Shown in pieces: positions 1-64,000 of a stretch of 64,000 nucleotides of DNA. The notes below the pieces were generated by a model. It ran no database searches, was not told the DNA's origin, and saw only the letters and a list, made by a program, of their open reading frames with translations. A program made the position numbers and the translations under genes. The DNA lies in assembly GCA_021849505.1 (NCBI GenBank), contig JAJZSW010000001.1:1-64000 (forward strand), given 5' to 3'. This DNA is from Pseudomonadota bacterium. GTDB lineage: Bacteria > Pseudomonadota > Gammaproteobacteria > Burkholderiales > Rhodocyclaceae. The stretch's first letter is position 1, and each line of letters begins with the position of its first letter.

Positions 1-1098
1 ATGTATTCCTTCACCGACAGCCTCAACGGCGAGCTGCTGACCTTGCGCCCCGAGGGCACCGCCTCCTGCGTGCGCGCCGTCCTGCAGCACAACCTCCTCT
101 ACGACGGCCCGAAGCGCCTCTGGTACCTCGGTCCGATGTTCCGCCACGAGCGCCCGCAGAAGGGCCGCTACCGCCAGTTCCACCAGGTCGGCATCGAGGC
201 GCTCGGCCTGCCCGGGCCGGACATCGACGCCGAGCAGATCATCATGTGCGCGCGGCTGTGGGACGACCTCGGGCTGGAGGGCATCAGGCTCGAAATCAAC
301 TCTCTGGGCGAAGCCGGGGAACGGGCGAAGCACCGCGCCGACCTGATCGCCTATCTCGAACAGCACCGCGATCTGCTCGACGAGGATGGCAAGCGTCGGC
401 TGCACACGAACCCGCTGCGCATCCTCGACACCAAGAACCCCGCGCTGCAGGGCATCGTCGAGGCCGCGCCCAAGCTGATCGACTATCTCGGCGAGGCCTC
501 GCTCAAGCATTTCGAGGGCGTGCAGCAGCTGCTCAAGGATGCGGCGCTGCCCTACCGCATCAACCCGCGCCTCGTGCGCGGCCTCGACTACTACAACCTG
601 ACCGTGTTCGAGTGGGTGACCGACGCGCTCGGCGCCCAGGGCACGGTCTGCGCCGGCGGCCGTTACGACGGCCTGATCGCCCAACTCGGCGGCAAGCCGG
701 CACCGGCCTGCGGCTTCGCGATGGGCATCGAGCGGCTGATGGCGCTGCTTGAGGCGCAGGGCGGCGGCATCGATGCGCCCGCGCCCGACATTTATGTCGT
801 GCATCAAGGCGAGGCTGCGCAGCGACTGGCCTTCCGTGCCGCCGAACTGCTGCGCGACACCGGTTGCGCGGTGCTGACCCACATGGGCGGCGGCAGCTTC
901 AAGTCGCAGTTCAAGCGCGCCGATGCGTCGGGCGCGCAACTGGCGGTGATCGTCGGTGACGACGAGGCGGCAGCGCATGCGGTGACGCTCAAGCCCTTGC
1001 GCGTCGAGGGAGAGCAGCAGCGCGTGCCGCTTGAGGAACTGGCCGATCGTGTCGGCGACTGGCTCTACGGCGACGATGAAGATTTTTCCGAGGATTGA
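1..1098 (+). CDS. hisS: Histidyl-tRNA synthetase (5' end outside window)
   Basis: Class II aaRS motifs: [65 protein letters not shown]-terminal residues missing at window edge. Confidence 0.93.
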
Positions 1099-1100
1099 AC

Positions 1101-1763
1101 ATGGCAACCTACGATCTGCAAGAGCAGGAACAGATTGAAGAACTGAAGACCTGGTGGGAGATACACGGCACGCTGATCACGGCGCTGGTCGTCTTGCTCG
1201 CGGTCGGCGTGGTCGGCTGGCAGGGCTGGCAATGGTGGCAGCGCAGCCAGGCCGGCCAGGCTGCGCAGCTCTACGGCAACATGCAGCAGGCGCTGCTGCA
1301 GCAGGACGTCAAGCGCGCGCGCCTGATGGCGGGCGAGCTGATCGACAAGTTCCCGCGCACGAGCTACGCCGGCATGGCCGCGCTGCTGTCCGGCAAGCTG
1401 TTGTTCGAAACCGGCGATCTCAAGTCGGCCCAGGCGCAATACGGTTGGGCCGCCGAGCATGCAGCCGATCAGGGCACGCGCGACCTCGCGCGCCTGCGCC
1501 AGGCGCTCGTGCTGGCCGAGGAGAAGAATTTCGATGCGGCGCTCAAGCTGCTTGCCGTCCCGCCAGCGCCGAGTTTCATGGCCCGCTATCTCGAAGTGCG
1601 CGGCGACATCCTCGTCGCGCAAGGCAAGGGCGGCGAAGCGCGCACCGCCTACGACGAGGCGATCAAGGCGCTCGAGGGCGGCCGCAAGGCCGAAGGCCTG
1701 CCGCCCGGTCCCTATCTCGAGATCCTGCAGGCCAAGCGTGACGCTACTGGAGCACAATCGTGA
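1101..1763 (+). CDS. YfgM-like TPR membrane protein (SecYEG ancillary subunit family)
   Basis: N-terminal TM (ALVVLLAVGVVGWQGWQWW), TPR-like repeats, located between hisS and bamB as in Proteobacteria. Confidence 0.8.
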   Translation: MATYDLQEQEQIEELKTWWEIHGTLITALVVLLAVGVVGWQGWQWWQRSQAGQAAQLYGNMQQALLQQDVKRARLMAGELIDKFPRTSYAGMAALLSGKLLFETGDLKSAQAQYGWAAEHAADQGTRDLARLRQALVLAEEKNFDAALKLLAVPPAPSFMARYLEVRGDILVAQGKGGEARTAYDEAIKALEGGRKAEGLPPGPYLEILQAKRDATGAQS

Positions 1764-2929
1764 AAGTACGGCTGATCCTGCTGGCCGGCGTCGCCATTGC
1801 CGCGGCGGGCTGCTCCACCCTCAGCAATACCGTCGACGCGCTCAACCCTTTCAGCAAGTCGGCGCCCAAGGTCAAGCCGGCGCAGCTGCCTGATTTCAAG
1901 CCCCGCGCGGAACTGGTCCGCTCCTGGCAGGCGGGCATCGGCGCCAGCGGCGAATATGTCTTTACGCCGGCGGTGGTCGGCGGGCAGGTCTATGTCGCGG
2001 CGCGCGACGGCGCGCTGGCGCGTTACGACAATGGCCGCCAGGTGTGGCGCATCAGCGCGGGCCAGGTTCTTTCCGGCGGCGTGGGCGCCAATGACAAGCT
2101 CGTGGTGGTCGGCACGCCCAAGGGCGAGGTGCTCGCTTTCCAGGCGGAAGACGGCCGGCCGGCCTGGCAGGCGCGCGCGAGTTCCGAGATCCTCGCGGCC
2201 CCGGCGCTGCAGGGGGATCTGGTTGCGGTGCGCAGCGGTGACGCGCGCATCTTCGGTTTCGCGGCGGCCGACGGCAAGCGGCGCTGGGTCTATCAGCGCA
2301 GCACGCCGGCGCTCGCCTTGCGCTCCCACGTCGGCGTTGCCATCACCGATACGGCCATTTACGCCGGTTTCCCCGGCGGCAAACTGGTCGCCGTAGCCCG
2401 CAGCAATGGCGCTGCGCTGTGGGAATCGACCGTTGCCCAGCCGCGCGGCACGACCGAGCTCGAGCGCATCGCCGACGTGGCAAGCGATCCCGTCGTCGAT
2501 GGCGCTACGGTCTGCGCCGTCGCCTATCAGGGCCGCGTCGCCTGCTTCGACTCCGAAAACGGGCGCCAGCTCTGGGCGCGCGACGTGTCTTCCGTCGCCG
2601 GACTCGACATCGGCAGCCGGGGCGTCTATGTCACCGACGACAAGAGCGCTGTCCTGGCCTTCGACCGCAATTCCGGGGCCAGCCTGTGGAAGCAGGACAA
2701 GCTCGCCCATCGCGGCCTGACGCGGCCGCTGGCGCTGGACAGCCATCTCGCCGTCGCCGACTTTGCCGGCTACGTGCATCTGCTTGCCCTGGACGATGGC
2801 GCCTTCGCTGCCCGCGTGGCTACCGACGGCGCTGCGATCGTCGCGGCCCCCCAGCGGCTCAAGGGTCAGGAAGCTGCCCTGGTCGTGCAGACGAAGAATG
2901 GCAGCGTGCAGGGCCTGACGCTAAAGTAA
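1760..2929 (+). CDS. bamB: Outer membrane assembly lipoprotein BamB
   Basis: Lipobox AAGCS, PQQ beta-propeller repeats, hisS-yfgM-bamB-der synteny. Confidence 0.88.
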   Translation: MKVRLILLAGVAIAAAGCSTLSNTVDALNPFSKSAPKVKPAQLPDFKPRAELVRSWQAGIGASGEYVFTPAVVGGQVYVAARDGALARYDNGRQVWRISAGQVLSGGVGANDKLVVVGTPKGEVLAFQAEDGRPAWQARASSEILAAPALQGDLVAVRSGDARIFGFAAADGKRRWVYQRSTPALALRSHVGVAITDTAIYAGFPGGKLVAVARSNGAALWESTVAQPRGTTELERIADVASDPVVDGATVCAVAYQGRVACFDSENGRQLWARDVSSVAGLDIGSRGVYVTDDKSAVLAFDRNSGASLWKQDKLAHRGLTRPLALDSHLAVADFAGYVHLLALDDGAFAARVATDGAAIVAAPQRLKGQEAALVVQTKNGSVQGLTLK

Positions 2930-4255
2930 ATGCTGCCCACGCTCGCCCTGGTCGGCCGGCCCAATGTCGGCAAATCGACGCTGTTCAACCGGCTGACGAA
3001 GTCGCGCGCCGCGCTGGTCGCCGACCAGCCCGGCCTGACGCGCGACCGCCACTACGGCCACGGCAGGCTCGGCACGCGCGCCTTCCTCGTCGTCGATACC
3101 GGGGGCTTCGAACCGCAGGCGAAGGAGGGTATCGTCCATGAAATGGCGCGTCAGGCCGAGGCGGCGATCGCCGAGGCCGACGTCCTGTTGTTTCTCGTCG
3201 ATGGCCGCAACGGCCTGACCCCGCAGGACAAGGTGATCGCCGAGCGGCTGCGGCGCAGCGGACGGCCGCTGCACCTCGTCGTCAACAAGGCCGAGGGGAT
3301 GAACCGCGATGTCGTCGCGGCGGAGTTCCACGAACTGGGTTGCGGCGAGCCGCGCGTGATCTCGTCGGCGCATGGTGAAGGCGTGCGCGAACTGCTGGAA
3401 CTGGTGCTGGCCGCTTTCCCCGAGGACGAGCCTGAAGAGGTGGCGGATAACGGCCCGCGCGTCGCCGTGGTGGGGCGCCCCAACGTCGGCAAGAGCACCC
3501 TGATCAATACCCTGCTCGGCGAGGAGCGCATGATCGCCTTCGACATGCCGGGCACGACGCGCGATGCCATCGCCACGCCCTTCGAGAAGAATGGCAAGCA
3601 TTACACGCTGATCGACACCGCCGGCCTGCGCCGCAAGGGCAAGGTATTCGAGGCCATCGAGAAGTTCTCGGTGGTCAAGACGCTGCAAGCCATCGAGGCC
3701 GCCAACGTCGTCGTGCTGATGGTCGATGCGAGCCAGGACATATCCGACCAGGATGCCCACATCGCCGGCTTCTGCATCGAGGCTGGCCGCGCGCTGGTGC
3801 TGGCAGTCAACAAGTGGGATGCCGTCGACACCTACCGCCGCGACCAGGTCAAGCAGGACATCATGCGCAAGCTCAATTTCCTCGGCTTCGCGCGCGTTCA
3901 TTACATCTCGGCGCTCAAGGGGCAGGGCGTGGCGAGCGTGCTGCAGTCTGTCGACAAGGCATACGCCGCGGCGATGGTCAAGCTGACGACGCCGAAGCTG
4001 ACCCGCGTGCTGCTCGACGCCGTGCAGAAGCAGGCACCGCCCCGGCATGGCAACGTGCGCCCCAAGCTGCGTTATGCCCACCAGGGCGGCAGCAACCCGC
4101 CGGTCGTGGTCATCCACGGCAACGCACTCGAACACGTGCCGCCGGCCTACGTGCGCTACCTCGAGCACGTCTACCTCGAAGCCTTCAAGCTCCAGGGCAC
4201 GCCGTTGCGCATCCAGTTCAAGATCACGAAAAACCCTTACGTCGACAAGAGCTGA
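2930..4255 (+). CDS. der: Ribosome biogenesis GTPase Der (EngA)
   Basis: Two G domains: [14 protein letters not shown] and [19 protein letters not shown]-like C-terminus. Confidence 0.96.
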
Positions 4256-4270
4256 AAGACGGGGCGCTGG

Positions 4271-6406
4271 CTAGCCGGCGGCGGGCGACCAGACGACGCT
4301 GCCGTGCTCGCCGTTAAAAATGCGCTCCTCCGGCGTTCCCCTCTCGCGCAGGCGAATGTGCAGTTCCCTGGACGACAGGCTGGCCAGCGGCGGCAGATTG
4401 GCGGCCAGCCGTAGCGTGCGGACGATGGTCTCGCCGGCGACTTGACGGATCGAGCAGGCGACGGCGGCAATCGCCGCGCGGCGCTCGGCCTCGATCATTT
4501 CGATGCGCTGCCGGCAGTCTTCGGCCTGCTGCCTGGCCTTCTTGGCTGCGCCTTGCAGCCCGGAATATTCGCGCAGCTGCGGCGCAATGCGGGCGAGCAG
4601 CTTCTGCCAGTTGGCCGTCTGGAGCGGCGTCAGCACGATGCTGTTGGCCTGGATCTTCGGGTGCAGGGACAGATAGGTTTTCATGTCCGCCTGCTCTGCC
4701 AGGGCGGCCAGTTGCGCGCGCTGGTGCGTTTCCTCGTCGATGGCTTTCCGCATTTCGGCCTGCGTCGCTGCCACGGCGCGATCGATGCCCTCCTCGTCCG
4801 GAAGCAGCAGGCTGGCAATCGTAGGCTCTGAGCGCCGCATGGTGGCCTGGCCGATGCTCACCCGCCTGGCGGCGATGGCACATGCTTCCGCGCGTTCGAT
4901 CACCACCTCGTCGGCAACGATATCGCACATGACGGCATGGGTTATCCGCACCACCTGGCCCACGAGCAAGGTGCTTTCCGCCTTGCCCACCTCGATCGTG
5001 CCCCCCTTGGCCTCAAGCGTCGCGCGCGATGCGCTGCCCGCGACGACGATGCTGCCGCCGTTGCTGCGCGCCGCGCCACCGGCGAGGTTCTGCTTGAACA
5101 GAATGCGTCCGCCGTCCGATACGACCCGCCCGAACACGTCGGCAAGGAAAGTCATGTGGTGGCCTTCGACGAGACGCTTTTCCTGGACCTCGCCATGTTC
5201 CTCGTACTCGTCGCCCGCCAGCGACAGGTTGCCGGTGGTGCGCGCGCTGACGCCTTCGCGGTTGATGATTTTCGCGGTGACCGAGACCTGGCCCGAGCGG
5301 GTGTCGAGATTGAGAAACCCGTCCATGGCCGCCACGACGTACTCGCCACTGCCGCTGATATGCTCGACGCGCGTGCCAGTGCCAGCCAGCGAGTTGATGT
5401 CGAAATCCTTGACCGCCGCCGGCGGTAACTCGCGGCCCAGCACGTTCCAGCCCGAGACTCCCGGAACCCGCGGTACCTTCTTGAACAGCCGCGTGCCCGC
5501 CATCACCTGCGGGAAACGGTTCTGGAACTGGCACAGATCCATACGGCCGTCTGACCGGATGCGCGGTGCGTCATTCCGGTGCAGACAGTCGGTCTGTTCG
5601 ATGATGCTGGCATCGGTGCCTTGCCGCGGCAGTTTCTGCGCCGCGATCGTCAGTCGCTCGACCTTGTCTGCAGCGATGGCGGCGCGCACGGTGGCGGCAT
5701 CGATGCCATAGCGAATACCCTTGCACCAAAGCGCGGCGACGAACTCGTCGAAGTCGAGATGGGCGCGCTCCATAGGTGTCACGGCGGTGCTGCCGCCATC
5801 CGGGCAAGCGCCTGTTGCGTCAGGAATTTCGTCTGGGGGGGTATCGGTGATCACATCGATCAGCACCTGTTCGAACAGGTACTCCGCGGCCTCGCCATTA
5901 CCGAGCAACTTGACGCCGCGATAGATTCCTTGGCGTGCCGCGGGAAATGGCACGATGTCATCCGCCAGGCGCATTTCCGGAGGACGGCCGGCCTTCTCGA
6001 AACCGGCACGCAATGCGGCGAAATCCTCCGGGGTGTAATCGAACAGCAGTTTCAGAAACAGGCCGTAGTCGAGTCCGGCAAAGCGTGTGCCGCCCTGGAA
6101 CACCCGGTCCACGAACCCAATCAACAACCCGGGCGTGGTCAGCTCCCCGAGATCCACCCACAAACCATCATTGCGCCGTGATACAAACCCGGGCAGCAGC
6201 ACCTGTCCCTCGGCCAGGCTGGCCAGATCGCCTATCGCGCTGGGGGCTTCCGCCGTCCTGTCGGACTCGCTCGTCGTTGCTTGCATCTGCGCTGCGATGT
6301 GGGTCATGCTGCCGCCGAGTCCGGGAATGGGTTGATTGAATTGGCCGGCAGCGCTTTCCGCATCTCGCCTCTCGGGAGAGCGCCGGGCCAAGACCGTATA
6401 CATCAA
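4271..6406 (-). CDS. DUF342 (FapA-like) polymer-forming domain protein
   Basis: DUF342-type beta-helix segment (GTRVEHISGSGEYVVAAMDGFLNLD...) and C-terminal coiled coil; start codon uncertain. Confidence 0.65.
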   Translation of the reverse strand: MMYTVLARRSPERRDAESAAGQFNQPIPGLGGSMTHIAAQMQATTSESDRTAEAPSAIGDLASLAEGQVLLPGFVSRRNDGLWVDLGELTTPGLLIGFVDRVFQGGTRFAGLDYGLFLKLLFDYTPEDFAALRAGFEKAGRPPEMRLADDIVPFPAARQGIYRGVKLLGNGEAAEYLFEQVLIDVITDTPPDEIPDATGACPDGGSTAVTPMERAHLDFDEFVAALWCKGIRYGIDAATVRAAIAADKVERLTIAAQKLPRQGTDASIIEQTDCLHRNDAPRIRSDGRMDLCQFQNRFPQVMAGTRLFKKVPRVPGVSGWNVLGRELPPAAVKDFDINSLAGTGTRVEHISGSGEYVVAAMDGFLNLDTRSGQVSVTAKIINREGVSARTTGNLSLAGDEYEEHGEVQEKRLVEGHHMTFLADVFGRVVSDGGRILFKQNLAGGAARSNGGSIVVAGSASRATLEAKGGTIEVGKAESTLLVGQVVRITHAVMCDIVADEVVIERAEACAIAARRVSIGQATMRRSEPTIASLLLPDEEGIDRAVAATQAEMRKAIDEETHQRAQLAALAEQADMKTYLSLHPKIQANSIVLTPLQTANWQKLLARIAPQLREYSGLQGAAKKARQQAEDCRQRIEMIEAERRAAIAAVACSIRQVAGETIVRTLRLAANLPPLASLSSRELHIRLRERGTPEERIFNGEHGSVVWSPAAG

Positions 6407-6502
6407 AAGTCTAATATTACCAACGACCCGGAAGTAGCGGGGATCGCAAGGCGCTGCCTGCGGCTATACTGAGCTGGAGCCAATTTCCAGGAGACCGACG
6501 CG

Positions 6503-6832
6503 ATGACTTATGTCGTGACCGAAAACTGCATCAAGTGCAAGTACACCGATTGCGTCGATGTTTGTCCGGTCGATTGTTTCCGCGAGGGGCCGAATTTTCT
6601 CGTTATCGATCCCGACGAATGCATCGACTGTACCCTCTGCGTCCCTGAGTGTCCGGCCGAGGCGATTTTCGCGGAGGATGACGTGCCGGCCGAGCAGCGC
6701 GAGTTCATCGCCCTGAATGCCGAGCTGGCCAGGCAGTGGCCGGCGATCATCGAGCGCAAGGCGCCACCGCCGGATGCCGACGACTGGCGCGGCAGGCCGG
6801 GCAAGAAGTCTCTGCTAGAGCGCTGCGGTTGA
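6503..6832 (+). CDS. fdxA: Ferredoxin, 3Fe-4S/4Fe-4S FdxA type
   Basis: [51 protein letters not shown]. Confidence 0.9.
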
Positions 6833-6886
6833 AGGCCCGGGATGGCGTGATAGACTTGCCGCAAATCAGCATTTCATAGGTTCTGC

Positions 6887-7987
6887 ATGTCCGGCAATAC
6901 CATCGGCACGCTGTTCAGCGTCACTTCGTTCGGCGAATCGCATGGCCCGGCCATTGGCTGCGTGGTCGATGGCTGTCCGCCCGGACTAGAGATCACTGCG
7001 GCCGAGATCCAGGTCGATCTCGATCGCCGGAAGCCGGGCACTTCCCGCCATGTCACGCAGCGGCGCGAGGCCGATGAAGTCGAGATTCTCTCCGGCGTGT
7101 TCGAGGGCAGGACCACCGGCACGCCGATCGCCTTGCTGATCCGCAATACCGACCAGCGCAGCAAGGACTACGGCAACATTGCCCGGACCTTCCGGCCCGG
7201 GCACGCCGACTACACCTATTGGCAGAAATACGGCATCCGCGACTACCGAGGTGGAGGCCGCTCCTCGGCGCGCGAGACGGCGGTGCGCGTCGCCGCCGGC
7301 GCGATCGCGAAGAAATGGCTGAACGAGCGCTATGGCGTCTCGATTCGCGGCTGGATGAGCCAGCTCGGTCCCCTCGAAATCCCCTTCGTTGATGCGGCCG
7401 AGATCGACCGCAATCCCTTCTTTGCCCCGAACGCAGCCATCGTGCCCGAACTCGAGGCCTACATGGACAGGCTGCGCAAGGACGGCGACTCGGTCGGTGC
7501 GCGCATCGAGGTGATGGCCACCGGCGTGCCGCCGGGCTGGGGCGATCCGGTCTATGGGCGGCTCGACGCGCAGATCGCCTACGCGATGATGGGCATCAAT
7601 GCCGTCAAGGGCGTTGAGATCGGCGCCGGTTTCGAGTGCGTCGCCCAGCGCGGCAGCGAACATGGCGACGAACTGACCCCTGAAGGTTTTATGAGCAATC
7701 ACGCCGGGGGGGTTCTTGGTGGCATCTCGTCCGGTCAGGACGTGACCGTTGCCATCGCCATCAAGCCGACCTCGAGCATCCGCCTGCCACGCCGCTCGAT
7801 CGATCTCTCCGGCCAGCCGGCGGTCGTGTCGACCGAGGGGCGTCACGATCCCTGCGTCGGCATCCGTGCGACGCCTATCGCCGAAGCGATGCTGGCGCTC
7901 GTACTGACGGATGCGGCACTCTTGCATCGAGCGCAATGCGCGGATGTGCGCTGCCCGACGCCCGCCATTCCCGGACAGGCGCCGTAA
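6887..7987 (+). CDS. aroC: Chorismate synthase
   Basis: [53 protein letters not shown]. Confidence 0.96.
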
Positions 7988-8061
7988 GGAAGGCGGATGC
8001 GGCCTGATAGAATTTGCTTCGATTTTCTAAAAACACACGACAAACAGGGAAGAAAACTGCC

Positions 8062-8325
8062 ATGCACGTCGATCACCACGATCTCTACACCGAATTCCCC
8101 GACATGCGCGATGCCATCGATGCGATGAAGGCGCATTACCCTTACTTCGCGGCGATGGTGGCTCGCTATGACCGCCTGACTGGCAAGGTCGAGGATCTCG
8201 AAGAGCACGACATGCCCGTCGCGGACTTCACGTTGGAAGACATGAAGAAGGCGCGCGTCAAGCTGAAGGACGACATCTATCACTACCTGCAGGCATTCCG
8301 CGTCGGCCAGAAGCACGCTGCCTGA
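8062..8325 (+). CDS. DUF465/YdcH-like small protein
   Basis: Short helical ORF MHVDHHDLYTEFPDMRDAIDAMKAHYPYFAAM..., ends VKLKDDIYHYLQ. Confidence 0.65.
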   Translation: MHVDHHDLYTEFPDMRDAIDAMKAHYPYFAAMVARYDRLTGKVEDLEEHDMPVADFTLEDMKKARVKLKDDIYHYLQAFRVGQKHAA

Positions 8326-8343
8326 TCGTCCCCGGGGCGGAGT

Positions 8344-9489
8344 GTGACCCCGCTGGGACGGCTTTCCGCCTGGTATTTTTTCTACTTCGCCTTCGTCGGC
8401 GCTTTCGCGCCGTACTTCACGCTTTACCTGCAGGACATCGGCCAGTCGGCCTGGGAGATCGGTGTCCTGATGTCGGTGCCGCAGGTGATGCGCCTGCTGG
8501 CACCGAATCTCTGGGGCTGGCTGGCCGATCACCTCGGCCGCCGCGCCGCGGTTGTCAAGTTTGCCGCCCTCGGTTCGGTGCTCGGCTTCTGCGGTTTCTT
8601 TTTCACCCGCGAATACCTGCCGATGCTGGCGGCGATGACGCTGGTCTGGTTCTTCTGGAGCGCCGCGTTGCCGCTCGTCGAGGCGATGACGCTCGACCGC
8701 CTCGCGGGCCAGACCGAACGCTATGGCCGCATCCGTCTTTGGGGTTCGATCGGTTTTATCGTGAGCGTGCTCGGCTTGGGGGCCGTGCTGGATTACCTGC
8801 CGATCGCAGCCGTGCTCTGGGCCTGTCTGTTCATACTCGCCAGCGTACTGGCCAGCGCATGGACACTCGCTGAGCCGAAAGTCGGCGCTGGCGGGACGGC
8901 ACCACCCGTGGCCGATCAGCTGCGGCGACCGGAGGTGATGGCGCTGCTGGCCGCCTGCTTCTTCATGTCGGTGGCGCACGGCCCGCTCTACGTCTTCTAC
9001 TCGATCCATCTCGTCGATCACGGTTACGACAAGATGGCCGTAGGCTTGCTCTGGTCGCTCGGGGTGGTGGCCGAGATCATCGTGTTCATGGCCATGCCAC
9101 GCCTGATGCGGCGTTTTACCCTGCGCAGCATCCTGCTTGCCAGTTTCGGTCTCGCGGTGCTGCGCTTCCTGCTGATCGGCTGGGCGGCGGATCATGCGCT
9201 GGTCCTGCTGTTCGCCCAGATCCTGCATGGCGCGACCTTCGGTGCCTATCATGCGGGCGCGATGGCGGCGCTGATCCGCTGGTTCGAGCCCGCCCAGCAG
9301 GCACGGGTGCAGGGCGTTTATGGCAGTATTTCCTTCGGTGCCGGCGGCATGGTCGGCGGTTTGGTCAGCGGCCAGTCATGGGATACGCTGGGGGCGGGCA
9401 TGACCTTTACGCTTGCCTCCTTGTTTGCCGCCTGCGGCCTGTTGCTGGTCTGGCGCGGCTTGTCATCGGAATCGCTCGCAAGGCGTTGA
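8344..9489 (+). CDS. MFS transporter (HcaT-like family), GTG start
   Basis: 12-TM pattern, WGWLADHLGRR loop motif. Confidence 0.8.
   Translation: MTPLGRLSAWYFFYFAFVGAFAPYFTLYLQDIGQSAWEIGVLMSVPQVMRLLAPNLWGWLADHLGRRAAVVKFAALGSVLGFCGFFFTREYLPMLAAMTLVWFFWSAALPLVEAMTLDRLAGQTERYGRIRLWGSIGFIVSVLGLGAVLDYLPIAAVLWACLFILASVLASAWTLAEPKVGAGGTAPPVADQLRRPEVMALLAACFFMSVAHGPLYVFYSIHLVDHGYDKMAVGLLWSLGVVAEIIVFMAMPRLMRRFTLRSILLASFGLAVLRFLLIGWAADHALVLLFAQILHGATFGAYHAGAMAALIRWFEPAQQARVQGVYGSISFGAGGMVGGLVSGQSWDTLGAGMTFTLASLFAACGLLLVWRGLSSESLARR
8877..8901 (+). repeat. Dispersed ~24-bp repeat, copy 1 (in MFS gene)
   Basis: GAAAGTCGGCGCTGGCGGGACGGCA. Confidence 0.75.
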
Positions 9490-9496
9490 GGTGAAT

Positions 9497-10270
9497 ATGA
9501 AAAAAGTATTTCTGACGGGTTTGCTCGCACTTCTGTTGGCAGGCTGCGGAAGCGTGCCGGTTACCGGTCGCACGCAGTTGCAGATGGTTTCCGAGCAGCA
9601 GGAAATCAAAATGGGCCTGACCAACTTCCGGGAGATCCTGGGCAAGGAAAAGCTTGAGGCGGATCCCGAGGTCAATGCGCGCGTGCAGCGCATCGGCCAG
9701 CGCATCGCGGCCGCCACGGGCCGCAGCGACTACCAGTGGGAGTTCAAGGTCATCGACAACGACAAGTCGATGAACGCCTTTTGCCTGCCCGGCGGGAAGG
9801 TCGCCGTCTATACCGGGATCCTGCCGGTCGCCTAGGATGATGCCGGCCTCGCCACGGTGATCGCCCACGAAGTGGCGCATGCCATCGCGCGCCACGGCGG
9901 CGAGCGCCTGAGCCAAGAAATGGTCGTCTCCGGGCTCAGCGTGGCGACGGTCGTCGCCGCCAACGATTCGCCCAATCGGGATCTTTACGTCGGCCTGCTG
10001 GGGGCGGGCGCGGCGGTCGGTTTCCTGCTGCCGTATTCACGCCTGCATGAATCCGAGGCGGACCGCATGGGACTCATCTACATGGCCAAGGCGGGCTACG
10101 ATCCGCGCGCCGCGCTCGGTTTCTGGCAGCGCATGGCGGCTGCTGCAAAAGGCAAGTCGAAGCCGCCAGAGTTCCTTTCCACGCACCCGGCCGATGAAAC
10201 GCGCATCAAGGAAATCGAGCGCTGGCTGCCAGAGGCATTGAGTCATTACCGGCCGCGCGCCGGAAACTGA
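9497..10270 (+). pseudogene. M48 family metalloprotease lipoprotein interrupted by in-frame TAG at 9833-9835
   Basis: MKKVFLTGLLALLLAGCGS...GILPVA*DDAGLATVIAHEVAHAIARHGGERL; both halves are in the same frame, HExxH lies just after the stop. Confidence 0.75.
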
Positions 10271-10342
10271 GGCTGTAATCGAGGCAGGGAGAGGTGGGAA
10301 AGAGGCCCCTGTGCGATAATTTTTCTTTTTTTGGAGACGACC

Positions 10343-10462
10343 ATGAAAAAGCTGCTGTTGTTCATTGTTGCGACGCTTTTCCTGGCCGGATGCAACACCG
10401 TCCAGGGCATCGGCAAGGATATCGAAAAGGGTGGCGAAGCCATCCAGAAAGCCGTCAAGTAA
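10343..10462 (+). CDS. Entericidin A/B-family small lipoprotein (39 aa)
   Basis: MKKLLLFIVATLFLAGCNTVQGIGKDIEKGGEAIQKAVK; lipobox LAGC and NTVQGIGKDIEKGGEAI signature; absent from supplied ORF track. Confidence 0.88.
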   Translation: MKKLLLFIVATLFLAGCNTVQGIGKDIEKGGEAIQKAVK

Positions 10463-10490
10463 TCCCCACTGCTGTTAGACAGGAACCGAC

Positions 10491-11543
10491 ATGAAAATTT
10501 GTGTACTGCCCGGTGATGGCATCGGCCCGGAAATTACCGCCGAAGCCGTCCGCGTTCTGAAAGCGCTCGGTCTGGAATTCGAAATGGAAGAGGCGCTGCT
10601 TGGCGGCTGTGCCGTCGATGCGACGGGCAATCCCTACCCCGAGGCCACGCAGAAGCTGGCGCGCGCCGCCGACGCGGTCCTGCTCGGCGCCGTCGGCGGC
10701 CCGCAGTGGGACAACAATCCGCGCGAGCAGCGTCCCGAACGCGGCCTCCTTGGCATCCGCAAGGATCTCGGCCTGTTCGCCAACCTGCGTCCCGCCGTGC
10801 TCTATCCCGAACTCGCCAACGCCTCGACGCTCAAGCCCGAAGTGGTGGCCGGCCTCGACATCCTGATCGTGCGCGAACTGACCGGCGACATCTACTTCGG
10901 TCAGCCGCGCGGCATCGAAACGCGCAATGGCGAGCGCGTCGGCGTCAATACGATGGTGTATTCCGAGAGCGAAATCCGCCGCATCGCGCGCGTCGCGTTC
11001 GAGGCCGCGCGCAAGCGCAACAGGAAGGTCTGCTCGGTCGACAAGATGAATGTGCTCGAATGCACCCAGCTCTGGCGCGACGTCGTCATCGAAACCGCCA
11101 GGGACTATCCGGACATCGAGTTGTCGCACATGCTGGTGGACAACTGTGCGATGCAGCTGGTGCGCAACCCGAAGCAGTTCGACGTCGTCGTGACCGGCAA
11201 CATGTTCGGCGACATCCTGTCGGATGAGGCTTCGATGCTGACCGGCTCGATCGGCATGCTGCCGTCGGCGTCGCTGGACGAGAAGAACAAGGGTCTGTAC
11301 GAGCCGAGCCACGGATCCGCGCCGGACATCGCGGGCAAGGGCGTGGCCAACCCGCTGGCGACGATCCTGTCGGCCGCCATGATGTTGCGCTATACGTTCA
11401 ACAACGAAACGGCGGCGAACCGCGTCGAGAATGCGGTGAAGAAGGTGCTGGCCCAAGGCTTCCGCACCGGCGACATCTACGAGCCTGGCATGAAGCGGGT
11501 CGGCACGAAGGAAATGGGCGACGCGGTTCTCGCGGCGCTGTGA
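10491..11543 (+). CDS. leuB: 3-isopropylmalate dehydrogenase
   Basis: [47 protein letters not shown]. Confidence 0.96.
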
Positions 11544-11568
11544 GATTCAACACTTGAGGTAAGCGGAA

Positions 11569-12690
11569 ATGAAAAAGGTAGGTCTGATCGGATGGCGCGG
11601 CATGGTCGGCTCGGTACTGATGCAGCGCATGCGGGAAGAGGGCGATTTCAAGTTGATCGAGCCGGTGTTCTTCACGACATCGAACGTCGGCGGCAAGGGG
11701 CCGGCGGAAGCCGGTGATGTCCCGCTCAAGGATGCGAAGGACATCGCGGCGCTCAAGCAGATGGACATCATCATCACCTGCCAGGGCGGCGACTACACCA
11801 AGGAGGTCTTCGGCCCCTTGCGCGCCGCCGGCTGGAATGGCTACTGGATCGATGCCGCCTCGAGCCTGCGCATGGCCGACGATGCGATCATCATCCTCGA
11901 CCCGGTCAACCTCGACGTCATCAAGGCCGGACTGGGCATGGGCATCAGGAATTACATCGGCGGCAACTGCACGGTTTCGCTGATGCTGATGGGCCTCGGC
12001 GGCCTGTTCCATCACAACCTGGTCGAGTGGATTTCGGCGATGACCTATCAGGCCGCCTCCGGGGCGGGGGCTCAGAACATGCGCGAACTGCTGGCCCAGA
12101 TGGGGGTGCTGCACGATGCGGTGAAGGCGGAACTCGCCGACCCGGCCTCGGCGATCCTCGACATCGATCGCAAGGTGGCCGAGACCATGCGCTCCAGCGC
12201 CATGCCGACCAAGAACTTCCGTGGCGTGCCGCTCGCCGGCAGCCTGATCCCCTGGATCGACGTGCCGGTCGAAGGCGGCCAGTCCAAGGAGGAGTGGAAG
12301 GGCGGGGCGGAGTGCAACAAGATCCTCGGCAAGCCGGCATTCCGCTCGCCAGGCAGCATTCCGATCGACGGCCTGTGCGTGCGCGTCGGCGCTATGCGCT
12401 GCCACTCGCAAGGCCTGACCATCAAACTCAGGAAGGATGTGCCGCTCGACGAGTTGAGCAACATCATCGCCAGGGGCAACGACTGGGTGAAGGTCGTGCC
12501 CAACGAGCGTGAAATTTCGGAACGCGAACTGACGCCGGCTGCCGTGACCGGGACCTTGTCTGTTCCGGTCGGTCGCCTGCACAAGCTGGCCATGGGGCCG
12601 GAATATCTCGGCGCCTTCACCTGCGGCGATCAGTTGCTGTGGGGGGCGGCCGAACCCCTGCGCCGGATGTTGCGAATTTTGCTCGGTTGA
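11569..12690 (+). CDS. asd: Aspartate-semialdehyde dehydrogenase
   Basis: [38 protein letters not shown]. Confidence 0.96.
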
Positions 12691-12787
12691 TATTCGTATC
12701 CGGCATATAAAGCAATGGTCGAGCTTGCGCCTTTAAGTGCATGATGTTATTTTGAATACCGTCCACCCATATCCGGCGGGGTCAATT

Positions 12788-15544
12788 GTGAATAAATCAC
12801 TCAAACCATCGATATTCAAAACGTCCTTGATGGCCATGCTGCTGACCAGTGCATTCACTGCTCAGGCGGCTGGCCTTGGCAAGTTGAGTGTGTATTCCGG
12901 TATCGGCCAGCAACTCAATGCCGAGGTTGCGTTGAGTGCGACACCCGCCGAATTGGGTTCGATGACGGCCAAGCTGGCTTCCCATGAGGCTTTCCGGGAA
13001 GCCGGCATCGAATACATGTCGTTGCTGTCTGATGTACGCATCAGTGTCGAAAAAAATTCCACCGGCCAGCCGGTGCTTAAACTGACGACAGTACGTCCGA
13101 TCAGCGAGCCATTCCTGCATTTCCTGGTCGAGTTGAGCTGGACCTCCGGGCGGATGGTCAGGGAATACACCTTCCTGCTCGATCCGCCGGAAATGCTGCA
13201 GGTGGCCAAGCCGGCCTCGGTCGTGGCACCTTCTGCTCCGGCCATCAAGACTCTCCCGCCTGTCGCCGCGCCGCTACCGTCCAGGCCTGTGGCCGCGGCG
13301 CCTGAAAAGCCAGCATCCGCCCCTGGCGATTATCGGGTGAAGCAGGGCGATACGCTGAGCAAGATCGCCCGCGAAACCCGGCCTGAAGCGGTGACGCTCG
13401 ACCAGATGCTGGTGGCCTTGTTCAACGGCAATCAGGATGCCTTCGTCGGCAACAACATGAATCGCCTGCGCGCGGGGAAGATCCTTCGCATGCCGAGTCC
13501 GGCAGAGGCGAGCCAGGTTGGTCCGGCTGAGGCGCGCAAGCTGGTCATCAGTCATGCCGGCGAATTCAATGCCTATCGCAATCGGCTCGCCGGTGCCGCA
13601 GCGGCATCGGCGGCACCGGAAACGGCACCCCAACAGCAGGTCAGCGGCACGATCAAGCCGCAGGTGGAGGACAAGGTGTCTGCCCCGCCCGCCAAGGACA
13701 AGCTCGAGGTCTCGCGGACCGAGCCGGCCAAAACGGCTCAGACAATGGCTGGCAGCAGTCTCGAAGAAGACCTGATCGCCCGAGACAAGGCCTTGCGCGA
13801 GGCATCCGAACGGATTCTCCAGCTCGAAAAGAACATCGAAAACCTGAAGAAACTGGTCGAGGTCAAGAGCCAGACCGGAGCGAAGCTGCAACAGGAGGGC
13901 GAAGCCGTACAGCCCAAGCCTGCCGAGAAGCCCGCGGAACCTGTCAAGGCCGAAGCTCCAGTACCGCTACCGCTTGCACCGGTCGCGACGAGCGAGCCAG
14001 CAGCGAAGCCTGACGACGCCAAGCCGGCCGTGGAGCCGCCCAAGCCTGCTGAATCGAGCACGCCGCCTCCAGTAGCAAAAAAACCGGCGACAGTGCCGCC
14101 ACCGCCTCCTCCCGAGCCCAGCTTTATCGATGAGAACCCCGAACTCGTTTACGGTGGTGGTGGTTTCATCGCCCTGCTGCTCGGTTATCTCGGTTACTCC
14201 TCATGGCGACGGAAAAAGGCCCAGACTGGAGAGCCCGCCATTGAAGCAGCGCCGGCATTCGCCGCAACGACCGCCATTCCGGAAGCCAAGCCAGCGATAC
14301 CCGGAGCACCGGCCACGCCTTTCGATACTGGCGAGATTTCCATCCAGGGCGAATTCAGCGAAGGCGGCCTGCTGACCAATGAAGAAATCGTCGATCCGGT
14401 AGCCGAAGCCGATGTGCTGATGGCGTATGGCCGCGATCGCCAGGCCGAGGAAATTCTTCAGGAAGGACTCATCAAGGATCCGTCGCGTACGGCGATCCAC
14501 ATGAAGCTGCTCGAGTTGTATGCGAAGCAGGAAAATATTGCCCAGTTCGAGACGGTTGCCGAAAAATTGCATGCCCTGAACAACGGTCGCGGGGCGGATT
14601 GGGAAAAGGCTCTGGCGGTCGCACGCACGCTTGGTCTTTCGGGGGGGATTTTCGGTGCCGCGGCTGCAGTCGCGGAGATTATCCAGCCCGTCCCGGATAG
14701 CGTCGAGCCTGCCGTGACCGGCGAGGCGCAGGAGGATGCCGGGGCTGCCAGCGCCCTTGCCGTGCCGCTAGCAGAGGGGCTGGTCGAAGCCCCTGCTGGC
14801 GAGGAGGTGCCTTCTCTCGAGTTCGATCTCGATCTGGGGACGTCGGCAGGGACCGAGGTGGCTGCAGCGGTCGCTGCTGCCGAGCAGGCCGCGGCTGCCC
14901 CGGTAAATGATGATGACATGAGTCTCGATTTCGACTTCGACCTTGGTACTCCCGAGGCAGAGCAGGCTGTCGAGGCGGTCGTCGAGAGGGCCGTGGCGCC
15001 TGTCGAGGCGAGTTTGGCGGACATGGATTTCGATCTCGATCTGGGTTCACCGGTCGAGCCGGATGCGGATGCGTCTGCCGCAGTGGCTCAGCAAGTCGAT
15101 AGCGTGCCGGATGAAGCTCCCGGTGCCGGCGGCATCGGAGAGCTCAAGCTCGATTTCGATCTCGAACTCGACCAGGGGCTCGCGGCGACAGCTGCCGCCG
15201 AGCCGGTTGTCGATGAGACCGATCTGGTGCTGGATTTCCCCGCAGCCGAGGGGCCGGGGTTGGAGACCCCGGCAGTGGCGACAGCTGCCGCCGAGCCGGT
15301 TGTCGAGGAGGCCGATCTGGTGTTGGATTTCCCCGCAGCCGAGGGGCCGGGGGCGGAGACGCAGGCAGCGGCTGGCAAGCCTGACAACCCCGAAGTCGCA
15401 ACCAAGCTTGAGTTGGCACAGGCTTACGAGGAAATGGGCGATCTCGAAGGCGCACGCGAATTGCTTAACGAGGTTGTCAGCGAGGGCAGTGAAGCCCAAC
15501 AGGCACAGGCGCGCGCGAAGCTCGACCAGATGGGCATCGCCTGA
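12788..15544 (+). CDS. fimV: FimV/TspA-family pilus assembly/peptidoglycan-binding protein
   Basis: LGKLSVYSGIGQQLNAEVALSA..., LysM-like YRVKQGDTLSKIA, single TM, acidic repeats, C-terminal KLELAQAYEEMGDLEGARELLNEV. Confidence 0.9.
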   Translation: MNKSLKPSIFKTSLMAMLLTSAFTAQAAGLGKLSVYSGIGQQLNAEVALSATPAELGSMTAKLASHEAFREAGIEYMSLLSDVRISVEKNSTGQPVLKLTTVRPISEPFLHFLVELSWTSGRMVREYTFLLDPPEMLQVAKPASVVAPSAPAIKTLPPVAAPLPSRPVAAAPEKPASAPGDYRVKQGDTLSKIARETRPEAVTLDQMLVALFNGNQDAFVGNNMNRLRAGKILRMPSPAEASQVGPAEARKLVISHAGEFNAYRNRLAGAAAASAAPETAPQQQVSGTIKPQVEDKVSAPPAKDKLEVSRTEPAKTAQTMAGSSLEEDLIARDKALREASERILQLEKNIENLKKLVEVKSQTGAKLQQEGEAVQPKPAEKPAEPVKAEAPVPLPLAPVATSEPAAKPDDAKPAVEPPKPAESSTPPPVAKKPATVPPPPPPEPSFIDENPELVYGGGGFIALLLGYLGYSSWRRKKAQTGEPAIEAAPAFAATTAIPEAKPAIPGAPATPFDTGEISIQGEFSEGGLLTNEEIVDPVAEADVLMAYGRDRQAEEILQEGLIKDPSRTAIHMKLLELYAKQENIAQFETVAEKLHALNNGRGADWEKALAVARTLGLSGGIFGAAAAVAEIIQPVPDSVEPAVTGEAQEDAGAASALAVPLAEGLVEAPAGEEVPSLEFDLDLGTSAGTEVAAAVAAAEQAAAAPVNDDDMSLDFDFDLGTPEAEQAVEAVVERAVAPVEASLADMDFDLDLGSPVEPDADASAAVAQQVDSVPDEAPGAGGIGELKLDFDLELDQGLAATAAAEPVVDETDLVLDFPAAEGPGLETPAVATAAAEPVVEEADLVLDFPAAEGPGAETQAAAGKPDNPEVATKLELAQAYEEMGDLEGARELLNEVVSEGSEAQQAQARAKLDQMGIA
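15185..15360 (+). repeat. Two tandem ~93-bp (31-aa) repeats within fimV
   Basis: GCGACAGCTGCCGCCGAGCCGGTTGTCGA starts at 15185 and again at 15278; protein ATAAAEPVV(D/E)E(T/A)DLVLDFPAAEGPG x2. Confidence 0.9.
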
Positions 15545-15550
15545 CAGGAG

Positions 15551-15577
15551 TCGCCACGACAGCGCTTGTCGTGGCGA
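15551..15577 (+). terminator. Hairpin downstream of fimV, possible terminator
   Basis: TCGCCACGACA-GCGCT-TGTCGTGGCGA perfect 11-bp stem, then AACAGTTTTCCC. Confidence 0.5.
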
Positions 15578-15589
15578 ACAGTTTTCCCG

Positions 15590-16186
15590 ATGTTCCATCC
15601 GGCATCGCTGTTGCTTTCCTGGTTTGGGTTCGCGCTGTCCTTGCAGTGGCTCACGCTGGAATGGCTGCTGCCGATTGCTTTCGGGTCTTCCCTCGCTGCT
15701 GTCGTGATCGCACCTGAGCGCAGCCTCAACCTGCTGCGGCGTTCGCGGTGGCTGCTCATCTCGCTTGCCGTGCTGTATTTCTTCATGACCCCCGGCGAAT
15801 TCGTTCCCGGTGTCGTTGGCGCCATCGGTATCACCTACGAGGGCTTGCAGCAAGGTGGCATGCAGATCGCTCTGTTGCTGGCAATGCTGGCCAGCCTTGC
15901 CCTGCTGCACCGGATGATCGGCACGACGGGGCTGCTTGCCGGAAGCCACTGGTTGCTGAGCCCCTTTCCCTGGCGCGAGGCCACGGTGGTGCGGTTGATG
16001 TTGGTGCTGGAGTATCTGGAGCAGGAACGGCCCGCTCACTGGCGGGAATGGCTGACCCCGAATCCGAAAAAAGAAACGACGCTGCCGGACAAATTCGTGC
16101 TGGCCATGCCGCAATTTCATCTGCCGGATTGCGCGCTGTTGCTGTTCGTGACAGGGGTGGTGCTTATCGTGATGATCCGTTCATGA
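15590..16186 (+). CDS. Membrane protein with resemblance to CbiQ/energy-coupling factor T proteins
   Basis: MFHPASLLLSWFGFALSLQ..., several TM segments. Confidence 0.5.
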   Translation: MFHPASLLLSWFGFALSLQWLTLEWLLPIAFGSSLAAVVIAPERSLNLLRRSRWLLISLAVLYFFMTPGEFVPGVVGAIGITYEGLQQGGMQIALLLAMLASLALLHRMIGTTGLLAGSHWLLSPFPWREATVVRLMLVLEYLEQERPAHWREWLTPNPKKETTLPDKFVLAMPQFHLPDCALLLFVTGVVLIVMIRS

Positions 16187-16977
16187 GGATAGCGCTCGGC
16201 CTCGAATACGATGGTGCGGGCTTTTCCGGATGGCAGTCGCAGCCGGGTGGCAATACCGTTCAGGATGTGCTCGAAACTGCCTTGTCGGCGGTGGCCGGCA
16301 TGCCGGTTCCGGTGGTCTGTGCCGGCCGGACCGATGCCGGGGTCCATGCGACCGCGCAGGTCGTGCATTTCGAGGTTGCCGTGGAGCGGCCTGCGAGGGC
16401 ATGGGTGCGCGGCACAAACGCGCATCTCCCCCCTGCGGTAGCCGTGCGCTGGGCTGTGCCGGTCAGCGACGAGTTTCACGCCCGCTTTTCCGCGCGGGCC
16501 CGCTCCTACCGGTACATCCTGCTCAATCGTCCCGAGCGGCCCGGATTGATGGCCGGCAAGGTTGGCTGGTGTCATCGTCCCCTGGATGTCGCCGCCATGC
16601 AGGCGGCGACATCCAGCCTGATCGGCGAACACGACTTTTCGTCCTTCCGAGCTTCAGGCTGCCAGTCCAAGACGCCGGTCAAGACCCTCTATCGCTTCGA
16701 GATCTCCCGCCAGGGCGACCAGGTGATCTTCGACTGCTGTGCCAATGCCTTCCTGCACCACATGGTACGCAATCTGGTCGGGGCGCTGGTCTATGTCGGC
16801 ATGGGGCGGATAACTCCTGCCGGCTTTGCCGCCCTGCTGGCGGCGCGCGATCGTCGACTCGGGGCGCCAACCTATGCACCGGACGGCCTGTACTTGATGG
16901 GGGTCGACTATGGCGACCGGTGGGCTTTGCCCCAACAGGGACGTATCATGGCGGTTCCGCAACTGCCGGTCAGCTGA
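16183..16977 (+). CDS. truA: tRNA pseudouridine(38-40) synthase
   Basis: MRIALGLEYDGAGFSGWQSQPGGNTVQDVLE, CAGRTDAGVHATAQVVHF; ATGA overlap with preceding gene. Confidence 0.95.
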   Translation: MRIALGLEYDGAGFSGWQSQPGGNTVQDVLETALSAVAGMPVPVVCAGRTDAGVHATAQVVHFEVAVERPARAWVRGTNAHLPPAVAVRWAVPVSDEFHARFSARARSYRYILLNRPERPGLMAGKVGWCHRPLDVAAMQAATSSLIGEHDFSSFRASGCQSKTPVKTLYRFEISRQGDQVIFDCCANAFLHHMVRNLVGALVYVGMGRITPAGFAALLAARDRRLGAPTYAPDGLYLMGVDYGDRWALPQQGRIMAVPQLPVS

Positions 16978-16981
16978 TTTC

Positions 16982-17620
16982 ATGCACCGAACCCGCATCA
17001 AGATCTGCGGCATCACCCGAAACGAAGACCTCGCCGCGGCAGTGAGTGCCGGTGCGGATGCTCTCGGTTTCGTGTTCTATCCCCCAAGTCCCCGCTTCCT
17101 GGCGGCGGAGGCGGCCGCCCTGCTGGCTCGGCAGGTGCCGCCTTTCGTGACGCGCGTGGGATTGTTCGTGAATGCCGAACCGGCGACGGTGCGGGAGACT
17201 CTGACGCAGGTGCCGATCGATCTGCTGCAGTTCCATGGCGACGAGGACGCACATTATTGCGAGCAGTTCGGCCGTCCCTACATCAAGGCGGCGCGGGTGA
17301 GGCCGAATAGCACAAGGGGCGATCTGTTAGAATTCGCCCGCGCTTTTCAGACCGCTCAAGGCCTGTTGCTCGATGCCTGGGTCGATGCGTACGGCGGAGC
17401 GGGGCAGTCTTTCGACTGGTCGCTGATTCCTGAAAACCTGCCCTTGCCAATGGTGCTGTCCGGAGGGCTTCATGCAGACAACGTCGTCGAAGCAGTCGTT
17501 AAAACGCGTCCTTGGGCGGTTGATGTGAGCAGTGGGGTCGAGTTCTCCAAGGGCATCAAGGATGCAGCAAAGATCGCCGCCTTCGTGGCGGCAGTGAGAA
17601 TGGCAGATGTCAGACAATAA
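16982..17620 (+). CDS. trpF: Phosphoribosylanthranilate isomerase
   Basis: [41 protein letters not shown]. Confidence 0.95.
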
Positions 17621-18812
17621 ATACAAGATGCCCGATGAACACGGGCATTTTGGGAAATATGGCGGTATTTTCGTTGCCGAAACCCTGATTCCGGCGCTCA
17701 CGGAACTGGACGAGGCTTATGCCTCGGCCAAGAACGACCCGGCATTCAGGGCCGAGTTCGAGTACGAACTGGCCCATTACGTCGGGCGTCCCAGCCCGAT
17801 CTACCATGCCCGACGCTGGTCGGAAGCCCTCGGCGGCGCGCAGATCTACTTGAAGCGCGAAGATCTCAACCATACCGGCGCCCACAAGATCAACAACGGC
17901 ATCGGCCAGGCACTGCTGGCCCGGCGTATGGGCAAGCCGCGGGTGATCGCGGAAACGGGGGCCGGCATGCATGGCGTCGCCAGCGCGACCGTCGCGGCGC
18001 GCTACGGCATGGAATGTGTGGTGTACATGGGCAGCGAGGACGTCAGGCGCCAAGCCGCGAACGTCTATCGCATGAAGGTACTCGGCGCGACCGTCGTGCC
18101 GGTCGAATCCGGTTCGAAGACGCTCAAGGATGCGCTCAACGAGGCGATGCGCGACTGGGTCACCAACATCGGGAATACCTTCTACATCATCGGCACCGTG
18201 GCCGGCCCGCATCCTTACCCGATGATGGTGCGCGACTTCCAGTCGGTGATCGGCCGCGAGTGCATTCCGCAAATGTCGGCGCTGGCGGGACGGCAACCCG
18301 ATCAGGTGATCGCCTGCGTCGGCGGCGGTTCCAACGCGATGGGTATTTTCTACGACTACATCCCGCGCGACGAGGTCAGGCTGGTCGGTGTCGAGGCGGC
18401 CGGCTTCGGCATGGAGACCGGCAAGTATGCCGCTTCACTGACGGCCGGCAAGCCCGGCGTGCTGCACGGCAACCGCACCTATCTGCTGCAGGACGCGAAC
18501 GGCCAGATCATCGAGACCCATTCGGTTTCGGCCGGTCTCGACTATCCGGGCGTCGGCCCCGAGCATGCCTGGCTCAAGGATTCAGGCCGTGCCGAATACG
18601 TGACCGTGACCGACGACGAGGCGCTCAAGGCCTTTCACGACCTCTGCTGCAACGAGGGGATCATCCCGGCGCTGGAGTCGAGCCATGCGCTGGCTTATGC
18701 AGCGCGCATCGCGCCGACATTGGCCAAGGACAAGATCCTGCTCGTCAATCTGTCCGGCCGCGGCGACAAGGACATGCATACCGTGGCTGAAAAGGCCGGG
18801 ATAGGATTCTGA
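17607..18812 (+). CDS. trpB: Tryptophan synthase beta chain
   Basis: [49 protein letters not shown]. Confidence 0.97.
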
Positions 18813-18813
18813 C

Positions 18814-19619
18814 ATGTCGAGAATTTCCGCAAAGTTTGCCGAGTTGCAGAGCCAACAGCGCAAGGCCCTGATTCCCTTCATTACCGCCGGCGATCCCGAA
18901 CCCGGTCAGACCCCGCTGCTGATGCATGCATTGGTGAAGGGCGGCGCCGACATCATCGAACTGGGGGTTCCGTTCTCCGATCCGATGGCCGACGGCCCGA
19001 CGATCCAGCGCGCTTCGGAACGCGCGCTGACCTATGGCACGAGTCTGCGCATCGTGCTGGGGATGGTGCATGAGTTCCGCAAGACCGACGCGACGACGCC
19101 CGTCGTGCTGATGGGCTATGCGAACCCGGTCGAAGCCTACGGGCAGGAAGCCTTTGCCCGCGACGCACAGGTGGCGGGCGTCGATGGCGTGCTGACGGTC
19201 GATTACCCGCCGGAAGAATGCTCCGGCTTCGCCGACCTGCTGCAGACGCATGGCATCGATCCGATCTTCCTGCTGGCGCCGACTTCCGAGGAGAAGCGCT
19301 TCTCCGACGTGGCCGAACTGGGCAGCGGCTACATCTACTACGTGTCGCTCAAGGGCGTGACGGGTTCGGCCACGATCGATCTCGACGAAGTGGCGCGGCG
19401 CATCCCGGCGATCCGCGACAAGGTCGGCATGCCGGTCGGCGTCGGCTTCGGCATCCGCGACGCCGCGAGTGCGGCGCGTATCGCGCGCGTCGCCGACGCC
19501 GTGGTCATCGGCAGCAAGATCATCGAGACCATCGAGCAGTCACCGGCAGGCCAGGCGCCGGCACGCGTGACCGCTTTCCTGCGTGAAGTGCGCATGGCCA
19601 TGGATCAGGAGACACGGAA

Positions 19620-19623
<4 letters not shown>
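18814..19623 (+). CDS. trpA: Tryptophan synthase alpha chain
   Basis: [37 protein letters not shown]. Confidence 0.97.
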
Positions 19624-20476
<853 letters not shown>

Positions 20477-20480
<4 letters not shown>

Positions 20481-21766
20481 TGGTCGCTTCGCCGTCGTTC
20501 AGTCTGGATGACTGGCTGGCTCATCTCGAACATCTTCACCCGCGCGGGCAGGCAGGCATCGAACTCGGCCTCGAACGCGTGCGGCAGGTTTCGCGGGCGC
20601 TGGGCCAACGGCAAAACTGCCCGGTCATCACCGTCGGTGGCACCAACGGCAAGGGTTCGACCTGCGCGTTGCTCGAGCACATGCTGCTGGCTGCCGGGTA
20701 TCGCGTCGGCGTCTATACCTCGCCGCATCTGCTGCGCTACAACGAGCGCGTGCGCCTGAACGGTTTGCCGGCCGAGGATGCCGCATTCTGTGCAGCATTT
20801 GCGCGGGTCGAGGCAGCGCGCGGTGCTGTTCCCTTGACGTATTTCGAGTTCGGCACGCTCGCCGCCTGGGAAATGTTCGCCGCGGCGCAACTCGATGCAA
20901 TCATTCTCGAAGTCGGGCTGGGCGGCCGGCTCGATGCGACGAACATCTACGATGCCGACTGTGCGATCGTCGCCACCGTGGCGCTCGACCACATGGATTT
21001 CCTCGGCCCGACGCGCGAAACCATCGGCTTCGAGAAGGCCGGCATCTGCCGGTCCGGGCGGCCGCTGATCTGCGGCGATGCCGATCCGCCGTCCAGCCTG
21101 GTCGAAACCTGCCGTCTCGCCAGCGCCGACTTTCGCTGCATCGGCCGCGATTTCGGTTTCCAGCGCCAGGAAGGACAGTGGCAATACTGGCGCCGGGACG
21201 GGCGGAGTCTCGGCGGGCTGGCTTTTCCGGCGCTGCGCGGCGACTGTCAGTTGCACAACGCATCCTGCGCCATTGCCGCGCTGGATGTCTTGCAAGACCG
21301 TCTGCCGGTGTCGGCGCAGGATATCCGGCGCGGGCTCGCCGAGGTCGTGGTGGCGGGACGTTGCCAGGTATTGCCCGGGCGCCCGCAGATCGTCCTCGAT
21401 GTCGCCCACAATCCGCAGGCGGCGGCGGAGCTGGCGCACAGCATCGGCGGCATGGGCTATGCCCGCACGACCTGGGCGGTGTTCGGCATGATGGCCGACA
21501 AGGACCTGGCCGGCGTGGTCGAGGCCATGAAAGAGCGGGTCGATCGCTGGCTGCCCTGCGACCTGCCCGGGCCGCGCGCGGCAAACGCAACGCTGCTCGC
21601 CGAAGTCATCCGCAATGTCGGCGCCGGCGAGACGGCAGGCTGCTTTGCTTCCCCCGCTGCGGCGCTGCTTCATGCACAGGAGAATGCAGGTGGCGATGAT
21701 AGAATTTTGGCCTTCGGATCATTTCTGACGGTGGCGGGCGCGATGCGTTTCCTGAACCGCGATTGA
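20477..21766 (+). CDS. folC: Folylpolyglutamate/dihydrofolate synthase
   Basis: [32 protein letters not shown]. Confidence 0.95.
21614..21637 (+). repeat. Dispersed repeat, diverged copy (in folC)
   Basis: AATGTCGGCGCCGGCGAGACGGCA. Confidence 0.5.
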
Positions 21767-21770
21767 GGAC

Positions 21771-22421
21771 ATGGCGCAAGAGGACACACGAGAGGCAAAC
21801 CGGGGCGTACGGCCGGACGAGGACACGCAACTGAAGAAACGCGCGCGCCGGCGCCTGATCGGTGCCGTGGCGCTGGCGCTGTTTGCCGCCATCGTCCTGC
21901 CGATGGTGATGGATCACCAGCCGGCCCCGCCGCTCAAGGACATCCAGGTGCGGATACCCAGCCCGGACGAGGGCGCGACGCAAAAGCCGCAGGCGACAGC
22001 AAAACCGGTCGACAAGGCGGAGATCAAGCCGATCGCCAAGGCCGAACCCAAGCCGGAGCAGAAAACCGAAGCCAAATCGGAGATCAAGCCCGAGCCCAAA
22101 CCCGAACCGAAGGTTGAAGCGAAGTCTGAAACGAAGCCTGAAAAGAAGCCGGAATCCAGGTCCGAAGCCAAACCTGCCGCCGGCGGCGGCGAAGCCTGGG
22201 AGGTGCAACTGGGTGCGTATGCGGAGCCCGGCCGGGTCATGAACCTGCTGGCCAAGCTCAAGGAACTGGGCCTTCCCACCTATACCGAGAAGGTCGAAAC
22301 GCCCAATGGTCCGCGCACGCGCGTCCGGGCCGGCCCCTTCCCGAATCAGGAGGCGGCCGAGAAGGCCAAGGCGCGCATCAAGATCATCGGCGTCGATGGG
22401 CCGGTGGCAAAAAAACCGTGA
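21771..22421 (+). CDS. SPOR-domain protein (DedD-like)
   Basis: Single TM, EPKPE/K-rich linker, C-terminal SPOR WEVQLGAYAEPGRVMNLLAKLKELG; folC-dedD-cvpA-purF synteny. Confidence 0.85.
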   Translation: MAQEDTREANRGVRPDEDTQLKKRARRRLIGAVALALFAAIVLPMVMDHQPAPPLKDIQVRIPSPDEGATQKPQATAKPVDKAEIKPIAKAEPKPEQKTEAKSEIKPEPKPEPKVEAKSETKPEKKPESRSEAKPAAGGGEAWEVQLGAYAEPGRVMNLLAKLKELGLPTYTEKVETPNGPRTRVRAGPFPNQEAAEKAKARIKIIGVDGPVAKKP

Positions 22422-22438
22422 CCCGGCGGTGAGTCCAC

Positions 22439-22930
22439 GTGACGTTCTTCGATTATTTCGTGCTGGCCGTGATGGCCATTTCCCTACTGGTGGGAGTCAC
22501 GCGCGGGGTGGTGAGCGAGATTCTCGCCCTGGTCGCGTGGGTGGCGGCCTTCATCGCGGCACGCCTTTGGGCGGTGCCGCTCGGCAACCTGTTGCTGGCG
22601 GACTTGCCGGATCCCTTGTGGCGGCAGCTGGCGGGTTTTGTTGCCGTATTCGCCGCGGTGCTGATCGGTTTCGCCCTGTTGCGCTGGGTGACGACGCTGC
22701 TGCTCAAGGCGGTCGGATTGCGGCCGCTCGACCGGGTGCTCGGTGCGCTATTCGGCGTGGTGCGCGGCATGCTGGTCTTGCTGATTCTGGTCCTGCTGGC
22801 GGGGCTGACGCCCTTGCCGCAGCAGCAATGGTGGCGGCAGGCGACCTTCGCGCCGCCGCTCGAAACGGGTGTACTGGCGGTCAAGCCCTGGCTGCCGCCG
22901 GAACTGGCAAAACGGATTCAATACCGATAG
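22439..22930 (+). CDS. cvpA: Colicin V production protein family
   Basis: MTFFDYFVLAVMAISLLVGVTRGVVSEILALVAWVAAF. Confidence 0.9.
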   Translation: MTFFDYFVLAVMAISLLVGVTRGVVSEILALVAWVAAFIAARLWAVPLGNLLLADLPDPLWRQLAGFVAVFAAVLIGFALLRWVTTLLLKAVGLRPLDRVLGALFGVVRGMLVLLILVLLAGLTPLPQQQWWRQATFAPPLETGVLAVKPWLPPELAKRIQYR

Positions 22931-22939
22931 GGTGAAACT

Positions 22940-24463
22940 ATGTGCGGCATTCTCGGCGTAGTCGCCACCACACCAGTCAATCAGCTGCTCTATGACGGCC
23001 TGCAGGTGCTGCAGCATCGCGGGCAGGATGCTGCCGGCATCGCCACCGCCGAGGGCGGGCGCTTCCACATGCACAAGGGGCCGGGCCTGGTGCGCGATGT
23101 CTTCCGCACGCGCAACATGCGCAACCTGATCGGCAACTGGGGCATCGGCCATTGCCGCTATCCGACGGCCGGTTCCGCCTACAACGCCGCCGAGTCGCAG
23201 CCCTTCTACGTCAATTCGCCATTCGGCCTGATGCTGGCCCACAACGGCAATCTGACCAATGCCGAGCAACTCAAACGCGACATGTTCCTGCAGGACCTGC
23301 GGCACATGAACACCAACTCGGATTCCGAGGTGCTGCTCAACGTGCTGGCGCACGAATTGCAGGAAGCCTCGACGAAATACCAGGTCGACGCCGAGACGAT
23401 CTTCAAGGCGGTGGCCGGCATGCACAAGCGCGTGCGCGGCGCCTATGCCGTGGTGGCGATGATCGCCGGCTACGGGCTGCTGGCCTTCCGCGATCCCTAC
23501 GGCATCCGGCCGCTGGTGATCGGCAAGAACGAAACGCCGGCCGGCACGGAATATCTCGTCGCTTCGGAGAGCGTGGCGATCGACACGCTCGGCTTCCAGT
23601 TCCTGCGCGATGTCGAACCCGGCGAGGCGGTGCTGATCGACACGCGCGGCCAGTTCATCAGCCGCCAGTGCGCGGAGAAGACCCAGCATGCGCCCTGCAT
23701 GTTCGAGTACGTCTATCTCGCGCGGCCGGATTCGCTGATCGATGGGGTATCGGTTTATTCGTCGCGCGTGAACATGGGCGTCTCGCTGGCCGACAAGATC
23801 CGCCACACCATGCCGCATCTGGCGATCGACACGGTGATCCCGATTCCCGATTCGAGCCGGCCGGCCGCTCTCGAACTGGCAACACGGCTCGGCGTGCCCT
23901 ACCGCGAGGGTTTCGTGAAGAACCGCTACATCGGCCGCACCTTCATCATGCCCGGTCAGGCCTCGCGCAAGAAGTCGGTGCGCCAGAAGCTCAACGCCAT
24001 CGGCTCGGAGTTTCGCGGCAAGAATGTGCTGCTGGTCGATGATTCGATCGTGCGCGGCACGACCAGCCGCGAGATCATCATGATGGCGCGCGAGGCGGGC
24101 GCTCAGAAGGTGTATTTCGCATCCGCCAGCCCGCCGGTGCGTTTCGCCAACGTCTACGGCATCGACATGCCCTCGCGTACCGAGTTGATCGCCGCCTTCC
24201 GCAACGACGAGGAGATTCGCCAGGAGATCGGCGCCGATGCCTTGATCTACCAGGATCTCGAAGCCATGAAGAACGCCGTGCGCGCCATCAATCCGGCGCT
24301 GACGCAATTCGACACCTCCTGTTTCGACGGCCATTACATCACCGGCGACGTCAGCGCCGACTATCTCAACAGCATCGAGGCGGCCCGCGCCAGGCCGGCG
24401 CGCCATGACGGCGATGGCGGCGATGGCGGCCAGCTCGATCTCAACCTCGTATCCCACGAATGA
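22940..24463 (+). CDS. purF: Amidophosphoribosyltransferase
   Basis: [51 protein letters not shown]. Confidence 0.97.
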
Positions 24464-25641
24464 ACGAAGATCCCCGCTACCAGTTCGATACCCTGGCGAT
24501 TCGCGCCGGGCAGGAGCGCAGCCAATACGGCGAGCATTCGGAGGCGCTCTATCTGACGTCCAGCTTCGTCTTCCCGAGCGCGGCCCAGGCCGCGGCGCTG
24601 TTCGCCGGCGAAGTCGAGGGCTATACCTACTCGCGGTTCACCAACCCGACCGTGACCCTGTTCCAGGATCGGCTCGCCGCGCTGGAAGGCGCGGAAGCCT
24701 GCATCGCGACGGCCAGCGGCATGTCGGCGATTCTTGCCACTGCGCTGGCCCTGCTGCAGTCGGGCGATCATGTCGTCGCCGCGCGCGGCATCTTCGGCGC
24801 GAGCCAGGCCCTGTTCGGCACGCTCCTGCCGAAATTCGGCGTGACGACGACCTTCGTGCCCGGCTGCGATCCGGAGAGCTTCCGGAAAGCGATCCAGCCG
24901 CACACGAAGCTCGTGTTCATCGAGACGCCCTCCAACCCGCTGACCGAGGTGCATGACATGGCCGCGCTGGCGGACATGGCGCATGCCGTCGGCGCGCTGC
25001 TGGTCGTCGACAACTGCTTCTGCACGCCGGCGCTGCAACGGCCGCTCGAGTTCGGCGCCGATCTCGTCATCCATTCCGCCACCAAACATCTCGACGGGCA
25101 GGGTCGCGTGATGGGCGGTGCGGTCTGCGGGGCTAAGGCGCCTATCGAGGAAGTCTTCAAATTCATGCGCACCGCCGGACCGAGCCTGTCCCCCTTCAAT
25201 GCCTGGGTGCTCGTCAAGGGGCTGGAAACGCTCAAGCTGCGCATGCAGGCGCACTCGGCCAACGCGCTGGAACTGGCGCGCCGGCTCGAGTCCCATCCGG
25301 CCATCGAACGCATCTTCTATCCCGGCCTGCCGTCCCATCCGCAACATGCGCTGGCGCAGCGCCAGCAGTCGGCCGGTGGCGCCATCGTCTCCTTCGAGGT
25401 GAAGGGCGGCAGGGCAGCCGCCTGGCGGGTCGTCGACAACTGCAAGTTGCTGTCGATCACTTCCAACCTCGGCGATGTCAAGACGACCATCACGCATCCG
25501 GGAACCACCACACACGGTCGCGTGACGCCGGAAGCGCGTGCCGAGGCGGGCATCACCGAGGGCCTGGTGCGCATCGCCGTCGGCCTCGAAGCGATCGACG
25601 ACATCGAAGCAGACCTGCTGCGCGGCCTGGGACCGCGCTGA
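24460..25641 (+). CDS. metZ: O-succinylhomoserine sulfhydrylase
   Basis: Cys/Met PLP family: [41 protein letters not shown]. Confidence 0.93.
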
Positions 25642-25663
25642 GCGGTGCGACCGCGCGGCGGGC

Positions 25664-25687
25664 GCCGTCCCGTCAGCGCCGACTTTC
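25664..25687 (-). repeat. Dispersed repeat, intergenic copy after metZ
   Basis: GCCGTCCCGTCAGCGCCGACTTTC. Confidence 0.75.
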
Positions 25688-25771
25688 GTGCCCGGTCTGG
25701 GCCGACTCCTTGAACTGCTAAAATCCGCTTGGTAGCTGTGATGCTACCTCTGATGACTTTTCCCCGATGCC

Positions 25772-26953
25772 ATGAAACGCTCCCGTTTTTCCCGCCGCAC
25801 CAAGCAAACCCCGGATACCGAGGAGCTGATCCGCCTCGCCACGCAACTGAGCCTGTCGGGCAGCCGGCTTGAGGATGTCTTCTGGGAGCGTCGTCTCGCG
25901 GTGACGATCGATCGGCTCCTGCGCGGCCAGGACGAAGCCGCGCTGAATGCCGCCCTGGACCATCTCTATGGAGCAGGTGGCCGCGCCTACGACGAATTGG
26001 CCGACATGGTCGAGAACTGTGCCGAATCGCATCACCACGCGATGGCTGGCGCGGGGGGCGGGCAGGATGTGCTGTTGTTCGCCGCGCCGGTGCTGGCCTG
26101 GTCGCGCTATGCGATTCCCTCCGGCCCGATCGCGCCGGAAGTGCTTAACAACCTGCGCGTCCAGCTGCAGGCCCACGTGTTCGCCTCCGAAGTGCGCTTC
26201 GGCCTTGCCGACTATTTCTTCAGCCCGGACCAGTTGCCGCAGAGCTATTGCGAGACGGCGGCGCTGGCGGAAAAGCTCGCCAAGGCAGGGCTGCACGGGC
26301 GCGACATCAAGCTCGATGCCAGCCAGATGGCGGAAACGATGAACTTCCTTTCCGATACCCGTTACCTGATCGGCGTGGTTTGCGCACCGGCGGGTGCGCC
26401 ATTGTTCCGCTGGCAGGAGGACGACGGCAGCCGCAGCGAGGCCCTCAAGCAGTGGCGGGCGCAGGGCGGCGAGGTGCTGCGGGCACTGTTGCCAGCCTGT
26501 GCGACCGAGCCCTTGCTGCCGCAATCCTTCCATGCCGCGATCCGCGAGGCGGACCGTGCTTCGCGCCCCTACTCGCTGCGTTCCGCGGTTGCCTTCCTGC
26601 AGACGACCCTGAACGTGCCGGCCGCGAACCTGCGGGCGGTGGTGGCACCGTACTATGATCGCCAGATCGAGGAATATCGCATCGGTTTTACTCTCGGCGA
26701 GGCCTCCGAAGTCGTGCATGGCGTGGTCTGGCCTTTGCTGGAGAACGAGGACGAGGCGGCCGAACTGCCCGCCCAGATCGAGGCGGTATTGCGCGAGGCG
26801 GGCATCCGCGAAGTGCTGGTGCTCGACCACCGCTTCCCGCTCGAGTATTGCGACGACTGCGGCGCGCCGCTCTATCCGAATCCAGAAGGCGAGCCCGTGC
26901 ATGCCGAGCTGCCCGAGCAGGAAGAGGAAGCCATGCCGCGCCACTTGCACTAG
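25772..26953 (+). CDS. DUF2863-like conserved betaproteobacterial protein
   Basis: Long high-GC ORF in conserved position; no recognised catalytic motif. Confidence 0.6.
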
Positions 26954-26961
26954 GCGCGCGG

Positions 26962-27558
26962 ATGGCGATACCCTCAGCGCTGGACGAACTGGTCGCGGCC
27001 CTGCGCTGCCTGCCGGGCGTCGGGCCGAAATCGGCGCAGCGCATGACCTACCATCTCCTGCAGCACGACCCGCGCGGCGCAGAGCGGCTTGCCCGCGCGC
27101 TCGATCAGGCCCTGGGTTCGCTGCGCCACTGCAACCGCTGCAACAATTTCACCGAGGCCGAGATCTGCGAGCGCTGCCTGTCGCCGAAGCGCGACCCCGC
27201 TCAGTTGTGCGTCGTCGAAATGCCGGCAGACCTCAACACGATGGAGCAGACCCACGCCTACAGCGGCCTGTATTACGTCCTGATGGGGCGTTTGAGTCCG
27301 CTCGACGGCATCGGTCCGCGCGAACTGGCCTTCGACCGGCTGCTCGCCCGCGCCAGCGACGGCGTCGTCAAGGAGGTGATTCTGGCTACCAACCTGACAC
27401 ACGAGGGCGAGGCGACCGCCCATTACCTCTCGGAAATGCTGCACGCCCGCGGGATCAAGGTCAGCCGCATTGCCCGTGGCCTGCCGCTGGGTAGCGAAAT
27501 CGAGTATGCGGATGCTGCCAGCGTCGCTCAGGCATTCCTCGAAAGACGCGATTATTGA
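26962..27558 (+). CDS. recR: Recombination protein RecR
   Basis: [20 protein letters not shown], zinc finger [16 protein letters not shown], Toprim [14 protein letters not shown]. Confidence 0.95.
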
Positions 27559-27662
27559 CGAATAAACAAAGGGTTGGTTTATAGGGGCTTTAATTGCCCG
27601 ACTGACTTGAGTACAATCGTCAAGTTTTTTGCATTCGCTTTCTTACTTTTCAGGAAACCACC

Positions 27663-28259
27663 ATGAGTTGTGACGATACAGTGGATTGTGGCAGGCGTCG
27701 CCTGCTGGTCGCCACGTCGGTTGCCGGAGGTGTGGCAGGAGTCGCCGCAGTCGTGCCGTTTGTCAGCACCTTTGCCCCCTCCGAGCGCGCCAAGTCGGCC
27801 GGTGCCCCTGTCGAGGTCGATGTCAGCAAGCTCGCCCCCGGCGAAATGATGACCGTCGAATGGCGCGGCAAGCCGGTGTGGATCATTCACCGTACCAAGG
27901 AAATGCTCGACGATCTGACGAAGCTGGGTGCCAAGCTGTCCGATCCGAAGTCGGACCGCAACATGCAGCCCGCCTACGCCAAGAACGAGCATCGCTCGAT
28001 CAAGCCCGAATATCTGGTGGCCATCGGCATCTGTACCCATCTGGGCTGCTCGCCGTCCGAAAAGTTCAGGAGCGGTGCCGAATCCGGGGTTGCGGCCGAC
28101 TGGCCCGGTGGCTTCCTTTGCCCCTGCCATGGTTCGTTGTTCGATCTCGCCGGTCGCGTTTACAAGAGCATGCCGGCACCGGACAACCTCGAGATTCCGC
28201 CTCATGTTTATCTGTCCGACGCCAGGATTTTGATCGGCGAAGACAGGAAGGGAGCCTAA
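27663..28259 (+). CDS. petA: Ubiquinol-cytochrome c reductase iron-sulfur subunit (Rieske)
   Basis: CTHLGCSPSEK...CPCHGSLFDLAGRVYKSMPAPDNL, twin TM/Tat-like N-terminus. Confidence 0.95.
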   Translation: MSCDDTVDCGRRRLLVATSVAGGVAGVAAVVPFVSTFAPSERAKSAGAPVEVDVSKLAPGEMMTVEWRGKPVWIIHRTKEMLDDLTKLGAKLSDPKSDRNMQPAYAKNEHRSIKPEYLVAIGICTHLGCSPSEKFRSGAESGVAADWPGGFLCPCHGSLFDLAGRVYKSMPAPDNLEIPPHVYLSDARILIGEDRKGA

Positions 28260-28262
28260 GCC

Positions 28263-29564
28263 ATGGGTGCCCCCATCGCTGATAAATACAAGTCCGACGG
28301 CACGCGTTCCGGCAACCTGCTGGAGTGGATCGATGCCCGCTTCCCCCTGACGGCACTCTGGAACGACCATCTGGCCAAGTATTACGCGCCGAAGAACTTC
28401 AACTTCTGGTACTTTTTCGGCTCTCTCGCGCTCCTGGTGCTGGTGATCCAGATCGTCACGGGCATTTTCCTGGTCATGCACTACAAGCCGGACGCCTCAC
28501 TGAACGCTTCCGGCGTCCCGGTGGCTTTCGCCAGCGTCGAGTACATCATGCGCGACGTGCCCTGGGGCTGGCTGATCCGCTATTTGCATTCCACCGGCGC
28601 TTCGGCCTTCTTTGTCGTCGTCTATTTGCACATGTTCCGCGGCATGCTGTACGGCTCGTACCGCAAGCCGCGCGAACTGATCTGGATCTTCGGCGTGCTG
28701 ATCTTCCTGTGCCTGATGGCCGAGGCGTTCATGGGCTATCTGCTGCCCTGGGGACAGATGTCCTACTGGGGTGCCCAGGTGATCGTCAACCTGTTCACGG
28801 CGATTCCGCTGATCGGCCCCGAGCTTGGCGTCTGGATCCGCGGCGACTACGTGATCGGCGACGCGACCCTGAACCGCTTCTTCTCCTTCCACGTGATCGC
28901 CATTCCCCTGATCCTGGTCGGCCTGGTGGCCGCGCACGTCATCGCCTTGCACGAAGTCGGCTCCAACAACCCGGACGGCATCGAGATCAAGAAGAAGAAG
29001 GACGCCAACGGCATTCCGCTTGACGGCATTCCCTTCCACCCGTACTACACGGTGAAGGACATCGTCGGCGTGGTGGTCTTCCTGGCTGCGTTCGCGGTCA
29101 TCGTCTTCTTCTTGCCTGAAGGCGGCGGCTACTTCCTGGAGTACAACAACTTCTTCCCCGCCGACCCACTGGTAACGCCACCGCACATCGCGCCGGTCTG
29201 GTACTTCACGCCCTACTACTCGATCCTGCGCGCCAACACCGTGAATTTCTTCTGGATCGACGCCAAGCTCTGGGGGGTGATCTTCATGGGACTCGGCGTG
29301 ATGATCCTGTTCTTCCTGCCCTGGCTCGACCGCAGTCCGGTCAAGTCGATCCGCTATCGCGGCCCGCTCTACAAGGGCGCGCTGACGATCTTCGTGATCA
29401 GCTTCCTAATCCTCGGCTACCTGGGCATCCTTCCGCCGACGCCGGGTCGTACGCTGGTCGCGCAGATCTGCACGATCCTCTATTTCGCCTTCTTCCTGCT
29501 GATGCCGATCTACACATCGCTGGACAAGTGCAAGGCTGAGCCGGAAAGGGTGACGGAGAAATGA
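28263..29564 (+). CDS. petB: Cytochrome b
   Basis: FGSLALLVLVIQIVTGIFLVMHYKP, YLLPWGQMSYWGAQVIVNL. Confidence 0.96.
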   Translation: MGAPIADKYKSDGTRSGNLLEWIDARFPLTALWNDHLAKYYAPKNFNFWYFFGSLALLVLVIQIVTGIFLVMHYKPDASLNASGVPVAFASVEYIMRDVPWGWLIRYLHSTGASAFFVVVYLHMFRGMLYGSYRKPRELIWIFGVLIFLCLMAEAFMGYLLPWGQMSYWGAQVIVNLFTAIPLIGPELGVWIRGDYVIGDATLNRFFSFHVIAIPLILVGLVAAHVIALHEVGSNNPDGIEIKKKKDANGIPLDGIPFHPYYTVKDIVGVVVFLAAFAVIVFFLPEGGGYFLEYNNFFPADPLVTPPHIAPVWYFTPYYSILRANTVNFFWIDAKLWGVIFMGLGVMILFFLPWLDRSPVKSIRYRGPLYKGALTIFVISFLILGYLGILPPTPGRTLVAQICTILYFAFFLLMPIYTSLDKCKAEPERVTEK

Positions 29565-30283
29565 AAAAGCTGTTGATTGCATTGCTGTGGGCACCGCTGC
29601 TGGCCTCGGTGCAGGTTTTTGCTGCCGGGGCGGAGGTCAAGCTCGACAAGGCGCCTGATCGCGGACGGGATTACGCGGCGCTGCAGAACGGCGCCAAGGT
29701 GTTCGTCAACTATTGCCTGAATTGCCACTCGGCATCCTACATGCGCTACAACCGCCTGCAGGACATCGGACTGACCGAGCAGCAGATCAAGGACAACCTC
29801 CTGTTCACCCAGGACAAGGTCGGCGAACTGATGACCATCGCGATGCGGCGCGCGGAAGCCAAGCAATGGTTCGGCGCGGCCCCACCCGATCTGACCGTGA
29901 TCGCGCGCGCGCGCTCGACCGCGGCCTATTCCGGCGCTGACTGGCTCTATACCTACATGCGCGGCTTTTACCGCGACGACTCGCGCCCGACTGGCTGGAA
30001 CAACACGGTGTTCGCCAATGTCGGCATGCCGCACGTGCTTTGGGAATTGCAAGGCGAGCAGGTCATGGGCGCCGACCACAAGCTGGCACTGGCCAAGCCC
30101 GGCCTGCTGCAACCCAAGGAATACGATGCGCTGGTCGCCGATCTGGTCGGATTCCTGAATTACATGGGCGAGCCGGTGCAGAACTACCGTAAAGAACTGG
30201 GTGTGATCGTACTGATCGCCCTGGCCATACTATTCGTCTTCTCCTATGCGCTCAAGCGCGAATACTGGCGAGACATTCATTAA
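29561..30283 (+). CDS. petC: Cytochrome c1
   Basis: CLNCHSASYMRYNRL heme motif, C-terminal TM. Confidence 0.95.
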   Translation: MKKLLIALLWAPLLASVQVFAAGAEVKLDKAPDRGRDYAALQNGAKVFVNYCLNCHSASYMRYNRLQDIGLTEQQIKDNLLFTQDKVGELMTIAMRRAEAKQWFGAAPPDLTVIARARSTAAYSGADWLYTYMRGFYRDDSRPTGWNNTVFANVGMPHVLWELQGEQVMGADHKLALAKPGLLQPKEYDALVADLVGFLNYMGEPVQNYRKELGVIVLIALAILFVFSYALKREYWRDIH

Positions 30284-30301
30284 CCGAACAACGAAACTGC
30301 C

Positions 30302-30973
30302 ATGGGACATCGAGACATGAATCCACCTGTGCGTCGCGTGGTGCGAGATTCCGATTATTCGTGGGGAACGAGCGCCATGATGAACCTGTACTCGGGCACA
30401 ACCTGCCCGTTCAGCCATCGCTGCCGCATCGTCCTGTACGAGAAGCAGATGGACTTTCAGGTGATCGACGTCGACCTGTTCAACAAGCCCGAGGACATCG
30501 CCGTCATCAACCCCTACAATCGCGTGCCGGTGCTGGTTGATCGCGATCTCGTCCTGTACGAGTCGAACATCATCAACGAGTACATCGACGAGCGCTTCCC
30601 GCATCCGCAACTGATGCCGCCTGATCCGCAGACGCGGGCCAAGGCGCGCCAGCTGCTGCACACGATGGAGCACGAACTATTCAGTCACATCGATGCCCTG
30701 GAGCGCAATCTCAAGACGGCGGACAAGACCCGGGCGCATATCCGTGACCGGCTCGTCGAGCTGACACCGCTCTTCGCCAAGCAGAAGTTCCTGCTCGGCG
30801 ACGATTTCTCGATGCTCGACGTGGCGATCGCGCCGCTGCTGTGGCGTCTCGATCACTACGGCATCGAACTGCCGAAGTCCGCCGCGCCCGTGATGAAGTT
30901 CGCCGAACGGATCTTCGCGCGCCAGGGCTTCATCGACGCGCTGACGCCTTCGGAAAAGGTGATGCGTCGCTGA
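30302..30973 (+). CDS. sspA: Stringent starvation protein A (GST fold)
   Basis: MMNLYSGTTCPFSHRCRIVLYEKQMDFQVIDVDL; true start may be 30377. Confidence 0.9.
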   Translation: MGHRDMNPPVRRVVRDSDYSWGTSAMMNLYSGTTCPFSHRCRIVLYEKQMDFQVIDVDLFNKPEDIAVINPYNRVPVLVDRDLVLYESNIINEYIDERFPHPQLMPPDPQTRAKARQLLHTMEHELFSHIDALERNLKTADKTRAHIRDRLVELTPLFAKQKFLLGDDFSMLDVAIAPLLWRLDHYGIELPKSAAPVMKFAERIFARQGFIDALTPSEKVMRR

Positions 30974-31013
30974 TTGCTGCGCAAGCGCCGCAGTTTTCCG
31001 CTGGCAACTGAAG

Positions 31014-31451
31014 ATGTTCACCACCAAACCCTACCTCATCCGCGCCATTCACGAATGGTGCGCGGATGAGGGCTTTACGCCCTATCTCGCGGTGCAGGTC
31101 GATGAGCGCACGCGCGTGCCGCGGGAATTCGTGCGCGATGGCCAGATCGTCCTCAACGTCAGCGCCGAAGCGACCCACCAGCTGGTGATGGGTAACGCGG
31201 AAATCACCTTCCAGACCCGCTTCAACGGTGCGTCCTTCCCGGTCGTCGTGCCGGTCGATGTCGTCGTGGCGATCTATGCGCGCGAAAACGGACAGGGCAT
31301 GGCTTTCGAAGCGACTCCGGCATCCGCGCCTGAGCTGGCAGACGGAAAAGTCGTCGCTGGCGAGACGGCAGCCGCAGAAACTGCTGATGTTGCGGAGAGT
31401 GAAACAGAGCCAGCCGCCAAACGGGGCGGACACCTGACCCTGGTCAAGTAA
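31014..31451 (+). CDS. sspB: ClpXP protease specificity-enhancing factor
   Basis: TTKPYLIRAIHEWCADEGFTPYLAVQVDERTRVPREFVRDGQIVLNVS, follows sspA. Confidence 0.93.
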   Translation: MFTTKPYLIRAIHEWCADEGFTPYLAVQVDERTRVPREFVRDGQIVLNVSAEATHQLVMGNAEITFQTRFNGASFPVVVPVDVVVAIYARENGQGMAFEATPASAPELADGKVVAGETAAAETADVAESETEPAAKRGGHLTLVK

Positions 31452-31488
31452 GTACCGTGTCGGGCGGGGAAGGGGGCGAAGTGCAAGC

Positions 31489-31533
31489 TGGCGCCCAAGA
31501 CAGGAATCGAACCTGTGACCTACCGCTTAGGAG
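31489..31533 (-). repeat. attL: 45-bp remnant of tRNA-Arg(CCU) 3' end
   Basis: TGGCGCCCAAGACAGGAATCGAACCTGTGACCTACCGCTTAGGAG, 43/45 match to 52117-52161. Confidence 0.93.
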
Positions 31534-31584
31534 AGGGCATTATTGCCTGTCAACCATGCGGGTTCCAAAGCGTTTAGGGCATTA

Positions 31585-31603
31585 TTGCCACAATCTTGCC
31601 ACA
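31585..31603 (+). promoter_or_regulatory. Putative integrase arm-type site, left end
   Basis: TTGCCACAATCTTGCCACA, identical 19-mer at 52017-52035; contains tandem TTGCCACA. Confidence 0.65.
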
Positions 31604-31643
31604 CCGGAAGGAAGCTTCTGGCAGGGCATTGAGGGAGTAATGC

Positions 31644-32732
31644 ATGGCGGCCATTCGGAAGCGCGGAGACTACAGCTACGAGGTTCAGGTGCGGAGGCGG
31701 GGCTTCCCGACCCTGACCAAGACATTCACCTATCGCGCCGACGCCGAGAAGTGGGCGCGGCAGATCGAGGCGGAACAGGAGCGGGGTGCCTACGTTCATC
31801 GTACCCCAGCCGAACGCGTGACGATGAACGATATCTTCGACAAGTACGAAGAGGATGTTCTGCCCAAGATGCGGGGCAAGAGTGCCAAGCCTGCCCTTAG
31901 CCTCCTCCGTGAAGAGTTCGGCAAGCTCAGTCTCGCAGGGTTGCAGTCTGCGCAGGTAGCGGCGTTCAGGGATAAGCGCGCGAAGGCTGGCAAGGCTGCC
32001 AGCACGATTCGTAAGGAGATCAACCTGCTCTCCAAGATCATCAATCTGGCAAGCAAGGAATGGGGCTACCCGATCGCAATCAATCCGTGCTCGATGGTGT
32101 CCCGGCCTAGCGAGGCGGACAGCGCGCGGGATCGGCGGCTGTTGGAGGGAGAAGAAAAACTGCTCCTTGCTGCAGCAAAGAAGAAGGGCAAGCACCATTT
32201 GGCCCTGGTTCGCCTGGCGATCGAGACTGGTGCCAGGCTAGGCGAACTGCTCCATCTTGAATGGGGTGACCTCGACCTCAAAAGCAAGGTGGCGACCATC
32301 AAGGGCATCGAGATTAATGGAGTACAGCAAACAAAGAACAAGGATAAATCTCGCCTCGTGCCACTCTCGCCCGCTGCCGTGACAGTGATCAGGACTCTAC
32401 AGGGAAAGGGCAAGGTGAAGACGCTGGAAGTTGGGAGGCTGTTCCCTTGGGCCAATTCGGATTCATTCACCAAGCCTTGGCGGGCGATTGTTGCGACGGC
32501 GAGGCAGGAATACGAGGAGGTGGGCGGCAAGGATTCTGCGATTCTGCGTGATTTGCGGTTCCACGACTTGCGGCATGAGGCAGCATCAAGACTGGCGCAG
32601 CTCTTGGAAATGCATCACTTGCAGAAAATGCTCGGGCACAAGACCCCAGCTATGACATCGCGTTACTATCAACAAAGCAAGGACGATGTTTCCGCTCTGG
32701 CGGCGCGGCTGGTGCGCTCTGCTGGATCTTGA
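31644..32732 (+). CDS. int: Tyrosine recombinase/integrase
   Basis: AIETGARLGELLHLEW ... HDLRHEAASRLA ... LGHKTPAMTSRYYQ (R-HxxR-Y); next to attL. Confidence 0.93.
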   Translation: MAAIRKRGDYSYEVQVRRRGFPTLTKTFTYRADAEKWARQIEAEQERGAYVHRTPAERVTMNDIFDKYEEDVLPKMRGKSAKPALSLLREEFGKLSLAGLQSAQVAAFRDKRAKAGKAASTIRKEINLLSKIINLASKEWGYPIAINPCSMVSRPSEADSARDRRLLEGEEKLLLAAAKKKGKHHLALVRLAIETGARLGELLHLEWGDLDLKSKVATIKGIEINGVQQTKNKDKSRLVPLSPAAVTVIRTLQGKGKVKTLEVGRLFPWANSDSFTKPWRAIVATARQEYEEVGGKDSAILRDLRFHDLRHEAASRLAQLLEMHHLQKMLGHKTPAMTSRYYQQSKDDVSALAARLVRSAGS

Positions 32733-32801
32733 TGAATATGACTCAAAGACGGGTTTTCGTCGGTTGAAATATTCTGACAATGCAGGATAATTGCTGAAAA
32801 T

Positions 32802-32818
32802 CCCCGGCGCGCCCGGGG
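32802..32818. terminator. GC hairpin downstream of integrase
   Basis: CCCCGG-CGCGC-CCGGGG. Confidence 0.35.
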
Positions 32819-33033
32819 CTGAGCTGACAGATTTAGCATTTTACAAGCGGTCCTCCGCGCGGCAAGCAGGAGGGAGGCTAGACAAGTTTGTGCCTTGAAT
32901 CCGCGATGCGCCCGCTGCCCCGATCTTCAAAGGGGGCCGGTCGGCGATCAGCACATCCATTATTTCAAACCCCGACCTTTTGCGCGAGCGGGGCGCGCAA
33001 CACGCATGCCGGCTGCATTTTCTGGAGAAGAAA

Positions 33034-33417
33034 ATGCAGAAAGTATTTGAAAATCGTGAGCGGCCGGCGGCCGCTCACGTACCGACCGGATTTGTTCTTT
33101 CAGAGCGCTCGGCCGCTCATTTTCTCAACACCTCACCGTCAACACTGCGGCGAGATCGCGCCACAGGCCATGCCGGAGGCATACCATTTGTGCGCATCGG
33201 CGCGCGGGTTGTTTACGTGCGCGAAGCGCTTGAGTGCTGGCTGCGCGAGCAGCAGCAGCGGCCCGCGACGCGTAGCGCCCTGACCGCAACTCGCGGTTTG
33301 AAGCGTGGCCGGCCAACAAAAAAAGAACAGCTTGATGCCGCGCGGCTGGGGCTGAACGTTGCGCAACTGCGCGCCCGCGAGGCGGCGGGGGCTGTGCGGG
33401 AAGGAGGTGCAAAATGA
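33034..33417 (+). CDS. HTH (excisionase/AlpA- or MerR-like) DNA-binding protein
   Basis: VPTGFVLSERSAAHFLNTSPSTLRRDRATGHAGGIPFVRIGARVVYVREALECWL winged-helix-like pattern; follows integrase. Confidence 0.6.
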   Translation: MQKVFENRERPAAAHVPTGFVLSERSAAHFLNTSPSTLRRDRATGHAGGIPFVRIGARVVYVREALECWLREQQQRPATRSALTATRGLKRGRPTKKEQLDAARLGLNVAQLRAREAAGAVREGGAK

Positions 33418-33872
33418 CGACCGCATGCGTTCTCCCGACCGTCGACAACCTTGCAGCGCATCTTCTCAAAAAATTTCGGCCAGGCCTGCTGCGCCTCGCA
33501 GCGCGCGCGGGCTGGCAGTCTGGAGACCTGCAAGGCGTGGCCTGGCTTGCCGCGCACGACGCGCTGCAACATTATGACGGCAGCAAGGGCAACCTTGATG
33601 CGAGGGGTTGGTGGTGCTGCCGGGCGCAGGCGCGTGGATTTCTGCCTGCAGGCGGCAGAGAGGAAGCGTTTCTTGAGGCTGAGGACGGGGACGATCCAGC
33701 CTCGATTCTCGAGGCAGCCGAGCAGGTCGACCTCCGCCTGCTGGGACTAGGGGCGGGGGTTGAGCGCAAGTCGGGAAGCGCGCGGAGCGCGCGGCGCTTC
33801 AGAGCGCGGGCGCGGAGCGCGGCCGCGCAGCTGCTGCGCGGCGGCGACGGCCGGCAGGGCGAACTTTTTTGA
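33414..33872 (+). CDS. Hypothetical protein of element
   Basis: ORF overlapping the preceding gene by 4 bp, in an apparent operon. Confidence 0.5.
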   Translation: MTTACVLPTVDNLAAHLLKKFRPGLLRLAARAGWQSGDLQGVAWLAAHDALQHYDGSKGNLDARGWWCCRAQARGFLPAGGREEAFLEAEDGDDPASILEAAEQVDLRLLGLGAGVERKSGSARSARRFRARARSAAAQLLRGGDGRQGELF

Positions 33873-33881
33873 GGGGGTGGA

Positions 33882-35240
33882 ATGAATTCAAACCTCAAGC
33901 TGCCGCCCCATTCTATCGAAGCCGAGCAGTCGCTGATCGGCGGCCTGCTGCTCGACAACAGCGCCTGGGACCGCATTGCCGACATCGTCAGCGAAGCGGA
34001 CTTCTACCGCGATGACCACCGGCGCATCTTCGCGCACATCCGCAAGCTTGTCGAAACCGGCCGTCCCGCCGACGTGGTGACGGTCTACGAGTCGATCGAG
34101 CATGCCAACCAGGCCGAGCAGACCGGCGGCTTGGCTTACCTTGGCGAAATGGCAAATGCAGTTGTGTCGACACGCAATATAAGAAGCCATGCTCAGATTG
34201 TGCGTGAGAAGACAATCGAGCGACAAGCACTAACGGCGATCGAGGACTTCCAGGGCAGAGGCAACTTCACTGCGCGGGCCCACAAGCTTTCTCAAGTCAT
34301 AACATCTCTTGCGACCGAGGCTGCGGAGCGCGGCTTGCCTGCATCGCGGAAATTCAGCGAAATCGCTGCAGCGCCAGCCATCGATTTCGACTACGCTCTG
34401 CCGGGCCTGCGTACTGGGAACGTTGGCGTCTTTGCTGGCTACGGTGGTGTCGGCAAAGGCTTCCTAGGCCTCGCACTGTCAATCGATGTTGCCCTCGGCC
34501 GAGGCAAGCTGACCGGCTTGCCGCTCTTAAAAGCTGGCAAGGCGGTTTTTGTCAGCATCGAAGACGATCAGGAGGCGCTGGACGCGCGGCTGCAAGCGTA
34601 CAGTCGGCACCTTGATGGTTCCGACCGTGCCGCGCTGGATGAGCGCCTGAGCGTCACGAGCGTCTATGGTTTGCCCGACTGGCAACTACTGAAGAGTGAT
34701 GAGCGTGGTGCACTGCATCAGAACGTCGCTGCAACCAATGCGATCGTCAGGGCGGCGCATGGCGCGCGCTTACTGATCATCGACACGGCGCGGAAGTTCT
34801 TCACCTTCGACGAAAACAAGAGCGACGAGGCATCGTTCACGCTCATGATTTGCGACCAGATCGCGCGAGAATCGGGCGCGGCCGTGCTGCTGGTACATCA
34901 CCTCTCAAAGCCGGCCGGCGACAGCAAAGATGAATTGCCAACAATTTTCTCGATCCGTGGGTCTTCGGCGCTCGTTGCTGATGCACGCTGGGCCGCCATC
35001 CTGGCAACGCCCCCATGCAAATTCGCAGAAGACAAGGGCATTGCCATCGACCGTAAGCGCTGGCGCGTGCTCGATGTCGGTAAGGTCAACCACGGCGGAG
35101 AGCCGGAAATGGCCCTGTTCCACCAGGACGAGCGCGGCGCGCTTGTGGCCGTACCGTGGCCCGCCGCTAGCCAGCGGCGAGAACCCAAGGCGACCGGGTC
35201 TGGCAAGTTTGGCCTGCGACCAGTCGCTACAGGAGGTTGA
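33882..35240 (+). CDS. Chimeric replicative helicase: host-DnaB N-terminal domain fused to IncQ RepA-like RecA/AAA_25 ATPase
   Basis: Residues LKLPPHSIEAEQSLIGGLLLDNSAWDRIADIVSEADFYRDDHRRIFAHIRKLVETGRPADVVTVYESIEHANQAEQTGGLAYLGE match host DnaB; C-terminal DYALPGLRTGNVGVFAGYGGVGKG, VFVSIEDDQEALDARL, RLLIIDTARKFFTFDENKSD, AAVLLVHHLSKP, RGSSALVADARW resemble RSF1010 RepA. Confidence 0.88.
   Translation: MNSNLKLPPHSIEAEQSLIGGLLLDNSAWDRIADIVSEADFYRDDHRRIFAHIRKLVETGRPADVVTVYESIEHANQAEQTGGLAYLGEMANAVVSTRNIRSHAQIVREKTIERQALTAIEDFQGRGNFTARAHKLSQVITSLATEAAERGLPASRKFSEIAAAPAIDFDYALPGLRTGNVGVFAGYGGVGKGFLGLALSIDVALGRGKLTGLPLLKAGKAVFVSIEDDQEALDARLQAYSRHLDGSDRAALDERLSVTSVYGLPDWQLLKSDERGALHQNVAATNAIVRAAHGARLLIIDTARKFFTFDENKSDEASFTLMICDQIARESGAAVLLVHHLSKPAGDSKDELPTIFSIRGSSALVADARWAAILATPPCKFAEDKGIAIDRKRWRVLDVGKVNHGGEPEMALFHQDERGALVAVPWPAASQRREPKATGSGKFGLRPVATGG
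33894..34160 (+). repeat. 267-bp direct repeat of host dnaB 5' region (partner 54953-55219)
   Basis: Gapless alignment by eye, 12 mismatches. Confidence 0.95.
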
Positions 35241-36039
35241 CATGCAGAAAAGAATAAAACTGCACCAGCACGTTGATGTAAGCACTGCCGCCCAGTGTCG
35301 AATCCCCATTTTCCAACCAACGCGCCGACCTAGATATATCAAGGGCGTCGAGGTATCGACGGGGTATGGTCGGGCAGTGATCGATGGAAAAATCGGCCAG
35401 CAGCATCGAGATTTCATCGAGTGCTGCAGGCTGACGGCACTTGAGCAGGGGCTGGATGGTGTGAACAGGTACTGCTGCATTGTCGACCCAAACAAGTTAC
35501 GTACTGCAATGAGTGCGGGAAAACGCACTAGCGAAGGCAAGACTGCGAGAGTCTGCTGGCTGCAACTCAAAGACATTGCCGAGGACTTGCGCCGCTGTGA
35601 AATTAGTGACGTCGAAATTTATTCTCGCCCCGGCTGGGGAGTAGTGACTGCGGGCATCCTTGATTCAGTCACATTCAAAGGGGTTGGTATTGTTGAGGGT
35701 AAAACTGGCCATGGCTGCCAGGTTGGGGAACGCGAGTTGTGGAAGGTCCCTTTTAGTGAGGCATGGACGAGCTTGATCGGTGTAGATTTGCCGGTCAGCT
35801 ACCGTGGGCAACTACAGTCAATCATCAAGCTTCGCCACGGCGTCAGCCAGGCGGTCGCACGCCTGATGCTTTCCCACTCGCCCGGCGCCACTTACAGCAT
35901 CAATGAGGCCTTGGCTTTTGTTGGTGCGGCCAGCATCTCTACCCGCCGCCACCGCCGCGGCGAGTTGCTTGCAGACGCCGATGCCCTGGCCGAAATGGGT
36001 ATCCTCATCGCGGGGGAGATGCTGGTGGCGGAAGCATAA
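35241..36039 (+). CDS. RepC-like replication initiator (IncQ-type, tentative)
   Basis: LQLKDIAEDLRR...KVPFSEAWTSLIGVDLPVSYRGQLQSIIKLRHGVSQAVARLMLSHSPGATYSINEALAFVGA...RRHRRGELLADADALAEMGILI follows the layout of RSF1010 RepC (paired winged-helix); immediately downstream of RepA-like gene. Confidence 0.55.
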
Positions 36040-36067
36040 TCCCGGCAGGCGGAAGCATAATCCCGGC
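36027..36067 (+). repeat. Two tandem 20-bp repeats (21-bp period) across the stop codon of the RepC-like gene
   Basis: GGCGGAAGCATAATCCCGGC at 36027-36046 and 36048-36067. Confidence 0.9.
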
Positions 36068-36127
36068 CCTATAGGCTTATAGGCCTAATAGGCATAGGCG
36101 GCGCCGCCCCGCCTTGAGGGTGGGCGG

Positions 36128-36571
36128 CTAGTGGAGTTTCTCAGTGGAATTCGGTTGCTGTGGTGTTACCAAAATGCGTAGAGCCATTCCAACTAGCTCT
36201 TCTCTCTCCGTTCTTGCCTTTACCTTGAGAATCGTTTCACCGTCAATCTGAAACGGCGCAAGAAAGAATGCCATCTGGGCAACCATAAACTTTGAACCGC
36301 TGCCAGGAATATCCTCGAGGTTTGGTGGTGTTGGAAGTGGGCCGGTAGTTAGCAACTCGGAGTCGTCCTCGCCCTTTAAAACCCGAACCTCAAGCTCCTT
36401 GAACGGGTCCGCGAAGTCTGTGACGACTTTTACTGCAATACTGAGCTTAGTGAGCACAACCGGCGCTGCCTGAACATGCAACTCGCCAGAGTAAACGCCC
36501 ATGTAGGACAGCTTATTTCCTACCTCCTCGCGAATGTCATCGCAGTAAATTACTTCAATATGCCGAGTCAT
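36128..36571 (-). CDS. Conserved hypothetical protein (DUF6941-like, tentative)
   Basis: MTRHIEVIYCDDIREEVGNKLSYMGVYSGELHV...; overlaps the start of the downstream-oriented XRE gene. Confidence 0.5.
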   Translation of the reverse strand: MTRHIEVIYCDDIREEVGNKLSYMGVYSGELHVQAAPVVLTKLSIAVKVVTDFADPFKELEVRVLKGEDDSELLTTGPLPTPPNLEDIPGSGSKFMVAQMAFFLAPFQIDGETILKVKARTEREELVGMALRILVTPQQPNSTEKLH

Positions 36572-37083
36572 GCGATTTTCTCTTGCGTGTTCTTAAAGGC
36601 TTCCGCGAGTTGGTCGCGGCTTACCCCGAAGATTTCGACAAGCCGCTCAAATGTTGAGTGAAATATGTCACTACGCTTGCCGGATTCGATCATCGAGTAG
36701 CTTGACTGTGAGTTGCCGAGTAAATCGGCAACTTGAGCTTGTGAAAGACCAGACCTAAGCCGCAAGGAGCTCAAGGTTATCTTTTGCTCAGTCTCTTCAA
36801 ACTGAGACGCCAATCGCTTGCGCGCCCGTGCCAATGCCTCGGCGCGGCGGGGATTAGCCTCGCTTTTCTGCACGACTTCGCCAATCTCTGTGTAGCCGGC
36901 GGGAATGGGTGCATGTATTACCTGCTCTACGATGGCGATCACATTTTCCGCTTTGGAGCCTGGATTCAGCAGGGCATAGGATGATCCATACCGCTTAATA
37001 GCGGGGGATGTCGAGATCGTCGTAGGCTGCGAGGATTTTTTGGGAGCGAGGGTGGTTGAGGTCATAGTCGAATTCCCGATCAA
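36568..37083 (-). CDS. XRE-family HTH antitoxin
   Basis: LSSLRLRSGLSQAQVADLLGNSQSSYSMIESGKRSDIFHSTFERLVEIFGVS. Confidence 0.75.
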   Translation of the reverse strand: MIGNSTMTSTTLAPKKSSQPTTISTSPAIKRYGSSYALLNPGSKAENVIAIVEQVIHAPIPAGYTEIGEVVQKSEANPRRAEALARARKRLASQFEETEQKITLSSLRLRSGLSQAQVADLLGNSQSSYSMIESGKRSDIFHSTFERLVEIFGVSRDQLAEAFKNTQEKIA

Positions 37084-37423
37084 GTATCCCTAGAACGTAG
37101 TAGCGAAGTTCTCCAGGGTGGAAGGCATAGACGATGCGGTACTTAGAGGCAGCGCTCTCTATCCATAAGAGCTTAAGCCGCCATAAGTTGTACTTGCTTT
37201 TCTTTGTGGCTTCCCACTCGGTTACGTTGAAAGGAACATCTTCATATCTCACGTAGCCTTTGCGCGTGAGGCAATCGAGAGTGTCTTGGTTGTTTCTAGC
37301 TTCGTCAAGAAACACCTCAATATCCGCCGCCGCGTCCTCATCAACCTCATAAATGAGATCCAGGTCGGCCTCGGCATCCTCATGCAGGACCAACGAGAAA
37401 GTACGATTCGGAAAGTATCTCAT
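36995..37423 (-). CDS. RelE/ParE-like toxin
   Basis: FSLVLHEDAEADLDLIYEVDEDAAADIEVFLDEA...LWRLKLLWIESAASKYRIVYAFHPGELRYYVLGILDREFDYD; precedes XRE gene on the same strand. Confidence 0.7.
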   Translation of the reverse strand: MRYFPNRTFSLVLHEDAEADLDLIYEVDEDAAADIEVFLDEARNNQDTLDCLTRKGYVRYEDVPFNVTEWEATKKSKYNLWRLKLLWIESAASKYRIVYAFHPGELRYYVLGILDREFDYDLNHPRSQKILAAYDDLDIPRY

Positions 37424-37532
37424 ATCTTTGAAGGTATAACAAGGTGCTTCTAATGCGTAAGCATACGGTCAATCCCCCTTGTTACCAAGCGAATTTCTCC
37501 GTCGTGGACGCACTTCCCGCCGTCTCTAAGGT

Positions 37533-37700
37533 AATTCCCTAGGGAATTAGGGGCGCTTGCGCCGCCCGTTTGGCATGCCAAACAAAAAATCGCGCCGGGG
37601 GCTGGCTTGCAGCCAGCCGGCCCAGCCTGCGGCTGGGGACAGAAGCCAACCAGCCGCCTGCAAGCAGGCGGAAAAGACGCGGGCTTTTTGGCTCGCCTGC
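37533..37700. repeat. Cluster of perfect palindromes
   Basis: AATTCCCTAGGGAATT (37533-37548), GTTTGGCATGCCAAAC (37568-37583), GCTGGCTTGCAGCCAGC, CCGCCTGCAAGCAGGCGG. Confidence 0.85.
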
Positions 37701-38038
37701 GGCGTGCCAGCCCGCGCCGTGGTGGTGAAGGCGCGTGGATGCTGCCCATCCTTTCTCTGTTTAGCTCTTCAGAGCCGCTCATCGCTGCTCGATCGCTCGC
37801 CAGCGGCGGGCTTAGACCGGGCGCCGCGCGCCCTGCATTGAGTCACGCCAGCCGGCGTGCCTGCGCCTCATCCTCGCCTGCGGCTGCGGTAATGCTCGGC
37901 CCGGCCCTGCGGGCTGCCCGTCTGTCATGCCTCATTGCTCCAGCCCGAAACCCCGCTGGCGCCCTGCGGGGCGCGCTCTCCGCTGCTCTTCGTGAAGCGG
38001 CTCCGAAGAGCAGAACAAAACAGCGAAAGGAGAAAGTC

Positions 38039-38524
38039 ATGGCAGCAACCACCATCACCACCACCAACGACGCGGGGCGCTGCCCCACACCCCGGAAGCT
38101 CACCAAAGAGCAGATTTCGGAACCCCAAGACATCTTTGAAATCTTTGGCGAACCAATCCATACCTATACCCGCCAGCAGGCGATCGACGACGGTTTTTTG
38201 ATCGACGTTTCTTCCATGGCCAATGAAGCGGGGATCGTTTTTCCAGTGGCAATGACAAGGGCGGCGTGGGCGGACTGCGTGGAATGGACAGATGCGGACA
38301 GCAAGCGCCAGACCTACCAGGACGAGGCAGGCCGACTCTGGGACGTTCTCTGGATGCTGAAGCTCGCAGCGCGCCGCGGTGGATCCGAAATCCGGTTCCA
38401 GCTCTACCGCGTGCCGCGTGGTGGCCGAGGCATCAAGCCGCGCCTGGCAGTGCTCAAGGCGATCTGCGGGCCTGGCGATGCCGGCGAGCCGGTCATCACG
38501 ATCTGCATGCCTGACGAAGATTGA
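38039..38524 (+). CDS. DUF6573-like plasmid/ICE protein
   Basis: IFGEPIHTYTRQQAIDDGFLIDVSSMANEAGIVFPVAMTRAAWADCVEWTDADSKRQTYQDEAGRLWDVLWM. Confidence 0.7.
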   Translation: MAATTITTTNDAGRCPTPRKLTKEQISEPQDIFEIFGEPIHTYTRQQAIDDGFLIDVSSMANEAGIVFPVAMTRAAWADCVEWTDADSKRQTYQDEAGRLWDVLWMLKLAARRGGSEIRFQLYRVPRGGRGIKPRLAVLKAICGPGDAGEPVITICMPDED

Positions 38525-38574
38525 CCGCAGGCCTGCATTTATCACAGACGAATTTGCACACGAGGCAAGAGATT

Positions 38575-39207
38575 ATGAGCTACAGACACCGCACCGAAGG
38601 CGACCGCGCGAAGGACTCCGCAGCTGAGATAAGCCGCACATCAAGCACCCTGCGAAAGCTGGCGGTAGTGCTTGAAGGCTTAATCGAGAGCGATCGACGG
38701 AAGTTGCTCGACGCTGCTGCAATCCTTGCAGCAGCTGGTCGTGAAAAAAAGGCATCCGCAAAGAAGCTCAAGGATGCCGAGATCGCTATCGAAAAGGCTT
38801 CCGAAAAAGCAGAAGCCGAGGCCGGCGCCATCCTCGATGCCTGGCCGCAAAGTGACCTGCCAGACCAGATTGCTCTTTGCCTTGCCTGGAGCGACCGCTG
38901 GATCTTTGAAGGTGAGGATCTGCTGCGTGAGGCCCTGAAGGGCTACACCGGTTACAACGGCCAGCACTACCCGGCGACCCGCAGGAACCTGGAGTCGGTG
39001 ATCAATGAAGCCCGACGCGCCCTGCAGCGCGAGGCGGCCAAACGTGCCAGCCGTAAGGGGCAACCGGTAGCCGAATTCCTGGGCACCGTGCGCGAGGCGG
39101 CGGAGGCAGCCAGGCAAAGCGACAAATGCCGGGAACTTGTCCAGGCCTGGCGCGTTGCGCTGGTGGCCGAACAGATCACCGAAGCGAACAAAGGGGGAAT
39201 GAAATGA
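38575..39207 (+). CDS. Hypothetical coiled-coil protein of element
   Basis: ORF in tra-region operon, helical composition. Confidence 0.5.
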   Translation: MSYRHRTEGDRAKDSAAEISRTSSTLRKLAVVLEGLIESDRRKLLDAAAILAAAGREKKASAKKLKDAEIAIEKASEKAEAEAGAILDAWPQSDLPDQIALCLAWSDRWIFEGEDLLREALKGYTGYNGQHYPATRRNLESVINEARRALQREAAKRASRKGQPVAEFLGTVREAAEAARQSDKCRELVQAWRVALVAEQITEANKGGMK

Positions 39208-39530
39208 AAATCGAAGGTGGTTTCTGGCAAAACTTCAAAGCAGCCCTTGGCCTCGGCCTGGGCGGAGGCCTCGGCGCCGGCTTCGGCTGGCGCGTCGGGC
39301 AGTGGCTGGGCGATCTCTTCATCCGCCTGATGAAGTGGATCGGCATCCTCGCGATCGGTGCCGGTGCGAGCTGGTATGCCGGCGTAGGCAACCAGAAGCC
39401 GCCCGAGCAGATCCAGCGCGAGGGCAAGGAGGCGCGGGCTCATCTCGAGAAAACCAACCCTGAGATGTTGAAGTTCGCCGACAAATACATCGCTGCCCAG
39501 AAAGAAAAGCAAGGAGCCGGCCGTGACTGA
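39204..39530 (+). CDS. Small glycine-rich membrane protein
   Basis: ALGLGLGGGLGAGFGWRVGQWLGDLFIRLMKWIGILAIGAGASW; ATGA overlap with upstream ORF. Confidence 0.55.
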   Translation: MKIEGGFWQNFKAALGLGLGGGLGAGFGWRVGQWLGDLFIRLMKWIGILAIGAGASWYAGVGNQKPPEQIQREGKEARAHLEKTNPEMLKFADKYIAAQKEKQGAGRD

Positions 39531-39867
39531 CATCGCCCTGCTCAACCGTACTTATTTTCAATGCCTGCGGGTCGCGGCCGTGCGATCCGTGCCCAAGGCC
39601 TGCACGGGTTTCGGCGTCCACAAGGAAATCGCAGAGGCCGTCGCCGCCATGACCATGGAAGACATCAAGCGGCTTTGCCTGCCCGGCCTCGTGCTCTTCG
39701 ACTTGAAGCTCACCCCGGCGCAATTCAAGGCCTTGCTCAAGGCGCCCGGACATGCCCAGCGCCAGGTGATGGCGATGCTGGCAGCCACGGAGGCGGAGAA
39801 GATGGCCGCGACCCCGCATCTCAATAGTAAGGGGCGACGTGCCCCGGCAAAAACAAGGAGCAAATAA
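39523..39867 (+). CDS. Possible FlhD-like regulator (remote)
   Basis: LNRTYFQCLRVAAVRSVPKACTGFGVHKEIAEAVAAMTMEDIKRLCLPGLVLFDLKLTPAQFKALL resembles the FlhD pattern of helix, FG/LG(I/V)xxExAxxxAxLT and I/V-KLxxxxxLxxxF/L. Confidence 0.4.
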   Translation: MTDIALLNRTYFQCLRVAAVRSVPKACTGFGVHKEIAEAVAAMTMEDIKRLCLPGLVLFDLKLTPAQFKALLKAPGHAQRQVMAMLAATEAEKMAATPHLNSKGRRAPAKTRSK

Positions 39868-40763
39868 TGGACTTCAAAGCATTTTTCAAAGAACAGATGC
39901 GCCCCATGTCCGCCGAGGACAAGGCGCGGCACGCCGGCTATTCGGATCTTGTTGCCAAGACGTTCCGCCGCTTGATCGGCGCGGCGGTATTTCTGCTGCT
40001 GCTCGTCGTGGTGCTGCAGACCGTTATCGGCACCGCCCAAGCCGGCGGCGGTGGCGGTATGACTGGCGGCGCCACCGAGTTCACCCAGATCAAGAACAAC
40101 GTGGAAATGTCGCTCCAGACGGTCGAGAGCAAGCTACAGACGTTCGAGCAAATCGAGCAGACCTACCTGAGCCGGCTGCAGCAGTTGAAGCAATCCATCG
40201 GTGAATACACCGCGCCCTTCCAGCAAACGATGGCCACCTGGCAGCGCGTGCGTGACGTGCAGACCCGCCTGGGCAATCTGCAATACAACCTCGGCAACAT
40301 GAAAGACATGATGGACGCCCGGTACCGTGAATTCGCGGCGTCGCCGCTGACTTTTCTTGAATGGCAGGCGCGCGAACTGCGATACATCCAGCGGAACGAT
40401 GCCACCGCCCGGGCGAAGCTCGAAGCCAATCGCCAAGTGATCGAAAGCACCGGGGACAGCCTGACCTCATTGAAGCGCGCGGCCGAAGGTCTGGACGCCT
40501 CGACGGGCACCCACCAGGCGACGCGGATGCTCGGCCCGATGCTGACCACCATCGGCGGGGACATCAACAAGCTGATCACCATTACCGCCATCAGTAATGA
40601 AAACGCGGCCGAGCAGAAGCACGTCGAGGCGGCGAAGGAGGAGGCGAAGCTGGCCGACTACGCGAAGTGGAAAGCCGAGCAGGACAAGATCAACGCGGCG
40701 CAGAAAGCAGAGTTCGAGAGGATGCAGCAAGGCTGGAAGCAATACCGCGGGGGCGCTCGGTAA
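39867..40763 (+). CDS. VirB5/TrbJ-like conjugal transfer protein
   Basis: N-terminal TM, GGATEFTQIKNNVEMSLQTVESKLQTFEQIEQTYLSRLQQLKQ; precedes VirB6/TrbL-like gene. Confidence 0.72.
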   Translation: MDFKAFFKEQMRPMSAEDKARHAGYSDLVAKTFRRLIGAAVFLLLLVVVLQTVIGTAQAGGGGGMTGGATEFTQIKNNVEMSLQTVESKLQTFEQIEQTYLSRLQQLKQSIGEYTAPFQQTMATWQRVRDVQTRLGNLQYNLGNMKDMMDARYREFAASPLTFLEWQARELRYIQRNDATARAKLEANRQVIESTGDSLTSLKRAAEGLDASTGTHQATRMLGPMLTTIGGDINKLITITAISNENAAEQKHVEAAKEEAKLADYAKWKAEQDKINAAQKAEFERMQQGWKQYRGGAR

Positions 40764-41737
40764 TGGAAGCGACCGCACTTTTCAACCAGGTCCTCGCGGC
40801 CATCACGGCCCACGGGGCGGCAATGACGCCGCGGCTAGTGCCCTTCGGTACTCAGCTGCTGTTTTACTTTGGGGTGATCGTGATCAGCTGGAGAGTGATT
40901 ACCGCAGTGCTAGCCGACACAGACATCCGCGGGATCCTGGTGAAGCTACTGCCTCTCTCGATCGTCCTCGGGGTAGCAAGTTGGCTCATTAAAGACCTCG
41001 ACTCGCATGCCGAGGCTTTTGTAAGTGGCTTCGACTGGGTCGCCATCACGGTGACCGGCGCTGCTCCAGGCAGCTCACCCCTCGACGCGACGATGGGCAG
41101 CCTTGGGCGGGTCGCGAACAGCCTCTGGCTCAGCATGGGCAGCTCGGGAGATACGCCCCCGGACTGGATCGATACTATAAAAAATACACTGAGCGGGGGA
41201 GCGGCATTCTGGCTGAAGGTTTTTACGCTTGCAATCATGATCATCGTGGCCGCCATCACAGCCGCTATCTACGTGATGAGCCAGGTCCTGGTCGGGGTCG
41301 GCATCGCCCTTGCGCCTGTTTGCATTCCGTTCATCGCACTGCCCAAGCTGAACTTCGTTTTTGAAGGCTGGTTGAAGTTCGTCTGGACGGCGGCAGTCAT
41401 GCGATTGGTCGGGCAGGTGATGTTGAGCTTCGGCGCCGCGCTGACCGATTCTTTGCTCACGCTTGACCGCGTGATCATGCAAGCCGGCCAGGATCCTCGC
41501 ACGCTGAATTTGATGGCTTCGATCGCGGTTCTGTTCGTTGCCATCGTTCAACTCATCCTCGCCACTCAGATCCCCTCGATCGCCCAGGCGCTCACAAGCG
41601 GCGGCGTTGGCGGCGCGCTCGACACAAGCCCGGTTTCTAAAGCTGCTGGCAAAGGACTGGCTGCGGCAAGAAGCGCCGGCGACGCAGGCAAGGCGGGTGT
41701 GAAAAAAACGATCGATGTATTCCGGAAACCCAAATAA
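40763..41737 (+). CDS. VirB6/TrbL-like conjugal transfer membrane protein
   Basis: Multi-TM; YVMSQVLVGVGIALAPVCIPFIALPKLNFVFEGWLKFVWTAAVMRLVGQVM typical TrbL/VirB6 core. Confidence 0.8.
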   Translation: MEATALFNQVLAAITAHGAAMTPRLVPFGTQLLFYFGVIVISWRVITAVLADTDIRGILVKLLPLSIVLGVASWLIKDLDSHAEAFVSGFDWVAITVTGAAPGSSPLDATMGSLGRVANSLWLSMGSSGDTPPDWIDTIKNTLSGGAAFWLKVFTLAIMIIVAAITAAIYVMSQVLVGVGIALAPVCIPFIALPKLNFVFEGWLKFVWTAAVMRLVGQVMLSFGAALTDSLLTLDRVIMQAGQDPRTLNLMASIAVLFVAIVQLILATQIPSIAQALTSGGVGGALDTSPVSKAAGKGLAAARSAGDAGKAGVKKTIDVFRKPK

Positions 41738-41755
41738 CCAACCAAGGAGATTTTC

Positions 41756-42280
41756 ATGAAATTTCCAGTTCCAGAGTACCAGCCCGGCTTTTTCGAAAAA
41801 GCGTTGATCATGGTCTTGCCGGAAATCGCAAAACACATTGACCCGGCCTGCCGAAATTCTTACTTCAACTACACGCCGTTTTCCGACGAACTGCCGGCAG
41901 TTGAAGTCGCAGGCGAACAGCGGCAGGCCTACGGCAAGATCGAGGGCATGGGGCGCGTCTATGACCTTTATTGCAACCAGACTGGAATCATCGAGGTCAC
42001 CTTCGCGCACGGAAAATTTGCCAGCCGGGTTGCGGAAGGTTGCGTGCAACATGAATGGCTTGCTGCCCGGGAAATTGCAGCGCCCATCATCTGGGCGCCA
42101 TCGCAAAAAATCTGCGACGAGTTTCTCGCGAATTCGCTTTTCGTCGCCCTGCATCCTTTCAAAAAAAATGGCCAGAGCGTCAGGCCGGCCCTCAAGAAAA
42201 ACCAACTCGTCAGGTACCGGATTCTCACACTCAACGAGGCAGGGACCGAAGGCGTCGCCGTTGCACTCGCGCCGTCCTGA
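41756..42280 (+). CDS. Hypothetical protein of element
   Basis: ORF with RBS-like AAGGAG upstream (41744). Confidence 0.5.
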   Translation: MKFPVPEYQPGFFEKALIMVLPEIAKHIDPACRNSYFNYTPFSDELPAVEVAGEQRQAYGKIEGMGRVYDLYCNQTGIIEVTFAHGKFASRVAEGCVQHEWLAAREIAAPIIWAPSQKICDEFLANSLFVALHPFKKNGQSVRPALKKNQLVRYRILTLNEAGTEGVAVALAPS

Positions 42281-42304
42281 GAATTGCTCTCATTCTGCAA
42301 AAGA

Positions 42305-42364
42305 TGGCGATTCACGGCAATTGACGGCGATTCGCGGCGGTTCGTGGCGATTGATGGCGATTGA
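42305..42364 (+). repeat. Array of six exact 10-bp-period repeats (YGGCRRTTSR)
   Basis: TGGCGATTCA CGGCAATTGA CGGCGATTCG CGGCGGTTCG TGGCGATTGA TGGCGATTGA. Confidence 0.93.
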
Positions 42365-42386
42365 GCTTTCCGCACCATTCCCGGCT

Positions 42387-42466
42387 TGGCAATCGATGAC
42401 GATTCACGGCAATTGACGGCGGTTGATGGCGATTGGTGGCGGTTCGTGGCGGTTCGTGGCGATTGA
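42387..42466 (+). repeat. Second array of eight 10-bp-period repeats
   Basis: TGGCAATCGA TGACGATTCA CGGCAATTGA CGGCGGTTGA TGGCGATTGG TGGCGGTTCG TGGCGGTTCG TGGCGATTGA. Confidence 0.93.
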
Positions 42467-42514
42467 CGCGGACATCGCGGGGCGGGGGAGGGGCAGCCTC
42501 TCCCCCACAGTCAG

Positions 42515-42602
42515 ATGCCCGGCCGAGCCGGGCATGAAACACCTTGCCCACCTGGCGGTGGGCGCCCAAAGCAAGAAGGGTCAGACACTTTGTGTCTGAC
42601 CC
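42515..42602. repeat. Three consecutive perfect inverted repeats
   Basis: ATGCCCGGC-CGA-GCCGGGCAT (42515-42535); GCCCACC-TGGC-GGTGGGC (42546-42563); GGGTCAGACAC-TTT-GTGTCTGACCC (42578-42602). Confidence 0.9.
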
Positions 42603-42803
42603 ACAGACCCCACGCACCGGCGGTGCTGACGGCGCGGCGCTGTCGCGCCGGAAACCCTCGCAGCCTCAACCGCTTATGCGTATGACAACCAGCCGGGAAA
42701 TCTGCAGGGTCGCGTCATACACATTTTTCTGCGGTTTGTCTGACAGCTTGGCCGAGGTCGGCCATCTGTTTATAGACCGACTTGGTCGCAAACAAGGAGA
42801 TCA

Positions 42804-42995
42804 ATGATGAAAACCCCTACCCAGATTCAGACCCAGATCGAGAAGCTCCAGCAGCAGCTGGCCCAGGCAAAGGCGAAGGAACGCGAGCAGCGCATCGGTC
42901 GCTTTCTGTCCATCCTGGACAAGTCCGGCCTCTCCGATGATGAAGCGGCCTCTGCCATCGAGGCCGCCGGGAAACTGAAGAAAGGCGAGCAATGA
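42804..42995 (+). CDS. Small TraD/mobilization-accessory-like coiled-coil protein
   Basis: MMKTPTQIQTQIEKLQQQLAQAKAKEREQRIGRFLSILDKSGLSDDEAASAIEAAGKLKKGEQ; first gene of mobilization operon. Confidence 0.5.
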   Translation: MMKTPTQIQTQIEKLQQQLAQAKAKEREQRIGRFLSILDKSGLSDDEAASAIEAAGKLKKGEQ

Positions 42996-43291
42996 ACAAG
43001 CCAAATCCTACGAATCCTGAGGAAGTGATCGAGGTGGAAATGAAGATTCGCATCGACCGTGTGGGGCTGGAAATCTTCGATTTCTATGCCGAGGAGGCGG
43101 GCGTATCTCGTGCTGAGCTGGTCAGCCGCTCGATCAATTTGTTCCTCAGGCAGCAAACACTAATTATCGATTTCGATGAGCTCATGGAAGGGATCGAATA
43201 CGAACTCTCCAAGGCGGTCAGGCAAGCCGAGCGCCTGCCCTGCCTGCACTCGGCGCGGCGCCGCTCCCACCTGCGGAGAAATCAAAAATGA
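42992..43291 (+). CDS. Hypothetical protein, mobilization operon
   Basis: ATGA overlaps with both neighbours; MKIRIDRVGLEIFDFYAEEAGVSRAELVSRSI suggests RHH-like fold. Confidence 0.5.
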   Translation: MNKPNPTNPEEVIEVEMKIRIDRVGLEIFDFYAEEAGVSRAELVSRSINLFLRQQTLIIDFDELMEGIEYELSKAVRQAERLPCLHSARRRSHLRRNQK

Positions 43292-43545
43292 GCAGGGCGA
43301 TCACGATTCGATTTTCGAAAGAAGAAGCGGCGTGGGTCGAGCGCGAAGCCGCGCGCCGGAACCTCACGGCGAGCGAAGTTTTGCGGCAGGCCTTGCGACA
43401 CGAAATCGCAAATGTCGTCACGATCGATCGTCTCAATTCACTGGAAGCCCGCATGGAAGAAATGCGCGAAATCTTCGCGCGTGACTTTGAGGCGATGGGG
43501 CGGATCAATCTCAAGATTCTGAAAACACTGGAGGCAAAATGCTAA
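43288..43545 (+). CDS. Ribbon-helix-helix relaxosome accessory protein (TrwA position)
   Basis: MSRAITIRFSKEEAAWVEREAARRNLTASEVLRQALRHEI, immediately upstream of TrwB-like gene. Confidence 0.7.
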   Translation: MSRAITIRFSKEEAAWVEREAARRNLTASEVLRQALRHEIANVVTIDRLNSLEARMEEMREIFARDFEAMGRINLKILKTLEAKC

Positions 43546-45389
43546 CGAAATCATGGGCGGAGAACTGGAAGTGGCGTCTCAAAGCCGGCGTCGCCTTGGC
43601 GGTGATCGCCGCCTTTTCGACTACCGCCCTCACCGCAAAAAACTACAACGACGGTGAGGCGCAGGGCTGGTATTTCCACTGGCTCACATCGAGCGCTTTT
43701 GTGAAATCCGGCTGGACGGAGGGCCGCGCTTTCAACGGCCAGACGCACGGCGATTTCCTTGCGCACTTCCACGCCCGATATCCGCTGGCGGCAGAGGCCT
43801 TTACAGCCAAGACCCCTAAAATCTTCAAGACTTATCCGCTGATGGCGGGAGCCGGCACGCTGGCGCTTTTTCTTGGCGCTTCGATTGCCTTGGGCTTCCG
43901 AGGGCGCAAGCAGGATGACGAGCACCGGCGCGGCGCGCAGGTTGTTGACGCCAAGCAATTGCGCAAAGCCCTTCGCAAGGAACCGGCGGACATCACCCTT
44001 GGCGGCGTGCCCTGGCCGAGAAGGGACGAGACGAGGCATTTGCTGCTGGCCGGATCGATCGGCAGTGGTAAGACCGTCGCCCTCAGGCAAATCATGAAAT
44101 CGATCCGCGCCCGCGGCGATCGCGCAATCGTGGTCGATGCCGGCGGCGCGTTTTTGCAGCTTTTCGCCCGGCAGGGCGATGCGCTGCTGAACCCCTTCGA
44201 CAAACGATCGAGACAATGGAGCCCGTTTGCTGAGGGCGGAAAGCCGTGGGAGATCGAGGCCATGGCGCGCAGCTTTTATCCCGCCGCCGAGGGCACGGAT
44301 GGGGTCTTCAGCGATCTTGGCATGCAGGTTTTTTCCGGCTTGCTGGAGCAGTGCCGGGCGCATGGCATCGCGACGAATCATGCGCTCGCCAGCCTCTGTT
44401 CAGCGGATGCCGAGACCGTGTTCAGTGTGCTGCAGGGCCATCCCGCCAAGGGATTAATGAACTCCGGCTCATCGGATGCCGAGGCGATCGTCAAGTTGGC
44501 CGTCAATACGCTGCAGGGCCATCCCGCCGCGGCGTTAATGAACTCTGGCGCATCGGACACCGTGGGCAGCATTCTCACCAATCTCAACCGTGGCGGTCGG
44601 GCGCTGCGTTATCTTCACCCTGACGCCGGCGAGAAAGCATTCAGCGTCGGTCAGTGGGTTCGAGAGGGGGAGGGCTGGCTGTTTCTCTCGTTCCCGATCG
44701 GGCAGCGCGAGGCGCTCAAGCAGATCATCGCCGCGCAGCTGGACATCGTTGCCCGGACCGTTCTCGACCTGCCGGCGGACGAGTCGCGACGCGTCTGGCT
44801 CATCGTCGATGAGTTGCCGCTCCTGGGCAAGATTTCAAGTATCGTCGAATTCCTGACCAACGGCAGGCGCTTCGGCGGCTGCGCGATCCTCGGCATCCAG
44901 GCCGTCTCCCAGCTGCGGGAAGTCTATGGGCGCGACGGCGCGCAGACCATGCTTTCCTGCCTGCCGTCGCAGCTCATCCTGCGCCAGCCGGATCCGGAAA
45001 CCGCTGAGGCGATGAGCAAGGCGATCGGCGATGCCGAAGTGCTGCGCCAGAACCGCAGCGAGGGCAAGACGGAGCACGGCCTGAGCAAGAATCAGCAGGA
45101 GCAGGTCACGAATTCGCGGCGGGTGATGGCCAGCGAGCTGGTCACGCTGCCGGACCTGCAAGGCTATCTGCGCCTGATTGGCGACCGGCCCGTTGCCAGG
45201 ATCAAGCTCGAGATCCCGGACACGCCGGACAGCGGCAATCCGGCCTTCGTGCCGCGCGAGATGCCCGCGCGCCGGCCGTTTGCCTTGCCCGACCATCTGT
45301 TGAAGGGAAAAGCGGCGAAATCCGAGCCGAAGCCCGCCCCCGAACCCACCAAGCCAGCCGACGAAAACCTCGACTGGCGCAACGTCTAA
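43539..45389 (+). CDS. TrwB/TraD-type T4SS coupling protein
   Basis: Two N-terminal TMs, LLLAGSIGSGKTVALRQIM Walker A, VWLIVDELPLLGKI Walker B, LPDLQGYLRLIGDRPVARIKLEI. Confidence 0.93.
   Translation: MLTKSWAENWKWRLKAGVALAVIAAFSTTALTAKNYNDGEAQGWYFHWLTSSAFVKSGWTEGRAFNGQTHGDFLAHFHARYPLAAEAFTAKTPKIFKTYPLMAGAGTLALFLGASIALGFRGRKQDDEHRRGAQVVDAKQLRKALRKEPADITLGGVPWPRRDETRHLLLAGSIGSGKTVALRQIMKSIRARGDRAIVVDAGGAFLQLFARQGDALLNPFDKRSRQWSPFAEGGKPWEIEAMARSFYPAAEGTDGVFSDLGMQVFSGLLEQCRAHGIATNHALASLCSADAETVFSVLQGHPAKGLMNSGSSDAEAIVKLAVNTLQGHPAAALMNSGASDTVGSILTNLNRGGRALRYLHPDAGEKAFSVGQWVREGEGWLFLSFPIGQREALKQIIAAQLDIVARTVLDLPADESRRVWLIVDELPLLGKISSIVEFLTNGRRFGGCAILGIQAVSQLREVYGRDGAQTMLSCLPSQLILRQPDPETAEAMSKAIGDAEVLRQNRSEGKTEHGLSKNQQEQVTNSRRVMASELVTLPDLQGYLRLIGDRPVARIKLEIPDTPDSGNPAFVPREMPARRPFALPDHLLKGKAAKSEPKPAPEPTKPADENLDWRNV
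44430..44592 (+). repeat. Internal 81-bp (27-aa) tandem duplication in coupling protein gene
   Basis: CTGCAGGGCCATCCCGCC at 44430 and 44511; LQGHPAKGLMNSGSSDAEAIVKLAVNT / LQGHPAAALMNSGASDTVGSILTNLNR. Confidence 0.85.
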
Positions 45390-45398
45390 GGATCAATT

Positions 45399-48122
45399 AT
45401 GGTCGCAAGTCTTTCCGCAATCCAATCGGCTGGCGCCGCCGCCAGCTATTTCTCGCAGGTTGATGATTACTACCGAGGCACGGAACACGCCCCGACCGCC
45501 TGGCAGGGCAAGGCGGCGGAGGCCTTGGGCCTCACCGGCGCCGTCGACGCCGAGGCCTTTCAGAACCTGCTCGCCGGCAAGCTGCCAGACGGCCAGATCC
45601 TTGGCCGCGTCGGGCAGGACGGTCAGATCGAGCACCGACCGGGCTGGGATCTGACCTTCTCTGCGCCCAAGAGCGTCTCACTCATGGCCCTGGTGCAAGG
45701 CGACGAGCGCCTGATCGACGCGCACGAGCAGGCAGTAAAGGAGACACTGGCCTGGATCGAGGCCGAGGCCGCCGTGACGCGCGTCAAGGAGCGTGGCGGC
45801 GAGGCCAAGATCGTCCAGACCGGAAATCTTGCCGTGGCGAGCTTCCGGCATGCCACCAGCCGCGAGCAGCAGCCCCAGCTGCACACGCATAACGTCATTC
45901 TGAATCTGACCCGGCGCGAGGATGGCCAATGGCGCAGCCTGGAGTCGCGGACGTTCTACCGGCTGCAGCTCGAGGCCGGCGAGCGCTACCGCGCCGCGCT
46001 GGCCTACCAGTGCGCGCAGCTCGGCTACCGCATCGAGCGAACCAAGGTGGCCGAGATGGTCGGCTTCGAGCTGGCCGACGTGCCCAAGGAGCTGATGGAG
46101 CACTTCTCCAAGCGCTCCGCCCAGATCGAGGCGGCGCTGGCAGCTCGCGGCAAAACGCTCGAGACTGCAACCCCCGACGAGATCGAGATGGCGAAGCTTT
46201 CGACCCGCAAGGCGAAGGAAGCCGTCGACCATGCCGCGCTGCGCGGCGGCTGGCAGGAACAAGCCAAGGCGCTGGGCGTGGATCTGAACCTGATCCGCAG
46301 CCAGGCATCACTGGAATCGCTCAACCTGGACGGGCAGGAGGCGGCAGGGCGGGCCGTCGCCGAGGCGGCCGAGCACCTCAGCGAGCGTGACGCCCGTTTC
46401 TCCAGCGATGCACTGTTCCAGGAGGCGCGGCGCCTGGCGATGGGATCCGCCCATGATGAGCAGATCGAGGCGGCCATCCAGCAGGCCGCGCTGTCCGGCG
46501 ATCTCGTCGAGCGGCAGGCCAGGAGCTACGACTTCCGCACCGGGCAGATCATCGAGGGCGCGGGCTTCGCGACGCGCGAGGCGGTCGAGATCGAGCAACG
46601 GATACTCGACTCGGCCGCGCGTGCCCAGGGCGCCGTCCAGTCGCTTTCGGTTGATACGGCCGCCGTCCTCGTTCGCCGGCGGGTGGAAACCGGCTATGCC
46701 TTCAACGAGGGGCAGGCGAAGGCGGTCGACGGCATCCTGACCAGCAAAGACCGGATCAACCTGGTGCAGGGTTTCGCCGGCACCGCCAAGACGAATTCCG
46801 TCCTGGCAGCCGTCGCGGCCGAGGCCCGCGCCAAGGGCGAAACCATCGTCGCGATCGCGCCGACTGCCAGTGCGGCCGAGACGCTGGGCAAGGCCATCGG
46901 CGGCGATGGCCTGACCGTGGCCAGGCACATCAGCCAGAAGGAACGCGCCGGCGGACTCTGGATCGTGGACGAGGCTTCGATGGTCTCCGCCCGCGACATG
47001 GCCAGGCTGCTCCAGCAGGCCGAGAAAGCCAACGCCCGCGTGGTGCTGGTCGGCGACGCCAAGCAGCTGGGATCCGTCGAGGCCGGCGCGGCCTTCCGCC
47101 AGCTGCAAGGCGAATCCAGCCTCAAGACGCACGTCCTGGACGAGATCGTGCGCCAGGACAACAAGGCGACGCGGGCAGCCGTCTACGCGGCGATTCATGG
47201 AAACGCCACGGCCGCCCTCGAAAAGCTCCAGCAAGGCGGCGGATCCGTCCGCGAGCTGGCGACGCGCGAAGAGCGCATCGCGGCGATCGCAGACGACTAC
47301 TGCCGCCAAGACCCGGAGGATCAGGCCAAGAGCATTGTGATCGCGCCCGGCAAGGATGATCGCCTACTGCTCAACGAGGCGATCCGCGCGCGGCTTCGAG
47401 AGAACGGCGTTATTTCCGGCCTGGATGCCAAGACAGAAACCCTCACGGCCAAGGATCTGACGAGGACACAGGCAAAGCGTGCCGAGAACTACCAGGAGGG
47501 CGACGTGCTCAAGGCAGGGCGGGCCTACAAGAAATTCGGCCTGGAGAAGGGCGATTACCTGACCGTCAAAAGCGTGGATGCCGCGCGCAATGTGATCGTG
47601 GCCACGGCCGGGGATGGCCGGACCGTCGAGATCAATCCGCGCGTCAACAAGCAATTCCAGACCTTCGAGGCCGAGACCCGCGAGCTGCAGCAGGGCGATC
47701 GCATTGTCTTCAAGCAGAACGATGCATTGCTGGACCGGAAGAACGGCCAGCAGGCAACGGTAGAGTCTGTCCATCCAGACGCTGGCTTAGCAGTGATCCG
47801 CACCGAGAACGGCGCGCTGCAGGCGCTCGATCTGCTTGACCGCCAGCATGGGCACTGGACGCATGCCTACGCCCAGACCGCCCACGAGGCGCAGGGCCGG
47901 ACGTGCGAGCGGGTCTTCATTCATGCCGAGTCTTCACGGCTCAACCTGACCAACCAGCAGAGCTTCTACGTCGCCATCAGCCGGGCGAAGGAGCAGGCGC
48001 ACGTCTACACCGACAGCGCCAAGGATCTCGGGATGGCGGTTGAGCAGCGCAGCGGTCAGAAGCACCAGGCGCTGCAGACAAGGTTTGAGCGCACCCAACA
48101 GCAGGCAGGGATGAGCCTTTAA
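45399..48122 (+). CDS. MOBF relaxase/helicase (TrwC/TraI family)
   Basis: N-terminal DYYRGTE catalytic Tyr pair, LTFSAPKSVSLMALV, QLHTHNVILNLT metal site, RecD-like GFAGTAKTNSVLAAV, VYVAISRAKEQAHVYTD (FYVAISRAK motif). Confidence 0.96.
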   Translation: MVASLSAIQSAGAAASYFSQVDDYYRGTEHAPTAWQGKAAEALGLTGAVDAEAFQNLLAGKLPDGQILGRVGQDGQIEHRPGWDLTFSAPKSVSLMALVQGDERLIDAHEQAVKETLAWIEAEAAVTRVKERGGEAKIVQTGNLAVASFRHATSREQQPQLHTHNVILNLTRREDGQWRSLESRTFYRLQLEAGERYRAALAYQCAQLGYRIERTKVAEMVGFELADVPKELMEHFSKRSAQIEAALAARGKTLETATPDEIEMAKLSTRKAKEAVDHAALRGGWQEQAKALGVDLNLIRSQASLESLNLDGQEAAGRAVAEAAEHLSERDARFSSDALFQEARRLAMGSAHDEQIEAAIQQAALSGDLVERQARSYDFRTGQIIEGAGFATREAVEIEQRILDSAARAQGAVQSLSVDTAAVLVRRRVETGYAFNEGQAKAVDGILTSKDRINLVQGFAGTAKTNSVLAAVAAEARAKGETIVAIAPTASAAETLGKAIGGDGLTVARHISQKERAGGLWIVDEASMVSARDMARLLQQAEKANARVVLVGDAKQLGSVEAGAAFRQLQGESSLKTHVLDEIVRQDNKATRAAVYAAIHGNATAALEKLQQGGGSVRELATREERIAAIADDYCRQDPEDQAKSIVIAPGKDDRLLLNEAIRARLRENGVISGLDAKTETLTAKDLTRTQAKRAENYQEGDVLKAGRAYKKFGLEKGDYLTVKSVDAARNVIVATAGDGRTVEINPRVNKQFQTFEAETRELQQGDRIVFKQNDALLDRKNGQQATVESVHPDAGLAVIRTENGALQALDLLDRQHGHWTHAYAQTAHEAQGRTCERVFIHAESSRLNLTNQQSFYVAISRAKEQAHVYTDSAKDLGMAVEQRSGQKHQALQTRFERTQQQAGMSL

Positions 48123-48142
48123 CGAGACAAGGAGCAAACGCA

Positions 48143-48517
48143 ATGTTGATCGATATCTGGGTTGGTGATGATCTGTACCTGATTGATAACGAGGCAGGGG
48201 AGGGTGAGACGCTGTCTCTTGAGCGAATCCTGGCGGCCGGCATTCGATCCCTGTACCCGGTCGCGGATGCAGATCGCGCGCGATGCGCGGTACAGATGTA
48301 TCGCGGACGGCTGGAAGAAGAGCGGCGGCGACGGGATCAGATTCAAGACGTGGTTCTGAGCTGCCGTGAGGATGCGGTCATGTTCGAGTCAACCGAAGGG
48401 TTTGTCCATCTAAAGCAGGTTGCTGCATACATCGACGCTGCAACGTCGTTGAAAGATCAGAAAACGACACCCTGCGCAGCAACTGTCTTGATGGATGGCT
48501 TGATCAAGGCGAGTTAG
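48143..48517 (+). CDS. Hypothetical protein of element
   Basis: ORF directly downstream of relaxase with RBS-like AAGGAG. Confidence 0.5.
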   Translation: MLIDIWVGDDLYLIDNEAGEGETLSLERILAAGIRSLYPVADADRARCAVQMYRGRLEEERRRRDQIQDVVLSCREDAVMFESTEGFVHLKQVAAYIDAATSLKDQKTTPCAATVLMDGLIKAS

Positions 48518-48572
48518 GCACTGCTCCCCCAGGGGCTTCCAGTAGGTCGAGAGTCTGGCCGCCCTGCGGCAT

Positions 48573-48605
48573 CTATAGGCAAGAGCAATCCGCTCTTGTC
48601 TATAG
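48573..48605 (+). promoter_or_regulatory. 14-bp-stem RNA hairpin immediately upstream of lipoprotein gene
   Basis: CTATAGGCAAGAGC-AATCC-GCTCTTGTCTATAG (one G.U in RNA); abuts AGGAG at 48604-48608. Confidence 0.7.
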
Positions 48606-48613
48606 GAGCCGAC

Positions 48614-49036
48614 ATGAAATTCAAAACCGCAGTATTGATCGTAACCCTTTCCACCGCTCCCTTGTTGGGCGGCTGCGCCGCAGGACTTGTCGTGCCTGCC
48701 ATGGCAGGCGTGAACTTGGCCAAGAACGGCCCCATTGCCATGAAGATCGAGGGCAAAGGCGATGGCATCACGGCATTCCGGCGTGCCGTGGTGGAGGCCG
48801 GCGGCACCGTGCCGCGCGCCGGCGACGGCTATGCCGAAGGCCAATTCTCCGCCAAGTCCGTTCGCGTCGAGCTGCAGCAGATCGAGCGCGGGCTGTGGGC
48901 TGTGGCAGTCACCACGACCGCGGCCAGGTCCTGGGACTTCGAGGATGGCATCGCCAAAGTCGCCGACGCCATCAGCGCCGGCATGGGCAAGGCCGGTTTC
49001 GTGACGAGCAGCCGCGAACGGACGAGCGGACTTTGA
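48614..49036 (+). CDS. Lipoprotein, paralogue of next gene
   Basis: MKFKTAVLIVTLSTAPLLGGCAAG lipobox; KIEGKGDGITAFRRAVVEAGGTV. Confidence 0.65.
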   Translation: MKFKTAVLIVTLSTAPLLGGCAAGLVVPAMAGVNLAKNGPIAMKIEGKGDGITAFRRAVVEAGGTVPRAGDGYAEGQFSAKSVRVELQQIERGLWAVAVTTTAARSWDFEDGIAKVADAISAGMGKAGFVTSSRERTSGL

Positions 49037-49104
49037 CCGCCCGCAACCATCTATCAGTAACCGGCGAAATCCTCGCCGGCCTCTTTAATCAAGAAAGGAA
49101 CCAC

Positions 49105-49494
49105 ATGAACTCAAAACTTCTCATCGCCATCGCCACCCTGGGTGCGCTTTCCGCGATGCCGGCCGCTGCGACGGCCGAGACCCCGAAACTCGATCCAATC
49201 ATGGTCAAGCTGCAGGGCCAGGGTGACGCGATCCCGGCATTCAAGCACTCAGTTGAAGCCGCAGGCGGCACCATGACCTATACCGGGTCGCGATCCGCGA
49301 TCGCTGGCTTCGGCGCGCGCCAGGTGGGGGCAAGCATCTCTATGCAGGGGGCCGGAAACTATGCCCTGCGCGTCATCGCCGACCGGGAAAAATCCCCCGG
49401 CGGCGATGACGACATCGCACAGATCGAGGCCGCCATCACTGACGGCATGACCAAGGCCGGATTCACTGCCCAGGAGCGTCGGCGCGGCGACTGA
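49105..49494 (+). CDS. Secreted protein, paralogue of previous gene
   Basis: Signal peptide MNSKLLIAIATLGALSAMPAAATAE; KLQGQGDAIPAFKHSVEAAGGTM...IAQIEAAITDGMTKAGF. Confidence 0.65.
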   Translation: MNSKLLIAIATLGALSAMPAAATAETPKLDPIMVKLQGQGDAIPAFKHSVEAAGGTMTYTGSRSAIAGFGARQVGASISMQGAGNYALRVIADREKSPGGDDDIAQIEAAITDGMTKAGFTAQERRRGD

Positions 49495-49559
49495 CCGCGC
49501 AGGGGCATCTATCAATAACCGGCGCAACCGCGCCGGCTCAACAACCGAAAGGAAACCAG

Positions 49560-49811
49560 ATGGAAAACGCAAGCACCGCCACCGAACGCCCGCCTCTCGA
49601 TTCCGAGACCCTCGCCAGGGTCAAGGAGGATCTGCGCAGCATCAAGAGCACCGATCCGCGCCTGACCGAATGGGAGCGCGATTTCATCAAGGAGCAGAAG
49701 GAGCGCTTCAAGAAGTGGGGCGATGAGACCTACCTGAGCGACAAGCAGATAGACATCATCCACAAGATCGCGGAGCGCATGAAGATCGAGGGCGAGGATC
49801 GCGGCGAATGA
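49560..49811 (+). CDS. Small hypothetical protein
   Basis: RBS-like GAAAGGAAACC upstream; ATGA overlap with next ORF. Confidence 0.5.
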   Translation: MENASTATERPPLDSETLARVKEDLRSIKSTDPRLTEWERDFIKEQKERFKKWGDETYLSDKQIDIIHKIAERMKIEGEDRGE

Positions 49812-49960
49812 ATACCGAAATCTCGCGCGATCGCGTCATCCTGGACCTGCGCACCCGCCTTGCTGCCGCCGAGAGATCGGCGTCGATCTGGAAGTGGATT
49901 ACGCTTGTTTTGCTCTTTGGTCCGGCCGTCCTGACGATCTTTCTGCTGGCACTGGGTTGA
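49808..49960 (+). CDS. Small single-TM protein (50 aa)
   Basis: MNTEISRDRVILDLRTRLAAAERSASIWKWITLVLLFGPAVLTIFLLALG; not in ORF track. Confidence 0.5.
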   Translation: MNTEISRDRVILDLRTRLAAAERSASIWKWITLVLLFGPAVLTIFLLALG

Positions 49961-49962
49961 CC

Positions 49963-50088
49963 ATGGCGACCGGGCAGCAGTGCGGCTCGTGCCTGCTGTT
50001 CTACACCAGGCTGGACGGGAAAACCGTCTGCCTGGTGGGGAAGCCAGTTCCTGTTGCTGGTCCTTGCCCTCGCCATCGGCCTCTTTAG
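49963..50088 (+). CDS. Cys-rich microprotein (41 aa)
   Basis: MATGQQCGSCLLFYTRLDGKTVCLVGKPVPVAGPCPRHRPL, four Cys; 2 bp after previous stop. Confidence 0.4.
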   Translation: MATGQQCGSCLLFYTRLDGKTVCLVGKPVPVAGPCPRHRPL

Positions 50089-50120
50089 CTGGAGAGGTTG
50101 TGATCTAAATTCAGAACCAT

Positions 50121-50312
50121 CTACCGCTTTTCTTCGCGAGGTGGCATTCCTAGCGCTTTCCGTGATCTGTCGCTTGCGGCACGCGTTTCTTCAATGTATT
50201 TGTCACGTATCTGCTGCTGTTTCGCGGTGAGTTCAGTCTCGCCGTTCGAGCATCCATTGAGTATGGAGGGCATGCCGACGATGGCGATGGCAAGTAGCGT
50301 TGTGGGTTTCAT
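50121..50312 (-). CDS. Small putative lipoprotein
   Basis: MKPTTLLAIAIVGMPSILNGCSNGE lipobox. Confidence 0.5.
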   Translation of the reverse strand: MKPTTLLAIAIVGMPSILNGCSNGETELTAKQQQIRDKYIEETRAASDRSRKALGMPPREEKR

Positions 50313-50375
50313 GAGTTCTCCAGTGTTACGCCGTTTGGCAGAGCGTCATGTTGGACTCAGTGATTGATGCCAAGA

Positions 50376-50588
50376 TTAGCGAGCATTTTGAGCCGCTAGA
50401 GCCTTCTCAATCTTTTTGTCAGTCTTGTATTGGCCTAGTGCATACACTGACCAAATAGCCGCAGGCAACCAACCAATTATGGTTATTTGAAGCAGTAAGC
50501 AAACGATGCCTGCAATAGGACGGCCAATGGTAAAGAACTGAAGCCAGGGTAGAAAAATTGCCAACATCAAACGCATGGTTGTCTCCAA
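50376..50588 (-). CDS. YqaE/Pmp3-family small membrane protein
   Basis: MLAIFLPWLQFFTIGRPIAGIVCLLLQITIIGWLPAAIWSVYAL. Confidence 0.65.
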   Translation of the reverse strand: METTMRLMLAIFLPWLQFFTIGRPIAGIVCLLLQITIIGWLPAAIWSVYALGQYKTDKKIEKALAAQNAR

Positions 50589-50664
50589 AGGGTATCAATG
50601 GATTGGATAAAAGGACATGAAGCGGTGGGAAAGTGAAGTTCCTCTTTTTCGAGTGTTACAAGAG

Positions 50665-51984
50665 TTACTTCTGGTCGACTAGATTAAAGGCAAATGTGCC
50701 GGTTTCATGGGCGGACTCAAACACTCCGGCCAAAGAGTCGGGGGTTACTTTCCCGTTGAACTTGAGTGTCGTGCTGGTCGTGCCGTCGGGGTATTTGAAG
50801 ATCGGGATGCCCAAGAGTGTTGGCAACTGAGATACCCCGCTTCCTGTTATTCGATTACCACCGCCTTGCAGGAAACGTCCTTTGAGAGTAACCCCATTGT
50901 TTCCCTGATACTCGAAGTCTCCTTGTTCCTTCAGGTTCAAGGTGCCGTTGATCTTTTCTCCCTTGTTAAGGGTTGAGGTAATGAAGCCCGTGAAACTGCC
51001 ATTTGGCAACGAGGTGATCGGTGAGGCATCATCAGTGCTATGCCTCATTTTCTGGGGCGATTGAACCGATTCAGGGGTTGCCACAGAAGAGAAGCCTGAT
51101 AAAAGAGCCATTATCTCCTTGTCATTCCCCGCATAAAGATCCAGTGGCGTCTCGCCTTTCTTGTTGCGAATTCTGGGATCGGCATTCCTCTTTGTAATGA
51201 GATACCTGATTGCATAGCCAGCCGAAGAAGAACCTCCAGCAGCCAAGATGTGCAGAATTGTGTCTCCACCGCCCGTCCTATGCTCGGGATCCTTTGTATT
51301 GACATGTTTGACCTGATCGAGAACGACGGGAATGAATTTCTCAAGCGCTGCTTGCTTGATACCTTCGTCGAACTCCAGGCTGTCTTTTTTCCGCGCTTCG
51401 GAAATATAAAGTGAGCCGACGGCTGCATGCAGAACGCGTTTCCATACAGAGGCTGGATTATCTACCTTTCCAGTTGATATTGGTGGCGCCTCAAGCACTG
51501 CCCCATTGTCAATGAGGAGTTGCAGCAATTCTCGATCAAGACGTGATGCAGGAATGATTGCAAGCTGCGTTGCAATACTTCCCCTTGCATACCGCTTTAG
51601 AAGTGGCTCGCACTTCTCGAGATGAGCAATATTCTGTTGCTCGATTTCATTCAGCAATTGGATCTCTTGCTTGTGCTCAAACGTTCCAGCACGGAACTTA
51701 TGGCGCTCCTTGGCGACTTCTATTTTTCGGAGAGAGTAGCGATCGTCAACGGCTTCTTTCAGTGCCTGCTCCGCAACAAACTCAACTTCCTGTTTTCTCA
51801 GGGGGGCAAGAAATTCAATTGCTTGTTGATCGCAGGAAGGAAATGCCTTGAAGAGTGGAGTCCGAATATTTGAACTCCAAGCTGAAGCAGAAGAGGCAAT
51901 AATAATTGCCGCTATCAGACTCACTTTTTTCCCGCACATTGGCCTTGCCCCTTTGTCATGTAAATCGGCTGGGGGAGTATCCAA
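50665..51984 (-). CDS. Exported ankyrin-repeat protein (cargo)
   Basis: Signal-like KKVSLIAAIIIASSASAW; GGDTILHILAAGGSSSAGYAIRYLITKRNADPRIRNKKGETPLDLYAG ankyrin pattern. Confidence 0.6.
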   Translation of the reverse strand: MDTPPADLHDKGARPMCGKKVSLIAAIIIASSASAWSSNIRTPLFKAFPSCDQQAIEFLAPLRKQEVEFVAEQALKEAVDDRYSLRKIEVAKERHKFRAGTFEHKQEIQLLNEIEQQNIAHLEKCEPLLKRYARGSIATQLAIIPASRLDRELLQLLIDNGAVLEAPPISTGKVDNPASVWKRVLHAAVGSLYISEARKKDSLEFDEGIKQAALEKFIPVVLDQVKHVNTKDPEHRTGGGDTILHILAAGGSSSAGYAIRYLITKRNADPRIRNKKGETPLDLYAGNDKEIMALLSGFSSVATPESVQSPQKMRHSTDDASPITSLPNGSFTGFITSTLNKGEKINGTLNLKEQGDFEYQGNNGVTLKGRFLQGGGNRITGSGVSQLPTLLGIPIFKYPDGTTSTTLKFNGKVTPDSLAGVFESAHETGTFAFNLVDQK

Positions 51985-51988
51985 TAGC

Positions 51989-52068
51989 TATCAGGATTTA
52001 TCAATCTGTGGATAACTTGCCACAATCTTGCCACAATGAATTGTGGCGGCTCTTGATAAATCCTGATA
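51989..52068. repeat. Nested inverted repeats near attR enclosing arm-type sites
   Basis: TATCAGGATTTATCAA (51989-52004) / TTGATAAATCCTGATA (52053-52068) perfect 16-bp IR; inner CCACAAT-GA-ATTGTGG (52031-52046). Confidence 0.92.
52017..52035 (+). promoter_or_regulatory. Putative integrase arm-type site, right end
   Basis: TTGCCACAATCTTGCCACA identical to 31585-31603. Confidence 0.65.
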
Positions 52069-52116
52069 ATCTCTGGTTGCGTATGTATCGCAGCACATTG
52101 ATATTTATGTAATCTG

Positions 52117-52161
52117 TGGCGCCCAAGTCAGGAATCGAACCTGAGACCTACCGCTTAGGAG
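52117..52161 (-). repeat. attR within tRNA-Arg(CCU)
   Basis: TGGCGCCCAAGTCAGGAATCGAACCTGAGACCTACCGCTTAGGAG. Confidence 0.93.
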
Positions 52162-52192
52162 GCGGTCGCTCTATCCACTGAGCTACAAGGGC
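52117..52192 (-). tRNA. tRNA-Arg(CCU) with encoded CCA
   Basis: Reverse complement GCCCTTGTAGCTCAGTGGATAGAGCGACCGCCTCCTAAGCGGTAGGTCTCAGGTTCGATTCCTGACTTGGGCGCCA; anticodon loop CTCCTAA. Confidence 0.93.
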
Positions 52193-52205
52193 GAAGAGGG
52201 GAATT

Positions 52206-53066
52206 CTAGCGATTAGTTGCCGTGCTGTCCGTCGGTACGGCGGGCAGATCGAGCCCCAAGCGATGCATCAGGGTCTCATGGCTGATGTGCAGCAGTTCTT
52301 CGATGGCCCGGTAGTCGTCGGGCAGGGCGGCATCGTCCCAGCCGTTCGCGGAATGGCGGGCGAGATCGACGGCCAGTTTGACGTTCCGAACGCGCGGGTG
52401 TTCGGCGTTCTGCGGATCCATCAGTGTCATCAGTAGCTGCGGCAGATGCCAGGTCTGGGCGAGTGCCTGCTTGATCTGGAAGAGCGGGACGCCGAAGATT
52501 TCGCTCTGGATGGCGACCGAACGCAGGGTCCGATCTGCTTTTTGCCGGTCGGCAACCTGCAGGGCCAATCCCGGTGCGAAACACCACATGAGGATCTCGG
52601 TGAAGTCGTAGAGCAGGGTGGCGACGCTGATTTCATCCGCGTCGAGGTCGTGGCGATGGATGGCCCACTCGCGCGCCCAGTGAGCTGCCTTGCGGGCGCG
52701 GCCGATCACCTTGAGCAGGCCGAGCAGGGCGCGCGGATGGCCCTTGAGGTGATCTTCGACCATGGGCAGGTTCTCGAAATCGTTGAAGAACGGTTCCATG
52801 CCGATCATCATCAGAGAACGCTCGATCGTGGTGATGTCGGTCAGCCGCGTCTTGCTGCGCTTGGCTTCGATGTAGGCAAGCACGCGCAGGGTCATCAACG
52901 GATCCTGTAGGATGACCGACGAGATCGTGCGGGCATTGGCCTTGTGTGCCTTGTCGCGCAATTCAGCCAGTTGCTGTTCGGTATGTCGCAATACCGGGAT
53001 GTTTGCCGCGCCGAAATAGGCAACCCAGCCTGCGAGGTCGAGGACGGGACGGGATTGGTCACTCAT
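52206..53066 (-). CDS. HDOD-domain protein
   Basis: IPVLRHTEQQLAELRDKAHKANARTISSVILQDPLMTLRVLAYIEAKR...ISVATLLYDFTEILMWCFAP. Confidence 0.8.
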   Translation of the reverse strand: MSDQSRPVLDLAGWVAYFGAANIPVLRHTEQQLAELRDKAHKANARTISSVILQDPLMTLRVLAYIEAKRSKTRLTDITTIERSLMMIGMEPFFNDFENLPMVEDHLKGHPRALLGLLKVIGRARKAAHWAREWAIHRHDLDADEISVATLLYDFTEILMWCFAPGLALQVADRQKADRTLRSVAIQSEIFGVPLFQIKQALAQTWHLPQLLMTLMDPQNAEHPRVRNVKLAVDLARHSANGWDDAALPDDYRAIEELLHISHETLMHRLGLDLPAVPTDSTATNR

Positions 53067-53236
53067 GCGCGCATTATCGGCGACTCGTGGTGATGACTGT
53101 AGGGAATTAGACTGCTTTCAACGGGCGAATTTGTCTTGTATTTCAGTGCATCCCAAGATAGAATCATGCCCCTTTCCATCCTTGCTCCACCCGAACCGCA
53201 TGCGGGGGGGCTCAACCTGAACCAGAAGGAGAGTAC

Positions 53237-53626
53237 ATGCGACATTATGAAATCGTTTTTATCGTCCATCCGGACCAGTCCGACCAGGTGCCGGCCATGA
53301 TCGAGCGTTACAAGGCGCTCGTGGCCGGCAGCAATGGCGCCATCCATCGTCTCGAAGACTGGGGCCGCCGACAGCTGGCCTACCCGATCCAGAAGGTGCA
53401 CAAGGCGCACTACGTGCTCATGAACATCGAGTGCGACAGCCCGACGCTGGCCGAGATCGAGAATGCCTTCAAGTTCAATGATGCGGTGCTGCGACACCTG
53501 ACCGTCAAGATGGATCGTGCCGAAACCACGCCGTCGCCGATGATGAAGGAAGAGAAGTCGCGTTCGCTAGGTGCCCAGGGGCAAGCCGAAGGCAAGCCCG
53601 CCGAGGAGGCCGCGGCTGCCGCCTGA
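53237..53626 (+). CDS. rpsF: 30S ribosomal protein S6
   Basis: [50 protein letters not shown]. Confidence 0.97.
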
Positions 53627-53660
53627 GGCTGAAAGTGTGGCTGCCGGCAGCGCTGCGGCA

Positions 53661-53978
53661 ATGGCTACAAATTGCACCGAGCTGACAGGGACGCTGCAGG
53701 AACGCGGCCATCTGCGCTACACGCCGGCGGGCATTCCGGTCATCGAATTCCGGATCGCCCATCGGTCGGAGCAGAACGAAGCCAGCATCTCCCGCCGTGT
53801 CGAGTGCGAAATCGCCTGCACCGCCCTCGGCCCGACCGCACTTTTGTTGCAGGAAGCGTCACCCGGCATCGGCGTTGCAGTGAGCGGCTTTCTCGCTGCG
53901 CGCAGCCTCAAGCAGAAAACGCCCGTGCTGCATGTGACCCAGATCGAATTTGCAGAGAATTTTAGGAAGGGATATTGA
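53661..53978 (+). CDS. priB: Primosomal replication protein N
   Basis: [38 protein letters not shown]; between rpsF and rpsR. Confidence 0.92.
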
Positions 53979-53980
53979 AT

Positions 53981-54253
53981 ATGGCTTTCAAGCCCAGCAA
54001 CAAAAAGAAGGACGACCGCAACAAGAACCGCAACCTGTTCAAGCGTCGCAAGTTCTGCCGCTTCTCCGCCGAGAAGATTCCTTACGTCGACTACAAGGAT
54101 GTCGAATTGCTCAAGGACTTCGTCACCGAGAACGGCAAGGTGATGCCCGCGCGCATTACCGGCACCAAGACCCGTTACCAGCGTCAGCTGTCGACCGCCA
54201 TCAAGCGGGCGCGTTTCCTGGCGCTGCTGCCCTACACCGACCTGCACCAGTAA
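53981..54253 (+). CDS. rpsR: 30S ribosomal protein S18
   Basis: [68 protein letters not shown]. Confidence 0.97.
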
Positions 54254-54267
54254 GCGAGGAGACAGCC

Positions 54268-54717
54268 ATGCAAGTGATTCTGATGGACAAGGTGGTGAAC
54301 CTCGGCAACCTCGGCGACGTCGTCAAGGTCAAGGAAGGCTACGCCCGCAATTACCTGATCCCCAAAGGCTTCGCCAAGCGCGCCACCGCCGAGAACATGA
54401 AGGTGTTCGAAGCCCGTCGAGCCGAGCTTGAGAAGCTGGCCGCCGAGAAGCTGGCCGCGGCCCAGGCCGTGGCCGCCAAGCTCGAAGGCTTGCGCGTCGA
54501 GATCGCCCGCAAGGCCGGTGTCGATGGCCGCCTGTTCGGCTCGGTGAGCCCGGCGGATGTGGCCGAAGCGCTGACCGCGCAAGGCATCGCGATCGAGAAG
54601 AGCGCAGTGCGCATGCCGGAAGGCCTGCTCAAGTCGATCGGCGAGGTCGTCCTTGAAGTCGCCCCGCACGCCGATGTCGTGGCGAACGTGACCATCGCGG
54701 TCGTCGGCGAACAATAA
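54268..54717 (+). CDS. rplI: 50S ribosomal protein L9
   Basis: [40 protein letters not shown]. Confidence 0.97.
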
Positions 54718-54730
54718 GCTGCGCTTCACC

Positions 54731-54763
54731 ATAAAAGGGCCGCCGCTTCGGCGGCCCTTTTAT
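54731..54763 (+). terminator. Rho-independent terminator after rplI
   Basis: ATAAAAGGGCCGCCG-CTT-CGGCGGCCCTTTTAT. Confidence 0.9.
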
Positions 54764-54886
54764 CGTTGACGGGCATCCACAGCATTTACACAGGCTGTCC
54801 ACAACTTTTGCACTGCATTTCCACAGCTTGTTCACTCCCAGCGGAAACGTGGCGCGAGTAGACTCGCGCCTGGAGGAAAACAAAAC

Positions 54887-56293
54887 ATGGCCCAAGTCCA
54901 AGCGGGGCAACCCTATTTGCAGGCGGTTGCCAACGACCCGCAAGTCGCGGCGCTCAAGCTGCCGCCCCATTCGATCGAAGCCGAGCAGTCGCTGATCGGC
55001 GGCCTGCTGCTCGACAACAGCGCCTGGGACCGCATTGCCGACATCGTCAGCGAGTCGGACTTCTATCGCGACGACCACCGGCGCATCTTCGCGCACATCC
55101 GCAAGCTCGTCGAAACCGGTCGTCCCGCCGATGTGGTGACGGTCTACGAGTCGATCGAGCATGCCAACCAGGCCGAGCAGACCGGGGGCTTGGCCTACCT
55201 TGGCGAAATCGCCAATGCAACACCCTCGGCGGCCAACATCCGCCGCTATGCCGAAATCGTGCGCGAGCGCGCGGTGCTGCGCAAACTGGTGACGGTCGGC
55301 GACGAGATCGCCGCGGCCGCCCTGAATCCGGCCGGACGCGATGTCAAGGTGCTGCTGGATCAGGCCGAACAGAAGGTCTTTGAAATCGCAGAGGCGGGCA
55401 ATCGCGTCGGCCAGGGTTTCCAGGCGATCACGCCGCTGCTGGGTGACGTGGTCGATCGCATCGAGAAGCTCTACAACCGCGAGAATCCTTCCGACATCAC
55501 CGGACTGGCGACCGGTTACAACGATCTTGACCGTATCACTTCAGGCCTGCAGCCGGGCGACATGATCGTCGTCGCCGGGCGGCCGTCGATGGGCAAGACG
55601 GCCTTCGCGCTCAATATCGCCGAGCATGTCGGCATGGAACTGCGCAAGCCGGTCGCGATCTTCAGCCTGGAAATGTCGGGGCCGCAGCTGGCGATGCGGT
55701 TCCTGTCGTCCGCCGGCCGGCTCGACCAGACGCGCATCCGCACCGGCAAGCTTTCCGACGAGGATTGGGAGAAGATGTCGGTCGCGCTCGGCAAATTGCA
55801 CGAGGCGCCGATCCACATCGACGAGACCGGCGCGATCAATGCGTCCGACCTGCGTGCCCGTGCGCGCCGGTTGCACCGCCAGTTCGGCCAACTCGGCCTG
55901 ATCGTGGTCGATTATCTGCAGTTAATGACCTCGATCAAGGATAACGAAAACCGCGCCACCGAGATTTCGGAGATTTCGCGATCGATCAAGGCGCTCGCCA
56001 AGGAGCTGCAGGTGCCGGTGATCGCGCTGTCGCAGCTGTCGCGTAAGGTTGAGGAACGCAACGACAAGCGTCCCTTGATGAGCGACCTGCGCGAATCGGG
56101 CGCCATCGAGCAGGATGCCGACATCATCCTGATGATGTACCGCGAGGAATACTACAAGCCGGACACGACCGAGAAGGGCGTCGCCGAGGTGATCATCGGC
56201 AAGCACCGCAACGGCCCGACCGGCGTGGTGAAACTTACCTTCCTCGGCGAGTACACGCGATTTGAAAACTTCGCACAGCCCGGCAGCTACTGA
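54887..56293 (+). CDS. dnaB: Replicative DNA helicase DnaB
   Basis: DnaB N domain plus GRPSMGKTAFALNIAEHV, LSQLSRKVEERNDKRPLMSDLRESGAIEQDADII. Confidence 0.97.
   Translation: MAQVQAGQPYLQAVANDPQVAALKLPPHSIEAEQSLIGGLLLDNSAWDRIADIVSESDFYRDDHRRIFAHIRKLVETGRPADVVTVYESIEHANQAEQTGGLAYLGEIANATPSAANIRRYAEIVRERAVLRKLVTVGDEIAAAALNPAGRDVKVLLDQAEQKVFEIAEAGNRVGQGFQAITPLLGDVVDRIEKLYNRENPSDITGLATGYNDLDRITSGLQPGDMIVVAGRPSMGKTAFALNIAEHVGMELRKPVAIFSLEMSGPQLAMRFLSSAGRLDQTRIRTGKLSDEDWEKMSVALGKLHEAPIHIDETGAINASDLRARARRLHRQFGQLGLIVVDYLQLMTSIKDNENRATEISEISRSIKALAKELQVPVIALSQLSRKVEERNDKRPLMSDLRESGAIEQDADIILMMYREEYYKPDTTEKGVAEVIIGKHRNGPTGVVKLTFLGEYTRFENFAQPGSY
54953..55219 (+). repeat. 267-bp direct repeat shared with the element helicase gene
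   Basis: Partner of 33894-34160. Confidence 0.95.
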
Positions 56294-56316
56294 AAAGTCG
56301 GCGCTGGCAGGACGGC
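56294..56316 (+). repeat. Dispersed repeat, intergenic copy between dnaB and phoH-like gene
   Basis: AAAGTCGGCGCTGGCAGGACGGC. Confidence 0.8.
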
Positions 56317-56317
56317 A

Positions 56318-57793
56318 TTAAAGTACCTCGGCGGCGTGGTCGGCCAGCCGCGAGCGTTCGCCGCGCTGCAGGGTGATATGGCCGGAATGTGCCCAGCCCT
56401 TGAAGCGGTCCACGACGTAGGTCAGGCCCGAGGAGCCTTCCGTCAGGTAGGGCGTGTCGATCTGCGCGATGTTGCCAAGGCAGACCACCTTGGTACCCGG
56501 CCCGGCGCGCGTGATCAGCGTCTTCATCTGCTTCGGCGTGAGGTTCTGCGCCTCGTCGATGATCAGGAACTTGTTGAGGAAGGTGCGGCCGCGCATGAAG
56601 TTGAGCGACTTGATCTTGATGCGGCTGCGGATCAGGTCCATCGTCGCGGCGCGTCCCCAGTCGCCGGTATAGCTGCCCTTGTCGCCTTCCTCGGCGGGTT
56701 TGTTGAGCACATCGAGGTTGTCCTCGAGGGCACCCATCCAGGGCGTCATTTTTTCTTCCTCGGTGCCCGGCAGGAAACCGATGTCCTCGCCGACCGGCAC
56801 GGTGACGCGCGTGATGATGATCTCCGCGAAGCGCTTCTGCTCGAGGGTCTGCGTGAGCGCCGCGGCGAGCGTCAGCAGCGTCTTGCCGGTACCGGCCTGG
56901 CCGAGCAGGGTGACGAAGTCGATCTCCGGATTCATCAGCAGGTTGAGTGCGAAGTTCTGCTCGCGGTTGCGGGCGGTGATGCCCCAGACGGCGTTCTTGG
57001 CATGGCTGTAATCGGTCAGCGTCTCGAGCTCTGCCGTCCTGCCGGCGCCGACTTTCACCCAGGCCTGCAGCGGCTGCGGTCCCTCCTGCCAGACGAATTC
57101 ATTGACCAGCAGGTCGGGGCAGAGCGGGCCGGTGACGCGATAGTAGGTGCGGCCGTCCTTCTTCCACGATTCCAGGCCCTTGGCGTGCGTGTCCCAGAAG
57201 TCGGCCGGCAGTTCGAGGCTGCCGCCGTAAAGGAGGTCGGTGTCCTCCAGTACCTTGTCGTTGAAGTAGTCCTGCGCCTCCAGGCCCAGCGCGCGGGCCT
57301 TGATGCGCATGTTGATGTCCTTGGTGACGAGGATCACCGGCCGCCTGGGATGCAGTTCGCGCAGATGCAGGGCTACCGCGATGATCTGGTTGTCGGCGCG
57401 CGAGGTCGGCAGCGACGCCGGCAGCACGCTGCTGATCGCCTCGGTCTGGAGGAACAGGCGGCCGCTCGCCAGTTCGCGCGAGGGTGCGGTCAGCGGGATG
57501 CCGTGCTGGATGTTTTCCTCGCTGCCGCTGACGATCTCGTCGAGCAGGCGGCTGGCTTGGCGGGCGTTGCGGGCCACCTCCGACATGCCCTTCTTGTTGC
57601 CGTCGAGTTCCTCGAGCGTCATCATCGGCACGAAGAGATCGTGCTCCTCGAAACGGAACAGGCTGAGCGGATCGTGCATCAGCACATTGGTGTCGAGCAC
57701 GAAGATCTTGACGGGTTTTTTCGTCTTGGTCGGTTTGCCTGGTTTTGCGGCTGGTTTGGCGTTCATGGCTCTTGGTCGGGTGGGAGTGATCAC
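56318..57793 (-). CDS. PhoH-like protein with N-terminal PIN domain (YlaK-type)
   Basis: KIFVLDTNVLMHDPLSLFRFEEHD (PIN) and LLGQAGTGKTLLTLAAALTQ, FLIIDEAQNLTPKQMKTLITRAGPGTK. Confidence 0.9.
   Translation of the reverse strand: MITPTRPRAMNAKPAAKPGKPTKTKKPVKIFVLDTNVLMHDPLSLFRFEEHDLFVPMMTLEELDGNKKGMSEVARNARQASRLLDEIVSGSEENIQHGIPLTAPSRELASGRLFLQTEAISSVLPASLPTSRADNQIIAVALHLRELHPRRPVILVTKDINMRIKARALGLEAQDYFNDKVLEDTDLLYGGSLELPADFWDTHAKGLESWKKDGRTYYRVTGPLCPDLLVNEFVWQEGPQPLQAWVKVGAGRTAELETLTDYSHAKNAVWGITARNREQNFALNLLMNPEIDFVTLLGQAGTGKTLLTLAAALTQTLEQKRFAEIIITRVTVPVGEDIGFLPGTEEEKMTPWMGALEDNLDVLNKPAEEGDKGSYTGDWGRAATMDLIRSRIKIKSLNFMRGRTFLNKFLIIDEAQNLTPKQMKTLITRAGPGTKVVCLGNIAQIDTPYLTEGSSGLTYVVDRFKGWAHSGHITLQRGERSRLADHAAEVL
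57033..57056 (-). repeat. Dispersed repeat, copy in phoH-like gene
   Basis: GCCGTCCTGCCGGCGCCGACTTTC. Confidence 0.75.
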
Positions 57794-58278
57794 AGGGCCT
57801 GCAGGGCGGCGAGCACCTCGGCCGCGTGGCCATCGACCTTCACGCCGCGCCAGGCGCGCGCAACGCGGCCCTGGCGGTCGATCAGGAAGGTGCTGCGCTC
57901 GATGCCCCGCACCTGCTTGCCGTACAGGGTCTTCATCCTGATCACGTCGAACAGCGCGCAGGCCTGTTCATCGGCATCGCAGATCAGCTCGAAGGGCAGA
58001 TCCAGCTTGGCCTTGAAGCTTTCGTGCGACTTCAGGCTGTCGCGCGAGATGCCCCAGACGCTGCCGCCTGCGTTGACGAAGGCGGCGTGCAGATCGCGGA
58101 ACTGGCCGGCCTCGGTGGTGCAGCCTGGTGTGCTGTCCTTCGGATAAAAATAGATCACTACAGGCTGGCCGCGCAGTGCGGTCAGCCGGAAGGTCTGGCC
58201 GCTCGTGGCGGGCAGGCTGAAATCGGGGACAGCGAGGCCGAGGATGGAGGGTGAAGAAGCATCGTTCATGCGGGACAT
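57790..58278 (-). CDS. bcp: Thioredoxin-dependent peroxiredoxin Bcp
   Basis: VIYFYPKDSTPGCTTEAGQFRDL. Confidence 0.93.
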   Translation of the reverse strand: MSRMNDASSPSILGLAVPDFSLPATSGQTFRLTALRGQPVVIYFYPKDSTPGCTTEAGQFRDLHAAFVNAGGSVWGISRDSLKSHESFKAKLDLPFELICDADEQACALFDVIRMKTLYGKQVRGIERSTFLIDRQGRVARAWRGVKVDGHAAEVLAALQAL

Positions 58279-59084
58279 CTCCAGGCTGATAAGAATTCAT
58301 CCCCCTGCAACAGCACGGTGTCCTTGCAGCCGGGCACCTGGCCGCTGATCACTTCATGCCGGGGCAGTTTATCCATGTCGAGAGGGTTTGCCAGCGCGTG
58401 AACAGAGATGACTTCATAGCCCTGTTCACGCCAGCCCGCGAGCAATTGCCTGATGGGTGCGGGGTCTTTGCCGAGCGCTGCGCTGGCCTGCAGGCTGAAC
58501 ACATGCCCGTGGAGAGGCGGGTTGGCGGTCAGTGCCAGCAGCGCGGCAACGGTCTCCGCCGGATCCTGGCGTGGCGAGGTGCTCAGTTCGTCGAGCGTCG
58601 GCAAGGTGGTCGGGATTTGCGGACAACGGACGATTTCGCCGTTCCAGACGGGAACGAAGGGGTGACGGCCGCGCGTGTCGCTGGCGCAGGCGTAGGCAAA
58701 GCGCTGCGTCAGGCGCAGCGCATGGGGGTTGGAGCGCCAACCGGGAGCGGCATGCAGTGTCGGCGCGGTCTCGAAAATCCCTGCGAAGTGCTCGGCCATC
58801 AGCCGGAACTGGGCCTCGGTCCAGTCGGCATCGGCACGTCCGACCTGTTTTGCCCAGCGGCCCGGCTGCCAGCCGAAGGTGCCCAGGTCGAAACCGGCGT
58901 CGCGCACCTGCTTGAGCGTGCCGGCGCAATGGCGGGCGAGCGAACGGCCGAGCCAGTCCGGGCCGAGCGCGAAGATGAAGCTGGCGCCGGCACCGTGCGC
59001 CTGCAACAGTTCGGTAAGTACCGGCAGGGCGGTGCGTGCCCGGTAGCCGGGCACCTCGATTCTCAAGGCCAGTCGGGATTTCAT
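58266..59084 (-). CDS. Polysaccharide deacetylase-like protein (ArnD-like)
   Basis: LALRIEVPGYRARTALPVLTELLQAHGAGASFIFALGPD, FETAPTLHAAPGWRSNPHALRL. Confidence 0.65.
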   Translation of the reverse strand: MKSRLALRIEVPGYRARTALPVLTELLQAHGAGASFIFALGPDWLGRSLARHCAGTLKQVRDAGFDLGTFGWQPGRWAKQVGRADADWTEAQFRLMAEHFAGIFETAPTLHAAPGWRSNPHALRLTQRFAYACASDTRGRHPFVPVWNGEIVRCPQIPTTLPTLDELSTSPRQDPAETVAALLALTANPPLHGHVFSLQASAALGKDPAPIRQLLAGWREQGYEVISVHALANPLDMDKLPRHEVISGQVPGCKDTVLLQGDEFLSAWRCPA

Positions 59085-59452
59085 GAGCGCGTGATGAGCC
59101 AGACGCCGAGAATGATGAAGCCGATGCCCAGCAGCTTCTGCGCCCCCAGCGTTTCGCCGAACCAGGCCCAGGCGGCCAGAGCATTGAGCAGGTAGCCGAT
59201 CGACAGCATCGGGTAGGCGACGCTGACCGGCACGCGCGACAAGGCCATGATCCAGACCACGAGGCTGATGACGTAGCAGGTCATGCCGCCGAGGATCGCC
59301 GGGTTGGCGGCGAGCTTCATGCCGACGGGCAGGGCGTTGTCCCAGTGGAATTCGAAGTGGCCGACGGCATTCGTGCCGGCCTTCAGCAGCAACTGGGCGA
59401 CGGCGTTGAGGAACACGCCGGTCAGCACGAGGGCGAGGCTGACCGCGCTCAT
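59081..59452 (-). CDS. EamA/SMR-type small membrane transporter
   Basis: 4 TM, MSAVSLALVLTGVFLNAVAQLLLKAG...VPVSVAYPMLSIGYLLNALAAWAWFGE. Confidence 0.75.
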   Translation of the reverse strand: MSAVSLALVLTGVFLNAVAQLLLKAGTNAVGHFEFHWDNALPVGMKLAANPAILGGMTCYVISLVVWIMALSRVPVSVAYPMLSIGYLLNALAAWAWFGETLGAQKLLGIGFIILGVWLITRS

Positions 59453-59835
59453 CCGGCGGCCTGCTCGATGATCAGCGCCGCCAGCACCAGGCGGCCTTCG
59501 GCGACGATGATGTTGTAGGTGCGGCAGGCGGCGGCGGTATCCATGATCTCGAAGCCGCGGCCGGCTTCGATCAGCGGCCGCAACAGCGCAGGCGCGGGGA
59601 AACGTTGCCGGATGCCGGTGCCGATCAGCACGACATCGCAGGAATACGCCGTCAGCGCGCTGAGGTGCTCGAGCGCCAGCCTGTCGTAAGCCACGGGCCC
59701 CCACTCCTCGTCGAGATGGTCGGGCATCAGCAGCAGGCTGCGCGTCAGCTGCCGGCCATTGATGACGATGCGGCCGGCTTCGTAGGCGGTGACGATGTGC
59801 TGCTGGGTGCCGGGTTTGTCGGGATGCAGCTTCAA
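59449..59835 (-). CDS. Mth938-like domain protein
   Basis: VVLIGTGIRQRFPAPALLRPLIEAGRGFEIMDTAAACRTYNIIVAEGR. Confidence 0.8.
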   Translation of the reverse strand: MKLHPDKPGTQQHIVTAYEAGRIVINGRQLTRSLLLMPDHLDEEWGPVAYDRLALEHLSALTAYSCDVVLIGTGIRQRFPAPALLRPLIEAGRGFEIMDTAAACRTYNIIVAEGRLVLAALIIEQAAG

Positions 59836-59908
59836 GGGTTTGCGGCAGGTCGGGTCATTCGGTAGGATTATATCTTTTCAACCCGACCGCTTCCCCGCGC
59901 CCACTGCC

Positions 59909-61135
59909 ATGCAACCCGTCCTCAAATCCACCAAGCTTGCCAGCGTCTGCTACGACATCCGTGGTCCCGTGCTGGCGCGAGCTCGCCAGATGGAGGAGGA
60001 AGGACATCGCGTCATCAAGCTGAACATCGGCAATCCGGCCGCATTTGGGTTTGAAGCTCCAGAGGAAATCGTCGTCGACGTCATCCGCAACATCCGCGAC
60101 GCGTCGGGCTATTCCGATTCCAAGGGCCTGTTTGCGCCGCGCAAGGCGGTGATGCATTACTGCCAGCAGAAGCGCATCGCCAACGTGAGCATCGACGACA
60201 TCTACCTCGGCAACGGCGTATCCGAGCTGATCGTGATGGCCATGCAGGCCCTGCTCAACAACGGCGATGAAGTGCTCGTACCCGCCCCGGACTACCCGCT
60301 GTGGACCGCGGCCGTGAGCCTGTCCGGCGGCACGCCGCGCCATTATCTCTGCGACGAGGGCGCCGGCTGGCTGCCCGACCTCGCCGACATCCGCGCCAAG
60401 ATCACGCCGGCCACGCGCGCCATCGTCATCATCAACCCGAACAACCCGACCGGCGCGCTGTACCCTGACGACCTGCTCAAGGAGATCGTCGAGATCGCGC
60501 GCCAGCACGAGTTGATCGTCTTCGCCGACGAGATCTACGACAAGGTGCTTTACGACGGCCGTACCCACACCTCGCTGGCGAGTCTGGCCGACGACGTGCT
60601 GTTCATCACCTTCAACGGCCTGTCGAAGAACTATCGTGCCTGCGGCTTCCGCGCCGGCTGGATGATCGTCTCCGGCGAGAAGCGCCATGCTTCCGACTAC
60701 ATCGAGGGGCTGGGCATCCTCGCCTCGATGCGCCTGTGCTCCAACGTGCCGGGCCAGCATGCGATCCAGACGGCGCTGGGCGGCTACCAGAGCATCGACG
60801 ACCTGGTCGCGCCGCAGGGCCGGCTCTGCAAGCAGCGCGACTTGGCATACGAGATGCTGAACGCGATTCCCGGCGTCTCCTGCGTCAAGCCGAAGGCGGC
60901 TCTCTACTGCTTTCCGCGCCTCGACCCGAAGATTTACCCGATCGCCAACGACCAGCAGTTCATCCTTCAGCTGTTGGAAGCCGAGAAGGTCCTGCTGGTG
61001 CAGGGCAGCGGCTTCAACTGGCCGGCCCCCGACCACTTCCGCGTCGTGTTCCTGCCGAACGTCGATGACCTCGGCGAGGCGATCGGCCGCATCGCGCGTT
61101 TCCTCGAAGCCTATCGCAAACGCCACGGCACCTAG
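59909..61135 (+). CDS. Pyridoxal-phosphate aminotransferase (alanine transaminase AlaA/AlaC-like)
   Basis: KLNIGNPAAFGFEAPEEI, IINPNNPTGALYP, FNGLSKNYRACGFRAGWMI. Confidence 0.9.
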   Translation: MQPVLKSTKLASVCYDIRGPVLARARQMEEEGHRVIKLNIGNPAAFGFEAPEEIVVDVIRNIRDASGYSDSKGLFAPRKAVMHYCQQKRIANVSIDDIYLGNGVSELIVMAMQALLNNGDEVLVPAPDYPLWTAAVSLSGGTPRHYLCDEGAGWLPDLADIRAKITPATRAIVIINPNNPTGALYPDDLLKEIVEIARQHELIVFADEIYDKVLYDGRTHTSLASLADDVLFITFNGLSKNYRACGFRAGWMIVSGEKRHASDYIEGLGILASMRLCSNVPGQHAIQTALGGYQSIDDLVAPQGRLCKQRDLAYEMLNAIPGVSCVKPKAALYCFPRLDPKIYPIANDQQFILQLLEAEKVLLVQGSGFNWPAPDHFRVVFLPNVDDLGEAIGRIARFLEAYRKRHGT

Positions 61136-61172
61136 CCTTACCCGATTCACCTCACATATTTCTGGATTTTTT

Positions 61173-62483
61173 ATGAAACCAATACAAGTTGGTCTGCTCG
61201 GCATCGGCACCGTCGGTGGCGGCACCTATACCGTTCTATCCCGCAACGAAGCGGAGATCACCCGCCGCGCCGGCCGGCCGATCCGCATCGTGCAGGTGGC
61301 CGACAAGAATCTCGAACTTGCCAGGCAGGTTACCGGCGGGAAGGTGGCCGTGACCGACGACGCCTTCGCCGTCGTCAACAATCCCGAGATCGACATCGTC
61401 GTCGAACTGATCGGCGGCTACGGCATCGCCAAGGAACTGGTGCTCCAGGCGATCGAAAATGGCAAGCACGTCGTCACCGCCAACAAGGCCCTGCTCGCGG
61501 TGCATGGCAACGAGATCTTCGCCGCCGCGCAGAAGCAGGGCGTGATGGTCGGCTTCGAAGCCGCCGTGGCCGGCGGCATCCCGATCATCAAGGCGCTGCG
61601 CGAGGGCCTCACCGCCAACCGCATCCAGTGGATCGCCGGCATCATCAACGGCACGACCAACTTCATCCTTTCCGAGATGCGCGACAAGGGCCTGAGCTTC
61701 GAAACCGTACTCAAGGAAGCCCAGCGGCTCGGCTATGCCGAGGCCGACCCGACCTTCGACGTCGAGGGCGTGGATGCCGCACACAAGCTGACCATCATGG
61801 CGGCGATTGCCTTCGGCATTCCGATGCAGTTCGACAAGGCGCACATCGAGGGCATCAGCAAGCTCGAAGCGGCGGACATCAAGTATGCGGAACAGCTCGG
61901 CTATCGCATCAAGCTGCTGGGCATCACCAAGCGCCGCTCCAAGGGAATCGAACTGCGCGTGCATCCGACGCTGATTCCGGCCAAGCGCCTGATCGCCAAT
62001 GTCGAAGGCGCGATGAACGCGGTGCTGGTGCAGGGCGATGCCGTGGGGTCCTCGCTCTTCTACGGCAAGGGCGCCGGCGCGGAGCCGACCGCCTCGTCGG
62101 TGATCGCCGACCTCGTCGACATCACGCGCCTGAAAACATCGGACCCGGAAAACCGCGTGCCGCATCTCGCCTTCCAGCCGGATGCGGTGTCCGACCTGCC
62201 GATCCTGCCGATGGCCGAGGTCGAATGCGGCTATTACCTGCGCATGCGGGTCGAGGACAAGCCGGGCGTGCTGGCGGACATCACGCGCATCCTCGCCGAC
62301 CAGCAGATCTCGATCGACGCGATGATCCAGCGCGAACCGGCCGAGGGCGAGAAGCAGACCGACATCATCATCTTGACGCACATCGCCCGCGAAGCCCTGG
62401 TCGATGCCGCCATCGCGAAGATCGAGGCGCTGCCGGTCGTGAGCGGCAAGCTCGTGCGCCTGCGCCTCGAAGAACTGAACTAG
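61173..62483 (+). CDS. hom: Homoserine dehydrogenase
   Basis: VGLLGIGTVGGGTYTVL, NKALLAVHGNEIF, GIINGTTNFILSEM, C-terminal ACT. Confidence 0.95.
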   Translation: MKPIQVGLLGIGTVGGGTYTVLSRNEAEITRRAGRPIRIVQVADKNLELARQVTGGKVAVTDDAFAVVNNPEIDIVVELIGGYGIAKELVLQAIENGKHVVTANKALLAVHGNEIFAAAQKQGVMVGFEAAVAGGIPIIKALREGLTANRIQWIAGIINGTTNFILSEMRDKGLSFETVLKEAQRLGYAEADPTFDVEGVDAAHKLTIMAAIAFGIPMQFDKAHIEGISKLEAADIKYAEQLGYRIKLLGITKRRSKGIELRVHPTLIPAKRLIANVEGAMNAVLVQGDAVGSSLFYGKGAGAEPTASSVIADLVDITRLKTSDPENRVPHLAFQPDAVSDLPILPMAEVECGYYLRMRVEDKPGVLADITRILADQQISIDAMIQREPAEGEKQTDIIILTHIAREALVDAAIAKIEALPVVSGKLVRLRLEELN

Positions 62484-62496
62484 GCATTCTGCGCGG

Positions 62497-63681
62497 ATGC
62501 TGGTCTGGCTCGGCATCTGCGCGGTTCTCGCCTTCCTTGCGGCGTTGCTGGCATTGTTCAATGCCGTCCTGCCAGCGCCGACTTTCCACATCTTCTTCGC
62601 AGCCGGCGCGCTGCCCTTGATCTTCGGCGCGATCATCCACTTCGTGCCGGTGCTGACGCGCAGCGGACCGCCAGCCAGTGTGATCCGCTGGCTGCCGCTG
62701 GTCGTGCAACTCGCGGGTGTGGCGACGCCGTTCGGTCTGGCGGGCAGCTTGCCGCAATGGAGTTTGCATGCGGCGGCAACGACCGTTTCCGTCGCAGCCC
62801 TGGTCCTGCTTTCCTGGACGACACGGCGACTGCGTGTCACGCTTGGCACGCCGCATCCCGGTGCGCGCTGGTACGGCGCTGCCTTGCTGTGCCTGTTCCT
62901 CGCGGTGAGCGTGGTGCCCGTCTGGCTGGTGCTTCCCGAATTGCGGCCGGCTTTGCGGCTGTTCCATCTGCACCTCAACATGCTGGGCTTCATCGGTCTC
63001 GCCGCGCTTGGCACTTTGCCCGTGTTGTTGCCGACGATACTGGGGCGTCCCGAACCGGATGCGGGCAACCGTTTGCGCCGCGATCTGCCGATCGCGGTGA
63101 GCGGGGCAGTGCTGGTTGCGGCCGGAGCGGCCAGCTCAGCCTGGCTTGCGGTAGTCGGTGCGCTGCTGCTCGGCTGGGTCACTGCCCGCACTTTGTTCGC
63201 CTGGCAGCGCGTTTCCGGTGTTCATTCCGTTTCCGGTGTTCATTCAATAGTCGGCGCTGGCCATACGGCATCGGCGGCATCGGCAGCATCCCTCGCCGGG
63301 GCAACGCTGGGTTTGCTGTTGCTGATGGCGCTGGGGATCGTTCATGGCTTCGGCTGGGTCGAGGCACGGCCGGCTCTCGCGGCCTACGTAGCTTTGTTCC
63401 TCCTGCCTCTGGTCACCGGCGCCTTGTCGCATCTGCTGCCGGTGTGGCGTCATCCGGGAGTCGTGTCTTCCCGGCGTGCCGCGATGACCCAAGGTCTTGC
63501 ACGGGGCGGACAATGGCGAGCACTGCTGTTTCTCGTGGGTGGCCTGCTGCTTGTCTTCGATCAGGCGGGCGGCATCTATCCGGTGGCGGCAGGACTGCTG
63601 TTGTTCGCTGCCGCGCTCTTGCGGGCATTCTGGCTGGACAGGGCAGGATCCAGCGACGATAATTCCCGCCCAATCCCGTAA
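62497..63681 (+). CDS. Multi-TM membrane protein of unknown function
   Basis: Many hydrophobic helices; HFVPVLTRSGPP, HLHLNMLGFIGLAALGTLPVLLPTILGRPEPDAG. Confidence 0.6.
   Translation: MLVWLGICAVLAFLAALLALFNAVLPAPTFHIFFAAGALPLIFGAIIHFVPVLTRSGPPASVIRWLPLVVQLAGVATPFGLAGSLPQWSLHAAATTVSVAALVLLSWTTRRLRVTLGTPHPGARWYGAALLCLFLAVSVVPVWLVLPELRPALRLFHLHLNMLGFIGLAALGTLPVLLPTILGRPEPDAGNRLRRDLPIAVSGAVLVAAGAASSAWLAVVGALLLGWVTARTLFAWQRVSGVHSVSGVHSIVGAGHTASAASAASLAGATLGLLLLMALGIVHGFGWVEARPALAAYVALFLLPLVTGALSHLLPVWRHPGVVSSRRAAMTQGLARGGQWRALLFLVGGLLLVFDQAGGIYPVAAGLLLFAAALLRAFWLDRAGSSDDNSRPIP
62563..62586 (-). repeat. Dispersed repeat, copy in membrane protein gene
   Basis: GCCGTCCTGCCAGCGCCGACTTTC. Confidence 0.8.
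63249..63269 (+). repeat. Dispersed repeat, diverged copy
   Basis: AGTCGGCGCTGGCCATACGGC. Confidence 0.5.
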
Positions 63682-63701
63682 GTCTTCACCTCCCCCTAGC
63701 C

Positions 63702-64000
63702 ATGAAATACATCTCCACGCGCGGCGGCGCTGCCCCGCAATCCTTCTGCGACATCCTGCTGGGCGGACTGGCGCCCGATGGCGGACTGTATCTGCCAGAA
63801 AGCTATCCGCAGGTCTCCCCCGCCGAACTCGCCGAATGGCGCGAGCTGCCTTACCACGCGCTCGCCCTGCGCATCCTGACCAAATACATCGACGACATTC
63901 CCGCCTGCGATCTGAAGGTACTCGTCGATCGCACCTACACCGAGCGCACCTACTGCTGGTGCCGGCCCGGCCGCGATGCGGCCGACATCACGCCGCTGAC
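63702..64000 (+). CDS. thrC: Threonine synthase (3' end outside window)
   Basis: MKYISTRGGAAPQSFCDILLGGLAPDGGLYLPESYPQV; follows hom. Confidence 0.9.
   Translation, partial: MKYISTRGGAAPQSFCDILLGGLAPDGGLYLPESYPQVSPAELAEWRELPYHALALRILTKYIDDIPACDLKVLVDRTYTERTYCWCRPGRDAADITPL

What the first reader, a model, noticed from the sequence alone, without database searches (positions are those of the whole stretch)
42305..42466. Two arrays (6 + 8 units) of exact 10-bp-period iterons, consensus YGGCRRTTSR
Seen: fourteen units with strict 10-bp spacing, separated by one 22-bp spacer, in noncoding DNA just upstream of the mobilization operon. A 10-bp period puts units on nearly the same helical face, suggesting cooperative protein binding, for example by the RHH proteins at 42992-43545 or by the RepC-like initiator. 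Units vary at purine/pyrimidine positions while the GGC..TT core is kept, which argues against a simple recent slippage expansion.
Basis: partly seen in the sequence, partly recalled or inferred. Interest (0 to 1): 0.66.

Follow-up and report, generated by a model that had tools for sequence, protein, structure and literature searches.

The report
Repeat array beside a transfer origin
Fourteen 10-base repeats lie just beyond the predicted DNA nick site of a small mobile element; they sit where plasmids R388 and R46 carry binding sites for a protein that balances inheritance against transfer, but this element lacks that protein, so a different one probably does the job.

Summary
In detail: 6 + 8 units, strict 10-bp period, 22-bp spacer, far above chance. 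The window carries a ~20.6-kb integrative element in tRNA-Arg with an IncQ-like replicon (DnaB-like RepA helicase, RepC) and a MOBF mobilisation operon. I located its nic site by homology to R388 (minus strand, GGTGCGTGGGGTCT^, between 42605 and 42604). The arrays lie 138-300 nt 3' of nic on the leading strand, where R388, R46 and pPL2 carry 11-bp-period repeats (StbA-bound in R388). Three related elements carry phased repeats in the same place with different unit sequences. RepC/oriV is unlikely: RepC relatives have 21-22-bp iterons directly after repC, and so does this element (36027-36067). No StbA, StbB or StbC homologue was found in the four elements. Among 14 MOBF oriTs examined, 7 have arrays: 3 carry stbAB and 4 carry an uncharacterised gene, orf174, that ends beside the array. 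The 7 without arrays carry neither, though several have a TrwA-like RHH protein. Best reading: an stbDR-like control site read by a non-StbA protein, orf174 first candidate. Binding is inferred, not shown.

The parts
42305..42364 (+). Array 1: six 10-bp units (YGGCRRTTSR)
42365..42386 (.). 22-bp spacer between the arrays
42387..42466 (+). Array 2: eight 10-bp units
42513..42602 (-). Strong hairpins between nic and the arrays (42515-42535, about 42545-42563, 42578-42602), on the leading strand
   Evidence: DNA fold of 42470-42610 minus strand, z = -5.3
42604..42626 (-). oriT nic region: hairpin GCACC-GCC-GGTGC, then GTGGGGTCT^GTGGG; predicted nic between 42605 and 42604 on the minus strand
   Evidence: same pattern TGCGTNNNGTNT^ as R388, R46, pPL2, L012, G015, G016
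41756..42280 (+). orf174: uncharacterised 174-aa protein whose gene ends 24 bp before array 1; present in all four elements of this family; candidate array-binding protein
42804..42995 (+). 63-aa TraC-like protein
42992..43291 (+). RHH1, RHH-like small protein; no counterpart between traC63 and RHH2 in G016
43288..43545 (+). RHH2, TrwA-like ribbon-helix-helix accessory protein
43539..45389 (+). TrwB-like coupling protein
   Evidence: PF10412, 1.9e-105
45399..48122 (+). TrwC-like MOBF relaxase-helicase
   Evidence: PF08751, 1.6e-90
36027..36067 (+). Two 21-bp repeats (GGCGGAAGCATAATCCCGGCA) at the 3' end of repC: probable oriV iterons, distinct from the decamer arrays
35233..36039 (+). RepC-like initiator
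31517..52161 (.). Integrative element bounded by a 17-bp repeat GACCTACCGCTTAGGAG (31517-31533 and 52145-52161, the latter inside tRNA-Arg)

Best explanation
The arrays are an stbDR-like control site in the leading region of a MOBF oriT. An element-encoded protein, most likely the orf174 product, is proposed to bind the 14 phased sites cooperatively and form a compact complex next to nic. That complex would hold the excised, replicating form of the element for stable inheritance and restrain or time its transfer, as StbA does on the R388 direct repeats. Shown here: the array, its place relative to the predicted nic, its counterparts in relatives, separate RepC-type iterons, and the absence of a detectable StbA homologue. 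Inferred: the nic itself (by homology), protein binding, which protein binds, and the effect on inheritance and transfer.
For: The nic pattern (TGCGTNNNGTNT^, with a hairpin before it in most) was found in the window, L012, G015, G016, R388, R46, pPL2 and five further MOBF plasmids. The arrays start 138 (window), 128 (L012), 82 (G016) and 317 (G015) nt 3' of nic, against roughly 94-127 nt for R388, 116 for R46 and 125 for pPL2. Phasing on the leading side: window z 13.3, G015 12.6, G016 4.5, R388 7.0, pPL2 7.0, R46 12.2; L012 has 3 block copies (50 of 60 matches between copies, against at most 32 in shuffles). The seven MOBF oriTs without an array (L046, L057, L127, pAOVO01, pMSMB0852, Denitratisoma pI, X. 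albilineans plasmid) carry neither StbA/StbB nor orf174 in the stretch held, whereas all seven with an array carry one or the other. L127, pAOVO01 and Denitratisoma pI have RHH2-like proteins but no array. L012 and G015 share unit types (GGTACAACT, GGGGCCATTGA) and are the most similar pair in orf174 (46% against 34-43%) and in RHH1. R388 stbDRs are two sets of five 9-bp repeats with 2-bp spacing, bound by StbA; they affect stability and transfer (PMC3098194).
Against: Only four elements are known, and the link between orf174 and the array is confounded by common descent. orf174 matches no family and its structure model is uninformative (pLDDT 41); no DNA-binding motif was recognised. In R388 stbA points away from oriT and the repeats surround its promoter; here orf174 points towards the array. 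A profile of the window units does not pick out the arrays of the relatives, so one protein family with one site preference is not shown. The lag-based statistic for L012 alone is weak (z 1.7).
Confidence: 0.55

Rival explanations
1. Relaxosome accessory site: the RHH proteins (TrwA-like RHH2, or RHH1) coat the arrays to bend oriT and help the relaxase nick.
For: RHH2 is present in all four elements; RHH proteins bind 10-11-bp direct repeats in other systems (ParR on parC, PMC9426499). RHH2 relatives belong with TrwA.
Against: RHH2-like proteins occur in L127, pAOVO01 and Denitratisoma pI, which have no array. G016 lacks RHH1 but has an array. In R388 the repeats are StbA's.
Confidence: 0.2
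2. Centromere (parC-like) of a true partition system with an RHH adaptor and a motor ATPase.
For: Two clusters of 10-bp direct repeats resemble parC of R1 and pB171 (PMC9426499).
Against: No StbB homologue was found and no ParM- or ParA-like gene was recognised in the element; an integrated element is inherited with the chromosome.
Confidence: 0.08
3. Replication iterons bound by RepC (oriV).
For: The element has RepA and RepC genes and the array is iteron-like.
Against: Every RepC relative examined has 21-22-bp iterons directly 3' of repC (pUL3AT, pSMBC31-5K, a Citrobacter plasmid, p49879.1 and .2, G017, G074, G015), and so does this element (36027-36067); G015 carries both that set and the oriT arrays.
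Confidence: 0.04
4. Operator for transcription of the mobilisation operon or another promoter.
For: stbDRs surround the stb promoter in R388.
Against: No sigma-70-like promoter found in 42200-42900; the mobilisation operon starts about 340 bp away, beyond strong hairpins.
Confidence: 0.08
5. Neutral tandem duplication without function.
For: Arrays 1 and 2 share unit order (from 42305 and from 42397), so they arose at least partly by duplication; unit sequences turn over between relatives.
Against: Place and helical phase are kept in four elements whose unit sequences differ.
Confidence: 0.05

Closest known systems
stbDRs of plasmid R388 (IncW), with the equivalent repeats of R46 (IncN) and pPL2
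   Same: Clustered helically phased direct repeats on the leading side of a MOBF oriT, about 100-130 nt or more 3' of nic, between the trwABC-like operon and a leading-region gene; strong hairpins lie between nic and repeats in R388 and here
   Different: 10-bp instead of 11-bp period, 6 + 8 instead of 5 + 5 units, different unit sequence, no StbA/StbB/StbC; the neighbouring gene (orf174) points towards the array
parC centromeres of R1 and pB171
   Same: Clusters of 10- or 11-bp direct repeats
   Different: No ParM/ParA motor recognised; located at oriT
IncQ-type oriV iterons (RepC)
   Same: Direct repeats on an element with RepC
   Different: Period 10 instead of 21-22 bp, 6.3 kb from repC; the iteron-like repeats lie beside repC

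Membership tests
StbA/stbDR system | Phased direct repeats in the leading region next to a MOBF oriT | tested here: met
StbA/stbDR system | stbABC operon adjacent | tested here: not met
   phmmer and profile searches found no StbA, StbB or StbC homologue in the four elements; StbA profile in own genome best E 0.31
StbA/stbDR system | StbA-type site (TTGCATCAT in R388) with 11-bp period | tested here: not met
   period 10, unit YGGCRRTTSR; unit sequence also varies among StbA plasmids (R46, pPL2)
StbA/stbDR system | Repeats bound by the cognate protein, with effect on stability and transfer | not testable with these tools
   needs EMSA and mating assays
IncQ-type oriV | 21-22-bp iterons directly 3' of repC | tested here: not met
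   the array is 6.3 kb away with period 10; 36027-36067 fits instead
ParMRC / parC | Cognate motor ATPase (ParM) | tested here: inconclusive
   none recognised among the ORFs examined; no dedicated ParM profile search was run
MOBF oriT | Hairpin followed by the nic sequence upstream of TrwA/TrwB/TrwC-like genes | tested here: met

The most novel reading that the evidence does not exclude
The arrays and orf174 form a segregation-versus-transfer control module unrelated to StbA, carried by integrative elements that replicate after excision; its binding sites drift quickly in sequence but keep their place and helical phase beside nic.
Probability: 0.25. Interest if true: 0.68.

Novelty: new variant of a known kind. 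Interest (0 to 1): 0.45.

Why it matters
It suggests that phased repeat arrays on the leading side of MOBF transfer origins are a recurring control feature that different DNA-binding proteins can serve, including on an integrative element with its own replicon. It also makes a precise test possible: whether such elements use an StbA-like brake on transfer without StbA.

Tried and rejected
RepC/oriV iterons. RNA or hairpin structure: the arrays do not fold better than shuffles on either strand (DNA parameters), and the one Rfam match is far below its gathering score. Coding sequence: 10-bp period, no ORF conservation seen. An earlier reading of nic near 42765 (CATCT^) was replaced by the R388-like nic at 42605/42604. 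A shared core RCNNYTNR seen across the four arrays was chosen after the fact; a profile built only from the window units does not recover it, so I do not rely on it. The GTACAAC likeness between R46 repeats and G015/L012 units may be chance, and the orientation relative to nic is opposite. Similar DNA: no match in plasmids to the arrays of the window, G015 or G016. The viral contigs decamer hits are short arrays whose settings I did not work out. orf174 relatives: none in plasmids, viral contigs or a class-wide draw of 331 genomes other than the window's own. The AF2 model of orf174 was unusable.

Full report
Observation. The array is as described: six units at 42305-42364, a 22-bp spacer, eight units at 42387-42466, period 10 throughout. 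Twelve of 14 units match YGGCRRTTSR; two differ at one position. No dinucleotide shuffle of the surrounding 14 kb comes near it. It is the only such array in its genome; 399 genomes drawn from the same family gave only isolated three-unit matches in 4 others.

Setting. The window holds an element of about 20.6 kb between a 17-bp repeat at 31517-31533 and its copy in the tRNA-Arg gene (52145-52161), with an integrase-like gene next to the left end. It carries a DnaB-like helicase and a RepC-like initiator, two type IV secretion parts (TrbJ/TrbL-like), orf174, the arrays, an oriT, a 63-aa TraC-like protein, two RHH-type proteins, a TrwB-like coupling protein and a TrwC-like MOBF relaxase.

The RepC hypothesis. 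RepC relatives in IncQ-like plasmids (pUL3AT, typed IncQ2; pSMBC31-5K; a Citrobacter plasmid; p49879.1 and .2) and in genomes G017, G074 and G015 all have 21-22-bp iterons directly 3' of repC. The window has two 21-bp repeats at the same spot, 36027-36067. G015 has both that set and separate arrays at oriT. The decamer arrays are therefore unlikely to be the RepC iterons.

Relatives. A genome scan and family and order searches gave three elements with the same gene order around oriT: L012/L126 (contig JAJZQI010000030.1, relaxase 64% identical), G015 contig 94 (64%) and G016 contig 41 (75%). All three have phased repeats between the end of orf174 and the oriT, but with other unit sequences: G015 alternates GGTACAACTCA and GGGGCCATTGA types (period 21, two arrays), G016 has 21-bp units around GGTGCAACTTCGAACGCTTGA, and L012 has three copies of a 63-nt block. 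Place and phase are kept; the unit sequence is not.

oriT. Aligning the upstream regions showed a conserved block that matches the R388 nic hairpin. On the minus strand the window reads GCACCGCCGGTGCGTGGGGTCT^GTGGG, against GCACCGAAAGGTGCGTATTGTCT^ATAG in R388. The nic pattern was found in 12 MOBF oriTs. The arrays lie on the leading side, 138-300 nt from nic, beyond strong hairpins, which is where R388, R46 and pPL2 have their 11-bp-period repeats.

Which protein? R388 StbA binds its repeats and affects both stability and transfer (PMC3098194). No StbA, StbB or StbC was found in the four elements. Across 14 oriTs, the 7 with arrays have StbA/StbB (3) or orf174 (4); the 7 without have neither in the stretch held, while L127, pAOVO01 and Denitratisoma pI do have RHH2-like proteins. 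pNY11312-NR was left out of the count because its modest signal (z 3.7) looks like coding sequence. G016 lacks RHH1. This makes orf174 the leading candidate, but the four elements share ancestry, orf174 has no known family, and its model failed.

Verdict. An stbDR-like array at a MOBF oriT, served by something other than StbA: a new variant of a known kind. Binding and effect remain to be tested.

Noticed in passing
33894-34160 and 54953-55219: About 90 codons near the start of the element's repA are 95.5% identical in DNA (255 of 267) to the host dnaB gene 20 kb away; the RepA relatives in G015 and G017 align only from residue ~158 on. The element seems to have captured the host DnaB N-terminal domain onto an IncQ-type helicase.
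   Followed up: partly
31517-31533 and 52145-52161: 17-bp attachment repeat marking the ends of the integrative element in tRNA-Arg (CCT).
   Followed up: partly
36568-37423: HTH antitoxin-like gene beside a possible RelE-like toxin gene on the minus strand, downstream of repC.
   Followed up: no
39867-41737: TrbJ/TrbL-like secretion parts without the rest of a type IV secretion system; the TrbJ-like protein has no match in plasmids.
   Followed up: no
L126:2244-2416: 22-23-bp iteron array (GGATACCGTCGCAGCGGTCAC) upstream in the L012 element, separate from its oriT repeats.
   Followed up: no
L129, L130, L131, L132, L133, L134 (viral contigs): Short decamer arrays of GGCRRTT type in six viral contigs; L130 and L134 carry TTGGCGGCAG-like runs after a gene end, L129 and L132 also carry an adjacent CGCTTCCGCTG 11-bp repeat run.
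   Followed up: no
L127:6736-6841: Direct and inverted TTTTGGAG repeats after a helicase-like gene in a more distant MOBF element.
   Followed up: no
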